Made by a program: the position numbers and the translations under genes. From positions 1 through 52,129 of the forward strand of contig SYFT01000006.1 in NCBI GenBank assembly GCA_005799825.1: a stretch of 52,129 nucleotides of DNA, written 5' to 3'. The DNA is from Acidobacteriota bacterium. GTDB taxonomy: Bacteria; Acidobacteriota; Vicinamibacteria; Vicinamibacterales; SCN-69-37. Under the pieces are notes generated by a model, which had not been told where the DNA came from, did not search any database, and was given only the letters and a program-made list of their open reading frames with translations. Within the stretch, counting starts at the first letter, position 1. Each line of letters opens with the position of its first letter. Shown here piece after piece: positions 1 to 52,129 of the stretch.

Positions 1-509
1 GACGCCTCGAGCGCAGCCTTTGCTACACCCATCACGTTGTAGTTGGTGAACACGCGGTCGCTGCCCAGATACGTCAGCGTGATGATGCTGCCACCTCCGC
101 GTGCGGCCATCATTGGCGCGGCACGGCGCGTCAGCGCCACCAGGGAATAGGCGCTCACATCGAGCGCGATGCGGAACCCTTCGCGCGACGTCTGTGAAAA
201 CGGCGCAGCCAAATCTTCGCGCAAGGCATACGCCGCTCCATGCAGCATGAAGTCCAACCCGCCATGCTGCGTCTGGATGGTTTCAAATAGCGCATCGATC
301 TGCGCATCGTCTGTCACGTCACACGGCAGCACCGTGACATTGGGCAACGTCGCCGCCAGTTCGCGAACGTTTTCTTCAAGACGTTCGCCGGCATACGTGA
401 GGATGAGTGACGCGCCTTCGGCCGACGCTGCCTGGGCGATCGCCCACGCAATCGATCGCTTGTTGGCCACGCCGACGATGAGGCCAACTTTGGACGTGAG
501 TTGTGTCAT
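1..509 (-). CDS. fabI: Enoyl-[acyl-carrier-protein] reductase (NADH) FabI, 3' end off window
   Basis: It catalyses the last reduction of each fatty-acid elongation cycle in the cytoplasm. Reading leftward from an ATG at 509 gives about 169 residues opening MTQLTSKVGLIVGVANKRSI, a Rossmann start with the FabI-type gVaNkrSIAwaIA pattern rather than the usual SDR GxxxGxG. The internal LTYLGSDRVFTNYNVMG stretch and the Y-x6-K-like NYNVMGVAKAALEAS match FabI; roughly the last 90 residues lie outside the window. It is absent from the ORF track because it runs off the edge. It follows the disordered-protein gene by 6 nt on the same strand, so the two are probably cotranscribed. No clear Shine-Dalgarno is visible. 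FabI is preferred over a generic SDR because of the motif set. Confidence 0.9.
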   Translation of the reverse strand, partial: MTQLTSKVGLIVGVANKRSIAWAIAQAASAEGASLILTYAGERLEENVRELAATLPNVTVLPCDVTDDAQIDALFETIQTQHGGLDFMLHGAAYALREDLAAPFSQTSREGFRIALDVSAYSLVALTRRAAPMMAARGGGSIITLTYLGSDRVFTNYNVMGVAKAALEA

Positions 510-515
510 GAGCGA

Positions 516-1286
516 TTAGTTCTGCGGAGGTCTGGGTGACTTGTGACGGCGCCGCCGGCGTCCGCCGCCAGGCCGCTGCCCGTTCGGAGCGCCGGGCTGG
601 CCCTCACCCTGCCCCTGTCCCTGTCCCTGCCATTGTGGATCGGGGCGGAAGCCGCCGCGGTGATCATTGGAATTGCCGTTGGCGCCCTGGCTGCTGCGGT
701 CGTACCAGCCTCCACCGGAGCCGCCGGAGCCACCGTAACCATTGCCGCTGCCATTACCGTTGCCATTGCCACCCCCGCCACGAAACTGCTGGGAGCCGCG
801 CATATTGCGCTGGTGCATCGTGAATTCGGGAATAGCTCTGGGGGGAGGGGGCTGGCTATCGTTGCGCGGAAGGGATGCGCGTATCAGAGGCCTGTTGAGC
901 GACCACCCTTCGTCTATCACCGGGGCAGCCGGTTCGGGCTCGGCCTCCAGCGCGGCAGCGGCCACGACCTGCGGCGGCGCAGCCACCACCACCGGCACAG
1001 GTACAACAACCGGATCAGGCGGCGGGGGCACGTGCGTGCCGCCGGTCACGTTCGCCAGCACCTGGTCGTAAAGAGCGGCCTGCTCGTCTTCTTTTGTTCG
1101 AGCAGGTTTCTTCCGAACGGGCGCCTTGCCTCCCTTGTAGACGTGGTCGGCCTCGCATGCAGTGCAGCGAGTTTGCCGAATCGCGTCCTCAACGATGGCG
1201 ACGATCGCGTGGTTGGTAACACGGCGTTCTCTCGGACAGTAGTCGTCCACGAGATCGCCCAAGCGCAGCGGGCGCTGCTGTTCCAT
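516..1286 (-). CDS. Putative RNA-binding-like disordered protein with Cys-containing N-terminus
   Basis: No known family was recognised with confidence. The start was moved to ATG 1286 (MEQQRPLRL) because AGGAG lies about 10 nt upstream, which gives 256 aa. An N-terminal segment of about 65 residues looks folded, with cysteines in YCPRERR and a CTAC pair followed by a basic stretch (KAPVRKKPARTK), so a small metal-binding or nucleic-acid-binding domain is possible. A Pro/Val/Ala-rich linker follows, then a Gly/Asn-rich tract (GGGGNGNGNGSGNGYGG) and a GQGQGQGEGQ run. The end is strongly basic (GGGRRRRRHKSPRP). RGG-like, low-complexity tails with polyarginine are typical of RNA-interacting proteins; that role is inference. 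It lies directly upstream of fabI. Confidence 0.75.
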   Translation of the reverse strand: MEQQRPLRLGDLVDDYCPRERRVTNHAIVAIVEDAIRQTRCTACEADHVYKGGKAPVRKKPARTKEDEQAALYDQVLANVTGGTHVPPPPDPVVVPVPVVVAAPPQVVAAAALEAEPEPAAPVIDEGWSLNRPLIRASLPRNDSQPPPPRAIPEFTMHQRNMRGSQQFRGGGGNGNGNGSGNGYGGSGGSGGGWYDRSSQGANGNSNDHRGGFRPDPQWQGQGQGQGEGQPGAPNGQRPGGGRRRRRHKSPRPPQN

Positions 1287-1405
1287 TCGTATTAGTACTC
1301 CTGCAATTGCGACCACCCAAGACCAAGGTCAGACGTGACCTCAAAGCGCAATACATCGGGTGTTCGTGTAGGTCGAGCGAGGATACCCCACCCCTCCGCC
1401 CAGAG

Positions 1406-3445
1406 TCAATTCAGGCCTGAAGTCGAGTCAATCCAGCGCAGGGCGGCATCGAGCGTTGCGTCGCGGCCGGCCCTGAGGGCCTCCAGAGAGAGAGGGACGA
1501 CCTGGTCTGGCACGACGCCCTCGCCTTCGAGGCGGCGTCCGGTGGCGGTGACGAAGTCGCCGACCACGTACATGAGCAAATCGCCGTTGGGTAGGCGACG
1601 GGTGGACGCGGGCAGGGCCTGGCCCAGGGTCTGGCGGCCGAAGACCCTGGCGCGGCCCAGGCTCTGGAGCGCCCCGGCGAAGCACTCTGAGGCGCTGGCA
1701 GTCAGCTCGTCCACCAGGATGGCCACAGGCCCCGCGTAGGGCACCACGGGCACGCCATTGGGTGTGACCAGGCGCGGATTGGCGCGAAACACCAGGTCCG
1801 ACGAGCGGGTCTTCATGCGGCCCAGCACCTCGGGCGTCGTGAAGAAGTGGCCGGCCACGCCGGAAATCATCGCCGCCAGACCGCCGGGATTCCCGCGCAG
1901 GTCAATGACCATGCCCTTGGCCGACCGAAACCGGTTGACCGCACGGGCGATTGGGTCGTTGACCGGCGTCATCCATACGTTGAATCCGACCACCCCAACC
2001 GGCCGGCCATTGGGCGTCTCCGCCGCGCGCTCGCTGACCGCGGTAACAAAGGGCGGCAGGTCGCCAAGCACCACTCGCTCGCCTGGCTCGACCGATCGAC
2101 TGACATTGATGACTCGTTCGCCTCGGTCATCGCTCACGCGTACCGCAGCCGTTGAGCCGGGCGCGCCCGAAAGACTCCGCTGCACCCAGCGCCAAACATC
2201 CAGCGCTCGTGTTCGAGGATCGGTTTCGGAGGTCTGCGGCCGAAACCACTTCGATGCGGGCTCATCGTCAATCGCGAGCAGCGCCTGCCCCACGGCAAGG
2301 CCGGCATTCGCTGCTGCTGAGCCCTCAGCCACTCGCGTGATCACCACATCGTCCTTGAGAACGCGGACATCGACACCCACAGTGGCCCCACCCGCCCTGG
2401 GCGGATCATCACTCGTCGCGGCCGAAGTCATCAGCACGAAATGCGAGCGCCTGAGACGCGCGAGCATCTCGTGAATGGGGCGTCGGGAGTCTTCAGCGCT
2501 GGTGGCAGCTAATACGCGGGGGCGGAGTTCGTCGCGCACCGCCGCCCAGTTCAGGCCGCCGAATGTGGGGTCGTAGAACGAATCGTTGATGGTGATCCAG
2601 GCCTCGTCGAAACTGGCCACGGCTTCGGTGCGCCAGCGCTCCACGGGCTGCGTGGGCGCCGTGCTGGTCTTCATGATGGCGCGGATGATGGCCGGCGGAT
2701 CGAAGATCTCGGGCTTGAGCGTGTTGTATTCGTAGGTCTCGAAGATAAAGTGTTGCTCGACGCCCATCGCCGCCTGGATCAGCCGGGCCGGATGGGTCAT
2801 GGCGCCAAACGACTGGTAGTCCCTGAGTGTGACGGTGGTGGGCACCACGCCCATCGGCGTCTGGCTGTCGCCCGAGAAACCGAGCAGGTAGCCCCGCTCG
2901 GCATCAAAAAACTGGTCGCGTGTCTGGCCTGACACAAACACCACATGTGTTTTGAACGCCGGCCGACCGTCGAACTCGACGCGCGCGATGGTGGTGATCG
3001 ACTTCACGAGATCGGGTGGATGCAGCACGGCGTCGAAGTGCGCATCGTTGCGCATCTCGTCGAGTTGTGGGCCGGTGACGATCGAGGGCCCCACCATCGG
3101 ATCCAGCATCCACCCCACCGTGCCGTTGTAGCCGCTCTCGGCCTTTCCGATCCCACCCAGCTCCAGTCTGAGGATCGCCTTCGCCGGCCGGCCGGCCAAC
3201 ACTTCAAACGTGCCGCGAATGTTCTGCGCCGGCAGCTCGGTCACGCCCGTGGCGCGCAGTGTTGTGGTGGCACGCATCAGGTCGGCGCCTCCAATCGCGG
3301 CGAGATGTTTCGCGACGAGACTGGTTCCGCTGGGTAGTTCCTGTTCGCGAGCGGACGCTCCGGCGCCCCAGGCGCCGCCCAAAGCGAGAAAGCCGGCCAA
3401 AGCGCGCAGTCGCCGCGTCAGACGTCCATGAGAACGTGTCACCAT
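1406..3445 (-). CDS. Exported S41-family (C-terminal processing) peptidase with PDZ domain
   Basis: A 679-aa secreted serine peptidase. An Arg-rich signal peptide (about residues 1-32) is followed by a lipoprotein-sorting-like beta domain (about 35-260), an extended region, a PDZ-like segment around 350-430 (GVDVRVLKDDVVITRV) and a C-terminal S41 core. VDLRGNPGG and ELTASASECFAGAL are the expected strand and nucleophile motifs, with Ser near residue 585. The usual Ctp lysine position in G-[ER]-K-T reads FGRQTLGQ, with Gln, so the active site is closer to the tricorn/IRBP type or altered. It stands alone, divergent from the PQQ-propeller gene with 65 bp between starts. The substrate is unknown; periplasmic protein turnover is likely. 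Confidence 0.88.
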   Translation of the reverse strand: MVTRSHGRLTRRLRALAGFLALGGAWGAGASAREQELPSGTSLVAKHLAAIGGADLMRATTTLRATGVTELPAQNIRGTFEVLAGRPAKAILRLELGGIGKAESGYNGTVGWMLDPMVGPSIVTGPQLDEMRNDAHFDAVLHPPDLVKSITTIARVEFDGRPAFKTHVVFVSGQTRDQFFDAERGYLLGFSGDSQTPMGVVPTTVTLRDYQSFGAMTHPARLIQAAMGVEQHFIFETYEYNTLKPEIFDPPAIIRAIMKTSTAPTQPVERWRTEAVASFDEAWITINDSFYDPTFGGLNWAAVRDELRPRVLAATSAEDSRRPIHEMLARLRRSHFVLMTSAATSDDPPRAGGATVGVDVRVLKDDVVITRVAEGSAAANAGLAVGQALLAIDDEPASKWFRPQTSETDPRTRALDVWRWVQRSLSGAPGSTAAVRVSDDRGERVINVSRSVEPGERVVLGDLPPFVTAVSERAAETPNGRPVGVVGFNVWMTPVNDPIARAVNRFRSAKGMVIDLRGNPGGLAAMISGVAGHFFTTPEVLGRMKTRSSDLVFRANPRLVTPNGVPVVPYAGPVAILVDELTASASECFAGALQSLGRARVFGRQTLGQALPASTRRLPNGDLLMYVVGDFVTATGRRLEGEGVVPDQVVPLSLEALRAGRDATLDAALRWIDSTSGLN

Positions 3446-3510
3446 AAGTTATCCGTAGTTGATGATACGCGGCCCGCGCCAACTTTGACGCGGGTCACAA
3501 GGAGATGTGA

Positions 3511-4785
3511 ATGCGACTGCGCCTCGGGAGTGCGACATTGGTGCTGCTGTCTGCGGTGGCGGCGTTGCCTGCGTTTGACCAGCCTGCGGCCTCGGGCAAC
3601 TGGCCGCAGTGGCGCGGGCCCAACCGCGATGGCATTTCCACCGATACCGGTCTGCTGCAGACCTGGCCTGAAGGCGGCCCGCGCAAATTTTTCACCGCGA
3701 TGGGCATGGGCGGCGGTTTTTCCAGCGTCGCCGTCACGGGCGGACGCATCTACACGATGGGTGACCGGCGCGACGGACAGTACGCGCTGGCATTCAATGA
3801 GGCCGACGGCGCGCCGATCTGGGCCGTGCGCGTGGGCGAGACCCATCAGGACGAATACGGTGGGCCGCGAGCCACACCAACGGTTGATGGCAACGCGCTG
3901 TACGTGCTCAGTTCCGACGGCACAGTGATGGCGCTCGACGCCGCGACGGGGCGGAACATCTGGAGCAAGAGCCTGACGCGCGACTACAGGGCGCAGACGC
4001 CCAACTGGCTGTTCGCTGAGTCCCCTCTCGTGGACGGCCTGCATGTGGTGGTCAGCCCTGGCACCTCCGGTGCGGCTATGGTGGCGCTGGAAAAGACCAC
4101 GGGGAAAGAAATCTGGCGCACGACACAACCGGGCGGCGGCAGCCCGGAATATTCATCAGTCGTCATCTCTAACGGTGGTGGCGTCAAGCAGTACGTGCGG
4201 CTCAGCAGCCGGGGAGTCATCAGCGTGCGCGCCAGCGACGGCCAGTTCATGTGGGCCTACGGCCGCGTGGCAAATGGCACAGCCAATATCCCCACGCCGC
4301 TGGTCAAGGACGATATGGTGTTTGCCTCTTCGGGATACGGCACCGGATCAGTGCTGATGCAGGTTGCGCCTGGTGCCGACGGTCGGGTCACCGCGGCCGA
4401 GAAGTACTTCCTCGGAGGTGGGACGTTCCAGAATCACCACGGCGGCATGGTGCTCATCGGCAACCACGTGTACGCAGGACACGGACATAACAACGGTTTT
4501 CCGATTTGCCTTGAGCTCGCCTCAGGCAAAGTCGTGTGGGGCGGCAACTTCCGCAACGATGGCAGCGGCTCGGCCGCGGTCACGGCCGCCGATGGACACC
4601 TCTATTTCCGCTACCAGAACGGCGTGATGATGCTGATTGAGGCCAATCCGGCGGCGTACCGCGAGAAGGGCAAGTTCCAGATTCCTGGTGTCCGCAACCC
4701 CAGTTGGTCGCAGCCCGTGGTCACCGGAGGCCGGATGTATCTTCGCGAACAGGATGCCCTTCACGTCTATGATGTGAAGCGGTAA
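3511..4785 (+). CDS. PQQ-binding-like beta-propeller protein, exported
   Basis: A 424-aa protein with a Sec signal peptide (hydrophobic core LGSATLVLLSAVAALPAF) and repeated propeller blades. Typical blade strands are seen as VMALDAATGRNIWSK, MVALEKTTGKEIWR and CLELASGKVVWGG, the alternating Trp/Gly pattern of PQQ-like repeats found in BamB and in quinoprotein-related proteins. It opens after the signal with NWPQWRGPNRDG, a motif common in secreted PQQ-like propellers of Acidobacteriota and Planctomycetota. AAGGAG at 8 nt before the ATG supports this start. No catalytic dehydrogenase Asp or disulfide motif was identified, so a scaffold or binding role is more likely than enzyme activity. The next gene starts 3 nt after its stop. 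Confidence 0.88.
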   Translation: MRLRLGSATLVLLSAVAALPAFDQPAASGNWPQWRGPNRDGISTDTGLLQTWPEGGPRKFFTAMGMGGGFSSVAVTGGRIYTMGDRRDGQYALAFNEADGAPIWAVRVGETHQDEYGGPRATPTVDGNALYVLSSDGTVMALDAATGRNIWSKSLTRDYRAQTPNWLFAESPLVDGLHVVVSPGTSGAAMVALEKTTGKEIWRTTQPGGGSPEYSSVVISNGGGVKQYVRLSSRGVISVRASDGQFMWAYGRVANGTANIPTPLVKDDMVFASSGYGTGSVLMQVAPGADGRVTAAEKYFLGGGTFQNHHGGMVLIGNHVYAGHGHNNGFPICLELASGKVVWGGNFRNDGSGSAAVTAADGHLYFRYQNGVMMLIEANPAAYREKGKFQIPGVRNPSWSQPVVTGGRMYLREQDALHVYDVKR

Positions 4786-4788
4786 CGC

Positions 4789-5007
4789 ATGCTCAAAGGC
4801 ACTCGCACAGCCGTCATCCACCGCATTCAGCCGATGTCGATTCACGGGCAGATTTCGCTCGACGTCTTCTGGACAGATCCAGAAGATCCCGAAGGCGAAA
4901 TCCGTCACGCGCGCGTTGGGGACGAAGCGGTGCCACGCCACATGGCGGCCGGAGACACGGTGACGCTGCACTACCTCATGGGCATGGTGACCGAGATAAC
5001 CAAGTAG
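4789..5007 (+). CDS. Small conserved-looking hypothetical protein (72 aa)
   Basis: It starts 3 nt after the PQQ-propeller stop and is probably translated from the same mRNA. The product is acidic-to-neutral with no signal peptide or membrane segment. Alternating hydrophobic residues (AVIHRI, GQISLDVFW, DTVTLHYLMGMVTEI) suggest a small beta-barrel or OB-like fold. No family was recognised. Codon use resembles its neighbours, which favours a real gene over a chance ORF. A heptamer repeat begins directly after its TAG stop, followed by a terminator. Confidence 0.65.
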   Translation: MLKGTRTAVIHRIQPMSIHGQISLDVFWTDPEDPEGEIRHARVGDEAVPRHMAAGDTVTLHYLMGMVTEITK

Positions 5008-5039
5008 TCCTGGGTCCAGAGTCCAGAGTCCAGGGTTCG
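5008..5039 (+). repeat. Heptanucleotide (GTCCAGA) array copy 1
   Basis: TCCTGGGTCCAGAGTCCAGA and onward: three to four units of the 7-nt word GTCCAGA, beginning at the base after the stop codon of the 72-aa gene. The reverse complement with flank (CGAACCCTGGACTCTGG) is shared with the copy at 15297-15338, so the homology extends beyond the heptamers. Confidence 0.85.
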
Positions 5040-5041
5040 TG

Positions 5042-5072
5042 GATCGCCTGGCTTCGCCGGCGGTCTTTTTTT
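5042..5072 (+). terminator. Rho-independent terminator
   Basis: GATCGCC, a 10-nt loop and GGCGGTC form a 7-bp stem with one G-T pair, followed directly by seven T residues. It ends the PQQ-propeller/72-aa transcript and overlaps the last codon of the convergent MFS gene. Confidence 0.8.
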
Positions 5073-6294
5073 ACTGAATCGCCCTGCCCTTGGTCTCGGG
5101 GATCACTACCCAGAACGCGGCCGCAAGCAGATACGCCACGGCCGTGATCGAAAGCGCGCTCGGGTAGCCGTTTGTCTGCGCCACGCTGCCCACCATCCAC
5201 GGTGCGGCGGCGCTGGCCACTCGGCCCACGTTGTAGGTGATGCCCTGCGCGGTGGCCCGCACGGCGGTGGGATACAACTCCGCTGTCACCGCACCAAACC
5301 CGCTGAAGTAGCCCGTGCCGAAGAACGCGACGACTGGGCCCAGTGCGAGCAAAGCCCATGGCGTGGTTGTGTACGCGTATGCCAGCACCAGCGCGGCTGC
5401 GGCCACCAGATATCCCACGTAGGTCTTGCGACGGCCGACGCTGTCGCTCACGTATCCAAACGTGACATACCCGAACCACATACCGACCTGCATGACGACG
5501 ATGAACCAATTCATCGCGGCATTGGACAAACCGATGCCTCCGGTGTCGGGCGTTGCGCGCAGGTAGGACGGAATCCAGGAATTGAGTCCCCACCACGCGA
5601 ACATCGTGCACGCATTCATGAGCGTCACGGCCAACGTGATGCGCAGCATGGGACCACCCATCGCTTCACCGAGCGACACACGCGTGGGTTTGGCCTTCTC
5701 GGCCGTCCACATCGCCGGCTCTTTCACGCTTCGACGCACCCAGTACGCGTAAAACGCGGGCAACACGCCGACGAAAAACACGGCCCGCCACCCCAGCCCC
5801 GCCACATCCTGGACCAGGTAGTTGACGATGGCGGCGAGGGCGTAGCCGATGGCCCAGGAACTCTGCATGAAGCCGAGCGCCTTGCCGCGATCTTTCTCTT
5901 TCCAGGTCTCGGACACGAGCGCTGCGCCACTTGCCCACTCGCCGCCCATCCCGAACCCCAGGAAGATGCGGAACACCGCCAGTTGCGCCACCGTCTGCGC
6001 GAACCCGCACGCGGCAGTGAAGACCGAATACACCAGCACGCTCAACATCAGCGCGCGGGTCCGGCCCCACTTGTCGGCGAGCACGCCGAAGATCAAGCCG
6101 CCAGCCGCTGAGGCCAGCAGCGTCAACGACTGCAGCGACCCGGCAGTGGCCGCGTCGATACCCAGTTCGTTGCGTACGGCCAGCAGCACGAGCGCGTACA
6201 ACATGACGTCGAACGAATCGAGCATCCAGCCAAGCGAGGCGGCGACGAGCGACTTCCGCGCGGTCCGGTCTGCGTCATGCCACCAACTGAACAT
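5071..6294 (-). CDS. MFS transporter, aromatic acid/sugar-acid:H+ symporter-like
   Basis: A 407-aa inner-membrane permease with about 12 hydrophobic segments. After TM1-2 it carries the loop motif GVLADKWGRTRAL (the MFS G-x3-D-x2-G-R-R signature). The following helix reads GMGGEWASGAALVSETWKEK, characteristic of the AAHS/SHS carboxylate symporters (PcaK/NanT type). A second loop copy is FGYVSDSVGRRKTY. A GAAGG Shine-Dalgarno precedes ATG 6294. It is the third gene of the hyuA-hyuB-MFS operon, so a likely substrate is an oxoproline, hydantoin or similar organic acid; that is inferred from context. Its 3' end faces the terminator of the opposite operon. Confidence 0.88.
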   Translation of the reverse strand: MFSWWHDADRTARKSLVAASLGWMLDSFDVMLYALVLLAVRNELGIDAATAGSLQSLTLLASAAGGLIFGVLADKWGRTRALMLSVLVYSVFTAACGFAQTVAQLAVFRIFLGFGMGGEWASGAALVSETWKEKDRGKALGFMQSSWAIGYALAAIVNYLVQDVAGLGWRAVFFVGVLPAFYAYWVRRSVKEPAMWTAEKAKPTRVSLGEAMGGPMLRITLAVTLMNACTMFAWWGLNSWIPSYLRATPDTGGIGLSNAAMNWFIVVMQVGMWFGYVTFGYVSDSVGRRKTYVGYLVAAAALVLAYAYTTTPWALLALGPVVAFFGTGYFSGFGAVTAELYPTAVRATAQGITYNVGRVASAAAPWMVGSVAQTNGYPSALSITAVAYLLAAAFWVVIPETKGRAIQ

Positions 6295-6310
6295 CGTTAC
6301 CTTCTTCCAT

Positions 6311-6366
6311 TCACACGAGGCATGTAGGACTGAAGGATTCCCTTCACTCCTTCACGCCTCGTGTGA
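6311..6366. repeat. Intercistronic inverted repeat between hyuB and MFS genes
   Basis: Perfect 11-bp arms TCACACGAGGC/GCCTCGTGTGA enclose a second 7-bp pair TGAAGGA/TCCTTCA. The stop codon of hyuB lies inside the loop. The transcript could fold into a nested hairpin between two cotranscribed genes, an arrangement seen at mRNA processing or partial-termination sites. Confidence 0.7.
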
Positions 6367-7924
6367 AACCAAAACCGCCACCGCCGGGAGTTTCTACTCG
6401 CAAACGATCTCCGGCGCGCAAGGTGATCTGCACTTTGCCCGGCAGCGGCGTTTCCTTGCCATCGCGAATGAGCGTGTTCCTGCCCACACCTCCAGGCCCA
6501 CCACCGCGTACCCCGTACGGCGCGAGACGACGCCGGTCGGTCAGCAAGGTCACAGACGTCTCGACCAGCATCTCGTATTCGCGCACCAGGCCCTCACCGC
6601 CGGGAGCGGCGCCCTCGCCGGCGCTTCCCTGCCGCAGACCATACTGCCGAATGCGCACGGGAAGATAGTGCTCAATCGCCTCGGAGGGCGTATTGCGCGT
6701 GTTGCTCATGTGCACGTGGACGCCGCTCAGGCCGGCCATGCCCTTGCGTCCGCCCATGCCGCCGCCCATGGTCTCGTAGTACGCAAACTGCCGGCCGGTC
6801 CTGGGGTCGGTCCCTCCCAGCGTCACGTTATTCATCGTTCCCTGACTGGCGGCCGGCCATCGATCAGGCTGGGCCTTGCCGAGGGCACCGAGCACCACGT
6901 CCGTGATGCGTTGCGATGTTTCGACGTTGCCCCCAGCCACCGCAGAGGGCCGAAGCGCATTCACAATCGAGCCCTCGGGTGCGATAACCTGGATCGGCCG
7001 GCCCACTCCCGCGTTATAGAGCACGTCGTCCTGCACGAGACACCGGAAGGCATAGAGGCAGGCCGACAGCGTGATGGCGTAGTTCGCGTTTACGCTGCCC
7101 GTCACCTGCGGCGCCGAGCCAGTGAAGTCCACCACCGCGCGGTCCTTCCGAATAGTCACCTTCACGCGAATCGGCACCGGCGCATCGCTGAACCCGTCGT
7201 CATCCAGCGCGTCTTCGAAGGTGTAGTCACCATCGCTTATGCCCTTGATGGCGTGACGCACCACACGTTCGGTGTAATCCTGCAACGCCGCGGCATAACG
7301 CATGGTCTGGGCGCGACCGTAACGCGCAACGACCGCGCGGAGGCGAGTCTCGGCCACACGGTTGGCAGCGATCTGCGCGGCGATGTCGCCCTCGCGCTCA
7401 TCGGGCGTGCGGACGTTATTGAGGAGGAGCGCCATGATGTCCTCCACGATCTGCCCTCGCCGGGCCAGCCGGACCGGCGGAATGATCAGCCCCTCCTGGT
7501 AAATCTCGCGCGCGACCGGCATTGAGCCCGGACTCATGCCGCCGACGTCCGAGTGATGCGCACGATTGGCCACGTAGCAGGCGGGCTTCTTCTCCCCGGC
7601 GAGGAACACGGGCGACACCAGCGTGATGTCGGGCAAATGCGTTCCGCCCCGAAAGGGGTCGTTGAGCATCACGATGTCGCCCGGCTCCATGTCCACCGCG
7701 TCGATGGCGGCGCGCACCGAAAGGGGCATCGCACCCAGATGCACAGGCATGTGATCGCCCTGCGCGATGGTGTTGCCTTCGGCGTCGTAGACGGCACACG
7801 AGTAGTCGAGGCGCTCCTTGATGTTTGGCGAGAACCCGGTGCGGCACAACGTGACGCCCATTTCCTCGGCGATTGAGAGGAACAGGTTCTTGAAGACTTC
7901 GAATTCGATGGGGTTCGGCTTCAT
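6344..7924 (-). CDS. hyuB: Hydantoinase B/oxoprolinase family protein (HyuB-like subunit)
   Basis: A 526-aa cytoplasmic subunit of the ATP-dependent hydantoinase/5-oxoprolinase type. It opens with the family pattern PIEFEVFKNLFLSIAEEMG, has LNDPFRGGTHLPDITL near residue 85-100 and YETMGGGMGGRKG near 380, and ends with a Gly-rich GGGFGF tail, all normal for HyuB of about 520-560 aa. Its ATG overlaps the hyuA stop by 4 nt, which implies translational coupling and a fixed subunit ratio. HyuA and HyuB together open cyclic amides at the expense of ATP. The exact substrate (5-oxoproline, N-methylhydantoin or another) cannot be told from sequence; the linked MFS permease suggests an imported compound. 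Confidence 0.92.
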   Translation of the reverse strand: MKPNPIEFEVFKNLFLSIAEEMGVTLCRTGFSPNIKERLDYSCAVYDAEGNTIAQGDHMPVHLGAMPLSVRAAIDAVDMEPGDIVMLNDPFRGGTHLPDITLVSPVFLAGEKKPACYVANRAHHSDVGGMSPGSMPVAREIYQEGLIIPPVRLARRGQIVEDIMALLLNNVRTPDEREGDIAAQIAANRVAETRLRAVVARYGRAQTMRYAAALQDYTERVVRHAIKGISDGDYTFEDALDDDGFSDAPVPIRVKVTIRKDRAVVDFTGSAPQVTGSVNANYAITLSACLYAFRCLVQDDVLYNAGVGRPIQVIAPEGSIVNALRPSAVAGGNVETSQRITDVVLGALGKAQPDRWPAASQGTMNNVTLGGTDPRTGRQFAYYETMGGGMGGRKGMAGLSGVHVHMSNTRNTPSEAIEHYLPVRIRQYGLRQGSAGEGAAPGGEGLVREYEMLVETSVTLLTDRRRLAPYGVRGGGPGGVGRNTLIRDGKETPLPGKVQITLRAGDRLRVETPGGGGFGFTRGVKE

Positions 7925-9960
7925 GATGCCCGCCCTTTCCGGGCCAGCACATTGCCATGGCCATCCACCTTGAATGTCCAGCCGGGCGGGACCACGGCCG
8001 TCGCTTCGCCGCCGGCGATGACTGCCGGACCGGATGCAAACGACCCGGGTTTCAAATCATCCCAGCGGTAGAACGCGACCTTCACGTTCTTGCCGGTGAA
8101 ACGGCCCGGACGAACTGCTGACGGCTTCGCCTTTGATGCGCCGCGGACTTTGGTGAACGGCAGTTTCGGCTTGTCGGTGATGCCTGCGGCTGAAACGCGG
8201 ACGTTGACCACTTCAGTGGCGCGTGCCGGGTTTGAGTAGCCGTACGTCTTGCCGTGCTGCTGGTCGAATACTTTTCGATAGTCAGCGGTCAGCGGCAATG
8301 TGATTTCGAACGACTGTCCGACGTATCGCACGTCAAGAGACAGCGTAATCACTTGACGCTTCGCAGGGAACCCTTCGGCCTCGAGTTCGGCCCTGGCAGC
8401 CGAGACGAGTGGCGCGCACAAGCGCTCCAGGTCCTTCACGGCTACTTGTGAACTGGCCTTGAGCACGCTGGCCGAATAGTCCTTCGTGACGTCGGCCACC
8501 AGCATCCCCAGCGCAGATAAGACGCCCGCATGCCTGGGCACAATCACCGTCTTGATTTCCAGTTGCTGCGCGATCTCGCAGGCGTGCATACCGCCGGCGC
8601 CGCCGAAGGCCAGCAACGCGAAGTCTCGCGGGTCGTGGCCGCGTTCCACTGACACCACTCGAATCGCGCGCTCCATATTGGCGTTCGCCACTCGCACAAT
8701 GCCGTCGGCGAGCTCGGGTACCGACAGCCCGGTCTGCTTCGCAAGCGCGGCCGCCACCCGTTGCGTGCGGACGGCGTCGATCGTCATGCGACCACCCAGG
8801 AAGTAGTCGGGGTCGAGCCGGCCGAGCAACAGGTTCGCGTCGGTGACGGTCAGTTCCTCGCCAACGCCGTAACAAACAGGACCCGGATTCGCGCCCGCGC
8901 TCCGTGGGCCGACCCGCAGCGCCCCACCGGTGTCGAGGTACGCGATCGATCCCCCGCCGGCACCCACAGTGTGGATGTCGATGAGGGGCAACCGAACCGG
9001 GAAATCTCCCACCTTCGAATCCGTCGTTCTCCCAATCCCATCGTCTATGAGACTGACGTCGGTGGACGTGCCGCCCATATCGAAGGAGATGACGCGCGGA
9101 AATCCCGCCGCATGGGCCACAGCGCAGGCCCCGACGACACCGGCAGCCGGACCGGAGAGCACGGTTCGGACAGCCTGCGCCCGCGCGGCGCCTGCCGAGA
9201 TGCACCCGCCGTTCGACTGCATGATCGATAGTCGGGGTCCCGGAGTCCCGAGGTCCCGTCGAGTCTTGCTTGTCTGGGTCCTGGGGTCCTGGAGTCCTGG
9301 GGTCAGGGCCCGCTCCAACGTGCCGAGATACCGGTCCATCAGGGGCGTCACGTACGCGTTGACCACCGTGGTGCTCCAGCGCTCGAACTCTCGGTACTCG
9401 GGCAGTACCTCGTGCGATGTGCACACAGCGAGGCCCGACTGCCGCAGCAGCGTAGCCACCTGTTGTTCGTGTGCGGGATTTGCGTATGAATGCAGGAGGC
9501 AGACGGCGACGATGGTGGCGCCGCGGTCATGGATGAAACGAGCGAGGCGGTCCACTTCCTCTTCGTTAACCGCTAGGAGCACGGCGCCAGAGGCGTCAAG
9601 CCTCTCAGTGACTCCGAACGTCAGGTCCGGGTCAACCAGCGGAGGCCGCGGCGCGACGAAGACGTTGTAGAGCTCGGGGCGGGTCTGGCGGCCAATCTTC
9701 AGGACGTCTTCGAACCCGCGCGTGGCGACTAGTGCCACTTGCGCACCCTTGCGTTCCAGTACTGCATTCGTGGCCACGGTGGAGCCATGGACGACGTCGA
9801 GGGACGTGGTCTGGCCCGTGAGGTGTCGAATGCCGTCGAGAATCGAGCGCGATGGGTCGTCAGGCGTGGACCGCTGTTTGTGAACGACGAGGCCGTCCGG
9901 CCCGAGGTGGACGAAGTCGGTGAACGTGCCACCGGTGTCGATGCCGATACGTGAACGCAC
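7921..9960 (-). CDS. hyuA: Hydantoinase A/oxoprolinase family protein (HyuA-like ATP-binding subunit)
   Basis: A 679-aa partner of HyuB, with an ASKHA-type fold that phosphorylates the cyclic amide. Motifs in order: GIDTGGTFTDFVHL at the N-terminus, GSTVATNAVLERKGA (~60), IMQSNGG (~245), SGPAAGVVGA (~270), DMGGTSTDVSL (~295) and GAGGGSIAYLD (~335). The ORF track starts at TTG 9963; I prefer GTG 9960 because TAATAT lies exactly 6 nt upstream, the recurring leaderless layout here. Before IMQSNGG, about 20 extra residues (LQDPRTQTSKTRRDLGTPGP) are encoded by a GTCC-type repeat array, an in-frame insertion on a surface loop by inference. It heads the hyuA-hyuB-MFS operon. Confidence 0.92.
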   Translation of the reverse strand: MRSRIGIDTGGTFTDFVHLGPDGLVVHKQRSTPDDPSRSILDGIRHLTGQTTSLDVVHGSTVATNAVLERKGAQVALVATRGFEDVLKIGRQTRPELYNVFVAPRPPLVDPDLTFGVTERLDASGAVLLAVNEEEVDRLARFIHDRGATIVAVCLLHSYANPAHEQQVATLLRQSGLAVCTSHEVLPEYREFERWSTTVVNAYVTPLMDRYLGTLERALTPGLQDPRTQTSKTRRDLGTPGPRLSIMQSNGGCISAGAARAQAVRTVLSGPAAGVVGACAVAHAAGFPRVISFDMGGTSTDVSLIDDGIGRTTDSKVGDFPVRLPLIDIHTVGAGGGSIAYLDTGGALRVGPRSAGANPGPVCYGVGEELTVTDANLLLGRLDPDYFLGGRMTIDAVRTQRVAAALAKQTGLSVPELADGIVRVANANMERAIRVVSVERGHDPRDFALLAFGGAGGMHACEIAQQLEIKTVIVPRHAGVLSALGMLVADVTKDYSASVLKASSQVAVKDLERLCAPLVSAARAELEAEGFPAKRQVITLSLDVRYVGQSFEITLPLTADYRKVFDQQHGKTYGYSNPARATEVVNVRVSAAGITDKPKLPFTKVRGASKAKPSAVRPGRFTGKNVKVAFYRWDDLKPGSFASGPAVIAGGEATAVVPPGWTFKVDGHGNVLARKGRAS
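9234..9306. repeat. GTCC-type array inside hyuA coding sequence
   Basis: GGGGTCCCGGAGTCCCGAGG on the left and GGGTCCTGGGGTCCTGGAGT on the right, about 73 nt in total. It is the same repeat family that elsewhere sits after stop codons, but here it is translated in frame within hyuA. Confidence 0.8.
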
Positions 9961-9972
9961 CAAGCGATATTA
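9961..9972 (-). promoter_or_regulatory. Leaderless-type -10 box of hyuA
   Basis: TAATAT followed by CGCTTG (6 nt) and then GTG. With a start site 6-7 nt after the -10, transcription would begin at the start codon. No Shine-Dalgarno is present. Confidence 0.65.
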
Positions 9973-10007
9973 GAGGTCTAGGGTCCAGAGGTCCAGAGTC
10001 CATCCTG
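9973..10007. repeat. Heptanucleotide array copy between SCO gene and hyuA
   Basis: GGTCTAGGGTCCAGAGGTCC followed by AGAGTCC: imperfect GTCCAGA units starting 19 nt after the SCO stop and directly upstream of the hyuA -10 box. A unit lies near the -35 position of hyuA. Confidence 0.75.
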
Positions 10008-10025
10008 CTGGTCGCCAGCCGGTCG

Positions 10026-10670
10026 TCACTTCCCCGTCGGCAGAAGCTCCCTGATGTCCTGAATGAGCTTCTGCACTTCATATGGCTGGGTGCCGCTGTA
10101 GACGCCTCGGATGTGGCCGTCGGCATCCATCAACAGGAGTTTTTCGGTGTGCAGGAAGGCGTTGGGCCCGGCCAGCGACGGCCTCATCCCGTCGTCATCG
10201 GCGAAATACAGATCGCGAGCAGCTCGCAGGACGCCGTGCGGGTTTCCGGTGAGCAGCTTCCACCTCGAGGGGGCCACTCCCCGATCCTTGCCAAACGCAC
10301 GGAGCACATCCACGGTGTCGAGGTCGGGGGTCACCGAGTATGAAAGGAGAACCACATCCGTGCCGGCTACGGCAGACTGGACCTTCTTCATCGATGACAC
10401 CAGAAGCGGACAGATCACCGAGCATCTGGTGAAGATAAAACTCGCCACATGGACGCGATCGCGAACGGAGGCCAGCGTGAAGCCGGCGCCCGTCTGGTCC
10501 ACAAACTGCTCGTCTGCCAAGGTGCCCTCAGTGACGGTGTGACCTGTAGCTGACCAGGAGGGCGAGAACGTGCGCTCAGAGTAATAGGGCAGATCGGCGT
10601 CCTGCGGCAGGCACGCGCCAAGGCCCACGGAGGCACAGGCCACGATGGCGACCCTCACGGTGCGAGTCAT
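10026..10670 (-). CDS. SCO1/SenC family lipoprotein (copper chaperone/thioredoxin-like)
   Basis: 214 aa. The ORF track start at 10934 is too early; ATG 10670 with GGAGAG upstream begins a typical lipoprotein signal (VRVAIVACASVGLGAC, lipid Cys at residue 20). The thioredoxin-like domain carries the SCO copper motif CSVIC (Cys 83 and 87) and the distal His in FLHTEKLLLMD. SCO proteins deliver copper to the CuA site of cytochrome oxidase or act as periplasmic thiol reductases. It is not next to oxidase genes here, although a ctaB/cupredoxin cluster lies 36 kb away. It is divergent from a broken histidine kinase whose surviving part begins about 30 bp from its start codon. Confidence 0.88.
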   Translation of the reverse strand: MTRTVRVAIVACASVGLGACLPQDADLPYYSERTFSPSWSATGHTVTEGTLADEQFVDQTGAGFTLASVRDRVHVASFIFTRCSVICPLLVSSMKKVQSAVAGTDVVLLSYSVTPDLDTVDVLRAFGKDRGVAPSRWKLLTGNPHGVLRAARDLYFADDDGMRPSLAGPNAFLHTEKLLLMDADGHIRGVYSGTQPYEVQKLIQDIRELLPTGK

Positions 10671-10700
10671 CACATCTCTCCTTTCACTTCCCCATCGCCT

Positions 10701-11120
10701 GCGGGCAGGCACGGCGTCGAAGTGAATGTCGCCGTGCCCGAAGGAGGCGTGGTGGTCGAGGCGGATCCCACTCTGGTAGAGCAGGCGATCAGCAATCTCG
10801 TGGACAACGGGGTTCGCTACAACACGCCCGGTGGCCACGTGGCGGTCGTGCTCGATCGCACCGGCACCGGGTGCGGCTTCCGGCTCACGGTTGAAGACGA
10901 TGGCCCGGGCGTAAAGCCGGATGAGCTGCCGCACCTCGCCACGCGGAGGTTCCGTGGAGACGACGCGCGATCGCGACGACCCGATGGTCAGGGGATTGGG
11001 CTGGCGATCGTGGCCGAGGCGATCGCACGAAGCGGATGGACGCTGCGCTTCCGCGCGAACTCGCCCTCAGGCCTGATTGCAAAGGTAGGTTCTTACCCGA
11101 TCGAGCCTTCCGGATACTGA
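10701..11120 (+). pseudogene. Sensor histidine kinase remnant (C-terminal ATPase domain only)
   Basis: The reading frame carries a complete HATPase_c motif series: N-box NLVDNGVRYN, G1 VEDDGPGVKP, F-box RRFRGD and G2 GQGIGLAIV. Family-like sequence (GRHGVEVNVAVPEGG) extends upstream of the only candidate start, GTG 10722, so the coding region once continued leftward. The dimerisation/phosphoacceptor helix, any sensor domain and the His box are missing, because the SCO gene start at 10670 intervenes. The 3' end runs 28 nt into the opposite DGQHR gene. It lacks a phosphoacceptor and cannot be a working kinase; an orphan ATPase is possible but unlikely. Confidence 0.8.
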
Positions 11121-12220
11121 AGGGCCAGTCGAAGTTCCTTCACCAACTGATCGACCGTCGAGCCCGAGCGCTTCCAAGCGCCGTCGGTTTCGAACCGGAG
11201 GTCGCCGATGCGGCGGCCCCAGGGGGCGATGATGCGGCCGATGGAGCGGAAGTCTGCGAGGTCGGCGTGTTGCTGGTCCAGGTGCCTGACGATATCTGGC
11301 GCGACACGGATGAAGGCGCGCAGCGCCGAGGCCGACTTGATGCTGTACTTGCGGCCGTTCCAGGCGGCGCCAAACACCACCGCCACCTGCTTGAAGTAGT
11401 TCACAAAGAAGCGCGTCGCCTCATCGCGGAACTCGTTCGTCTTTTTGACCGAGCCAAACGCCTCGGCTCCGAACAGTTTCTTGAGCTCCTGCGCCAGCGG
11501 CGCCTGGGCCACACGTCCGTGTCCCACACCCAGCAACTTGATCTCACCAAACAGCGGCGAGTCTTCGCGCTCGCTGAGCGCGCGAACCACATCGTGCGCG
11601 GCCGCGAGATTTTCATCGCGATAGAGCTGCCGTCCCGAGAGCGCCACCAGATGCGACGGATTGAGTCGCGTGTGCTTGGCGTTAATCGTGACAAACATTT
11701 GGACGACGTGGTCTTCGGGGAGACGGTCGAAGATGATGGCCGGCACGGTGAAGGACTCGTCGCCGAAGTGCTCGATACCCGCGTGGAGGGCGAGCAGGCG
11801 ATGCTGGCCGTCGATCGCGCGCAGGATGCCTTCGCGCTCGGGCACCTTGAGGATGCCCAGCGACGGTTCGCCCGGCATCGCGTCGAACTTGAGCGCCTCG
11901 TCGCACGAAATGATGACGGCGCCGGGGATGGACGGAAGATCGCGCGCCTGGCGGCACTGGTCGTAGTATCCCACCAGTTCGTCGATTTTCTTGCGGATGA
12001 TCTGGCGCTGGTAGGCCTTGTCGCTGGAGGCAATGCGGCGCTCCAGGAAGTCCCACCGGACCTTGGACTGCCTGGCGTTTCCGCGGACGCCCGATGCGCC
12101 CTGGTCGCCATAGCTCAGAACCTCGAAGCGTACGAGCTTGTCGATGTCCTTGGCGGTCAGCGAAGCCTGATAGAATTGGACGCCAAATTGCTGCATCCGG
12201 AGTGCGGCGACGGAAATCAT
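11093..12220 (-). CDS. DGQHR-domain (DndB-like) protein
   Basis: A 375-aa protein with the signature DGQHRLLAL near residue 145, the hallmark of the DGQHR domain found in DndB and related ParB-like proteins of DNA phosphorothioation and phage-defence loci. Family-like motifs flank it: an N-terminal GVQFYQASLTAKDI segment, VPAIIFDRL, and FVTINAKHTRLNPSHLVAL, which is typical of the group. ATG 12220 is preferred over 12256 because TACAAT sits 7 nt before it. No dndCDE, restriction or transposase genes adjoin, so this copy is an orphan; DndB usually represses its own dnd operon. It converges on and overlaps the histidine kinase remnant. A DNA-binding or defence-related role is inferred. Confidence 0.85.
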   Translation of the reverse strand: MISVAALRMQQFGVQFYQASLTAKDIDKLVRFEVLSYGDQGASGVRGNARQSKVRWDFLERRIASSDKAYQRQIIRKKIDELVGYYDQCRQARDLPSIPGAVIISCDEALKFDAMPGEPSLGILKVPEREGILRAIDGQHRLLALHAGIEHFGDESFTVPAIIFDRLPEDHVVQMFVTINAKHTRLNPSHLVALSGRQLYRDENLAAAHDVVRALSEREDSPLFGEIKLLGVGHGRVAQAPLAQELKKLFGAEAFGSVKKTNEFRDEATRFFVNYFKQVAVVFGAAWNGRKYSIKSASALRAFIRVAPDIVRHLDQQHADLADFRSIGRIIAPWGRRIGDLRFETDGAWKRSGSTVDQLVKELRLALQYPEGSIG

Positions 12221-12233
12221 AAACGCGATTGTA
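12221..12233 (-). promoter_or_regulatory. Leaderless-type -10 box of the DGQHR gene
   Basis: TACAAT, then CGCGTTT (7 nt), then ATG. This supports the shorter start. Confidence 0.6.
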
Positions 12234-12274
12234 GGTTGCGGCCTGTAGAATCTCAAGCCTTGAAGGAGTTACCG

Positions 12275-15202
12275 ATGAGAATCACTGGAGTTTCCCACCA
12301 AAGTTGGTGGATGTCGGCCGTCGGTCTGGCCGTCTTTATCCTGGCGGTGGCCACGGCCCCGGCCCAGCAGTCGGTGACCGAGACCCGGGACCCGAAGCAG
12401 GCCCAGGACGAAGAATTCGCGAAACTCTACGAGGAATGGACGGGAAATTCCATTTACGGCAGCCCGCTGGTGGACCATCTACCCAAGGTGCCGGGCATCC
12501 CGACCCCCAAGGACGTGCTCGGGTACTACATCGGAGCTCCAGGCAAACTCACCTACTACGAAGACATTCTCAACTATTACCGGGCGCTGGCCGCGGCCAC
12601 GCCCCGGGTCCGGATTGAGTCCATCGGGAAGTCGGACGAGGGCCGGGAACTGGTGGTGGTCTGGGTGTCTTCAGACGCCAACATCAAGGGCCTGCAGGGC
12701 AACCGCGACAACCTGGCCAAGCTGGCCGATCCCCGGGGCCTGAGTGAACCGCAGATCAAGAACCTCATCGCCACCACCAAGCCGCACTACCACCTGATGG
12801 GCGGCCTGCATTCGGGCGAACTCGGCCCCCCCGAGATGCTGATGGAGCTGGTCTACCGTCTGGCTGTTGAAACGTCGCCGCTCATCTCGCAGATTCGCAA
12901 CAACGTGATCGTTTCGGTCACGCCGGTGGCCGACGCCGACGGGCGCGACCGCAACCTCGATTGGTTCTACAAGGGTCTTGATGAGACGGCGGCTGCGGCC
13001 GCCGGTCAGCCGGGCGCCGTGGGTGCCGGCGGGCGTGGTGGTGGCGCAGGCGTGCCCTACTGGGGCAAGTACGTGTACCACGACAACAACCGCGACATTA
13101 ACCTCTCGCAGATGCAGATGCGCGGCCTGGGCGACTGGTACTTCACCGCCCACCCGCCGATCATGCACGACCTGCACGAGTCTTTGACGCTGCTCTACAC
13201 CTACAGCGGCGGTCCGCCCCAGAACCCGAACCTGGACCCCATCCTTTTTTCGGAACTGCCCTTTTTCTCGAACTTCGAGATGGCGCAGATGACCAAGTAC
13301 GGCATGCCGGGCGTCTACACGCACGCATTCATGGACGGCTGGTCGCCGGGTTACCTCGGCTCGCTCGCCTACAACCACAACGGCCTGATGAAGATGTACG
13401 AGACGCAGTCGGGCCGTGACCTTCCGAGGCCCGGTACGCCGGCGGTGGCCGAGGCGGCTCCTGGCGCGGGCGGTGCAGCGCCGCCTGCCGCAGTTGGTGC
13501 CGGCGGTGGCCGTGGTGCGGGACGAGGCGCACCGCCAGCAGGAGCCCGAGGTGCGGGTCCCGGAGGAGGGGCGCCCGGTGGCGGGCGCGCCGGCGGTGTG
13601 CCGACGGGTCGCGGCGGCGCTCAGCCGCGCGAGTGGTATCGCGGCCTGCCGGTGCCGCCCGATGCCGTCGCCAACTTCACGCGTCGCAACAACGCCAACT
13701 ACATGCAGACGGGCGTGCTCTCAGCCCTGCAGCTCACGTCGATGTTCCCGAACCTTGTGGTCGAGAACTTCTACACGAAGACCGCCAACTCCATCCGGCG
13801 CGGCCTCGACAATCCGCCCCACGCGTATGTGATTCCCGTGCAGCGCGACATGACGCGCGTGGCCGAACTCATCCGCATCATGGGCATCCAGGGCATCGAA
13901 GTGCGCCAGGCCGACGCGAAGTTCAAACTCGGCGAGGAAACGTTCCCGGCAGGCTCGTACCTCGTGAAGGCTGGCCAGCCCTACTGGAACCTCGCGAAGA
14001 ACCTTTTTGAGAAGCAGGACTATCCCGACGAACGCCTCTCCACGTACGACGACTCGGGGTGGACGATGGGCCCGGCGATGGGCGTGGATATCCGCGAGAT
14101 CAACAACAAGGACGTGCTGGAGGTGGAGACGAAGGTCGTTAAGACGTCCACCCACGCGGCTCGCATCATCGGCACCGGCACGGCCGGCATCGCGGTGGCG
14201 CACCTGGGTTCGAACAACATGGTGTCGTTCCGCTACGCGGTGCGAAACGTGGCGATGAAGGTGGCCGAGGCCAGCTTCACGGCATCGGGCATGGACTTTC
14301 CTGCCGGCTCATTCATCGTAGCGACGTCGTCCGACATCGCGGCTGTTCGCGCTGCCGTGGAGAAGTTCGGCCTCACGGCTGCCACGCTGGCGTCTATCCC
14401 CACGGTGGCAACGCACGACGCTGATGTGCCGCGTGTGGCCATCTACTCGCAGTGGGGCGGCACGCAGGAATTGGGTTGGTACCGGCACGCGTTTGACCAG
14501 TTTGGCATCCCCTTCGACCTCATCTACAAAGAGCGGGTGATGAAGGGCAACCTGAAAGCCGACTACGACGTGATTCTCATGGCGTACCAGGGCATCAATC
14601 GCCAGTCGGTGATGCAGGCGCCAGGCGCCAGGCCTGTGCCCTACATGAAGACCGACAAGTACAAGTTCCTGGGCATGTATGGCGAATCCCCGGATATCAC
14701 GGGCGGCTTCGGCCAGATGGGCGTGGATGCATTCGCGGCCTTCCTTGAGGGTGGCGGCACGCTCATCGCCGCGCACAATGCGGTGCGGTTCCCGATCGAG
14801 TTCGGCTTCGCGAAGTCTGTGGACACCGATCAGGTGGCCGGGATCACGGCGCAGCGCCCGCTCGTGCAGGCCGAGATCTCAAAACCCGACCATCCGGTGT
14901 TCTACGGCTACGGCAACAAGAGCTTCGGCGTGAAATATGTCAGCGGTCCGTTCCTGCGCGTCGGCATGTCGGACCAGGAGAACATCCTCGCCCGTTACGT
15001 CGGCGGCGATTCGTCCGTCATCTCCGGCCTGATGACCGGCGCGGATGTGCTCTCGCAGAAGGCCATCGCGGTTGACGTACCCGGCGCCCGCAACGGCAAA
15101 GGCCGCGTGCTCCTGTTTGCCAACAACCCGATCTATCGCTGGCAGAACCACGGCGAGTTCAACATGATCTTCAACTCGATCGTGAACTGGAACGACAGAT
15201 AG
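12275..15202 (+). CDS. M14 family zinc carboxypeptidase-like protein, exported, with C-terminal amidotransferase-like domain
   Basis: 975 aa from ATG 12275, which has GAAGGAG 6 nt upstream; the ORF track's 413-residue N-terminal extension is antisense to the DGQHR gene and is rejected. A signal peptide (VGLAVFILAVATAPAQQ) is followed by a carboxypeptidase domain with the zinc pair in LHSGELGPPEM (His 179, Glu 182), NNRDINLSQMQ and HDLHESL. A 60-residue Gly/Ala/Pro-rich insert near 400-450 (PPAAVGAGGGRGAGRGAPP) looks disordered. The last ~250 residues (VAIYSQWGG onward, FLEGGGTLIAAHNA) resemble a class I glutamine amidotransferase-like fold without an obvious Cys nucleophile. Periplasmic peptide turnover is likely. 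Its TAG stop forms the edge of an inverted heptamer repeat. Confidence 0.9.
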   Translation: MRITGVSHQSWWMSAVGLAVFILAVATAPAQQSVTETRDPKQAQDEEFAKLYEEWTGNSIYGSPLVDHLPKVPGIPTPKDVLGYYIGAPGKLTYYEDILNYYRALAAATPRVRIESIGKSDEGRELVVVWVSSDANIKGLQGNRDNLAKLADPRGLSEPQIKNLIATTKPHYHLMGGLHSGELGPPEMLMELVYRLAVETSPLISQIRNNVIVSVTPVADADGRDRNLDWFYKGLDETAAAAAGQPGAVGAGGRGGGAGVPYWGKYVYHDNNRDINLSQMQMRGLGDWYFTAHPPIMHDLHESLTLLYTYSGGPPQNPNLDPILFSELPFFSNFEMAQMTKYGMPGVYTHAFMDGWSPGYLGSLAYNHNGLMKMYETQSGRDLPRPGTPAVAEAAPGAGGAAPPAAVGAGGGRGAGRGAPPAGARGAGPGGGAPGGGRAGGVPTGRGGAQPREWYRGLPVPPDAVANFTRRNNANYMQTGVLSALQLTSMFPNLVVENFYTKTANSIRRGLDNPPHAYVIPVQRDMTRVAELIRIMGIQGIEVRQADAKFKLGEETFPAGSYLVKAGQPYWNLAKNLFEKQDYPDERLSTYDDSGWTMGPAMGVDIREINNKDVLEVETKVVKTSTHAARIIGTGTAGIAVAHLGSNNMVSFRYAVRNVAMKVAEASFTASGMDFPAGSFIVATSSDIAAVRAAVEKFGLTAATLASIPTVATHDADVPRVAIYSQWGGTQELGWYRHAFDQFGIPFDLIYKERVMKGNLKADYDVILMAYQGINRQSVMQAPGARPVPYMKTDKYKFLGMYGESPDITGGFGQMGVDAFAAFLEGGGTLIAAHNAVRFPIEFGFAKSVDTDQVAGITAQRPLVQAEISKPDHPVFYGYGNKSFGVKYVSGPFLRVGMSDQENILARYVGGDSSVISGLMTGADVLSQKAIAVDVPGARNGKGRVLLFANNPIYRWQNHGEFNMIFNSIVNWNDR

Positions 15203-15339
15203 CGTCCAGGGTCCAGAGTCCAAGGTCCAGAGTTCCTTGAGCCGGCACCTTTCCGTGCCGGGACTTTTTCCAAGAAAGCCCTGCGAAGCAGCTCCGCGAA
15301 CCCTGGACTCTGGACTCTGGACTCTGGACCCTGGACGCT
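15201..15339. repeat. Inverted pair of heptanucleotide arrays between convergent stops
   Basis: Left arm 15201-15232 (AGCGTCCAGGGTCCAGAGTC and on) and right arm 15308-15339 are reverse complements over 32 bp with about two mismatches. The M14 stop and the acyltransferase stop both read TAG-CGTCCAGGG, so each gene ends exactly at the edge of its arm. The 75-bp centre contains a terminator hairpin. On RNA the whole unit could form a very long stem. Confidence 0.88.
15242..15269 (+). terminator. Rho-independent terminator of the M14 gene
   Basis: CCGGCAC, loop CTTTCC, GTGCCGG (7-bp perfect stem), then GACTTTTT. It is nested inside the inverted heptamer arrays. Confidence 0.75.
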
Positions 15340-16384
15340 AAGCCCTGAGGTGCTCCGGTATCCAGGGCCGCTCGTTGCGCTTCGCCCACCATTTTGCGGC
15401 GAAGAGCATGAGCGCGGTGAACGCGAAATAAGCGAGCGCGGTTTCGCCGAGCGTCAGCGAACGCTTCCAGGCGGCGCTGAACATACCGTACGCCAGTTCC
15501 ACGTGCACCCAGTACACGAACAGCGACGTCTGCCCGAACAGCACCACGGGGCTCCACCGGTGCGCGTTCGCTCGCGACATCCACCGCCACGCCCCCGACA
15601 GCGACATCGTCATCACCCCGATCCTGATGAGGAAGAAGGACAGCGAGGTGGTCCAGAAATTCGAATTGAATGGCGACGGCACAAACGTGGCGATGATGCC
15701 GAAGATGACGATAGCGGCGCCGGCTTGTGCGAGTTGAACATGGAAGCGACGTTCTTCAGTGACGAGGCGCGAGCGGGCGATCCAGACGCCGATAGCACAA
15801 CCAACCAGAACAAACGCCAGCCAGGGGAAAAGCGCGAACTGCCCCCATCCGCCGTTGGGCCGGATGTAGGCCTCGAGCCGAGGGTGCAGCAACGTGGGCC
15901 ACCACCACTCGCGCGAGAGCGGGGAAATCACGACAAGGATGGCTGCGGGCACCAGCAGACATGCCACGCGACGTTTCAGCGCGTCACTGCGTCCCCAGCA
16001 CCATGCGGTGACCACCATACCCAGGCCGAGGATGTTGAGGATATCGGGCTTGAAGATGCTGTCCACGCGCGCCCAGGGATTGCCGAGGAACGACTGCAGC
16101 CGGAAGATGTGCGCGAACAGGAAGACCTGCCAGCCCCGTTTTTGCAGGGCCCAGGCCGCTTCACGGAGCGACTGCCCTTTTCGCTGCTGCGACGCTGCGG
16201 CAAATGGAATAGCCAGGCCGGCGAGAAACAGGAACAACGGCGCGGCCGTGCCGCCGATGAGCGCCAACGCCGTGAACACGCCACCCTGGCGCGCAGCCTC
16301 GGTGCTCCACGCATCCACCACGTGCCACTCGATCATGAACAGCACAGCCACACCGCGAAGCCAGTCGATGTAGGGGCGACGCAC
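15338..16384 (-). CDS. Multi-pass membrane acyltransferase, heparan-alpha-glucosaminide N-acetyltransferase-like
   Basis: A 348-aa integral membrane protein with about ten hydrophobic segments. It opens with YIDWLRGVAVLFMIEWHVVDAW, the D-x-x-R-G...H arrangement shared by HGSNAT-type (DUF1624) and related transmembrane acyltransferases. Further signs are APLFLFLAGLAI in TM2-3 and a C-terminal QTSLFVYWVHVELAYG. Such enzymes move acetyl or other acyl groups from cytoplasmic CoA to extracytoplasmic sugars. The start is GTG, 8 nt after the OsmC stop on the same strand, so the two genes form an operon. The substrate is unknown. Confidence 0.8.
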   Translation of the reverse strand: MRRPYIDWLRGVAVLFMIEWHVVDAWSTEAARQGGVFTALALIGGTAAPLFLFLAGLAIPFAAASQQRKGQSLREAAWALQKRGWQVFLFAHIFRLQSFLGNPWARVDSIFKPDILNILGLGMVVTAWCWGRSDALKRRVACLLVPAAILVVISPLSREWWWPTLLHPRLEAYIRPNGGWGQFALFPWLAFVLVGCAIGVWIARSRLVTEERRFHVQLAQAGAAIVIFGIIATFVPSPFNSNFWTTSLSFFLIRIGVMTMSLSGAWRWMSRANAHRWSPVVLFGQTSLFVYWVHVELAYGMFSAAWKRSLTLGETALAYFAFTALMLFAAKWWAKRNERPWIPEHLRA

Positions 16385-16392
16385 CCGGCCGC

Positions 16393-16788
16393 CTACTTAA
16401 TGATGGTGAACGACGTCGCGAAATCGATGTCCAATCGCAGGGAATTGGACACCGAGCAGTATTTCTCGTGCGAGAGCGCCAGAGCGCGCTCGACGGCGTC
16501 TTCGGGAATGTCGCCTGTGACGTCGAACCGTAGGTGCATGGCGGCGTAGCGCTTCGGATAGTCAGCGGCGCGCTCGCCATCAAAATGTATCGACAGGCCC
16601 TTCAAATCGTGGCGGCCCTTCTTGAGGATGTGCACCAGATCCATGGCCATACACGCCATCGCAGCGTAGGCTAGCGCCTGCACGGGGGATGCTACTCCCG
16701 GCGTGTTGCTGTCAAGATGGATGGCCGGTGAACCGGGGCTATTGACGAACGTGAGATCGCCTTTCCAGTCGAGCGAGAGTGCAGACAT
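16393..16788 (-). CDS. OsmC/Ohr family protein
   Basis: 131 aa, normal for OsmC-like proteins. Cys occurs in the central helix MACMAMDLVHIL and in HEKYCSVSNSL, matching the two redox cysteines of the OsmC/Ohr fold, which reduce organic hydroperoxides or protect against oxidative stress. PVQALAYAAMACMA corresponds to the conserved P-E/V-x-L-L-x-A-L-A-x-C region. It heads a two-gene operon with the acyltransferase. The ATG is preceded at 6 nt by TAAGAT, so a leaderless mRNA is likely. Confidence 0.9.
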   Translation of the reverse strand: MSALSLDWKGDLTFVNSPGSPAIHLDSNTPGVASPVQALAYAAMACMAMDLVHILKKGRHDLKGLSIHFDGERAADYPKRYAAMHLRFDVTGDIPEDAVERALALSHEKYCSVSNSLRLDIDFATSFTIIK

Positions 16789-16800
16789 GGGGAGATCTTA
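16789..16800 (-). promoter_or_regulatory. Leaderless-type -10 box of the OsmC gene
   Basis: TAAGAT, then CTCCCC (6 nt), then ATG. Confidence 0.6.
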
Positions 16801-17069
16801 TATTCAATCGGTCGTCCTCAGCTCGACTCGCTATTGAGGGATTGAGGATTGGGATTACTAATGGCGGATTTCGGATTGCTGATCGGAATTGCGGAATTCA
16901 CGGATTGCGGGGGTTGGCGACCCCTGGGCTTCCGGCGCCCATCAAAAATGTCAGCCTCGGCATCGCTTTTCGTGTGTGCCGCGAATACGAGACGGTCCTC
17001 GTACTGCTGTCGGCGACCTGGCGCCAGGCCATAGCCTTGGCGAAGGCGAGCCCTGATAGGATTGCCGCG
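16801..17069. other. Non-coding or decayed stretch with GGATTG repeats
   Basis: No intact gene was found. From 16833 to about 16911 the sequence is AT-richer than its surroundings and made of imperfect 7-nt units related to GGATTGA/GGATTGC (ATTGAGGATTGGGATT, CGGATTTCGGATTGC). The remaining part is open in several frames but matches nothing I recognise. It leads into the Tat-signal fragment. Confidence 0.55.
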
Positions 17070-17240
17070 ATGACGATGAGCCGTCGCGAATTCCTCCGAG
17101 GGATTGCCGCCGCGCCGATTGCCGGCGCCCTCCACCTGCGCGGTGCGCAGCGTCGAAGCAGTGGGCCACAAGTTGACGGCAGTGTGCTCAGGCAGCGGCG
17201 CATCGAAGTCGGCGCCGACCCAGATCTTCCCCTTCGCTGA
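17070..17240 (+). pseudogene. Tat signal peptide fragment of a lost exported enzyme
   Basis: ATG 17070 opens MTMSRREFLRGIAAAPIAGA, a textbook twin-arginine signal (SRREFLRG plus hydrophobic core). After about 28 residues the frame turns into sequence antisense to the Phd remnant and stops at 17240. Only the export signal of the original protein survives; the mature domain is absent. Confidence 0.65.
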
Positions 17241-17384
17241 TCCGGGCTTTCATCGGCGCGACGGCCCGAGTGGCACCAGCTTAGCCAACGGCTTTCCAGT
17301 CTTGGCAATGATGATCTCCGCGCCAGCGGCCGCTTCGTCCACAAGAGTCGACAGACGCGTCTTTGCCTCGTACACATTCACCAT
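17187..17384 (-). pseudogene. Phd/YefM-type antitoxin with internal stop; toxin absent
   Basis: From ATG 17384 the frame reads VNVYEAKTRLSTLVDEAAAG...IIIAKTGKPLAKLVPL, the standard Phd/VapB-like antitoxin core. It stops at TGA 17250-17252 after PSRR. In the same frame beyond the stop it continues KPGSAKGKIWVGADFDAPLP, which is the normal antitoxin C-terminus that wraps the toxin, so a CGA-to-TGA-type nonsense change has cut the protein. Past PLPE the family similarity ends in the Tat fragment, and no PIN/VapC toxin follows. A dead toxin-antitoxin module is the simplest reading; a 44-aa truncated antitoxin could still bind DNA. Confidence 0.8.
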
Positions 17385-17475
17385 GTCGACGACGCTATCG
17401 GGGCGACGACAGTTGGTCAAGTTAGTCAAGGCATGGGTCGGGCCGTGGCCAGCAACCGGCAACCCATGGCATGGC

Positions 17476-17487
17476 TATAATCGCTTC
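17476..17487 (+). promoter_or_regulatory. Leaderless-type -10 box of the M19 gene
   Basis: Perfect TATAAT, then CGCTTC (6 nt), then ATG 17488. No consensus -35 at 17 nt (CAACCG). Confidence 0.7.
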
Positions 17488-18687
17488 ATGCGAACGCTGG
17501 GACTGCTTCTGTGGACGCTCTGTGTGACAACGGTCGCGGCGCAACAGGGAGATCCGATGGTGGAACGTGCACGCAGGATCCTCCGCGATGTGCCGGTGTT
17601 CGACGGACACAACGACTACCCCTGGCAGGTGCGGGAACTGGCCAGGGGCGACATCACCGCGCTGGACCTGCGGCAACCCCAGACGGCTCTGCACACCGAC
17701 TTCGCCCGACTGGCGCGCGGCGGCGTGGGCGCGCAGTTCTGGTCGGTTTACGTGCCATCGACCTTGCAGGGCACCACTGCGGTCACCGCCACACTCGAGC
17801 AGATCGATGTGGTGCACCGCATGGTCGCACGGTATCCCGATCGCCTGGAACTGGCCCTCACCTCGGCCGACGTGGAACGCATCCAGAAGGCCGGCAAGAT
17901 CGCCTCGCTCATCGGCATGGAGGGCGGATACTCCATCGACGGATCGCTCGGCACACTGCGCATGATGTATCGGCTCGGTGCCCGCTACATGACACTGACG
18001 CACAACCTGAACGTCCCGTGGGCGGATTCGGCCACTGACACACCGGTGCATGGCGGCCTCTCGCCGTTCGGCGAACAGGTCGTTCACGAAATGAACCGCC
18101 TCGGCATGCTTGTGGACCTGAGCCATGTTTCGCCCGACACCATGGCCGATGCCATTCGGGTGTCGCAGGCGCCAGTGTTTTTTTCTCACTCCTCGGCCAG
18201 GGCTCTCGCCAACGTGCCGCGCAACGTCCCCGACGACATTCTCTCGCAGATGCCGAAAAACGGCGGTGTGGTGATGGTGACGTTTGTGCCCGGGTTCATT
18301 TCCCAGGAGGTGGCGGACTTCAACGCGCGTGAAAACGCCGAGCGCGCCAGGCTGACCGCGGTGGCCGGCAGCACGGTCGACACCATCAGTCGTGGCGTTG
18401 AGATGTGGCGCTCGGCCAACACGCCGCCGCGCGCGACCATCATCCAGGTCGCCGACCACATCGACCATATCCGCCAGGTGGCGGGCATCGATCACATTGG
18501 TCTGGGTGGCGACTTCGACGGCATCACACAGGTGGTGCTGGGTCTCGAAGACGTCTCGACCTATCCGGACCTGATCACCGAACTGCTGCGGCGCGAGTAT
18601 TCCGACGAAGACGTGCGGAAGATCGCCGGCAAGAACATCATGCGGGTACTCAAGCGCGCTGAAGAAGTGGCGCGCACCGGTCGATGA
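17488..18687 (+). CDS. Exported membrane dipeptidase (peptidase family M19)
   Basis: 399 aa from ATG 17488; the longer ORF-track start at 17104 would cover the antitoxin remnant and is rejected. After a signal peptide (LGLLLWTLCVTTVAAQQ), the zinc-site motifs of renal-dipeptidase-like enzymes appear in order: FDGHNDYPW, LIGMEGGYSIDG, LVDLSHVSPDTM, VFFSHSSARAL and HIGLGGDFDGI. These supply the His/Asp, Glu, His, His and Asp residues of the binuclear centre. It hydrolyses dipeptides, often with D-residues, in the periplasm. Its stop overlaps the next start by 4 nt, so the SGNH hydrolase is cotranscribed. Confidence 0.92.
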   Translation: MRTLGLLLWTLCVTTVAAQQGDPMVERARRILRDVPVFDGHNDYPWQVRELARGDITALDLRQPQTALHTDFARLARGGVGAQFWSVYVPSTLQGTTAVTATLEQIDVVHRMVARYPDRLELALTSADVERIQKAGKIASLIGMEGGYSIDGSLGTLRMMYRLGARYMTLTHNLNVPWADSATDTPVHGGLSPFGEQVVHEMNRLGMLVDLSHVSPDTMADAIRVSQAPVFFSHSSARALANVPRNVPDDILSQMPKNGGVVMVTFVPGFISQEVADFNARENAERARLTAVAGSTVDTISRGVEMWRSANTPPRATIIQVADHIDHIRQVAGIDHIGLGGDFDGITQVVLGLEDVSTYPDLITELLRREYSDEDVRKIAGKNIMRVLKRAEEVARTGR

Positions 18688-19307
18688 TCCAGCCCCCGCC
18701 TCCCCCGCTTGTCACCATCGTCGCCCTCGGTGACTCCACGACCGCGGGCACGCCGGCGTTCAAGTCGCCGGTTGAGGCACCGCCCGACGGCGAAGGCAAC
18801 CGCGAGAGCCAGTTCTCCTACTGGTTGATAAAGACGCACCCGGAGTGGACGGCGCTCAATCGCGGGGTGAACGGCGAGCGGACCGATCAAATCGCGGCCC
18901 GGTTCGATCGCGATGTTCTGGCCGCGCAGCCCGCTGTGGTCATCATCATCGCGGGCGTCAACGACGTCTATCAGGGCCGGCCCGTCTCCCATGTCACGAC
19001 GCAGTTGCGTGCGTTGTATGACCGCGCTATCACCGCAGGCATTCCGGTCGTGGCCGGCACGATCGTGCCGTACAACACAGCCACCGATGAGCAGAACGGG
19101 AAGATGCGCGAAATCAACGCGTGGATCGCGGCCGAAGGACGCCGCGACCCACGCATTCGTGTGGCCGACACCCGGGCCGCCGTGGCGGCGCCAGGACAAC
19201 CCGACCGGCTTGCCGGTTCTCCCGATGGACTCCACCCCGATGTGGAGGGCTACCGGAACATGGCCGGAGCCCTGGCGCCGGTGATCACTGCTCTCAGAAG
19301 AATCTAG
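18684..19307 (+). CDS. SGNH/GDSL-type esterase
   Basis: 207 aa without an obvious signal peptide. Block I is ALGDSTTAG (Ser nucleophile), block III is IIAGVNDVY (Asn) and block V is DGLHPDVEGY (Asp/His), the complete SGNH catalytic set. A Gly-containing GVNGERTD block II is also present. It overlaps the M19 dipeptidase stop by 4 nt (ATGA) and probably acts with it on a shared substrate, such as acylated or peptidoglycan-derived material; that link is inference. Its 3' end overlaps the opposite TonB receptor gene by 14 nt. Confidence 0.88.
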   Translation: MIQPPPPPLVTIVALGDSTTAGTPAFKSPVEAPPDGEGNRESQFSYWLIKTHPEWTALNRGVNGERTDQIAARFDRDVLAAQPAVVIIIAGVNDVYQGRPVSHVTTQLRALYDRAITAGIPVVAGTIVPYNTATDEQNGKMREINAWIAAEGRRDPRIRVADTRAAVAAPGQPDRLAGSPDGLHPDVEGYRNMAGALAPVITALRRI

Positions 19308-21543
19308 TGGTGTAGGTCAGCTTGACGCCGCGCCCGATCTCGGCGGCCAGGTCCTTGAGCAATGAGTTGTGGACGCGGTACTCCTCGTTGGTCAGGTTGT
19401 ACGCCCTGAGCGAAAACGTGTGTGTGGCATGCCCGCCGGCAATCAAATACGTGGCAGCGAGGTTCACCACCCTGGATCCTGCTGTGGACGTCTCGACTCC
19501 GAACACGCGGTTTTGATCGGCCGTGAGAACCACCTCAGGACTGAGGGTCAACCTGCCCCACTTCCTTTCCACACCCAGTCGGGCAGAGAACGCCGGGATG
19601 CGCGGCAAGGACTGGTTTGTTCTTGTCAGTGTCGCGCGCACGTAGCTAGCGCCCACGTGCAGGTGGAGCTTTGGGTGCGCCTGAAACTCGCCGGACGCCT
19701 CCATCCCCACAAAGCGGCTATCTGCCTGGACATAGTTGGCTACACGCAAACCGTCTTCCACGTCGCCGGTGAAATCAAGAAACACGAAGTTGCTGATGTC
19801 GTATGCAAACGCGTTCAGGGAGCCCTGGGCGCGTTCTGCGCGACTCCGCAGGCTGACGTCCACACCGAGCGTGCGTTCCACGGTCAGGTCCGGGTTCCCA
19901 ATCTCGAAGGCGAGATTCCCAATGTGTGGCCCGAAGCTGTAGAGCTCTTCGAGCGCGGGCGCCCGTGACGCGCCGCTCAGATTCACCGCGAAGACACCGC
20001 GGGTGCCAATCGGTGCGTGCAGGCCAAGCGAGCCCGACACCGCACTGAACGAACTGTCGCGCACGGCCGGGGCCTCGGTGGGTGCGCCGGCCGACCGTGG
20101 CTCTACGGCGTAGGCGTTCCGCTCCCCACGCGCACCGAACTGCAGACGGAACCGATCAAAAGCCGCCTCTTCGTACACAAACGCCGCGAGTGACGACTGA
20201 GTCACTGCCGGGGTCAACGCCTCTGCACCGACTGCCGCGAACTCACGGCGGAAGATTTCGGCGCCCATGCGTCCGGTGATCCGCCCGCGCCGCTTCTGCT
20301 CAAGTTCAGCTCTCAGTGTCAGCGTGTCGTTCGAGAACACCGTGGCGATGGATTCGGCGCCGTCTTCCACCTCCAACTCGCTGTGCTTATAGTCCGTGTA
20401 GCCCACGGTCAGCTTCGCCGCATCGAGGAACGCACCTGAGAGGTGTCGTGCGCCAACGTCGAGGCGCACGTCGCGTCGGCGAGAGTCAATATCGATCTCA
20501 GCATCTGGCTCACCTTCAAACAACCCGGCAAACGGTATGCCAAATCGGCTGTCTTCAATCGAGCCGCCCAGACTGAAAAAGCCTTTCGCGCCGGTGCGGC
20601 CGAATCCTGCGCGGCCACTCTGCAGCCGGCTGGCAGAGTTCGCAATGGTCGTGCTGGGCGTCTGGTAGTCGCCACTGCGACGCGAACCACCCCCGGCCCA
20701 CGCCGTCCATCCGCCGCGACCAATCTGCACACTGCCATTGGCGCCGAGTGCGTCATCGGCGCTTCCGGCCTCGAGCGTCACGACCCCGAATATTCCGGAG
20801 AACGGACTGGATCTGAACGTATCCTGCGGCGTAATCGCGTTTACTACGCCGCCAATCGCGTTGCTGCCGTACAGGAGCGTGGCGGGCCCCCTGACCACCT
20901 CAAGCCGCTGCAATCCCGCCGGGTCGATCGACACGCCGTGATCTCCTGACTGGCTCGAGAGGTCGCCCGTGCGCACGCCGTCCTGCATAATGAGCACGCG
21001 ATCCCCATCAAAACCGCGGATCACGGGTCTCGCGCTGCCGGGCCCGAATGAGCGCTTGGCCACACCAGGAGTGCTCGCCAGTGCATCGGCTACGGTGCCG
21101 CCGAGGTTCTTGGCCAGCTCCAGGGCATCAAGGCTCGTGATCGCGCTGAACGCATCGAACGTCGTGGTGGCACCCGACGCACTTGCAGTCACCGTCACTT
21201 CTTCGTGAACGGCGTCAACCGCAAGCTTGAACTCAATGGTCGCGGTCGTCCCCGCGACCACCGTCACCGACTGCCTGGCGGCAGAGAAATGTTCGCGCTG
21301 CGCCAGTATTTGAAACGTTCCGACGGGCACATTGGTGATCTCAAACGTCCCATCCTCACGGGTGGTGGCGGCACGGCGCGCACCGATGACAATCACTTCG
21401 GCGCCGTGCAGCGGCGTACTGGTGCGTTCAAGCACCACTTTGCCGGAAATGGTGCCTCCGCTGGGTTGAGCAAACACGAGACTGATAGGGGCTGCTGACA
21501 GCAGCAGGGCCACCACAGCCGAAATATGGATACGCGCTTTCAT
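19294..21543 (-). CDS. TonB-dependent outer-membrane receptor
   Basis: A 749-aa receptor. A signal peptide is followed by a carboxypeptidase-regulatory-like beta domain (about 30-105, GGTISGKVVLERTSTPLHGA). The plug comes next (about 125-235, with VIRGFDGDRVLIMQDGV and RLEVVRGPATLLYGSNAIGG), then a 22-strand-type barrel ending in aromatic residues (TYTTRFF). The barrel segment TDYKHSELEVEDGAESIATV resembles the zinc-receptor (ZnuD-like) group, so metal uptake is a reasonable guess. It is the last gene of an operon with an exported superoxide dismutase and a Cys/His-rich small protein. A GAAGGAAAA Shine-Dalgarno supports the start. Confidence 0.9.
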   Translation of the reverse strand: MKARIHISAVVALLLSAAPISLVFAQPSGGTISGKVVLERTSTPLHGAEVIVIGARRAATTREDGTFEITNVPVGTFQILAQREHFSAARQSVTVVAGTTATIEFKLAVDAVHEEVTVTASASGATTTFDAFSAITSLDALELAKNLGGTVADALASTPGVAKRSFGPGSARPVIRGFDGDRVLIMQDGVRTGDLSSQSGDHGVSIDPAGLQRLEVVRGPATLLYGSNAIGGVVNAITPQDTFRSSPFSGIFGVVTLEAGSADDALGANGSVQIGRGGWTAWAGGGSRRSGDYQTPSTTIANSASRLQSGRAGFGRTGAKGFFSLGGSIEDSRFGIPFAGLFEGEPDAEIDIDSRRRDVRLDVGARHLSGAFLDAAKLTVGYTDYKHSELEVEDGAESIATVFSNDTLTLRAELEQKRRGRITGRMGAEIFRREFAAVGAEALTPAVTQSSLAAFVYEEAAFDRFRLQFGARGERNAYAVEPRSAGAPTEAPAVRDSSFSAVSGSLGLHAPIGTRGVFAVNLSGASRAPALEELYSFGPHIGNLAFEIGNPDLTVERTLGVDVSLRSRAERAQGSLNAFAYDISNFVFLDFTGDVEDGLRVANYVQADSRFVGMEASGEFQAHPKLHLHVGASYVRATLTRTNQSLPRIPAFSARLGVERKWGRLTLSPEVVLTADQNRVFGVETSTAGSRVVNLAATYLIAGGHATHTFSLRAYNLTNEEYRVHNSLLKDLAAEIGRGVKLTYTTRFF

Positions 21544-21629
21544 AAGTTTTCCTTCTATCCGAGACTACGACTAGGGCGCGACCGGGGCCACCAAGGCGCC
21601 AGCCTCACCAACATCACACGAGCGACGGG

Positions 21630-21977
21630 TCAGAGTGCGGAAGGAGGAGCGCGACCGCCGACAGGGCGCGTAACGACCGCGGAGGGGCTCAGATCAGTGA
21701 CGTGCGACGGCAGTACTTGCCGGTCTTCCCGAACCACGACGGCCTGCATGGGGCGATTAGCCGATCGCATCGTGCGGAGCAGGTGACAGACGGCGCAGTG
21801 GCTGTCATCCCCCTCTCGCTGGCCACCCAGCCGAGCGCCGGCGGGCGCGTCAGTTCCGAGTTTGACTACCCAGTGCGGGTCGTCGTTGAACTTATGCGCA
21901 TCGCCTAGCCATGGCACGCCTAAGCCGCAGACAAATGCGGCGAGCAGGACGATGGCGACGGGGCAACGGAACGACAT
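21630..21977 (-). CDS. Small exported Cys/His-motif protein
   Basis: 115 aa with an N-terminal signal segment (VAIVLLAAFVCGLGVPWLG). A His-rich stretch (GDAHKFNDDPHW) and the motif SHCAVCHLLRTMR follow, a C-x-x-C-H arrangement that could bind metal or, as CxxCH, heme. It resembles the small DUF2946-like proteins often found beside TonB receptors, but I cannot assign the family firmly. It starts 5 nt after the superoxide dismutase stop and lies 86 nt upstream of the TonB receptor, all on the same strand. A periplasmic metal-handling role is inferred. Confidence 0.7.
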   Translation of the reverse strand: MSFRCPVAIVLLAAFVCGLGVPWLGDAHKFNDDPHWVVKLGTDAPAGARLGGQREGDDSHCAVCHLLRTMRSANRPMQAVVVREDRQVLPSHVTDLSPSAVVTRPVGGRAPPSAL

Positions 21978-21982
21978 GCAGA

Positions 21983-22687
21983 TCAGGCGAGACGACTATT
22001 TACTTCGGCCCAGTCTATCACGTTCCAGAACGCGCTGACGTATTCCGCGCGGCGGTTCTGATGCTTCAGGTAGTACGCGTGTTCCCAGACATCGAGGCCG
22101 ATGATGGGCGTGCGCCCTTCCGCGAACGGCGTGTCCTGATTGGCCGTGCTGTGGATGACAAGTTTGCCCCTCTCGTCGCTCAACCAGACCCAGCCGCTGC
22201 CGAATCGTGATGCGGCCGCCTGATTAAAACGGTCGCGGAACGTCTCGAAGCTGCCGAAGGTGCTGGTGATGGCCGCGGCCGCCGCGCCCGTGGGGGCGCC
22301 GCCGGCGTTTGGCGCCATCAATGTCCAGAACTGCATGTGGTTGAAGTGCCCACCGCCGTGATTCTGCACGGCAGCCCGGATGCCTTCGGGCACCGTGCCC
22401 AGATTGCGCAGCAGGTCTTCGAGCGATCGGCTTGCCACAGCCGGCGCCTTCGCCAACGCGGCGTTGAGCCCGGTCACGTACGTCTGGTGATGCCGGTCGT
22501 GGTGAATCGTCATCGTCTGCTCATCGATGTGCGGCTCCAGGGCGGCGGCCAGGTACGGCAAGGGGCCCAGTGTGTATGGCCCGGCCGGTGCGGGAGTCTG
22601 GGCAAAGGCGAGAAGCCTAGGTGACGCCACGGCGGCGACGGCAGCGGTGCCAACCGTCGAAAGAAGCTCTCGTCGTGTCATGGGCAT
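21983..22687 (-). CDS. Exported superoxide dismutase, Mn/Fe type, Tat-dependent
   Basis: 234 aa beginning [13 protein letters not shown], a Tat-like signal followed by a mature SodA/SodB domain. Metal ligands are visible: His in [13 protein letters not shown], His in [11 protein letters not shown], and Asp/His in [10 protein letters not shown]. The Gln in STANQDTP is the feature usually found in Mn-type enzymes, as opposed to Fe-type. It dismutates superoxide outside the cytoplasm. Start ATG 22687 has TAGAGT 6 nt upstream, sharing a 37-bp divergent promoter region with corA. It is the first gene of the SOD, CxxCH protein and TonB receptor operon. Confidence 0.92.
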
Positions 22688-22724
22688 GGCGGTACTCTAG
22701 CCCAAGGACGGCTAGAATGGCGAC
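22688..22724. promoter_or_regulatory. Compact divergent leaderless promoter pair (sod / corA)
   Basis: Only 37 bp separate two start codons. Leftward: TAGAGT-ACCGCC-ATG. Rightward: TAGAAT-GGCGAC-GTG. Both have exactly 6 nt between box and start. The -35 region of each promoter must lie close to or inside the other gene's 5' end. Confidence 0.65.
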
Positions 22725-23690
22725 GTGCTGGTCAACTGCGTGGCGTATCACCGGGGTGAGCGGGTGGCCGACATCCCGATCAGCGAGATTCGGTCGCAGC
22801 TGACCGATCCGGGCTGTTTCGTGTGGGTGGCGCTGAAGGACCCGGTGCCAGAGGAAGTTGAACGCCTTCAGGAAGAGTTCACCCTGCACGAATTGGCGGT
22901 GGAAGACGCAAGCCGGGGCCACCAGCGTCCGAAGATCGAGGAGTACGGTTCTTCCATCTTCGTCGTGCTTCACATGATTGACGCCGAGGGCGAGGAACTG
23001 CTAACGGGCGAAGTGGCAATCTTCGTCGGTCCCCAGTACATCGTGTCAGTCCGACGCAACTCGCAGCAGGGCTTCACCGAGGTACGTCGGCGGTGCGAGG
23101 AAGAGCCCGATCTGCTGAAACACGGGCCGGCGTACGTGTTGTACGCGCTGATGGACACGGTAGTCGATCGCTACTTTCCGCTCATCGACCGGCTGACGAG
23201 CGAAATCGAAGACATCGAGGAGCGAATTTTTACCAGCAACACCACGCGGGCGCAGGTGGAAGCGCTGTATACGTTCAAGCAGCGGCTGATGGTGTTGGAT
23301 CATGCGATCAATCCACTGCTGGAGGTCACCAGCAAGCTTCACGGTGGGCGGGTGCCGCCCATGTGCGCCGGACTCCAGGACTATTTCCGGGACGTCTATG
23401 ACCACCTGCAGCGCCTGAAGCAGTCCACCGACAATTTGCGCGACATGGTCAGCACGGCGCTTTCGGTCAATCTGTCGCTGATTACGCTGCAGGAGAACGA
23501 GGTTACCAAGCGGTTGGCGGCCTATGCCGCCCTCGTGGCGGTGCCCACGATGATCGCCGGCGTGTATGGCATGAACTTCAGACACATGCCGGAACTGGAC
23601 TGGGCCTACGGCTATCCGGTCACAGTGGCTGCGATGGTCACCATCGATCTGTATCTGGTGTTTCGGTTCAGAAAGGCGAAGTGGCTGTGA
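22725..23690 (+). CDS. corA: Magnesium/cobalt transporter CorA family
   Basis: 321 aa starting at GTG. A large N-terminal cytoplasmic domain with long helices (YFPLIDRLTSEIEDIEERIF) is followed by two C-terminal membrane helices. The selectivity motif YGMNF lies between them (GVYGMNFRHMPELDW). The C-terminus is basic (RFRKAKWL), as in typical CorA. It forms a pentameric inner-membrane channel for Mg2+ and other divalent ions. It overlaps the AI-2E-family gene by 10 nt, so they are cotranscribed. It is divergent from the superoxide dismutase gene across a 37-bp promoter. Confidence 0.93.
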   Translation: MLVNCVAYHRGERVADIPISEIRSQLTDPGCFVWVALKDPVPEEVERLQEEFTLHELAVEDASRGHQRPKIEEYGSSIFVVLHMIDAEGEELLTGEVAIFVGPQYIVSVRRNSQQGFTEVRRRCEEEPDLLKHGPAYVLYALMDTVVDRYFPLIDRLTSEIEDIEERIFTSNTTRAQVEALYTFKQRLMVLDHAINPLLEVTSKLHGGRVPPMCAGLQDYFRDVYDHLQRLKQSTDNLRDMVSTALSVNLSLITLQENEVTKRLAAYAALVAVPTMIAGVYGMNFRHMPELDWAYGYPVTVAAMVTIDLYLVFRFRKAKWL

Positions 23691-24790
23691 CCGCTGATAC
23701 CTCGTTCCGCAAGGCCTTCCTGCTCTTCCTCGTCGTCGGCATGACCCTGGTGATGGTGGTCATCCTGAAGGCGTTCCTGATGACAATCGTGGCGGCGGCA
23801 GTGCTCGCAGGCCTCTTGCGACCGGTGTACGTGCGGTTGCTGACGCTGCTGCGCGGGCATGCACTGGCCGCGTCCACCGCCACGCTGCTGCTGACACTGG
23901 TCGTGGTCATCGGCCCCTTGATCGGTATCGGTGGCCTGGTGATCGGCCAGGCGGCGGGCATCACGGAGAACGTCCAGCCGATTGTTGAGATGTCGATCAA
24001 CTCGCCTTTATATCTAGATCAGAGACTGCAGCGCCTGCCTGGCTATGAGCGATACGTCAGGCCGTATCGCAAACAGATCCTGACCAAGGCCGGTGAAGTG
24101 GTGAACTCAGCGGGCGGGTTCCTGATATCCTCGCTGTCGAGTGGCACGTTGAGCACCGTGTCGCTCATTTTAAATTTTCTTATCGCGCTGTACGCGATGT
24201 TCTTCTTCCTGATCGACGGGCCGAAGATGATGCGGGAGATCCTGAACCATCTGCCGTTGCGGGCCGAAGAAAAGATGCTGCTCACGACGCGCTTCCTGTC
24301 GATTACCAGGGCCACGGTGAAAGGCACTCTGGTCATCGGAGTGATTCAGGGCACACTTTCCGGACTGGCATTCTGGGTGGCGGGGATCCAGAACGTGGCG
24401 TTCTGGACGGTGCTGATGATTGTGCTCTCGATCATTCCGTTGATCGGCGGGGCGCTGATCTGGGTGCCTGCCTGCATCGTGTTACTCGCAACGGGGCACG
24501 TGGGAACCGCCATTGGCCTCGCTCTGTTCTGCTCGCTGGTGGTGGGTTCGGTGGACAATCTGTTGCGGCCGTGGCTGGTCGGCCGCGATACCAGGCTGCA
24601 CGATCTCATCATCTTGTTCTCCACTCTGGGAGGTCTGTTGGTGATTGGGCCACTCGGGTTCATCATCGGCCCGGTGCTGGCGGGCCTCTTCGTCACGTCA
24701 TGGCAGATATTCGGGACGGCCTACCGCGAACAACTCATGGACGGCGCGCCGGTCATCCTGACAGCGGACGGGGAGACTCATCCACATTGA
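23681..24790 (+). CDS. AI-2E family transporter (TqsA/PerM-like permease)
   Basis: A 369-aa inner-membrane protein with about eight hydrophobic segments. The arrangement of N-terminal helices (VVGMTLVMVVILKAFLMTIV), a central periplasmic domain (about 95-150) and C-terminal helices with IPLIGGALIWVPACIVLL and VGSVDNLLRPWLVG matches the AI-2E/UPF0118 family. Members export the quorum signal AI-2 or act as Na+/H+ antiporters; sequence alone does not decide. It starts at GTG 23681, inside the corA 3' end, so translation is coupled. The end overlaps the opposite M1 remnant by 13 nt. Confidence 0.9.
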   Translation: MAVTADTSFRKAFLLFLVVGMTLVMVVILKAFLMTIVAAAVLAGLLRPVYVRLLTLLRGHALAASTATLLLTLVVVIGPLIGIGGLVIGQAAGITENVQPIVEMSINSPLYLDQRLQRLPGYERYVRPYRKQILTKAGEVVNSAGGFLISSLSSGTLSTVSLILNFLIALYAMFFFLIDGPKMMREILNHLPLRAEEKMLLTTRFLSITRATVKGTLVIGVIQGTLSGLAFWVAGIQNVAFWTVLMIVLSIIPLIGGALIWVPACIVLLATGHVGTAIGLALFCSLVVGSVDNLLRPWLVGRDTRLHDLIILFSTLGGLLVIGPLGFIIGPVLAGLFVTSWQIFGTAYREQLMDGAPVILTADGETHPH

Positions 24791-25293
24791 TACGCGCGGG
24801 CACCGGGCGCCAGCGGCGGCGTCAGGGCTGGCCACACGTTGTCGTTCGGGTCACGGTCGGGGAAGCGGCACGCCGGGTCGAGTGTGATCGTCTCAATCAC
24901 ACGGCCGCCGGTGTCAAACGCCGCCCTGAACGTCCGGTTACCGTTGAACCACACATCCACCGGCCATTTCATGAGCGCCGTCTGCGGGTCCACCACTTTC
25001 ACGGTGGCGTTCGCCACAGGCTGCGGCAACTGGCCGGGCGCCGTGAACTTCACCTTCAACACCACAGGTGACGGCATCTGCCTGTCTTGTCGCACTGTCA
25101 CCGTGGCCCTCGCCTTGACCGTCGAGACATTCGCGATTCGCCCGTCGACAGATTCCGTGGTCCACAGCCAGTAGTACCAGAACCAACTCAGGTCCTGCTT
25201 GAGGGTGTTGTTCATGAAAAAGACGTAGTCCCACGGCGAGGGATGCTTGAAGCCCCACGCTTTCGAGTACTCGAAGATGAGGCGTGAGGTCAT
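24778..25293 (-). pseudogene. C-terminal fragment of an M1 family aminopeptidase
   Basis: 171 aa that align by eye only with the last quarter of M1 peptidases: SRLIFEYSKAWGFKHPSPWD, DLSWFWYYWLWTTESVDG, then a beta-sandwich domain ending FPDRDPNDNVWP. M1 enzymes are about 600 aa or more; the HExxH zinc domain and the GxMEN motif are missing. The broken 5' end (at about 25294) stops 26 bp short of the pssA stop codon. A TATCAT box 8 nt before ATG 25293 could allow some expression, but the product lacks catalytic residues. Confidence 0.8.
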
Positions 25294-25319
25294 AATTCGC
25301 TATGATACAACCGTCGCCG

Positions 25320-25919
25320 TCAGGGTTTCGGCAGCTTGATGGTGCTGATCATCAGGCTACCGTTCAAGAGGAAGAGCAGCGAGAACGGGTGGAACTGGCG
25401 GCCAAGAATATTCATGTGACCACCGATGAAGTGTGACCCGGTCAGGTCGAATGCAAACAGCGCAGCCATCATCACAACTAGGAAGACGCTGGTGGGAATC
25501 GGTGTCCCTTCAAAGTAGCGAATCTTGCCGGTGGCGCTGTCGGTCGGCGCGCTCGATGTCACGTTGTATCGCGCGAGACGGCTGATGCCGGCGCACACAA
25601 ACAGCGTGAGGCAGATGGCGTCCCATAACCCGCGCAGGCCGAGCGTGTAGGCGAGCACGGCGGGCGCCACGCCGAACGACACGATGTCGGCTAGTGAGTT
25701 CAGGTCGGCGCCCCTAACGGACTTGTGGCGCACGTCCAGGCGTGCCACCCATCCGTCGACCGCATCAAACAGCAGCGCAACGCCCGGAAGGGCAAATGCC
25801 GTCCAAAGCCAGCGTTCCTGATCACCCGCGAGATAGCTCAGGCAGGCGAAGATCGTCACTGTGCCGCACCCTGCGTTGGCCAGGGTCAGCAGGTCGGCCC
25901 ACGTGTACGAACGGAGCAT
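25320..25919 (-). CDS. pssA: CDP-diacylglycerol-serine O-phosphatidyltransferase-like (CDP-alcohol phosphatidyltransferase)
   Basis: A 199-aa membrane enzyme with several TM helices and the family motif D-x2-D-G-x2-A-R as DAVDGWVAR. The second half reads GADLNSLADIVSFG; the third metal-binding Asp of the usual G-x3-D-x3-D is Asn (codon AAC), and the AR-to-G spacing is nine residues rather than eight. SLADIVSFGVAPAVLAY is characteristic of phosphatidylserine synthase, the first step to phosphatidylethanolamine. No partner psd gene is visible. It sits between an M1 remnant and a DUF2911 remnant, both missing the ends that face it. Confidence 0.85.
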   Translation of the reverse strand: MLRSYTWADLLTLANAGCGTVTIFACLSYLAGDQERWLWTAFALPGVALLFDAVDGWVARLDVRHKSVRGADLNSLADIVSFGVAPAVLAYTLGLRGLWDAICLTLFVCAGISRLARYNVTSSAPTDSATGKIRYFEGTPIPTSVFLVVMMAALFAFDLTGSHFIGGHMNILGRQFHPFSLLFLLNGSLMISTIKLPKP

Positions 25920-25928
25920 CGACGGGCG

Positions 25929-26498
25929 CTTGCGGCGCAGGCGCCAGCGAACCGGCCATCGAGCGGCCGGGGTCAGGCCTCGACTCAGATCGGCGGCGAG
26001 TGGGTCAAGGGTGGACGCAACTCAACCTATCAGGGCGGCAAGTGGATCGACGTCGCGTACGAGCGGCCGGTGTTGCGGCAGCGGGCGAGTATTTTCGGCA
26101 CCGGGGCTGACTGCGGCAAGACGTTGAATGCCGGTGGGCTGATCTGGCGGGCAGGCACGGATCAATCCATGCGGTTCAAGACCGACGTGGCGCTCGATTG
26201 CGGAGGCAAAGCCCTGCCGGCCGGCGAGTACTCGATGTTCATCGGACTCGACGAGAGGGAATGGACGCTCGTGCTCTCCTCCTGGCCCGCACAGCAGCAG
26301 TACGACTCGGCCAACAAGGCTGAGGCCTACAACTACACTCCGGACCGGGACGTACTCCGCGTAATGATGAAGCTCGACGCGCTGCCGTACTCGGTGGATG
26401 AGTTCACGATCGCGTTCGTGGACATGACTAGGACCAGTGGCCGCCTCGCGGTCATGTGGGACCAGACGATGGGGTCGGTGGCGTTCAAGATGCAGTAG
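25929..26498 (+). pseudogene. DUF2911 family protein lacking start and signal peptide
   Basis: The frame reads ALAAQAPANRPSSGRGQAST (resembling a signal-peptidase site) and continues into a full DUF2911 domain: GGKWIDVAYERPVLRQRASI, GLIWRAGTDQSMRF, LPAGEYSMFIGL and FTIAFVDMTRTSG. No ATG, GTG or TTG in this frame lies between the homologous region and the pssA start at 25919; the longer ORF-track start at 25725 is antisense to pssA. The signal peptide and initiation site are therefore lost, although the domain itself (about 160 aa) is intact. It could be translated only from a non-canonical start. Heptamer repeats follow its TAG stop. Confidence 0.7.
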
Positions 26499-26500
26499 TA

Positions 26501-26526
26501 CTCGGGGTCCCGGAGTCCCTGGGTCG
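26501..26526. repeat. GTCCC-type array copy left of the four-helix-bundle gene
   Basis: CTCGGGGTCCCGGAGTCCCT followed by GGGTCG, starting 2 nt after the DUF2911 stop and ending at the four-helix-bundle stop. Confidence 0.8.
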
Positions 26527-26940
26527 TCAGGGGCGGCCGCGGGATTTCTTCTGGTTCTTCGAGGTAAATGGTTCGAGGGTCTTGCGGAGGTTGGTAAGGG
26601 CGGCGCCGAAACGACCTGCGGTGTCGAGGCTCTTGGCGATGGTGTGCGGCTTGAAGTAGCCTCGAGCGACACCGTCGCCAAGCCAGCGTTCCGCTTCAGC
26701 AAGGGAGGCCCTCGCGTATCGCAGAAACGTCACGAACTCACCCGCCACGTAGCGATGCCACCCTTCAGCGAGGCACGCCTCAACACTCGCACTGGCATCA
26801 GACAGTTGGGCACGGAAGCGAAAGTCCTGTCTCGCCGACGGACGCTCCCGAATCAGTCGATGGACCTCGAGCTTGAACTCCACCGCCAACTGAAAGGCCG
26901 CCAGGTCTTCAAGTTGCCGCACACCCACGCCTGACGACAT
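26527..26940 (-). CDS. Four-helix-bundle protein (23S rRNA intervening-sequence/bAvd-like family)
   Basis: 137 aa from ATG 26940; a longer start at 27003 is possible but adds an unusual His-rich leader. The core RQLEDLAAFQLAVEFKLEVH, then SVEACLAEGWHRY and FVTFLRYARASLAEAE, follows the S23/IVP four-helix-bundle pattern. A basic tail (SKNQKKSRGRP) suggests nucleic-acid contact. Family members are encoded in rRNA intervening sequences or as accessory proteins of diversity-generating retroelements, or stand alone with unknown function, as here. GTCCC arrays flank the gene on both sides in opposite orientation, which suggests a small mobile cassette; that is inference. Confidence 0.8.
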   Translation of the reverse strand: MSSGVGVRQLEDLAAFQLAVEFKLEVHRLIRERPSARQDFRFRAQLSDASASVEACLAEGWHRYVAGEFVTFLRYARASLAEAERWLGDGVARGYFKPHTIAKSLDTAGRFGAALTNLRKTLEPFTSKNQKKSRGRP

Positions 26941-27044
26941 TCCATCGTCGTGCCGATGACAAGCCTTTGAAATCGCAGTGACACTAGGATCCACCTCGTA
27001 CATTTTGCAGATCTCGGCGTCACCGAGGTACGCAGTCTCTGCGC

Positions 27045-27080
27045 TCCCAGGACCCCGGGACTCCTGGACCTCGGGATCCC
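27045..27080. repeat. GTCCC-type array copy right of the four-helix-bundle gene
   Basis: TCCCAGGACCCCGGGACTCC followed by TGGACCTCGGGATCCC. Read on the minus strand it is GGGATCCCGAGGTCCAGGAG, inverted relative to the copy at 26501. It begins 7 nt after the glutaminyl cyclase stop. Confidence 0.8.
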
Positions 27081-27086
27081 AACAAC

Positions 27087-27887
27087 CTACTGCGCTCTTA
27101 CCTCATACACCCTCGGCCACTTCTTGCCGGTCACGAAGATGCGTTTGCCCGCGGCGTCGTAGGCAATGCCGTTGAGGACGTCGGCGGGGGGCGTGCGGCG
27201 GGCCTGGGGCCACAAGGTCGAGAAGTCTACCCATGCCGTGACCGCACCGGTGGCCGGTGCGATGCGCGCCACTCGATCGGTCTGCCAGACGTTCGCCCAG
27301 ATCTCGCCTTCGATCCACTCCAGCTCATTGAGCTGCGGCACGGGGCGACCCGCGTCGGTCACGCGAATGGTGCGGGTGACCACGTACGTTTTCGGATCGA
27401 GGAACATGAGCCGATCAGATCCATCGCTCATCACGAGGCCGCCCTTGGCGTCGTAGGCAATTCCCCATCCTTCGGTCTGGTACTGAAACGTCCGGCGCAG
27501 CGTGAACGTCTTCCGGTCGTACACAAACCCGATCTGGCTCTGCCATGTCAGTTGCACCAGCGCATCGCCCACCAGCGCGAGCCCTTCCGCGAAGTACTGG
27601 GCGTCGATCGCCTTGCGCTGCAGAACCTTGCCGGTGGCACTTTCCACGCGGCGCAGGGATGACTCGCCGAATAACCCGGTGCTCTCAAGAAACTCGCCGT
27701 CGGCGTAGACCAGTCCTTGCGTAAACGCGTCTGGGTCATGCGGGAATGAGTTGACGACGGTGAAGGATTGCACGGGTGCGCTGCGACGCTGGGCGGCCGG
27801 CTCCGGACTGATGCCCCGGACCGCGACGAAGGAGACCACGCTAACCGCCGCCACCGCAAGACTGCTCACAAGGAGTCGGCAATGCAT
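27087..27887 (-). CDS. Glutaminyl-peptide cyclotransferase (plant/bacterial beta-propeller type), exported
   Basis: 266 aa from ATG 27887 with a signal segment (VSSLAVAAVSVVSFVAVRG). A five-bladed-propeller pattern follows: FPHDPDAFTQGLVYADGEFLESTGLFGESSLR, with the TQGL and ESTG motifs characteristic of this family. Later motifs are YQTEGWGIAYD, LMFLDPKTYVV and LNELEWIEGEIWANVW. The enzyme converts N-terminal Gln to pyroglutamate on peptides. A possible link to the oxoprolinase-like hyuAB genes is only thematic, since 17 kb separates them. It lies 28 nt downstream of the radical SAM gene on the same strand. Confidence 0.9.
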   Translation of the reverse strand: MHCRLLVSSLAVAAVSVVSFVAVRGISPEPAAQRRSAPVQSFTVVNSFPHDPDAFTQGLVYADGEFLESTGLFGESSLRRVESATGKVLQRKAIDAQYFAEGLALVGDALVQLTWQSQIGFVYDRKTFTLRRTFQYQTEGWGIAYDAKGGLVMSDGSDRLMFLDPKTYVVTRTIRVTDAGRPVPQLNELEWIEGEIWANVWQTDRVARIAPATGAVTAWVDFSTLWPQARRTPPADVLNGIAYDAAGKRIFVTGKKWPRVYEVRAQ

Positions 27888-27915
27888 GCCGTCAGCATCG
27901 CACACCCGCGCGGAA

Positions 27916-28974
27916 TCAGCCGAACAACCCGAGTTGGCTCCCGCCAGGGCGCCGGAAGGCCTGCGTGGAGAGCGACAGCTTCTGGGTCAGTCCCAGCTTG
28001 CGACGATGGAGGTCGAATACCCGCTGGATGGACTCGGCGAACGGGCCCTGGCCAACCATACGGCTACCAAACTTCGAATCGTTCAGTTTACCGTCGCGCA
28101 TGTCACGAAGGCGATTGAGTACCTTCCCTTTTCGGAGTGGTGCATGCGCGTCGAGCCACTGCTCAAAGAGCTCCTTCACGCCGTGCGGCAGGCGCACGAC
28201 AGTGCAGTCCGCCATCGTGGCCCCAGCCTCAGCCGCCGCTTCGAGGATGGCGGGCACTTCGTGATCGGTGAGCGCCGGAATGATGGGTGCCACCATCACG
28301 CCCACGGGTACTCCCGCCTCGCGCAATTTTCGCATGGCTTCCAGGCGCAGCGCCGGTCGCGATGCCCGCGGCTCCATCATGCGCGCGAGGTCATCATCAA
28401 GTGTGGTGACAGAGAGAAACACCTGCGCGGCCTGGTGCTGCGCCAGCGATGTCAGCAAGTCGATGTCGCGCGTCACGAGATGGTTTTTTGTAATGACGGC
28501 CACAGGGTTGCGGCACTGCTCAAGCACCTCCAGGCACGCGCGCGTGATCCGGAGTTTCCGCTCGACAGGCTGATACGGATCGGTGACGCCGCTGAGGCCA
28601 ATCACCTGCGGCGTCCAGGATTTCGCCGAGAGCGCTTCGCGCAGCAGCGCCGCTGCGTTTTCCTTGACGAAGATCTTGCTCTCGAAATCCGCGCCAGCCG
28701 ACAGGCCAAGGTACTCATGATACGGCCGCGCGTAACAGTAGATGCAGCCGTGTTCACAGCCGCGATACGGATTGACGGATGCGTCCATCGGCACATCGGG
28801 ACTGTCGTTGAAGGCGAGGATGCTCTTTGACGTGTCCCTGAACAGCTCAGTGGGCCTGGCGGGTCTGGTGACGTCTGGCTCGTCCTCCGGCTCCTGCACA
28901 AAGGCCAGCCGTTCAAAGCGCCCCGCGGGATTGGTCGGCGCACCGCGACCCTTGACGGCTGGATGGTTCGACAC
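27916..28974 (-). CDS. Radical SAM protein, PA0069/SPL-like family
   Basis: 352 aa from GTG 28974, which has TAATCT 7 nt upstream; the ORF-track start at 29034 is less likely. The radical SAM cluster motif is CEHGCIYCYA (C-x3-C-x2-C), preceded by NPYRG, which is typical of the PA0069/SplB-related group. LSGVTDPYQPVE and ITKNHLVTRD are further conserved positions. The C-terminus carries a basic helical region (LHRRKLGLTQKLSL). It binds a 4Fe-4S cluster and SAM; the substrate is unknown, with nucleic acid possible by analogy to spore photoproduct lyase. It is followed by the glutaminyl cyclase gene. Confidence 0.9.
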   Translation of the reverse strand: MSNHPAVKGRGAPTNPAGRFERLAFVQEPEDEPDVTRPARPTELFRDTSKSILAFNDSPDVPMDASVNPYRGCEHGCIYCYARPYHEYLGLSAGADFESKIFVKENAAALLREALSAKSWTPQVIGLSGVTDPYQPVERKLRITRACLEVLEQCRNPVAVITKNHLVTRDIDLLTSLAQHQAAQVFLSVTTLDDDLARMMEPRASRPALRLEAMRKLREAGVPVGVMVAPIIPALTDHEVPAILEAAAEAGATMADCTVVRLPHGVKELFEQWLDAHAPLRKGKVLNRLRDMRDGKLNDSKFGSRMVGQGPFAESIQRVFDLHRRKLGLTQKLSLSTQAFRRPGGSQLGLFG

Positions 28975-28987
28975 GCCCCTCAGATTA
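28975..28987 (-). promoter_or_regulatory. Leaderless-type -10 box of the radical SAM gene
   Basis: TAATCT, then GAGGGGC (7 nt), then GTG. GAGGGG is too close to the start to act as a normal Shine-Dalgarno. Confidence 0.55.
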
Positions 28988-29374
28988 GCGCCGACAAGAC
29001 CATAAAGCGAACAAAACGCGTAGCCGCGTCGCATTCGTGCAAGACACCGAAGATGCTTCGCTACGCGAAGCGCCCGGACCTCGGTATGGACGCTTCAATC
29101 AGCGGCGGTGGCACGTCCAGGCCCACCGTCTTTTCGTTCAAGCGCAAGTGGCAACGCAGACGCGGCTTTGCCTCGGCCTTGAAAACCAGGCCGAGCTACG
29201 GTCGGAAAAGGTCGGCGGTTAGCTCGTAGCGCGGACTGGTTCTCAAACCCGAGTCTCTCGACGTGAGCTCGATATCCGCTCGTGCGTAGCCCGACCCTTC
29301 CAAACGTAGCTCGGACTGGGCTGCAAGGCCGAAGCCCCCTGAACCCGCCTCCGCCAGGGCTACGGCGAGGCAAG
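28988..29374. repeat. Non-coding region with three copies of a ~27-bp GTAGCTCGG...GGCCGA element
   Basis: No gene is supported in this interval. A 27-bp word related to GTAGCTCGGACTGG(5N)AAGGCCGA occurs at 29173-29199 (inverted), 29226-29252 and 29306-29332, with a partial fourth at about 29286. The first two copies share CTGGTTTTC or CTGGTTCTC centres. The small ORFs here are chance frames through the repeats. A heptamer array follows. Confidence 0.7.
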
Positions 29375-29396
29375 CCCTGGACTCTGGACTCTGGAC
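29375..29396. repeat. Heptanucleotide array copy after the ABC permease stop
   Basis: On the minus strand the permease ends TAA-A-CGTCCAGAGTCCAGAGTC; the array starts within 2 nt of the stop codon. Confidence 0.85.
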
Positions 29397-29398
29397 GT

Positions 29399-30652
29399 TT
29401 ACGAAAGTGGCGTCAGGTTGGACGCCACGTCCGTGCGATACGCCTTGAACGCCGGTACGAGGCCGGCCAGCGCGCCGAGCAGAATCATCCCGACGGGCGT
29501 CATCCACAGCGCGTGATCGAACCGGAACGCGTCGAGGACGACGCCGGTCTGCGCGCGGACGATGACGAAGGCCGCGGCGAGGATGCCGCCGTACACCAGG
29601 AATCCCAGAAGCGCGCCAATTGTGGTGATGGTGGACGCCTCAAGGACGATGGCTGAAAACACGGTGGAGCGCCGGGCGCCGAGGGCGCGCAGGATGGCGA
29701 ACTCGCGGCGCCGTTCATTCATCGTATTGTAGATGCTGGCCAGAATCGAACCGGCCGCCACCACCACAATCAGGTACGCCACCATCGTCAGAATGCGGCT
29801 CACCCAGCCGATGCGATCGAACAGTTCCGCCATCACACGAGCGATGGGCCACGCGAGCGTCGCCACTTTACCCTGCTGGTTGATCTGGCCGTTGAGCAGG
29901 AACCCCGCCTGCGGATTCCGCAACTTCAGCATCACGGCGCTGACTTCAAGGTTCTCCTCAGCGATGACCTCACCCGGCCTTGCGCGCATAGGTTTGCCCG
30001 CGCCGCGCAGCACGTGGCCCGACATGCGATAGATGCCTTCGATGGGAATCCACAGCACGCGGTCGGACGGCCCATTCGTGGGCTCCATGATGGCCACCAC
30101 GGTGTACTCGTCCTCATGTTGCTCGCGTTCACTGAATTGCAGGCCGTGGTACGGCGTGAACGCGGAACCCACGGTCAAACCGAGCTTCTCAGCCACGTAG
30201 TTTCCGAGAATCGCTTCCTTCTTCGACTCATCAAACACCCGGCCGCCGGGTTCGAGCACAAAGCCCTGCCCTTCGCGGTAGGTGAACTTCGTAAACATCT
30301 CCTGGGTGGTGCCGACGATGCGGTAGCCCTGGTAGTTGTCGCCCACCGCGTAGGGAATGGCGAGCGTCACGCGCGAGTCTTCAGAGATTTCCTTGTAGAG
30401 CGACCATGGAATATTTCCGGGTGATGTCTCGAGGTGGAACACGGTATTAAGCACTAGTTGGAGCTGACTTCCACGCGCGCCAAGCACCGCATCAAACCCG
30501 ACCTTGCCACCGGTGAATGCATCGTACGTCTGGGCGTTGATGGCAAACACCGACATGGTGAGGCCGGCCGCCAGGCCCACTGACACGATCGTGACGAACG
30601 ACGAGAGCGCATGTTGTCGCAGGCTGCGCCGCACGAGGGACATCAGATTCAC
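29399..30652 (-). CDS. ABC transporter permease, FtsX/MacB-type
   Basis: A 417-aa inner-membrane protein with an N-terminal TM helix (SSFVTIVSVGLAAGLTMSVF), a periplasmic MacB-PCD-like domain (about 45-270) and three C-terminal TM helices, the standard FtsX topology. The cytoplasmic coupling segment MNERRREFAILRALGARRS is highly characteristic. It starts at GTG 30652, overlapping the ATPase stop by 4 nt. Together with the ATPase and the DUF3299 protein it forms a three-gene operon, probably a mechanotransmission or lipoprotein/export complex rather than an importer. The substrate is not evident. Confidence 0.9.
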   Translation of the reverse strand: MNLMSLVRRSLRQHALSSFVTIVSVGLAAGLTMSVFAINAQTYDAFTGGKVGFDAVLGARGSQLQLVLNTVFHLETSPGNIPWSLYKEISEDSRVTLAIPYAVGDNYQGYRIVGTTQEMFTKFTYREGQGFVLEPGGRVFDESKKEAILGNYVAEKLGLTVGSAFTPYHGLQFSEREQHEDEYTVVAIMEPTNGPSDRVLWIPIEGIYRMSGHVLRGAGKPMRARPGEVIAEENLEVSAVMLKLRNPQAGFLLNGQINQQGKVATLAWPIARVMAELFDRIGWVSRILTMVAYLIVVVAAGSILASIYNTMNERRREFAILRALGARRSTVFSAIVLEASTITTIGALLGFLVYGGILAAAFVIVRAQTGVVLDAFRFDHALWMTPVGMILLGALAGLVPAFKAYRTDVASNLTPLS

Positions 30653-31371
30653 AACGCGGTCCTGTTCTCCGTGTGCACGGGAGCGGCTGCATGCGCGGCG
30701 GCGGCCTGGTTGAGGTCAGCGAGATCCTCAGACCGATCGAACAATGCGAGCACCGCTGGATCATGGCTGACCAGCAACAGGGCTGCGCCGTTCTCGCGGC
30801 AGGCTTCGCGAATCAGCTCGAGCGCCTCACCTGCGTGACGCTGATCCAGATTGCCGGTGGGTTCATCAGCCAGCACGAGCTTGGGTCGATTCGCCAGAGC
30901 GCGCGCCACAGCCACGCGTTGCTGCTGGCCAATCGACAACTGCGACGGACGGTAGTTGATGCGATGCGACAGGCCCACGCGCTCCAGCAGTTGCTGCGCG
31001 CGTGTACGGTCAACACCAGAACCAAACAACATGCCGAGCATCACATTCTCGATGGCGGTGTAGCCCTGGAGCAGATTGAAGTTCTGAAAGACGTATCCGA
31101 TCGTCTTCGCCCGTACCCGATCGCGGTCACCCTCGGACAACGCCGTCATCGTCTGCCCCGCAAGAACGATGGTGCCCTTGTCGGCCTGCAGGATGCCTGC
31201 GATGAGATTTAGGAAGGTGGTCTTGCCGGAACCGCTGGCGCCGCGGACGGCCACCTGCTCGCCCTCGGCGAGTTGGAATCGCGGCACATCCACAATCAGG
31301 GTAGATTCGCCTTCTGGCGAGAGGAAACTCTTCTGAAGGCCCGTGACGTCGAGCAGCCAGGGGGGCATCAC
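30649..31371 (-). CDS. ABC transporter ATP-binding protein, LolD/MacB-type
   Basis: A 240-aa ATPase with Walker [13 protein letters not shown]-loop [15 protein letters not shown], signature [15 protein letters not shown], Walker [14 protein letters not shown] and H-loop LLVSHD. The Walker B form DEPTGNLD is typical of the LolD/MacB/FtsE group and fits the FtsX-type permease encoded next. The start (GTG 31371 or ATG 31368) overlaps the DUF3299 stop, so all three genes are translationally coupled. Confidence 0.92.
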
Positions 31372-31880
31372 TGCACGCTGTCGGCGACGATGGAGTAGAG
31401 GCCCACGATGCGACCCTTCTCCACCTCTTCGGCAATGCTGAACGTGCCGCGCACGAGGATTTCATAGCCCGCGCCGTACGTCTTGGCCTTCTGACTCGGC
31501 TTCATCGAGACATAGATCCATTCGTTGATGCGGGGCACGCCGCCGAAGCCGCAGGCATCCACGCTGGCGTTAAGGATAAAGGTGGATGTGCCGGAGCTGT
31601 CGTAATCGAGTGGTAGGACGTTGCCGTAGATCTCCACTTTCTTGCCCTGCAGCGAGAGGATGGTGGCGGGGATGGTGTTCTTGACCTGCTTGGGTGACGG
31701 GTCAAAAGGATCCGACGGGTTGTAGTCGTACCCCGCCAGGAACCAGAAATCGAGGAACATGTAGCCCGACTTACTCACGCCGGGCTTGACCGCGGTGGAC
31801 TGAGCCGCAACGCCAAGGTTGGCGGCGAGCAACACGATGGCGGCAACAAGAGAAAGCCGTGTGGCGATGGCGTGCAACAT
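31368..31880 (-). CDS. Exported DUF3299-like protein
   Basis: 170 aa with a signal peptide (LSLVAAIVLLAANLGVAAQ). The mature part has the DUF3299 pattern: IPATILSLQGKKVEIYGNVLPLDYD, then FILNASVDACGFGGVPRINEWIYV, where hydrophobic strands surround a conserved ...C...P..NEW segment. The fold is probably a small OB-like barrel in the periplasm. It is the first gene of the DUF3299-ATPase-permease operon and likely cooperates with the transporter on the outer face. TAGAAT lies 7 nt before its ATG and directly after the gph stop codon. Confidence 0.78.
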   Translation of the reverse strand: MLHAIATRLSLVAAIVLLAANLGVAAQSTAVKPGVSKSGYMFLDFWFLAGYDYNPSDPFDPSPKQVKNTIPATILSLQGKKVEIYGNVLPLDYDSSGTSTFILNASVDACGFGGVPRINEWIYVSMKPSQKAKTYGAGYEILVRGTFSIAEEVEKGRIVGLYSIVADSVQ

Positions 31881-31893
31881 CCGCTCAATTCTA
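31881..31893 (-). promoter_or_regulatory. Leaderless-type -10 box of the DUF3299 gene
   Basis: TAGAAT, then TGAGCGG (7 nt), then ATG. The box starts at the base after the gph TGA, so the -35 must lie inside gph. Confidence 0.6.
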
Positions 31894-32553
31894 TCAGCGT
31901 TGTAACCAGGCCTGAATCGCGCGGCTCACATCGTGTCCGGTCTCGGCAATCCACTCGTCCCCGCGCAGGTGCAAGTCACCACGCGCGTTGCCAAAGCCGT
32001 ATTGAGCCACGCAGATTCCTGTGCCTGCGCGCCCGGCGGTTTCAACGTCCACCATCGAGTCCCCGACGAGCAGCGTAGACTCCGGGGTAGCATCCGCCAA
32101 TGCCATCAGATGCTGCAGGCCCGAAGGATCGGGCTTGCGGCCAAAGGCGCTGTCGCCGCCGATGACCGAGAGAAAGTGCGGCGTCCATCCGAACGCCTCC
32201 AGCAGTTCCTGTGACGGGGCCAGTGGCTTGTTGGTCAACAGGGCCAGTGTGGCCACGCGCGCCATCTGCTCCAGCATGTCGCTGATCCCTGGGTAGGGCC
32301 GGGTGGAGGCCAGCAACCTGGTGCGGTAGTGGGCGTGAAACCGCCCCAGGGCGTTGTCCAGGTCGGCGACCACTCCGGCGGCCGCAAGTGCCCGTTGCAC
32401 GAGGATTCGCGCGCCTTCGCCCACCATCATCACCACGCGGTCGAGCGGCAGGGGCGCGGCGCCAAATGACTCGAGGACGGCGTTCGTGCTGTCGGCCAGG
32501 TCCTGCCGAGAATCCACGAGCGTGCCATCCAGATCAAAGACTATAAGCGTCAT
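31894..32553 (-). CDS. gph: HAD-family hydrolase, phosphoglycolate phosphatase-like
   Basis: 219 aa with HAD motif I FDLDGTLVDSRQDLADS, motif II in LALLTNKP, motif III Lys in FGRKPDP, and motif IV VGDSMVDVETA. The cap region (VVMMVGEGARILVQRAL) and overall length match Gph, which removes 2-phosphoglycolate arising from DNA repair or oxygenase activity; related phosphatases cannot be excluded. It is divergent from the VWA pair with 33 bp between starts. Its own promoter was not recognised. Confidence 0.88.
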   Translation of the reverse strand: MTLIVFDLDGTLVDSRQDLADSTNAVLESFGAAPLPLDRVVMMVGEGARILVQRALAAAGVVADLDNALGRFHAHYRTRLLASTRPYPGISDMLEQMARVATLALLTNKPLAPSQELLEAFGWTPHFLSVIGGDSAFGRKPDPSGLQHLMALADATPESTLLVGDSMVDVETAGRAGTGICVAQYGFGNARGDLHLRGDEWIAETGHDVSRAIQAWLQR

Positions 32554-32574
32554 CTGCCGGGCCTCATTTTTGCT

Positions 32575-32586
32575 TAGGATACCTGT
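32575..32586 (+). promoter_or_regulatory. Leaderless-type -10 box of the first VWA gene
   Basis: TAGGAT, then ACCTGT (6 nt), then ATG 32587. Confidence 0.6.
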
Positions 32587-33501
32587 ATGGGTCTCCGCCG
32601 ACCTCTTTGGATGACGACCGCGGCGCTAGGGCTATGCGCTGCGGCGACGTGGCCGGCGCCTGTGGATGCCACTGGGCAGGGCCAGCAACAACCCACTTTC
32701 CGGTCGGCCACGCGCACCGTTCCAGTCTACGCCACCGTGACTGACGCCACGGGGCGGCTGGTGCCTGACTTGGAACAGGGCGACTTCGAGATCTGGGACA
32801 ACGGCAAGAAGGTGGCCATCTCCCTCTTCGAAAACTCCATCCAGCCCATCACTGTGGTCGTCATGCTCGACACGAGCGGCAGCATGACGATGAATCTGGA
32901 TTTGTTGAAGCAGGCGGCGACGCAGTTCGTCATCAGACTTCTGCCCGCAGACAAGGCGCGCATCGGGAGCTTCAGCGACAAGATTCGAGTGACCCCTGCG
33001 GGATTCACGAGTGATCGCGACGAGTTGGTGCGCATCCTGCGCGATGACATCCAGTACGGGAATCCGACGGCGCTCTGGGATGCGACCAACGTCGGAATGG
33101 AGGCGCTCAAAGACATCGAGGGCCGCAGGGTGGTGCTCGTCTTCACCGACGGTGCGGACAACTGGAGCCGCCTTGACGAGGGCGACATCCTAGCGCGCGC
33201 CCGAAGTGAAGAATTCCTGATCTACGCGATCGGTCTGCGGTCGCGGATGCGCGGCCAGGGGGTCACGCGCCCCGATGCGGGGCTGCGGAAGGTTGCCGAG
33301 GAAACGGGCGGTGGATACTTCGAGCTGACCCGCACCGACGAGCTGAATTCAACGTTCAGCCGGGTGGCCGCGGAGCTGCACAGCCAATACGTCCTGGGGT
33401 TCACCCCGCTGGCGGTGGACGGCAAGGTCCACAAGCTTGAGGTGCGGATTACTAGGCCGGGCCTGGTCGCCCGCGCCAGAAAGAGTTACGTGGCCAAATG
33501 A
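32587..33501 (+). CDS. VWA domain-containing exported protein (acidobacterial VWFA-related), copy 1
   Basis: 304 aa with a signal segment (TTAALGLCAAATWPAPVDA). A short beta region TVPVYATVTDATGRLVPDLE with QGDFEIWDNGKKV is the typical N-terminal part of the acidobacterial VWFA-related family. The VWA domain follows with a complete MIDAS: MLDTSGSM (D-x-S-x-S), a distal Thr region and VFTDGADNWS. It ends ARKSYVAK, exactly like the next gene. Such proteins are exported and bind ligands through a metal ion; the partner is unknown. It overlaps the second VWA gene by 4 nt. Confidence 0.88.
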   Translation: MGLRRPLWMTTAALGLCAAATWPAPVDATGQGQQQPTFRSATRTVPVYATVTDATGRLVPDLEQGDFEIWDNGKKVAISLFENSIQPITVVVMLDTSGSMTMNLDLLKQAATQFVIRLLPADKARIGSFSDKIRVTPAGFTSDRDELVRILRDDIQYGNPTALWDATNVGMEALKDIEGRRVVLVFTDGADNWSRLDEGDILARARSEEFLIYAIGLRSRMRGQGVTRPDAGLRKVAEETGGGYFELTRTDELNSTFSRVAAELHSQYVLGFTPLAVDGKVHKLEVRITRPGLVARARKSYVAK

Positions 33502-34427
33502 TTCGCCGACTCCCCAACGCCATCCTCGCCTTCACTGGCGCCGCCACTGTAACCGGAGCGCTTGCACTCTCGGCTGCTCCTGATGTCGCGACCCCTCAAC
33601 AGGTAATGCAGCCAACCTTCAAGTCTGGTACGCGCACAGTGCCCGTGTACGCCTCGGTGTTTAATGAGGATGGCCGGTTGGTGCCGGGCCTGGAGCAATC
33701 GGACTTCGAGATTTACGACAACGGCAAGAAGCAGGCCGTGACGATCTTTGACAATAAACCCATTCCGTTCTCAGCCGCGTTGACGCTGGACTCGAGTGTC
33801 AGCATGGAGATGAACCTTCCGTTCATGCAGGATGCGGCGGTCCAGTTTGTGATTCGGCTCGCCCCGGAAGACAAGTCTGTGGTGGGGTTCTTCAATTCCA
33901 AGATCCAGTTCAGCCCGGGCCTGACCAACGACCGCGACAGCCTGGTCAGCTATATCCGCAACAACATGACGCGGGGCAACTCCACACGCCTGTGGGACAG
34001 CGTTGATGCCGCGATGGATCAACTGACGGACGCCCTGGGACGCCGTGTGGTAGTGGTGTTGACCGATGGTGACGACTTCGCCAGCAGTCGCAGCAACGGG
34101 GACATCCTCGAGCGCGCCCAGCGTGAAGACGTCATGATCTACACGCTGGGCATCGAGTCGTATTACCACAATGGTGAACGATGGACGCTGTCTCGGCCTG
34201 GCGGTGCATTCAAGCGCCTGGCAGCGGAGACGGGCGGTGGGTTCTTTGAGCTGAAGAAGTCAGCCGAGCTCAACTCCACATTCACGCGGGTGATTGCGGA
34301 GTTGCATAGCCAGTACGTGCTGGGCTTCTCGCCCACGATAATGGACGGCAAGGCGCACAAACTCGAAGTGCGCCTTGCCAAACCCGGCCTCACCGCCCGC
34401 GCCCGCAAGTCCTACGTGGCTAAATAA
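33498..34427 (+). CDS. VWA domain-containing exported protein (acidobacterial VWFA-related), copy 2
   Basis: A 309-aa tandem paralogue of the preceding gene, sharing TRTVPVYASV, EQSDFEIYDNGKKQ, the LHSQYVLGF segment and the identical C-terminus ARKSYVAK. The MIDAS core reads LDSSVSMEMN, still fitting D-x-S-x-S, and VLTDGDDFAS replaces VFTDGADNWS. The ATG overlaps the upstream stop by 4 nt. Duplication followed by divergence is clear. A long palindrome begins 14 nt after its TAA. Confidence 0.88.
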   Translation: MIRRLPNAILAFTGAATVTGALALSAAPDVATPQQVMQPTFKSGTRTVPVYASVFNEDGRLVPGLEQSDFEIYDNGKKQAVTIFDNKPIPFSAALTLDSSVSMEMNLPFMQDAAVQFVIRLAPEDKSVVGFFNSKIQFSPGLTNDRDSLVSYIRNNMTRGNSTRLWDSVDAAMDQLTDALGRRVVVVLTDGDDFASSRSNGDILERAQREDVMIYTLGIESYYHNGERWTLSRPGGAFKRLAAETGGGFFELKKSAELNSTFTRVIAELHSQYVLGFSPTIMDGKAHKLEVRLAKPGLTARARKSYVAK

Positions 34428-34441
34428 GGGGATCCACACAG

Positions 34442-34557
34442 GGGGACGGGTGTGTTTTCCACAGAACACCGCAATTTGGGGACAGGTCTCAGATAAACTT
34501 CACCCGCTGAGACCTGTCCCCAAATTGAGGTGTTCTGTGGAAAACACGCCCGTCCCC
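34442..34557. repeat. Long near-perfect palindrome (51-bp arms, 14-bp loop)
   Basis: The left arm 34442-34492 begins GGGGACGGGTGTGTTTTCCA and the right arm 34507-34557 is its reverse complement with only two mismatches. The inner part AATTTGGGGACAGGTCTCAG resembles palindromes associated with REP/IS200-type (RAYT) elements in several phyla; no transposase is in the window. The right arm supplies the Shine-Dalgarno-like GAGG and the GTG start of the M24 peptidase gene. Confidence 0.92.
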
Positions 34558-35829
34558 TTCTCTCGCCGCCAATTTCTTTCAACGAGTGCCCTGGGCGCGG
34601 GTGCGCTCGCCGCAGGGTGTGCCGGCACACCGGAGCCCGCGCCGGCAGCCGCCGCCGAGACGCCCGCGTTTCTCAAGGGCCTGACGCCCATGACGGCCGG
34701 CGTCGTGCCGATTGGCGACGACGAGCGGCGGGCGAGGATTGCCAAAGCCCAGAAGCTCATGGCCGAGCAGAAGCTCGATGCCATCTTCATGGAGGGCACC
34801 GCCAGCTGCTTCTACTTTGCCAATATGCGCTGGGGCCAGAGTGAACGCACCTTCGGCGTCGTCATTCCCGCCAATGGCGAACTGGCCTACGTATGCCCTG
34901 GATTTGAAGAGGACAGGGCGCGCGAAATGATCACGTTCGGCAACGACGTGCGCGTCTGGCAGGAAGACGAAAGTCCCTACAAGCTGATCGCCGACATCGT
35001 CCGTGATCGAGGGGTACGACATGGCCGTATCGGCATCGAAGAGCGCGTGCGGTTCTTCATTGCCGACGGCATCAAGAAGGCGTCATCGCTGGAGTTGGCG
35101 GACGCCACGCCGGTGACGGCCGGGTGCCGGATGTACAAGACGGCGGCCGAGATTGCGCTGATGCAGCGCGCTAACGACGTGACCATTGAGGCGTACCGGG
35201 CAGCGCTGACAACGATGAAGCCTGGGATGACTCAAGGCGAGCTGAGCGGTAATATTGCCGCCGCATTCAAGGCACTCGGCTATACGGGCGGCGCGAGTGC
35301 GCAATTCGGCATCTACACGGCGTTCCCGCACGGGAGCGCCACGCCGCAGACGCTGAAAGAAGGCGACGTGGTGATGATCGACGGTGGCATGAGCTGCGAA
35401 GGGTACGCAGCCGACATCACGCGAACGGTGGTGGCGGGCAAAGCCACGACGCGACAGATCGAGATCTGGAATTTGGAGAAGCGCGCGCAGGATGCGGGCT
35501 TCGCCGCCGCAGTGATTGGCGCTCCATGCGAGAACGTTGACATCGCCGCCCGCAAGGTCATCGTGGACGCGGGGTTTGGTCCCGGCTACAAGGTACCAGG
35601 CCTGCCCCACCGCACGGGACACGGCATCGGCATCGAAGGGCACGAGTGGACGAACTTCGTGCTCGGTAACAAGACGCCGCTCGCGCCGGGCATGTGTTTC
35701 AGCGACGAACCCACCGTGGCGATTTACGGAGAATTTGGCATCCGACTCGAAGATTGTCTCTTCATGACTGAAGCCGGTCCAAAGTTCTTTACCAAGCAGA
35801 GCATTGCCATTGACCAGCCTTTTGGCTGA
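34537..35829 (+). CDS. Exported M24 family aminopeptidase (Xaa-Pro aminopeptidase-like)
   Basis: 430 aa. The only usable start before the export signal SRRQFLSTSALGAGALAAGC is GTG 34537, with GAGG 6 nt upstream, both inside the palindrome. The signal has a twin-Arg motif and a possible lipid Cys. An N-terminal creatinase-like domain (about 65-195) precedes the pita-bread domain. Metal ligands are visible: Asp in VMIDGGMS and YAADITRT, His in HRTGHGIGIEGHEW, Glu in SDEPTVAIYGEFG and GIRLEDC. It removes N-terminal residues ahead of proline or cleaves similar peptides. The first residues (ENTPVP) are encoded by the repeat itself. Confidence 0.88.
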   Translation: MENTPVPFSRRQFLSTSALGAGALAAGCAGTPEPAPAAAAETPAFLKGLTPMTAGVVPIGDDERRARIAKAQKLMAEQKLDAIFMEGTASCFYFANMRWGQSERTFGVVIPANGELAYVCPGFEEDRAREMITFGNDVRVWQEDESPYKLIADIVRDRGVRHGRIGIEERVRFFIADGIKKASSLELADATPVTAGCRMYKTAAEIALMQRANDVTIEAYRAALTTMKPGMTQGELSGNIAAAFKALGYTGGASAQFGIYTAFPHGSATPQTLKEGDVVMIDGGMSCEGYAADITRTVVAGKATTRQIEIWNLEKRAQDAGFAAAVIGAPCENVDIAARKVIVDAGFGPGYKVPGLPHRTGHGIGIEGHEWTNFVLGNKTPLAPGMCFSDEPTVAIYGEFGIRLEDCLFMTEAGPKFFTKQSIAIDQPFG

Positions 35830-35855
35830 ACGGTTCCCTTTTCCATGGAGAACAT

Positions 35856-36506
35856 ATGAAGCAGCAACTGACAGCAGGCTTCCTCGTGTTCGCACTGACG
35901 GCCACCATTGCGTGCGGCAAAAGCGCGGAACAGGAACAAGCCGAGAAGACGGCTCAGGTGATCGTCGACGCGACCGAAGCGGGTGCGAATCAAATGACAG
36001 CGGGCGCCGCGGCGATGGTCAAGGGACTGGAGCAGATGGCGCAGGGAGCCAGTGGCACCGGCGGCAAGGTTGAGGTGCTGCCATTCGAAACACTCGGCGC
36101 GGCCTTCCCGGAAGTCAGCGGCTGGACGCGTGGCGAGGTCTCCGGCTCTACCTCGACTTTCCCCATGTCGATCTCGCAGTCTGAAGCGGACTATCAGAAG
36201 GGTGACGCGCGTATCAGAGTGGAGGTCGTTGATGCCGCGCTGGCCCAGATGCTCTTCGTGCCGTTCTCGATGTTCCTCTCCGCCAACTTCAGCGAGCGTT
36301 CGTCGGACGGCTACAAAAAAGGCACATCAATCAAGGGCGAACCCGCTTTCGAAGAGGTCAACACGAAGAGCCAAACCGCCGAACTCACGGTCGTTGTGGC
36401 CGAACGGTTCATCGTCACCTCGCGTGGATCCCAGGGCGCAGGCATCGACCCGGTGCGCGCGGTGCTGGAACAGATGGACTTCAGCAAGCTGACTGCCGCG
36501 AAGTGA
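35856..36506 (+). CDS. Putative lipoprotein, copy 1 of a tandem pair
   Basis: 216 aa with GGAGAAC before the ATG. The signal peptide ends in a lipobox (LTATIAC-GK). The mature part has an Ala/Glu/Gln-rich helical segment, then a globular domain beginning LPFETLGAAFPEVSGWTRGE with alternating strands ending in VVVAERFIVTSRG. The family was not recognised. It shares the V-x-G-W-T-R-G-E motif and overall layout with the next gene, so the two are paralogues. GTG of the next gene overlaps its TGA. Confidence 0.75.
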   Translation: MKQQLTAGFLVFALTATIACGKSAEQEQAEKTAQVIVDATEAGANQMTAGAAAMVKGLEQMAQGASGTGGKVEVLPFETLGAAFPEVSGWTRGEVSGSTSTFPMSISQSEADYQKGDARIRVEVVDAALAQMLFVPFSMFLSANFSERSSDGYKKGTSIKGEPAFEEVNTKSQTAELTVVVAERFIVTSRGSQGAGIDPVRAVLEQMDFSKLTAAK

Positions 36507-37063
36507 TTCACGAAGTGCGGCGGACGTTCGCGGTGGCCGTCGTGACCGCCGTCATGGTGGCGTGTGGCAGCGGTCACGAGGCCACTCCCGCGTCAGCGGC
36601 TGATCCAGCCGCACAAGCCCCGAGTGCACCTGCTGTGCCACTCGTGTCGCTGCAGGACCTTCGGGCGTCGGTGCCCCAGGTTGCCGGCTGGACCCGAGGC
36701 GAGATCGCCGCACAGGAAAGCTCGGCCCCCGCGCGCTCCACCCACGTGCAGGTTACGTTCACGCGCGGCACGGAAACACTCAGCCTGGAGATTGCGGATA
36801 CCGGCGGCGACGAACGTGCGATTGAATCACTTGAACACCTAGCCGGCACAACCACGAGCCGCATGGTCGAGAACGGCTACTTCAAAGGCACCACCGTCGC
36901 CACGTTCCCCGCCGTTGAGTCATGGAATACCGTGGACAAACTCGGCGAACTCAGCGTGCTCATTCGCCGGCGCTACATCATCAACGTGACCGGCGCAGGG
37001 CTGGCCGATACGGCGCCGATGCGGACCCTCGCCGGAGCCGTGGACACGTCGAGGCTTCGCTAA
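36503..37063 (+). CDS. Putative lipoprotein, copy 2 of a tandem pair
   Basis: 186 aa starting at GTG 36503. A signal with lipobox (VVTAVMVAC-GS) and an Ala/Pro-rich linker precede a domain opening LRASVPQVAGWTRGEI, parallel to copy 1 but without its helical segment. Both end in a strand pattern (LSVLIRRRYIINVTG against LTVVVAERFIVTSRG). The function is unknown. It converges on the proline racemase-like gene, with 4 nt between stops. Confidence 0.75.
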   Translation: MIHEVRRTFAVAVVTAVMVACGSGHEATPASAADPAAQAPSAPAVPLVSLQDLRASVPQVAGWTRGEIAAQESSAPARSTHVQVTFTRGTETLSLEIADTGGDERAIESLEHLAGTTTSRMVENGYFKGTTVATFPAVESWNTVDKLGELSVLIRRRYIINVTGAGLADTAPMRTLAGAVDTSRLR

Positions 37064-37067
37064 CGCC

Positions 37068-38063
37068 TCATAGCCGAAAGCCTTCAGGCACTACGTCGCC
37101 TGGTTCCACGATAAACGTGTGCTCGCCCGTGATTGATGCGGCGCCGGTGAGCTCGGGCACGATGGCCGCGTAGGCGCCGACCGTCGTCCTCGACAACACG
37201 CGAGCGGTGAAGGTGGTGCCGATGATGCTCTCGTGCACGAAGGGCACGTTATCGTCGGTTAGGCTCATCGCGTCCAGCACTGCGAGCACGGCGCACGTCC
37301 CAGCGCCGCAGGGTGATCGATCGACTTCGTGGTCCGCAAACACCGTCACGTTGCGCAGGTGTGCGTCAGCCACAGTCGGCGGACCCGTGAAGATGGTGCC
37401 GTAGACACAGGTCAGACCCGGCTCAAGCGGGTGCACCACCGTCATCACGCGCTCAACCTCGCGCGCGATGGCCATGCCGACGGCCTTGAGGTCGCCAAGC
37501 CGCTCGCGCACCACTGCCAGCCCCACGCTTTCCGCATCCACCACGGCGTAGAAGGCCCCGCCAAACGCCACGTCCACCCGGACGTCCCGGTTGCCCACGC
37601 GCACGCTCAAACCCGCCGCGAGAACAAACGACGGCACGTTGATAAACGACACCTGCGTGACGCGCGGCCCATCCATGTGCGCACGCGCCCGAATCTGGCC
37701 CGCCGGCGTGTCGAACACCAACGTCCGCCGGCCATCGGCGTGGGTCACGAGCGACCGCTCAAACGCAATGGTCGTGACGGCGACGATGCCGTGGCCGCAC
37801 ATGGTGCTGTAGCCCTCGTTGTGCATGAACAGGACGCCGACGTCCGAGTCTGCGCGCTCAGGTTCGGTCAACAGCGCGCCGTACATATCCGCATGGCCGC
37901 GCGGTTCGAACATGAGGATCTTCCGCAGATAGTCCTGATGCTCGCGGGCCCAGGCCCGCCGTTCCAGCATCGTGGCGCCTTCAGGCGCCGGCCAACCGCC
38001 GGTCACCAACCGCAGCGGTTCGCCTGCCGTGTGGGCGTCGATCGTGCGTAAGATGAGGGACAT
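37068..38063 (-). CDS. Proline racemase/hydroxyproline epimerase/dehydratase family enzyme
   Basis: 331 aa from ATG 38063 (MSLILRTIDAHTAGEP). The first catalytic motif is STMCGHG (Cys 89), the second RSPCGAGTCA (Cys about 252). A Cys/Cys pair is found in proline racemases and 4-hydroxyproline epimerases, while trans-3-hydroxyproline dehydratases usually carry Thr at the second site. The stretch MFEPRGHADMYGALLTEP and FMHNEGYSTM look most like the dehydratase branch, so activity is ambiguous. The divergent neighbour is an ornithine cyclodeaminase/pyrroline-2-carboxylate reductase-like gene, which fits hydroxyproline breakdown. The two start codons overlap in the palindrome CATG. Confidence 0.88.
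   Translation of the reverse strand: MSLILRTIDAHTAGEPLRLVTGGWPAPEGATMLERRAWAREHQDYLRKILMFEPRGHADMYGALLTEPERADSDVGVLFMHNEGYSTMCGHGIVAVTTIAFERSLVTHADGRRTLVFDTPAGQIRARAHMDGPRVTQVSFINVPSFVLAAGLSVRVGNRDVRVDVAFGGAFYAVVDAESVGLAVVRERLGDLKAVGMAIAREVERVMTVVHPLEPGLTCVYGTIFTGPPTVADAHLRNVTVFADHEVDRSPCGAGTCAVLAVLDAMSLTDDNVPFVHESIIGTTFTARVLSRTTVGAYAAIVPELTGAASITGEHTFIVEPGDVVPEGFRL
38049..38061 (+). promoter_or_regulatory. Leaderless-type -10 box of the ornithine cyclodeaminase-like gene
   Basis: TAAGAT, then GAGGGAC (7 nt), then ATG 38062. GAGGGA could alternatively serve as a very close Shine-Dalgarno. The box lies inside the coding sequence of the divergent racemase-like gene. Confidence 0.5.
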
Positions 38064-39045
38064 GCCCTTATTGTTATCGGAACCTGACGTCCGGCGCGTA
38101 CTGCCCATGCCGGATCTGATTCAGGCCATGGCCTCCGCGCTCGCCGAGTACTCCGCAAACTGCGTGGCGCAACCGGTGCGTACGGTCATCGAGGTTGGCC
38201 CTGAACGCGCGTACTACGGCGTGATGCCGGCCGTGATCGACTCGCCCGCCGCCATGGGCGCCAAGCTCGTCACTGTCTACGCCGGCAACCACGCGCGGGG
38301 TCTGACGTCGCACCTGGCGACGATCATTCTTCTGGACCCGGCCACGGGTGCACTTGTCGCGTTGCTCGACGGGCGCTACATCACCGAGGCGCGCACGGCA
38401 GCCGTCTCGGCCGTGTCCGTTGATAGGCTTGCCCGCCCCGACGCCACGCGTCTGGCGATCATTGGCAGCGGCGTGCAGGCGCGAAGCCACCTCGACGCCA
38501 TCCGGCTCGTCCGGCCCCTGACGGGCGTGCGTGTGTGGAGCCCAAACGCCGCGCACTGCGCGGCGTTCGCGCAATCGGCGTCCGCCGACACCGGCCTCAC
38601 CGTCCGGGCCGCCGCCAGCGCGCGAACAGCGGTGCATGACGCCGACATTGTGGTGCTCGTCACAGCGTCCCCTGTGCCGGTCATCAACGACGAGGACATC
38701 GCGCCAGGCACCCACATCTGTGCGATCGGCGCCTGTCGGCCCACGCAACGGGAGATGCCAACAGCCCTGATCGCGAGATCACGCCTGTTTGTGGACTCGC
38801 GCGCGGCCGCACTGGTCGAAGCCGGCGACATCGTCCTGCCCCTTAAGGAAGGTGCTTTCACTGCCGACCACATCGTCGGCGAACTGGGTAGCCTCGTGCT
38901 GGGACGATGCGAGGGCCGGCGGTCCGGTGATGACGTGACACTGTTCAAGTCGCTCGGCATGGCGGTCGAAGATGTTGTCGCGGCGCAACTCGTGGTGGAA
39001 CGCGCGAGGATCGCTGGTCTGGGTACAGAGTTCTCACTCTCATGA
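38062..39045 (+). CDS. Ornithine cyclodeaminase/mu-crystallin family protein
   Basis: 327 aa from ATG 38062; the ORF-track N-terminal extension lies antisense to the racemase gene and is rejected. Family motifs include GAKLVTVYAGNHARGL, LLDPATGALVALLDGRYITEARTAAVSAV and the Rossmann loop LAIIGSGVQARSHL. This family covers ornithine cyclodeaminase and NAD(P)H-dependent delta-1-pyrroline-2-carboxylate or ketimine reductases. Beside a hydroxyproline-type racemase/dehydratase, reduction of pyrroline-2-carboxylate to proline is the better guess. Its stop overlaps the TPR-like gene start by 4 nt. Confidence 0.88.
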   Translation: MPLLLSEPDVRRVLPMPDLIQAMASALAEYSANCVAQPVRTVIEVGPERAYYGVMPAVIDSPAAMGAKLVTVYAGNHARGLTSHLATIILLDPATGALVALLDGRYITEARTAAVSAVSVDRLARPDATRLAIIGSGVQARSHLDAIRLVRPLTGVRVWSPNAAHCAAFAQSASADTGLTVRAAASARTAVHDADIVVLVTASPVPVINDEDIAPGTHICAIGACRPTQREMPTALIARSRLFVDSRAAALVEAGDIVLPLKEGAFTADHIVGELGSLVLGRCEGRRSGDDVTLFKSLGMAVEDVVAAQLVVERARIAGLGTEFSLS

Positions 39046-40253
39046 CAGCGCGAATGCGGACAGCGCTCGGCGCTCTGCTGATCGCCGCCCAGGCCGATCT
39101 CGCAGCCAACGCGCAGGTGGCGGAGCCCGCACGGGCTCCAGCCGAGGCCTTTCACGCCGCGTACAACCTGAACTACGAGGATGCTCTGCGTCTGGCGCGG
39201 CAGGACGCGGCCGCACGGCCGGATGACTCCGAAGCACACCGTACGCTGGCCACCGTCCTCTGGATGCATGCGCTCTTCACAAGGGGCGGTGCCACGATCG
39301 ACCACTACCTCGGAGGCCTGACGTCGTCTCAGATCAAGCTGCCCCCTCCACCCGCTGACGCCGACGCCGAATTCCGCAAACACCTGGGGCGCGCCATCGC
39401 CCTGGCTGAAGCTGCGGTCAAGCGCGACGTACGCAGCGTCGACGCGAGATACGACCTCGGGGCCGCACATGGGCTGCAGGCCTCGTACGTGGCGACGGTG
39501 GAAGGAAGGGTCACGCAGGCGTTCGGATCAGCGAGACGGGCCTACAACTCGCACGAGTGGGTGCTCGAGCACGCGCCGGATCGAACCGACGCCGGACTGG
39601 TGGTCGGTACGTACCGATACGCCGTGGCCGCGCTCTCGATGCCCAAGCGGCTTATCGCGTATATCGCCGGGTTTGGCGGCGGCGAGGAACGCGGGCTGCA
39701 GTTGATCGAAGGCGCGGCCAAACGTCCGCTCACGCGAACAGACGCACGCATCGCGCTGGCATTGATGTACAGCCGCGAGGGACGGCAAGCCGACGCGCTG
39801 TCCGTGCTCAAGGCGCTCTTCGCCGACCATCCACAGAACCGCCTACTGCAGCTCGAGATTGGGTCAGCGGCGTGGCGCGCCGGTCTGCCCGCCGAAGCAG
39901 AAGCCGCGCTGACGACTGGCCTGGCCTGGCACGACCGCGATACCCGCCCAAAGGTGCCTGGCGAACGCGCGCTGTGGATCTACAAACGCGGCATGGCCCG
40001 TGTCTCACTCAACCGACTCGACGATGCGGTGGCAGACCTCCGAGTGGCATTGACTCAGGCTCCGGTCGGCTGGGTCCGGGGCCGTATCCATCTGGAGTTA
40101 GGCAAGGTCGCCGACCTGCGCCAACAACGACCGACGGCCGTCACCGAATACCTGGCCGCCAGTGAGTTGTGCCGGGCCCATCAGGACCCGTGGTGTCAGG
40201 AGGAGGCCGGACGCCTGAGGAAACAACCATTCAGCTTCCGTCCAATCTCGTAG
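39042..40253 (+). CDS. TPR-like repeat protein, exported
   Basis: 403 aa with a short signal-like N-terminus (TALGALLIAAQADLAANA). Helical repeats with TPR spacing follow: ALRLARQDAAARPDDSEAHRTLA, IALALMYSREGRQADALSVL and GMARVSLNRLDDAVADLRVAL. No enzymatic motif is present. It overlaps the ornithine cyclodeaminase-like stop by 4 nt (ATGA) and may be cotranscribed, though no functional link is obvious. A periplasmic scaffold role is likely. Confidence 0.75.
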   Translation: MTARMRTALGALLIAAQADLAANAQVAEPARAPAEAFHAAYNLNYEDALRLARQDAAARPDDSEAHRTLATVLWMHALFTRGGATIDHYLGGLTSSQIKLPPPPADADAEFRKHLGRAIALAEAAVKRDVRSVDARYDLGAAHGLQASYVATVEGRVTQAFGSARRAYNSHEWVLEHAPDRTDAGLVVGTYRYAVAALSMPKRLIAYIAGFGGGEERGLQLIEGAAKRPLTRTDARIALALMYSREGRQADALSVLKALFADHPQNRLLQLEIGSAAWRAGLPAEAEAALTTGLAWHDRDTRPKVPGERALWIYKRGMARVSLNRLDDAVADLRVALTQAPVGWVRGRIHLELGKVADLRQQRPTAVTEYLAASELCRAHQDPWCQEEAGRLRKQPFSFRPIS

Positions 40254-40269
40254 AGTACAACTGGCACAC

Positions 40270-40761
40270 ATGAAGCCCTGGCTCAAGATCCTGCTCGTGA
40301 TCGTCGCCCTCGGCATACTGGGCATGTGCGGCATTGCGAGTGCGGGCATCTACTTCGTGTCACAACACGTCAATACCGAGCGCGTGTCCAGCGGCAGCAC
40401 GCTCAAACAGTTCGACGATGCTTTGGTCCAATTCAAGGATCAGAAGCCGCTGCTCGAAATCGACACGTCCGAACGCGTGCACCGCATGCGCGACCTGAGC
40501 CAGGCGCCCACCGCCGCGGCCAAGGCGACGAACCTCATCGTCATGGCGTGGGAGCCCGACCAGGGACGTATCGTCAACCTCAAGCTCCCGCTCTGGCTGT
40601 TGACGATAGGACAGCGCGAGGTGGATCTTGGGGTCGGCGCCGAACGTTTCGACCTTCAGAAGTTGGAGCTCGACATCAGCGAGCTCACGCGCGTGGGTTC
40701 GATACTAATCGTGGATGTCCGCGGCCGCTCAGGTGAACGCGTCCTGATCTGGACTGAATAA
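40270..40761 (+). CDS. Single-pass membrane protein of unknown function
   Basis: 163 aa with one N-terminal TM helix (ILLVIVALGILGMCGIASAGIYF) and a soluble extracytoplasmic domain of about 130 residues. That domain has several beta strands (NLIVMAWEPDQGRIVNLKLP, GSILIVDVRG). The family was not recognised. The upstream box TACAAC is 8 nt from the ATG. It is followed by a small hairpin (CACCGC-TTC-GCGGTG) at 40766-40780 that lacks a T-tract. Confidence 0.65.
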   Translation: MKPWLKILLVIVALGILGMCGIASAGIYFVSQHVNTERVSSGSTLKQFDDALVQFKDQKPLLEIDTSERVHRMRDLSQAPTAAAKATNLIVMAWEPDQGRIVNLKLPLWLLTIGQREVDLGVGAERFDLQKLELDISELTRVGSILIVDVRGRSGERVLIWTE

Positions 40762-40890
40762 AGGACACCGCTTCGCGGTGCGGTCAATGGCGAAATGCCA
40801 CAAATAGCCGAAATGGCAAAATCCTGGTGGCTTCGCATCTTTCCTTGGATCGGCACGATGCTTGCAGCGTGGAGAGTCGTGGAGGTTTCT

Positions 40891-41340
40891 ATGACTGATA
40901 CACGCGAATTGATGCTGGTCTTGACACTGGTGATGGCCACGCCTGCGGTGGCGGCATGTCAGACCTGGCACGACCCGCAACGACCTGATCCTCGCTGGGA
41001 CGACCGGCGATCGGATCCGCGTGGGCGGCTAGACCCACGCGATGAGCGCGGCGGAGTCAACTCGCGCGCGATTCCGCGCTTTGATGAGGCATTCCGGAAT
41101 GGGCAGGATGACGGCTACGAAGCTGGCCTGCGCGACGGGCACCGAAACGAGCGCTTCGACCCCGTGGGTGAAAAGCGCTATCGCTCAGGCGACCACAACT
41201 ACGATCGCCGCTACGGCCCCAGGGATCTCTACAAGGATCGATACCGCGACGGCTTCCACCGCGGCTACCAGGAAGGCTACTGGGACGCAAGACGATACGA
41301 TCGGCGAGACGCACCGCGCTGGTGGCCCTTCGGACGTTAA
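40891..41340 (+). CDS. Small exported Asp/Arg/Tyr-rich protein
   Basis: 149 aa from ATG 40891, which has GGAGG 5 nt upstream; the ORF-track start at 40795 is rejected. A signal peptide (LMLVLTLVMATPAVAAC) may carry a lipid Cys. The mature part is unusually rich in Asp, Arg, Gly and Tyr (HDPQRPDPRWDDRRSDPRG, YKDRYRDGFHRGYQEGYWDA). Repeated RDGxxxGYxxGY-like turns suggest an imperfect repeat with regular aromatic spacing. No family was recognised. Nothing is known of its role; a charged surface or metal-binding lipoprotein is possible. Confidence 0.7.
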   Translation: MTDTRELMLVLTLVMATPAVAACQTWHDPQRPDPRWDDRRSDPRGRLDPRDERGGVNSRAIPRFDEAFRNGQDDGYEAGLRDGHRNERFDPVGEKRYRSGDHNYDRRYGPRDLYKDRYRDGFHRGYQEGYWDARRYDRRDAPRWWPFGR

Positions 41341-41351
41341 GAACCGTCTGC

Positions 41352-42800
41352 CTATGCCAGTCGGAAGAACTTTCGCATTCGCGCCAGGAGCGACGCATGG
41401 GTCGCCGCCGGCGTTGCCCCTGGCGCGGATCTGACCGCGTCCAGTTCCGCGCGGCGCGCAGCCGCCGCCACGGCCAACGCATCCAGCACCGATGGCTGAC
41501 TCCGGACGTGCGCGCCAAACGCTTCCGCTGAAATTTCAAGGAGCATGCTGTCGCGTCGCGCAGCGACCGTGGCTGATCGGGTGTCGCCGGTGAGCAGCGA
41601 CATCTCGCCGAAGTAGCTTCCGCTTTCCGTGACAGCCACTTCGCATCGTTCTGGTCCGACAGAAATCACCACCGCGCCATCAGTGACCAAAAACATCGAT
41701 TCGCCGGGGTCGCCTTCCCTCACCACGACATCACCGCGCCCGTACAACCGCGGCCGCGCTGCCGCCGCCAGAGCCGCGTGCACGTCGGGCGTCAGACCCG
41801 AGAAGATCGGCACGGCCGCGATCTGCTGCTCACTTCGGTGGTGCTCGGCAATCAGGTCGCGTGGCACCTCCGTGCGCGCGTACTCCACCTGGATCGGCCA
41901 CGGAATCTCGATATCGCGTCGATGGAATTCGTAATAAATCGCCGTGCGCACTTCGTCCCGCGCCCGCTCGTCGTGCTCGAAGTCATGCACCCAGAACCGC
42001 GCCCTGAAGTTGATCGCGGAGGCGCCAAACTCCATCAGCATCACGTCCGGCGCCGGCTTCTCGAGCACCCGCGGACACCGCGCGAGGGCCACCATGATCG
42101 CCTCGCGCACCTGGTTGGGCGGAAACTGATAACCCGTGCCCACTTCCACAAACAACCGCGTGGGTGACAGCGGCTCTGAATAATTAGTAATGGCTTCCTT
42201 GCCGACGATGTTGTTGGGCACGATCACGAGGTTGCCGGTTTTGGTTTGAATCTTGGTGGCGCGCCAGGTGATCTCCGTGACCCGGCCCTGGAACGGGCCG
42301 ACCTCAATCCAGTGCCCGGGCTTAAACGGCCGGTCGATCTGCAGCGCGAGGCCTGCGAAAAAATTGCCCAGCGTGTCCTGCAGCGCGAAGCCCACGACGA
42401 CCGCGCCCACGGCGGACGCGGCGAGCAACTGCTCGGGAAACACCAGCGTGACGACCAGAAGAAAGACGCTGATAATCAGCGCGCCCTGCACGATGCCGGG
42501 CGCTCGCTCCGTGGCGTGCTCGCTGAACCACGGATGAAACAGCAGCGCGATGACTACCTGGATCGCGCCAAGAGTCAGCAGCAGTTTCTCAATGCTGAAG
42601 ATGTTGCCGGCATGCCCTTCCGACAGCGCGCCTCCGACCAGCACGAGATGGGCTAAGACGGCAGCGGCCGACACGCCCAAAGTGAGCCGGAGCCTGCGGC
42701 GGAGCGCGGGGTTGCGCACCGCACACAGGAGCGTCAGCGTGGCGACAAACAGCGCCACGCCGGCGAGGAAGTGCGGGCTTGTCAGACGCGCAGTATCCAC
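41352..42800 (-). CDS. MscS-family channel with C-terminal cyclic nucleotide-binding domain (bCNG-type)
   Basis: 482 aa. Four to five TM helices (about 10-160) lead into an MscS core: the pore-to-beta segment VVGFALQDTLGNFFAGLALQ and RPFKPGHWIEVGPFQGRVTEI (about 140-190). From about 330, a cNMP-binding domain appears with a phosphate-binding cassette YFGEMSLLTGDTRSATV, keeping the Glu and Arg that hold the cyclic phosphate. The family (bacterial cyclic nucleotide-gated MscS-like channels) opens on ligand rather than tension in studied members. It is the last gene of the cyclase-M48-channel operon, starting 1 nt after the M48 stop, so the cyclase is the likely ligand source. Confidence 0.9.
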   Translation of the reverse strand: MDTARLTSPHFLAGVALFVATLTLLCAVRNPALRRRLRLTLGVSAAAVLAHLVLVGGALSEGHAGNIFSIEKLLLTLGAIQVVIALLFHPWFSEHATERAPGIVQGALIISVFLLVVTLVFPEQLLAASAVGAVVVGFALQDTLGNFFAGLALQIDRPFKPGHWIEVGPFQGRVTEITWRATKIQTKTGNLVIVPNNIVGKEAITNYSEPLSPTRLFVEVGTGYQFPPNQVREAIMVALARCPRVLEKPAPDVMLMEFGASAINFRARFWVHDFEHDERARDEVRTAIYYEFHRRDIEIPWPIQVEYARTEVPRDLIAEHHRSEQQIAAVPIFSGLTPDVHAALAAAARPRLYGRGDVVVREGDPGESMFLVTDGAVVISVGPERCEVAVTESGSYFGEMSLLTGDTRSATVAARRDSMLLEISAEAFGAHVRSQPSVLDALAVAAAARRAELDAVRSAPGATPAATHASLLARMRKFFRLA

Positions 42801-42801
42801 G

Positions 42802-43959
42802 TCAGCCCGAGATGCCCTTACGGAATGCCGCGATTTCGGCCGGCGTTATCGTCACGGTCACGCGGGCCGGGTTCGATCCGCCCCTGGAGTCGCGGTCAGG
42901 ATTGACTCCGCGCGATCCGGCCGATGCCATCGTGCCGGTGTTTGTTTTGTCGGCACCCAGCTTCGATGTGACCCCACCGAGGCCGAACTTGCTTGAAGAC
43001 GCCGGTGGCTTCGCCGTCGAGGTCGTCGAAGTCTCGGCCGGCTTGGCCGTGGTCGTCGTTGGCGTAACTGTCGAGCCCGTGCTGCCTGTCAGCGAGGACG
43101 CCCCTGCGGCGCCGGCGACAACCGCGACCGCGACTGGCTTGTAGACAATTGTTGCCCTGTAGCGCGCAGCGACCGTGGCGGTCGCGTTCAGCTTCTCGGA
43201 TGTGATCTGTTTCGCCAACTTGTTGACGCGGTCTTTCGTTTCAGGATGTGAGGCAAACACGCCGCTCGGTTCTTTCAAGTCCTTGTTCCTGTCGGACAGG
43301 CGCGTGAGGAACTTACCCAGGCCGGCTGGGGCGTACCCGACTTTATTGGCCATCCTGATGCCTACCTGATCCGACTCGTTCTCGTCGCCGCGGTCGTACT
43401 GGTTCTCAAGCAGGTTGGCATAGGCCGAGTCGAGCATGAACTCCAGCACGTTGCTGCGTGTGGCAGCCTCGACCGCGCCACCGGTCACCTTCGATTTCTT
43501 GATCGCATTGATCGTGTGCTTCTCGGTGATGTGGGCAATCTCGTGACCGAGCACGCCGGCCAGTTCGGCTTCGTCCGCGATGAGTGCCAGCGCGCCGCGC
43601 GTGATGTGCACGAAGCCTCCGGGGGCCGCAAACGCGTTGACGCCGTCGGTGTCGAGCACGATGAACGTCCACGCGAGATTCGGCCGTGTGCTCGACGAGG
43701 CCACTACGCGGCCAACCAGCGACACGTACTTGTGCACCAGGGCGACCTGCACCACACCGTACTTCTGGCTCAGGCGGGTGCTGATGGCTGCACCCATGTC
43801 TTTTTCTTCCTGCTCGGTGATGACGAGATCCTTGACCTGGTCCGCCATGCTCTTGGCCTTGCTCAGCTTGCCGACGGCCTGCCCGAGTTTGCCGACTTGC
43901 GCCGAAGTCGGCGCCGCGACCGAGAGCATCAATACCGTGATGAACAGCATCCGCCTCAT
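42802..43959 (-). CDS. M48 family metallopeptidase, exported
   Basis: 385 aa with a signal peptide (MLFITVLMLSVAAPTSA). The zinc site is VLGHEIAHITEKHT (HExxH), with the third ligand in DENESDQVGIRMA. It resembles secreted BepA/LoiP-like M48C proteases. A long low-complexity tail follows (TPTTTTAKPAETSTTSTAKP), possibly cell-wall-spanning or a linker, then a short conserved end. Its ATG overlaps the cyclase stop by 4 nt, and the MscS-CNBD channel gene follows at once. It might process or guard envelope proteins in the same pathway; that is inferred from the operon. Confidence 0.9.
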   Translation of the reverse strand: MRRMLFITVLMLSVAAPTSAQVGKLGQAVGKLSKAKSMADQVKDLVITEQEEKDMGAAISTRLSQKYGVVQVALVHKYVSLVGRVVASSSTRPNLAWTFIVLDTDGVNAFAAPGGFVHITRGALALIADEAELAGVLGHEIAHITEKHTINAIKKSKVTGGAVEAATRSNVLEFMLDSAYANLLENQYDRGDENESDQVGIRMANKVGYAPAGLGKFLTRLSDRNKDLKEPSGVFASHPETKDRVNKLAKQITSEKLNATATVAARYRATIVYKPVAVAVVAGAAGASSLTGSTGSTVTPTTTTAKPAETSTTSTAKPPASSSKFGLGGVTSKLGADKTNTGTMASAGSRGVNPDRDSRGGSNPARVTVTITPAEIAAFRKGISG

Positions 43960-45974
43960 AAACGCCCCCCTAATACTTCGTGCACCACGATCGCCTGGGC
44001 CTTGCCCTTCACCATAATCGCACCAAGCTCGCGCGTCGGCACAATCGTCGTCAGTCTCGATCTCACGGCCTCGCTGATGAGGATCCGCACGCCGTGCTCC
44101 TTGGTCGCCGACTCGAGACGCGAACCCAGATTGACCGAGTCTCCGATCACCGTATAACTCATGACCGTGTCGGACCCGATGTTACCCGCAATCATGTCCC
44201 CGGAGTTGATGCCAATCCCAATGTCCACGGTGGGCATGCCCCGGGCCTTCCAGTCGGCGTTGAGCCGGTTCAGCTCCTGAACCATCTCAAGGGCCGCGGC
44301 CACGGCATGGTCAGCATGGTGCGGGTCGGTCACGGGTGCGCCGAACAGGCCCATCACCATATCGCCCACGAACTTATCTAGAGTGCCTTGGTGCCGGAAC
44401 AAGACGGCCACCATCGCGGAGAAATACTCGTTGAGCTGCGCCACCACGGCTTCCGGCGTGGCCTTTTCCGAGGCGGTCGTAAACCCGCGAATATCCGAAA
44501 AGAGGACGGTCATTTCGCGGCGCTGGCCACCCAGTCGTGCGAGCGACGGATCTGCCACCAGATGCGCAAATACATCGGGTGACACGTACCGGCCGAATAG
44601 TTGTTTCATTTCGCGCTTCGCACGCCCCTCAACGAAATATTGCCAGGCGGTGCCGCCGAAAGTGGCGAGCCCGAGGCCCAACACCGGCGGCACGAGGCTG
44701 ACCCACACGCCCGCCCCAATCGCTGCGGTCGTCGCCCAGACGAGGATGGCGCCCAGGACCAGGACCACGCCCACCGCCCATCCGACGGGCAGCACCACGG
44801 CCACAACCCCGGCCACAAGGCTGACGCCGGCAATGGTCAATACGTCCACAGTAGTGCCAGCCTTGCGCATGAACCGCTGCGACAACACGTCATCAACTGT
44901 CGCCGCGTGAAGCTGAGCGCCCGGCATGGACGGGCCGCCGAACGGCGACGGGTACGTGTCCTTCAGGCCGGGAGCGGTGGTGCCGATGAACACGTACTTC
45001 CCTCGGAACTCAGCTGGGTCCACGAGGGGTACGGCGCCATTCAGCAACAGGTCTTCGGAACGCAACAGGTCTATAAACGAATAGGCCGGATATGTGCGTT
45101 GCCCTTTCGCATCTGCATAGGGTCCGCGTAATCGAAGCAACATCTGACGCGACGGTAGTGCTTCACCGGTGGTCGAGCGCGCGGGTGCGGCCAGCAGTGG
45201 CACTTGCGCCGAGCCGACACGCAGGATCGACTGGTCCATCGAGACTGCCAAGGCCGGCACCCGATCGGCGGCCAGGAATGACGCCAGCCCGAGCCAGGGC
45301 ACCGGCCGCCCTTGAGCGACGACAAACGGTAGCACGCGGCGCACCGTACCGTCGGGGTCGAGTTCCAGCATGGTGTGGCCGACCGCCGCGCTTGCCGCGG
45401 CGAGGTTTGCAAACGGCAGGCGCAGGTACGGCCGCACATAGAAGCCGGTCCCCGGGTCGTAGTTCACGCCGGGCAGCGGCGGCGCGGTGGGCACCGGTGC
45501 TTCCGCGGTGGACGAGCCTTCAAAAATCGCTTCAGCCGCCAGCACCACGTTTCCGGCGCGCCTGACGCTTTCAACAAGCGCAGCATCCGATTCGGCGCCC
45601 GACATGGTCGCGCCGCTGTCTCCCAGCGGAAACGCACCGCGAAGATCCCGGTCCACGAACAGCACATCGTAGGCGATGACCTTCGCCTGCCCGCGCGTAA
45701 GAAAATCCACCACGGCCGAGTGCACCACCCGCGGCCACGGCCATCGGCCAAACGTAGGTTCCAGTAGTCGCAGCGACGATTCATCGATTTCGACGATGAC
45801 TATGTCCTGATGCGCCGCACCACCTCGCGCGAGGCTGGTGCCATGCGTGGCCACGATCCGGCGGTCGTACGTGGAAAGCTCCTGGTCGGTAAAGACCTGG
45901 AACAGGCCGAGGCCGGAGGCCAGCGCCCACGCCAGGCCGCCGATGGCGAGACCGCTCGCGACTTTTCTCATCAA
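43956..45974 (-). CDS. Adenylate cyclase with CHASE2 sensor domain
   Basis: 672 aa. An N-terminal TM is followed by an extracytoplasmic CHASE2 domain (about 40-340; IVIVEIDESSLRLLEPTFGRWPWPR, KVIAYDVLFVDRD, FRGKYVFIGTTAPGLKD), three TM helices (about 355-435) and a class III cyclase domain (about 475-650). Metal Asp residues are in FSDIRGF and FVGDMVMGLFGAP. The adenine-selecting Lys is in TLDKFVGD and the transition-state Asn/Arg in DSVNLGSRLE, so an active ATP-specific enzyme is expected. It heads the operon with M48 and the cNMP-gated MscS-like channel. Confidence 0.93.
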   Translation of the reverse strand: MMRKVASGLAIGGLAWALASGLGLFQVFTDQELSTYDRRIVATHGTSLARGGAAHQDIVIVEIDESSLRLLEPTFGRWPWPRVVHSAVVDFLTRGQAKVIAYDVLFVDRDLRGAFPLGDSGATMSGAESDAALVESVRRAGNVVLAAEAIFEGSSTAEAPVPTAPPLPGVNYDPGTGFYVRPYLRLPFANLAAASAAVGHTMLELDPDGTVRRVLPFVVAQGRPVPWLGLASFLAADRVPALAVSMDQSILRVGSAQVPLLAAPARSTTGEALPSRQMLLRLRGPYADAKGQRTYPAYSFIDLLRSEDLLLNGAVPLVDPAEFRGKYVFIGTTAPGLKDTYPSPFGGPSMPGAQLHAATVDDVLSQRFMRKAGTTVDVLTIAGVSLVAGVVAVVLPVGWAVGVVLVLGAILVWATTAAIGAGVWVSLVPPVLGLGLATFGGTAWQYFVEGRAKREMKQLFGRYVSPDVFAHLVADPSLARLGGQRREMTVLFSDIRGFTTASEKATPEAVVAQLNEYFSAMVAVLFRHQGTLDKFVGDMVMGLFGAPVTDPHHADHAVAAALEMVQELNRLNADWKARGMPTVDIGIGINSGDMIAGNIGSDTVMSYTVIGDSVNLGSRLESATKEHGVRILISEAVRSRLTTIVPTRELGAIMVKGKAQAIVVHEVLGGRL

Positions 45975-46047
45975 CCTGTGAAGAGTAGCCTGTTGCGGGT
46001 CGTCCGCCTACGCCGAATAGTCGCTGCGCTCCTGGCTCTGGCGGACA

Positions 46048-46114
46048 GCCTTCGCAATGCGTTCGCTGGCTCGCCAGTCGTAGCAGTGAGCGAAGCGAAC
46101 GTTCTTGCGAAGGC
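46048..46114. repeat. Long inverted repeat directly 3' of tRNA-Glu
   Basis: GCCTTCGCAATGCGTTCGCT (46048-46067) pairs with AGCGAACGTTCTTGCGAAGG (from 46094) over about 20 bp with a small bulge, loop 26 nt. It begins at the base after the tRNA CCA. It may serve as terminator or processing signal; no T-tract follows. Confidence 0.75.
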
Positions 46115-46189
46115 TGGTAGCGGTACGGGGATTCGAACCCCGGTTCTGTGGTTGAGAACCACATGTCCTAACCCCTAGACGATACCGCC
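46115..46189 (-). tRNA. tRNA-Glu (anticodon CTC)
   Basis: 75 nt including an encoded CCA. The anticodon arm GTGG-TTCTCAA-CCAC puts CTC in the loop, reading GAG. The T arm is GGGGTTCGAATCCCC and the D arm TCGTCTAGGGGTTAGGA resembles tRNA-Glu genes. The acceptor GGCGGTA pairs with TACCGCT, giving G1-U72 as a wobble and discriminator A73. Confidence 0.93.
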
Positions 46190-46226
46190 ATGGATGGGGC
46201 CGGTCACGACCCTAACAGGAACCCTG

Positions 46227-46256
46227 AACGTAGCATCGTGGCGAGAAGGTGGTCAA
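46227..46256 (-). promoter_or_regulatory. Promoter of tRNA-Glu
   Basis: On the minus strand: TTGACC (-35), 18-nt spacer, TACGTT (-10) preceded by an extended TGC. It lies 37 nt upstream of the mature tRNA 5' end and is the best sigma-70-like promoter seen in the window. Confidence 0.65.
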
Positions 46257-46288
46257 GTCAGAGATAATCGACAGGTTCGATTGCTGCC

Positions 46289-47059
46289 ATGACTTTGACC
46301 CGTATTTCTGCCGCCGCTCCTCTTCTGATTTTGGTCCTGACCCTGGCCACCTGCTCACCCGCGCCCACGCCGGCTGCTCCGCCACCGGCTGCCGGCGGCA
46401 AAAGGATAGACAGCGCCACGGCCGGTTCGGTGACCGGTCGCATCACATTCACGGGACAAGCTCCGAAACCCGAACTCCTGCAGATGGGCAAGGACGCCGC
46501 GTGTGTGGCCGGCGCCGGGCCCAACCCGCAAAGCGACGCGGTACTTGTGGGCGAAGATGGCGGGCTCAAGAACGTCTTCGTCCACGTCAAGGCGACGTTT
46601 GATGAATACACCTTCGACACACCGGCCGAAGCCGTCACCATGGACCAGAGGGGGTGCGTATATGCGCCGCGGGTGTTCGGCGTGCGCGTGGGCCAGCTGA
46701 TCGAAATTGTAAACAGCGATGACACGGTGCACAACGTGCACGCCCTGCCGATGCAGAACCAGGAATTCAATGAGAGTCAGCCGCGCGCCGGGATGCGCAC
46801 GACGAAGATTTTCACCGTGCCTGAAGTGATGGTGCGATTCAAGTGCGACTTCCACGGATGGATGGCCGCGCATGTCGGCGTGATGAGCCATCCGTTCTTC
46901 GCGGTCACCGACGCCGCCGGCGCATTCAACCTCAAGGGACTGCCGCCGGGCATGTACACCATTCAGGCCTGGCACGAGACGTTTGGCACACGCACGCAGC
47001 AGGTCACAATCGCCGCAGGCAGCCAGCAGAGCGTGATGCTGGCCTTTGGCCCGGCCTGA
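46289..47059 (+). CDS. Cupredoxin-domain lipoprotein with carboxypeptidase-regulatory-like domain
   Basis: 256 aa. A lipobox (LVLTLATC-SP) is followed by a Pro-rich linker. A plastocyanin-like domain has apparent copper ligands His in DDTVHNVHALP and Cys/His/Met-type residues in RFKCDFHGWMAAHVGVM. The end is a beta domain reading GAFNLKGLPPGMYTIQAWHE, as in regulatory-like Cna/CarboxypepD folds. It is anchored in an envelope membrane and could carry electrons or store copper. ctaB follows 1 nt after its stop and DUF420 after that, pointing to cytochrome oxidase maturation. GATAAT lies 20 nt upstream of the ATG. Confidence 0.85.
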   Translation: MTLTRISAAAPLLILVLTLATCSPAPTPAAPPPAAGGKRIDSATAGSVTGRITFTGQAPKPELLQMGKDAACVAGAGPNPQSDAVLVGEDGGLKNVFVHVKATFDEYTFDTPAEAVTMDQRGCVYAPRVFGVRVGQLIEIVNSDDTVHNVHALPMQNQEFNESQPRAGMRTTKIFTVPEVMVRFKCDFHGWMAAHVGVMSHPFFAVTDAAGAFNLKGLPPGMYTIQAWHETFGTRTQQVTIAAGSQQSVMLAFGPA

Positions 47060-47060
47060 A

Positions 47061-47936
47061 ATGCCGTCCACACCTTCGCGCGTCGCCGATTGGATCACGC
47101 TCGCCAAGATCCGGGTGAATACCCTGGTCGTTGCCACCACCGCGGGCGGTTACTACATGGCCACGCCTGGCGACGTGGATCTGGCGCGTCTGGCGACCAC
47201 ATGCGTTGGCACGGCGCTTGTGGCCGGCGGCGCGGCTGCGTTTAACCAGGTAAGTGAGCGCGATACCGATGCCCTGATGGACCGCACCAGGAACCGGCCT
47301 GTGGCGGGGCTCCGGATGTCGCCGGGCGAAGGCCGCATCGTCGCCGCAGTACTTTCAGCCGCCGGGTTGGGCATCCTCGGTGCCACAGTGAGCATGCTGG
47401 CGATGGGGGTGGCGCTGGCCACGCTGGTCAGCTACGTCCTCTGTTACACGCCGCTCAAGCGGTATACGTCCTTTTCAACCGTCGTCGGTGCTGTGCCGGG
47501 CGCGTTGCCGCCGATGATCGGCTGGGCTGCCGCGCGCGGGTCGATCGACGAGCTGGCGGGTTGGTCGTTGTTCTTCATCATGTTCATTTGGCAACTGCCG
47601 CACTTCCTGGCCATCGCGTGGATTTATCGCGAGGACTACAGCCGCGCGGGCCTACCGATGTTACCGGTGATCGACCACTCGGGCGCCATGACCGGACGCC
47701 AAATGGCGCTCTGGGCCGCCACGCTGGTGCCGGTCAGCGTGATGCCCACGGTGGTAAGTCTGGCTGACCAGACGTACGGCATCGGCGTGCTGATTCTCGG
47801 CCTGATGCAGTTTGCCTTGACCGTCCGCTTCGCCTGGTCGCGCACCAAGACCAATGCGCGCGTGGTATTCTCCGCGTCTATTATTTATCTGCCACTCCTG
47901 TGGGCACTCATGGCAGTGGCGAAGTTGGGAAAGTAG
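47061..47936 (+). CDS. ctaB: Protoheme IX farnesyltransferase (heme O synthase)
   Basis: 291 aa from ATG 47061; the ORF-track TTG start at 47046 lies inside the upstream gene. It is a UbiA-type prenyltransferase with about eight to nine TM helices. The Asp-rich motif is FNQVSERDTDALMDRTRNRP (N-x-x-x-D-x-x-x-D), and the second conserved loop is YCYTPLKR-like (LCYTPLKRYTSF). It adds a farnesyl group to protoheme to make heme O for heme-copper oxidases. It starts 1 nt after the cupredoxin stop and is followed after 27 nt by DUF420, forming an oxidase-maturation operon. Confidence 0.94.
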   Translation: MPSTPSRVADWITLAKIRVNTLVVATTAGGYYMATPGDVDLARLATTCVGTALVAGGAAAFNQVSERDTDALMDRTRNRPVAGLRMSPGEGRIVAAVLSAAGLGILGATVSMLAMGVALATLVSYVLCYTPLKRYTSFSTVVGAVPGALPPMIGWAAARGSIDELAGWSLFFIMFIWQLPHFLAIAWIYREDYSRAGLPMLPVIDHSGAMTGRQMALWAATLVPVSVMPTVVSLADQTYGIGVLILGLMQFALTVRFAWSRTKTNARVVFSASIIYLPLLWALMAVAKLGK

Positions 47937-47963
47937 CAACTGGGGAGATGGGGAAATGATTCG

Positions 47964-48392
47964 ATGATCTCGGTTACCGACCTTCCGACACTGAACGCCT
48001 CGCTGAATGCGCTGTGCACGATATTGCTTGTCGTCGCGTACTTTCACATCCGGGCTCGGCGCATTGAACAGCATCGCAAGACGATGCTGGCGGCGTTTGG
48101 GACGTCGGTGTTGTTTTTGATTTCCTACGTGATTTACCATGCCCAGGTGGGATCGAAGCCGTTCCCCGGCACCGGGATGCTGCGCACGATCTACTTCGTC
48201 ATCCTGATACCGCACATCATCTTGGCAGCCGCAGTGGTGCCGCTCGCACTCATGACGCTGCGGCGGGGCCTGAAGCGCGAGGATGCCCGCCATCGCGCTA
48301 TCGCGCGGTGGACACTGCCCATCTGGCTGTTTGTCTCGGTGACCGGCGTTATCGTTTATCTGATGTTGTACTGGCCACAACCCGCTGCCTAA
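47964..48392 (+). CDS. DUF420 family membrane protein (CtaM/YozB-like)
   Basis: 142 aa with four TM helices. Conserved His/Arg positions fit DUF420: YFHIRARRIEQHRKTMLAAF, VIYHAQVG, IPHIILAAAVVPLALMTL and DARHRAIARWTLPIWLFVSVTG. The Bacillus relative CtaM/YozB is needed for assembly of heme-A-containing oxidases, which agrees with ctaB just upstream. Its last 44 nt overlap the opposite metzincin gene, an unusually long convergent overlap. Confidence 0.85.
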   Translation: MISVTDLPTLNASLNALCTILLVVAYFHIRARRIEQHRKTMLAAFGTSVLFLISYVIYHAQVGSKPFPGTGMLRTIYFVILIPHIILAAAVVPLALMTLRRGLKREDARHRAIARWTLPIWLFVSVTGVIVYLMLYWPQPAA

Positions 48393-49800
48393 GATTGGCC
48401 ACCGTCAGCGCGGTGTTGTTGAGCGCGCGATGATCATCCGCGTCGCAGGGGTTAGTTGTCAGGACTCCAAGAACGCAGTCGGTGCGAGTGCCACCCGGCA
48501 CCCCCATCGCTTCTCCAGGCAGGAACCAGAGGTTCCCGCGGCAGGCGAAACTTCCCCCGTTGCAAAACGGGTTCAGGCGATTGTCAGGATTAGCCCACGC
48601 CAGCAGCCGCGTGCAGTTGAACCCCTGCACGGCACAGGCGTCGTTATACGACATGACGGTTCGCCACCGCTGGCCTAGGCGGGTGTTGTTGTAGCCGTGG
48701 GCGTAGGTGTAGGGGGTGATAGCTGTGCTCACGTACCAGTCGTGGTGCGCCCCCATGTTGTGCCCCCACTCGTGGGCCACGGTCAGGCCGGGCGTGACAC
48801 ACACGGTATCCGTGACGCTGTAGCCGAACGGGTCGAACGCGGGGCTGACAGTGGACATCACGTAGGCAATTCCGCAGGCATCGGCACCGCTGCCCGGGTG
48901 CACCAGCATCATCACAAGATCGGCGCCAAACTGATTTCGCAGCGCTGCCACGCCGCTCAAGGCGCCGGCGCCGGTACGAAGGCTGGTGAGGTTCGTGCCG
49001 AAGGACCCGACTTCCGTGTACGGCACCAGAGCGCTGTGCACCAGGCGCACCCGATGCTTGACATCGCTGTTCGCATACGTTGTGTTGGTTTCGCTGAGGC
49101 CGATGTTGATGAGGTTGGCCATTCCTGCCGCACCCCCCGCGTGTTGCTGCGCCAGCGATGTGTAGACCACCATGACGTCAATGATGTCGGCCGTATCGGT
49201 AATGTTGCGATCGGCTGCGGTAGCCAGGGCCTCGGGAGAGTACGTGGGTTCGAGCGGATCCGCCTCCCGTGGAAGCGCGGCCTGATTCACCTGCGAGATC
49301 ACGTGTACTTCGCCCGCAGGCTGGGGATTGGCGGCCCGTGACTCCGCCGATGCTGGGCGAATGTTGAACGTGCCTGAGGGCATCACCACGCTGCCGGCCA
49401 GCAGTCCTCCCCCGTACACCAGCGTGACCGAGCTTCCGGGCACACCATCTACGTGCCCCACCCAGGTGACACCCGACGTATTGGGATCGAAGCGATCGAA
49501 TGCCGCGACGATGGAGACATCGGAAAAGAGTTCGAGCGACAAGGACGGTTCGCGAACCAGTTGCGGGCGGGTCCGGGGATCCGGCAGTGTGTTGACGTCC
49601 AGCGCCACCGCGCGCGACCGCATCACGCTCTGGTTGCCGGAGGCGAGGATTTGGTTTAGGGCCGCGCCCGGCAACAGCGCGTCGGTCGACAGCGAACTCG
49701 ACGACGCCTGAACAGGCCCCAGCCACGACGGGCTCAGCGCCATGACCAAGCCGGCTCCGGCCAGCACACCTGCGCGAACCAGCGACAAAGATCTACCCAT
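48349..49800 (-). CDS. Exported metzincin (M12-like zinc protease)
   Basis: 483 aa with GGGAGG upstream of ATG 49800 and a TATAGT box further up. After the signal peptide (VRAGVLAGAGLVMALSPSWL), a propeptide-like beta region of about 190 residues precedes the catalytic domain. The zinc site is VAHEWGHNMGAHHDWY, the full HExxHxxGxxH metzincin motif, followed by RWRTVMSYNDAC, a Met-turn (VMSY). Reprolysin-like secreted proteases of this layout degrade extracellular protein. Its C-terminus overlaps DUF420 antiparallel by 44 nt. Confidence 0.9.
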   Translation of the reverse strand: MGRSLSLVRAGVLAGAGLVMALSPSWLGPVQASSSSLSTDALLPGAALNQILASGNQSVMRSRAVALDVNTLPDPRTRPQLVREPSLSLELFSDVSIVAAFDRFDPNTSGVTWVGHVDGVPGSSVTLVYGGGLLAGSVVMPSGTFNIRPASAESRAANPQPAGEVHVISQVNQAALPREADPLEPTYSPEALATAADRNITDTADIIDVMVVYTSLAQQHAGGAAGMANLINIGLSETNTTYANSDVKHRVRLVHSALVPYTEVGSFGTNLTSLRTGAGALSGVAALRNQFGADLVMMLVHPGSGADACGIAYVMSTVSPAFDPFGYSVTDTVCVTPGLTVAHEWGHNMGAHHDWYVSTAITPYTYAHGYNNTRLGQRWRTVMSYNDACAVQGFNCTRLLAWANPDNRLNPFCNGGSFACRGNLWFLPGEAMGVPGGTRTDCVLGVLTTNPCDADDHRALNNTALTVANLRQRVVASTTSDKR

Positions 49801-49859
49801 ACTCTGCCTCCCGCTGCAACTATACTGCCGTCCACGCGCTTTTTTTCAGGGAGACACGC

Positions 49860-50993
49860 ATGCACCCTTCGCCCCGATCCGTTCGCCGGCCCGACACGCG
49901 AGTCTTCGCAACGCTGACCGCCATCGCCCTTGCCGGATTGTGGCCGGCAGCTGCCCAGGCCCAGAACGCGGCTCGGCCCAGCAAGTGGACCATCGAGTTC
50001 TCCGGCGGCGTGTCCTCCTCATCGTCAGCCTCAAGCGGAGGCGCTGCGCCGACGTTTGCCCCGGGCACGCCGTTCACGACTCAATCCGGGCAGCAGAGCC
50101 GGGCAGTCTCTTCCTGGTACTTCGGCGATGGTGCGGGACTTTTAAATCAGGTGCAGGCCCGCTTCGCCGCCATCGCCGGCACGCCCTTCCCTGAAATTAC
50201 ACCGCTCGATTCCGCGTTGGGCGGCAACGCCGCAAGCCGCAAGAGCGGTGGCGCGTTTGGCATTCGCGTGGGGCGAACGCTCACGGCGAAGCTCAGCATC
50301 GAATTCAGCGCCGAGCGCAGCCTGGCGAAGCTGGGGTTGACCAGTGCACTGCAGAATGCGCTGGAAGCCAGCAGGGCCAGCTTTGAGGACGCGTTCCTGG
50401 CGTTGCTCAGCACGGCGCCGGTCACCAATCTGACGGTCTCTTCACAGCTCACCACACCCGATCGGGCGAACAGCCAGACGCGGGTGGCGGGCGCGGTGAA
50501 GTGGACAGTGCTCAGCGGAAACAAGTTAGCGGCATATATGACCGCCGGAGGCGGGGTGATGCTGAATAGCGGCGCAGGTCCTGAGGCGATCCTCAACGGC
50601 AGATATACATTCAGGCTCTTCGGCGCGTTCCTTATGGACGAAACCGACCGCGTGGTGGTGAGCGTGACTCAGCCGAAGAACAACGCGATGGGCCTTGTCG
50701 GCGGCGGATTCACATACGACCTGTCTGCGCGCACTGGAATACGAGCCGACGTGCGCTTGCTCGTGAACTCCACGAAGGAAGTGACGAAACTGACCGCTGC
50801 GCCTGCCCTTGTCACGGCTACGGCCAGCACCACCGGCGTCTTGCCCTCGGTCACAAACCCGGGGATCCAGTTCAGCACGCAACCAAACGTGCGGTCGACA
50901 ATGAGTGGCCCAAATCTGAGCCTCACGCTGTTCGAAGGCTCGGGCACCAACCGGCAGGTGGCGGTGACCATCGGGGTATTTAGGCGATTCTGA
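49860..50993 (+). CDS. Outer-membrane beta-barrel-like protein
   Basis: 377 aa with GGGAGA before the ATG and a signal peptide (LTAIALAGLWPAAAQAQ). The mature part begins KWTIEFSGGVSSS and shows alternating hydrophobic strands (GAFGIRVGRTLTAKLSIEFSAE, VGGGFTYDLSARTGIRADVRLL). It ends VAVTIGVFRRF with a terminal Phe, the C-terminal signature recognised by the barrel-assembly machinery. The specific family was not recognised. A GTCCC array starts at the base after its TGA. Confidence 0.75.
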   Translation: MHPSPRSVRRPDTRVFATLTAIALAGLWPAAAQAQNAARPSKWTIEFSGGVSSSSSASSGGAAPTFAPGTPFTTQSGQQSRAVSSWYFGDGAGLLNQVQARFAAIAGTPFPEITPLDSALGGNAASRKSGGAFGIRVGRTLTAKLSIEFSAERSLAKLGLTSALQNALEASRASFEDAFLALLSTAPVTNLTVSSQLTTPDRANSQTRVAGAVKWTVLSGNKLAAYMTAGGGVMLNSGAGPEAILNGRYTFRLFGAFLMDETDRVVVSVTQPKNNAMGLVGGGFTYDLSARTGIRADVRLLVNSTKEVTKLTAAPALVTATASTTGVLPSVTNPGIQFSTQPNVRSTMSGPNLSLTLFEGSGTNRQVAVTIGVFRRF

Positions 50994-51014
50994 GTCCCGG
51001 GTCCGGGACCCTAG
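50994..51014. repeat. GTCCC-type array between convergent stops
   Basis: GTCCCGGGTCCGGGACCCTA: a short self-complementary member of the family, placed directly between the TGA at 50993 and the TAG of the NamZ-like gene at 51016. Confidence 0.75.
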
Positions 51015-51015
51015 A

Positions 51016-52129
51016 CTAGTAAAGCAGGTACTTGGCGCGCAGCAGGCGCCAGCGCGCTTCGCCGCCGCTCCACGTGGCCGCGATGGCGGCCGGGTCGTCG
51101 CCACTCTTGAGGCGCGCCAGGCCGGAGGCTGATCCAAACAGCCGCAACGAGGAATCGATCTCGAACATGTCCGGGAACAGCCGCAGGAGCGCGGACGCGA
51201 TTTCCACGCCCATCCGCACGGGACGCACGGCATTTCTGTCGGTGACAACAATAAAGACGCCCTGGCAGGCTTCGTTGGCAAACTTGCTCGCGTTGGGCGT
51301 GAACTGTTCAGGATAAAACCGCACGCCTGGAATCGCCCGGGCGTTCAGCGCTTCGGCGAGGCGGACACCATCGATCCACGGCGCACCGACATGTTCGAAA
51401 GGCGTATCGGTGCCGCGCCCGACCGAGAGGTTCGCGCTCTCGAATGACGCGAGCCCTGTATACAGCGTGGCGGCGTAGAGGTTCCGCATGTTTGGCGACG
51501 GGCTAATCCACATCAGCCCGGTGTTATCGAACCAGCCGTCACGCCGCCAGTTGCGCATTGCCACAACCGTCAGGTCCGCGCCGATCTTTTTCTCTGCATT
51601 AAACAGCCGTGCGAGTTCGCCAAGGGTCATGCCGTGGCGGGTGGGCATAGCAGGCAGGTAGCCAATGAAGCTCACTGCATCGAGATCAAGTACAGGGCCC
51701 TCGATGTGCACGCCGCCAATGGGGTTCGGCCGATCGAGTACGAAGACCTTGATCTTGCGCGATGCCGCCTCCTCCATCACAAACGCCATCGTGGTCATGT
51801 AGGTGTAGAAGCGCGCGCCAACATCCTGCAGGTCGATGACGATGGCGTCGAGGCCGGCGAGCATCGCGTCGGTTGGACGCCGTGTGTCGCCATACAACGA
51901 GTGAATCGGCAAGTCGGTCTTGGCGTCGTGCGTGGAGGGTACGGCGGCGTCCAGAATTCCGCGGATGCCGTGTTCGGGGCTGAAGAGGGCGGCCAGCTTC
52001 ACGTCCGGGGCGGCGGCCAGCACGTCGATGGTGGCGGCGCCGTCACGCACGCGGCCGGTGTGGTTGGTGAGCAGGCCCACACGCAGGCCCTTGAGCGCGG
52101 CGAACCCGCCGGCACGAAGCACATCGATG
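51016..52129 (-). CDS. DUF1343 / exo-beta-N-acetylmuramidase NamZ-like, 5' end off window
   Basis: At least 371 codons, ending at 51016. The first visible residues (IDVLRAGGFAALKGLRVGLL) match the start of the mature NamZ domain (G-I-D-x-L), so the true start and probably a signal peptide lie beyond the right edge; GTG 52122 in the ORF track is not the real start. Motifs include LFSPEHGIRG, DLQDVGARFYTYMTTM, LDRPNPIGG and SVGRGTDTPFEHVGAPWIDG. The family releases terminal MurNAc from peptidoglycan fragments during cell-wall recycling. It fits functionally with the exported dipeptidases in the window, though it is not linked to them. Confidence 0.88.
   Translation of the reverse strand, partial: IDVLRAGGFAALKGLRVGLLTNHTGRVRDGAATIDVLAAAPDVKLAALFSPEHGIRGILDAAVPSTHDAKTDLPIHSLYGDTRRPTDAMLAGLDAIVIDLQDVGARFYTYMTTMAFVMEEAASRKIKVFVLDRPNPIGGVHIEGPVLDLDAVSFIGYLPAMPTRHGMTLGELARLFNAEKKIGADLTVVAMRNWRRDGWFDNTGLMWISPSPNMRNLYAATLYTGLASFESANLSVGRGTDTPFEHVGAPWIDGVRLAEALNARAIPGVRFYPEQFTPNASKFANEACQGVFIVVTDRNAVRPVRMGVEIASALLRLFPDMFEIDSSLRLFGSASGLARLKSGDDPAAIAATWSGGEARWRLLRAKYLLY

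Follow-up and report, generated by a model that had tools for sequence, protein, structure and literature searches.

What ties an exported protease to a cyclase and a channel? The question is raised by a three-gene operon in a 52,129-nucleotide stretch of contig SYFT01000006.1 (referred to here as the window) from a member of the Acidobacteriota, order Vicinamibacterales, which we take to be a soil and water bacterium. The first-pass annotation read the genes as a self-contained circuit in which an envelope signal raises cAMP and opens the operon's own channel, with the protease acting on the sensor or on damaged envelope proteins. The CHASE2 sensor domain is widespread in bacteria, yet its trigger is known in few cases; to our knowledge, no cyclase has been assigned to feed a cyclic nucleotide (cNMP)-gated MscS channel. 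The operon resembles a complete envelope-sensing circuit, and no description of the triad, or of CHASE2 with M48, was found in a literature search made up mostly of open-access journals. With its cyclase, protease, channel and tail module all defined, and with deletions and fusions that occur naturally, it makes both the triggering of CHASE2 and the identity of a channel-feeding cyclase directly testable.

Gene order and intact domains of the operon

The operon (41352-45974, minus strand) is transcribed in the order CHASE2 cyclase, M48 protease, MscS/cNMP-domain channel, and all three open reading frames are intact. The cyclase gene (43956..45974) and the protease gene (42802..43959) overlap by 4 nt, the stop of one and the start of the other sharing an ATGA, and the protease gene is followed by the channel gene (41352..42800, GTG start) after a single nucleotide (TGA-C-GTG). 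Gene order, the 4-nt and 1-nt junctions and the sequence motifs had been read correctly in the first-pass annotation, as had the integrity of the catalytic residues. Its phrase "overlapping operon" applies to the first junction but not to the second, which is a gap, and it gave the extent of the operon correctly but listed the entry at 43956-45974, a span that covers the cyclase gene only. The cyclase frame opens with a TTG at 45974 directly followed by an ATG at 45971, and the ATG is the likelier start. Some 140 bases separate the start of the operon from a tRNA-Glu (CTC) gene that lies upstream at 46115-46189, also on the minus strand. Between that gene and the cyclase lies an inverted repeat (GCCTTCGCAA ... 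TTGCGAAGGC, 46048-46114); no second copy was found within the window, and it could be a tRNA terminator or a repeat element.

The predicted cyclase matched Pfam CHASE2 (3e-50) and Guanylate_cyc (4e-25). Its CHASE2 domain (residues 20-389; 44808..45917) sits between an N-terminal transmembrane helix and a transmembrane cluster, N-terminal to the output domain as expected of a CHASE2 sensor cyclase, and is predicted from hydropathy to be periplasmic. The nearest solved chains to the catalytic domain (43992..44519) are bacterial adenylate cyclases, including CyaB. Residues D494, D538, K534, T608, N615 and R619 were invariant in an alignment of 24 orthologues (orthologues in the residue alignments were 42-91% identical to the window's proteins). 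We take D494 and D538 to bind the metals, K534 and T608 to form the purine pocket in the class IIIb adenylate pattern, and N615 and R619 to be the Asn/Arg transition-state residues, which together make up the residue set of a class III (IIIb) adenylate cyclase. No other Guanylate_cyc (class III cyclase) protein is encoded in the window's genome, and the product is very probably cAMP.

The protease matched Peptidase_M48 (2e-28), and its catalytic domain (43210..43731) carries HEIAH and a downstream glutamate; H139, E140, H143 and E193 were invariant in the aligned orthologues and correspond to the HEXXH motif and the third zinc ligand of M48 enzymes. Because the signal peptide ends in ...PTSA-Q and is not followed by a lipobox cysteine, the protein is expected to reside in the periplasm. 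The solved structures nearest to it are 3c37 and BepA. E. coli BepA and LoiP are periplasmic M48 proteases involved in outer-membrane quality control, and the operon protease shares their exported M48 catalytic domain, BepA being a significant structural and sequence match. It differs from them in scoring far under the NCBIfam equivalogue cut-offs (100 versus 570 bits for BepA and 61 versus 365 bits for LoiP), in lacking a TPR domain, in carrying a conserved C-terminal tail, and in being genetically tied to a cyclase.

The channel has five hydrophobic segments and matched MS_channel_2nd (2e-20), MS_channel_3rd (5e-12) and cNMP_binding (7e-18). An MscS pore, a beta domain (42177..42377) and a C-terminal cNMP-binding domain (CNBD; 41511..41750, FGEMSLLTGDTRSATV) are all present, which is the architecture of bacterial cyclic nucleotide-gated (bCNG) channels. 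The phosphate-binding cassette (GE...R-x-A: G398-E399...R408-x-A410) was intact and invariant in the aligned orthologues, and we assign these four residues to the cassette on the basis of family knowledge. The protein ends in a conserved short basic helix (sllxRmrxFlrl; 41355-41400) after the CNBD. The catalytic domain of the cyclase and the CNBD are both predicted to face the cytoplasm, and with CHASE2 on the periplasmic side, the predicted compartments would fit a circuit.

Inheritance of the triad among relatives

Sixty related genomes, many of them metagenome drafts, were searched with each of the three proteins. Orthologue thresholds were placed where the scores showed a gap (approximately 390 bits for the cyclase, 240 bits for the protease and 320 bits for the channel), and fragments at contig edges were accepted in the count. 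All three genes were present in 32 of the 60 relatives and none in 26. The two exceptions were G050, in which the cyclase side is missing on a 4.3-kb contig, and G008, in which the channel alone has been lost: its cyclase and protease genes remain, directly followed by the genes that border the channel in the window. The co-inheritance gave a Fisher p of 1e-14, a value that ignores kinship, and six families hold both states, with the three genes switching together.

At 27 of 30 testable channel loci, the genes were adjacent with order and strand unchanged, which far exceeds chance. The cyclase-protease junction was exactly -4 nt in 11 of 26 cases, and the gap was no more than 20 nt in 21. Three genomes (G030, G045 and G049) have an unlinked channel and still possess all three genes; at loci L079 and L093, the channel and the cyclase-protease pair are transcribed convergently, and in G484, a genome from outside the order, the cyclase and a protease-channel pair are transcribed divergently. 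The first-pass proposal hung on the three genes co-occurring in relatives, and they do so, which makes the triad a genuine conserved unit whose members are genetically linked. No fourth gene as conserved as the triad was found at the related loci; only a TPR-protein gene convergent with the operon (window 39042-40253) recurs, with a homologue at 16 of 29. Similar parts were seen in a different pairing at locus L118, where an MscS-CNBD channel (6644-8149, plus strand) lies near a convergent CHASE2 cyclase (9000-11228, minus strand), with a FecR-like gene (12081-12857, minus strand) upstream of the cyclase.

A tail module shared by the protease and protein X

The last 45 or so residues of the protease (42805..42942) are strongly conserved and are preceded by a disordered linker. 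This module, designated here the GARG tail, was previously unnamed and is absent from the first-pass account. It has the motif ..S.GSRGV....GG....V.VT.AEI.AF.KG..G, and AlphaFold2 gave pLDDT values of 93-96 for residues 361-380 within it, as if the tail were packed on the protease. A search for the tail in 297 Acidobacteriota genomes returned only the proteases of the operon, G484, a short frame in G523 and a marginal match in G317 (E 0.007). The G523 tail is strong and lies in a 65-aa open frame (L197, G523:C1:55702-55842), possibly a broken protease gene, in a genome that has no strong channel match.

A scan of the whole collection with a channel profile found the cyclase, channel and M48 protease together in the Gemmatimonadota too. 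The M48 proteins of this phylum have no GARG tail; the tail motif instead ends a separate protein, X, which is predicted to be exported and whose gene lies just upstream of the M48 gene, between cyclase and protease. The C-terminal motif of X is GARGVD...VTPD...F...G.L. Alignment of the tail with X gave an hhalign E value of 4.7e-7 (probability 92.5), and with nine X sequences the score was 39.7, whereas 300 column shuffles reached 18.4 at most. A search with X found further Gemmatimonadota operons, and three arrangements were seen. The order is cyclase, channel, X, M48 at L111, L130 and L218 (G060, G061 and G628) and, as far as the contig end, at L126 (G062); it is cyclase, X, M48 at L174, L219 and L220 (G107, G680 and G640). 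At L221-L223 (G646, G714 and G558), the cyclase continues in frame from its C terminus through a hydrophobic segment into X, and the M48 gene follows. The GARG module can therefore be carried by the protease, by a separate protein or by the cyclase, which argues that cyclase, tail and protease function as one complex; these three components make up the predicted core of the operon. One Vicinamibacteria draft genome (G013, L037 6834-9767, minus strand) has cyclase and M48 in a single 978-aa open frame, which could be a naturally fused gene or an error in the draft sequence; as it comes from one draft contig, it is not used as proof.

X itself had no significant Pfam or NCBIfam match. Its likeness to RseB/MucB and LolA-like sensors or carriers of the periplasm is weak: it is exported and beta-rich, and its best fold matches were LolA, LolB and LprG, all non-significant, with RseB lower (best Foldseek E 0.02, to LolA, from a low-confidence model with pLDDT 58.6); unlike RseB/MucB, it is linked to a cyclase and not to an anti-sigma factor. 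In a tree whose outgroup branches are few and long, the operon cyclases of both phyla clustered (support 85), and three of four other CHASE2 cyclases fell outside the cluster. A first channel tree split the two phyla, as if each had recruited the channel independently; an AU test, however, did not reject a single clade and gave a better tree with the phyla joined (p 0.665), so the channel may have entered the operon once or twice.

Six of the ten Gemmatimonadota operons have no channel gene, and only separate MscS or CNBD matches, not a full-length channel homologue, were found elsewhere in those six genomes. Because of these operons and the loss in G008, the channel is a frequent but dispensable output that lies outside the operon core. 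In Myxococcota and other phyla, similar channels occur with no operon-type cyclase or protease nearby.

A candidate envelope-to-channel cAMP pathway and its alternatives

We hypothesized that the core consists of an inner-membrane CHASE2 adenylate cyclase and a periplasmic M48 protease coupled by the GARG tail, with protease and tail acting as a periplasmic co-sensor of the cyclase. An envelope fault would occupy or release the protease-tail pair, and the altered state of the pair would change the CHASE2 domain and switch on cAMP synthesis; cAMP would then bind the CNBD of the co-encoded channel and open it, so that solutes or ions are released. That cyclase and protease belong to one pathway is very likely. 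Judged from sequence, a single cAMP pathway with the channel as one output is the reading we lean towards, albeit slightly, and the chances are even that protease and tail stand upstream of the cyclase and not downstream; the co-sensor step is the least certain part. The parts are compatible with the route from envelope signal through cAMP to channel that the first-pass annotation had drawn, but the channel is not in the core of that route. Since the shared tail and the gene fusions link protease and cyclase more tightly than channel and cyclase are linked, the protease is likelier to be part of the sensor, and a general clean-up enzyme, the other role that had been offered for it, is less likely.

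In Sinorhizobium meliloti, the CHASE2 cyclases CyaD1, CyaD2 and CyaK respond via the outer-membrane protein NsrA, and the output regulator is Clr (PMC13001267). The likeness is that CHASE2 adenylate cyclases answer an envelope-delivered signal through an envelope partner protein; there, however, a beta-barrel serves as partner and a CRP-type regulator as output, whereas in the operon the partner would be the GARG-tailed M48 protease and a likely output the channel. Our broadest proposal, which is tentative, is that the M48 protease and its mobile GARG tail form a periplasmic co-receptor that switches the CHASE2 adenylate cyclase, a previously unrecognized protease-coupled cAMP receptor system, and that in Vicinamibacteria and part of the Gemmatimonadota, a cAMP-gated MscS channel from the same operon provides a direct, transcription-independent output. 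If true, this would be a short cAMP circuit that works on a channel and not on transcription.

The protease could instead be a downstream or processing enzyme, responsible for maturation or turnover of the CHASE2 sensor or of the channel, with the cyclase module working without any signal carried by the protease. An exported protease encoded beside a protein with a large periplasmic domain would be consistent with this, as would the persistence of the cyclase-protease pair where the channel is lost; however, a tail that shifts among protease, X and a cyclase-X fusion suits a shared complex better than one-off processing, and we consider the processing role doubtful. It is less probable still that the three are simply co-regulated genes for envelope stress, needed simultaneously but connected neither physically nor by a second messenger. 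All three are plausible as envelope-stress genes, and gene order differs between the phyla, but inheritance is all-or-none even where the genes are unlinked, and the CNBD on the channel, the shared tail and the fusions also argue against mere co-regulation.

A cyclase encoded with a CNBD membrane effector also recalls Pycsar, in which infection would lead to a cyclic nucleotide and the CNBD channel would act as a membrane-damaging effector. PADLOC weakly matched the cyclase domain to PycC and the CNBD to Pycsar effectors, but these are domain-level matches that cover only common cyclase and CNBD domains and not a dedicated PycC with a TIR or transmembrane effector. The operon differs further in its protease, its periplasmic CHASE2 sensor and the invariant Lys/Thr of its purine-type pocket; known Pycsar effector domains are absent, no TIR or 2TM effector or defence-gene neighbours were seen, and the genes have been retained within a single bacterial order, in a conserved chromosomal context with stable flanking genes. 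An anti-phage function is accordingly very improbable.

For the envelope-to-channel pathway, the output end can be compared with the bCNG family, which, in the account of Caldwell et al. 2010 as cited in PMC4560390, combines an MscS fold with a C-terminal cNMP-binding domain and has cyclic nucleotides as its class of gating ligand. The operon channel is likened to this family by architecture and cassette and differs in sharing its operon and its inheritance with one cyclase and an M48 protease; judged from those features, it is likely to be gated by cAMP from that cyclase. The genome's only CRP/FNR-like candidate (L192, G000:C104:45600-47500) is split over frames and has no canonical cNMP cassette, so a cAMP-CRP transcriptional output is not evident. 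Intact cNMP cassettes also occur in two other proteins of the genome, a CNBD-patatin and an NDH-2-CNBD protein, so the operon's cAMP probably reaches targets besides the channel, and to call the circuit "self-contained" was too strong. The two lie at L191 (G000:C94:5500-14500; ORFs 1815-3620 and 5844-7598), where the patatin-like phospholipase and NDH-2-like oxidoreductase genes flank a haem-peroxidase-like gene, and both proteins are possible extra targets of cAMP.
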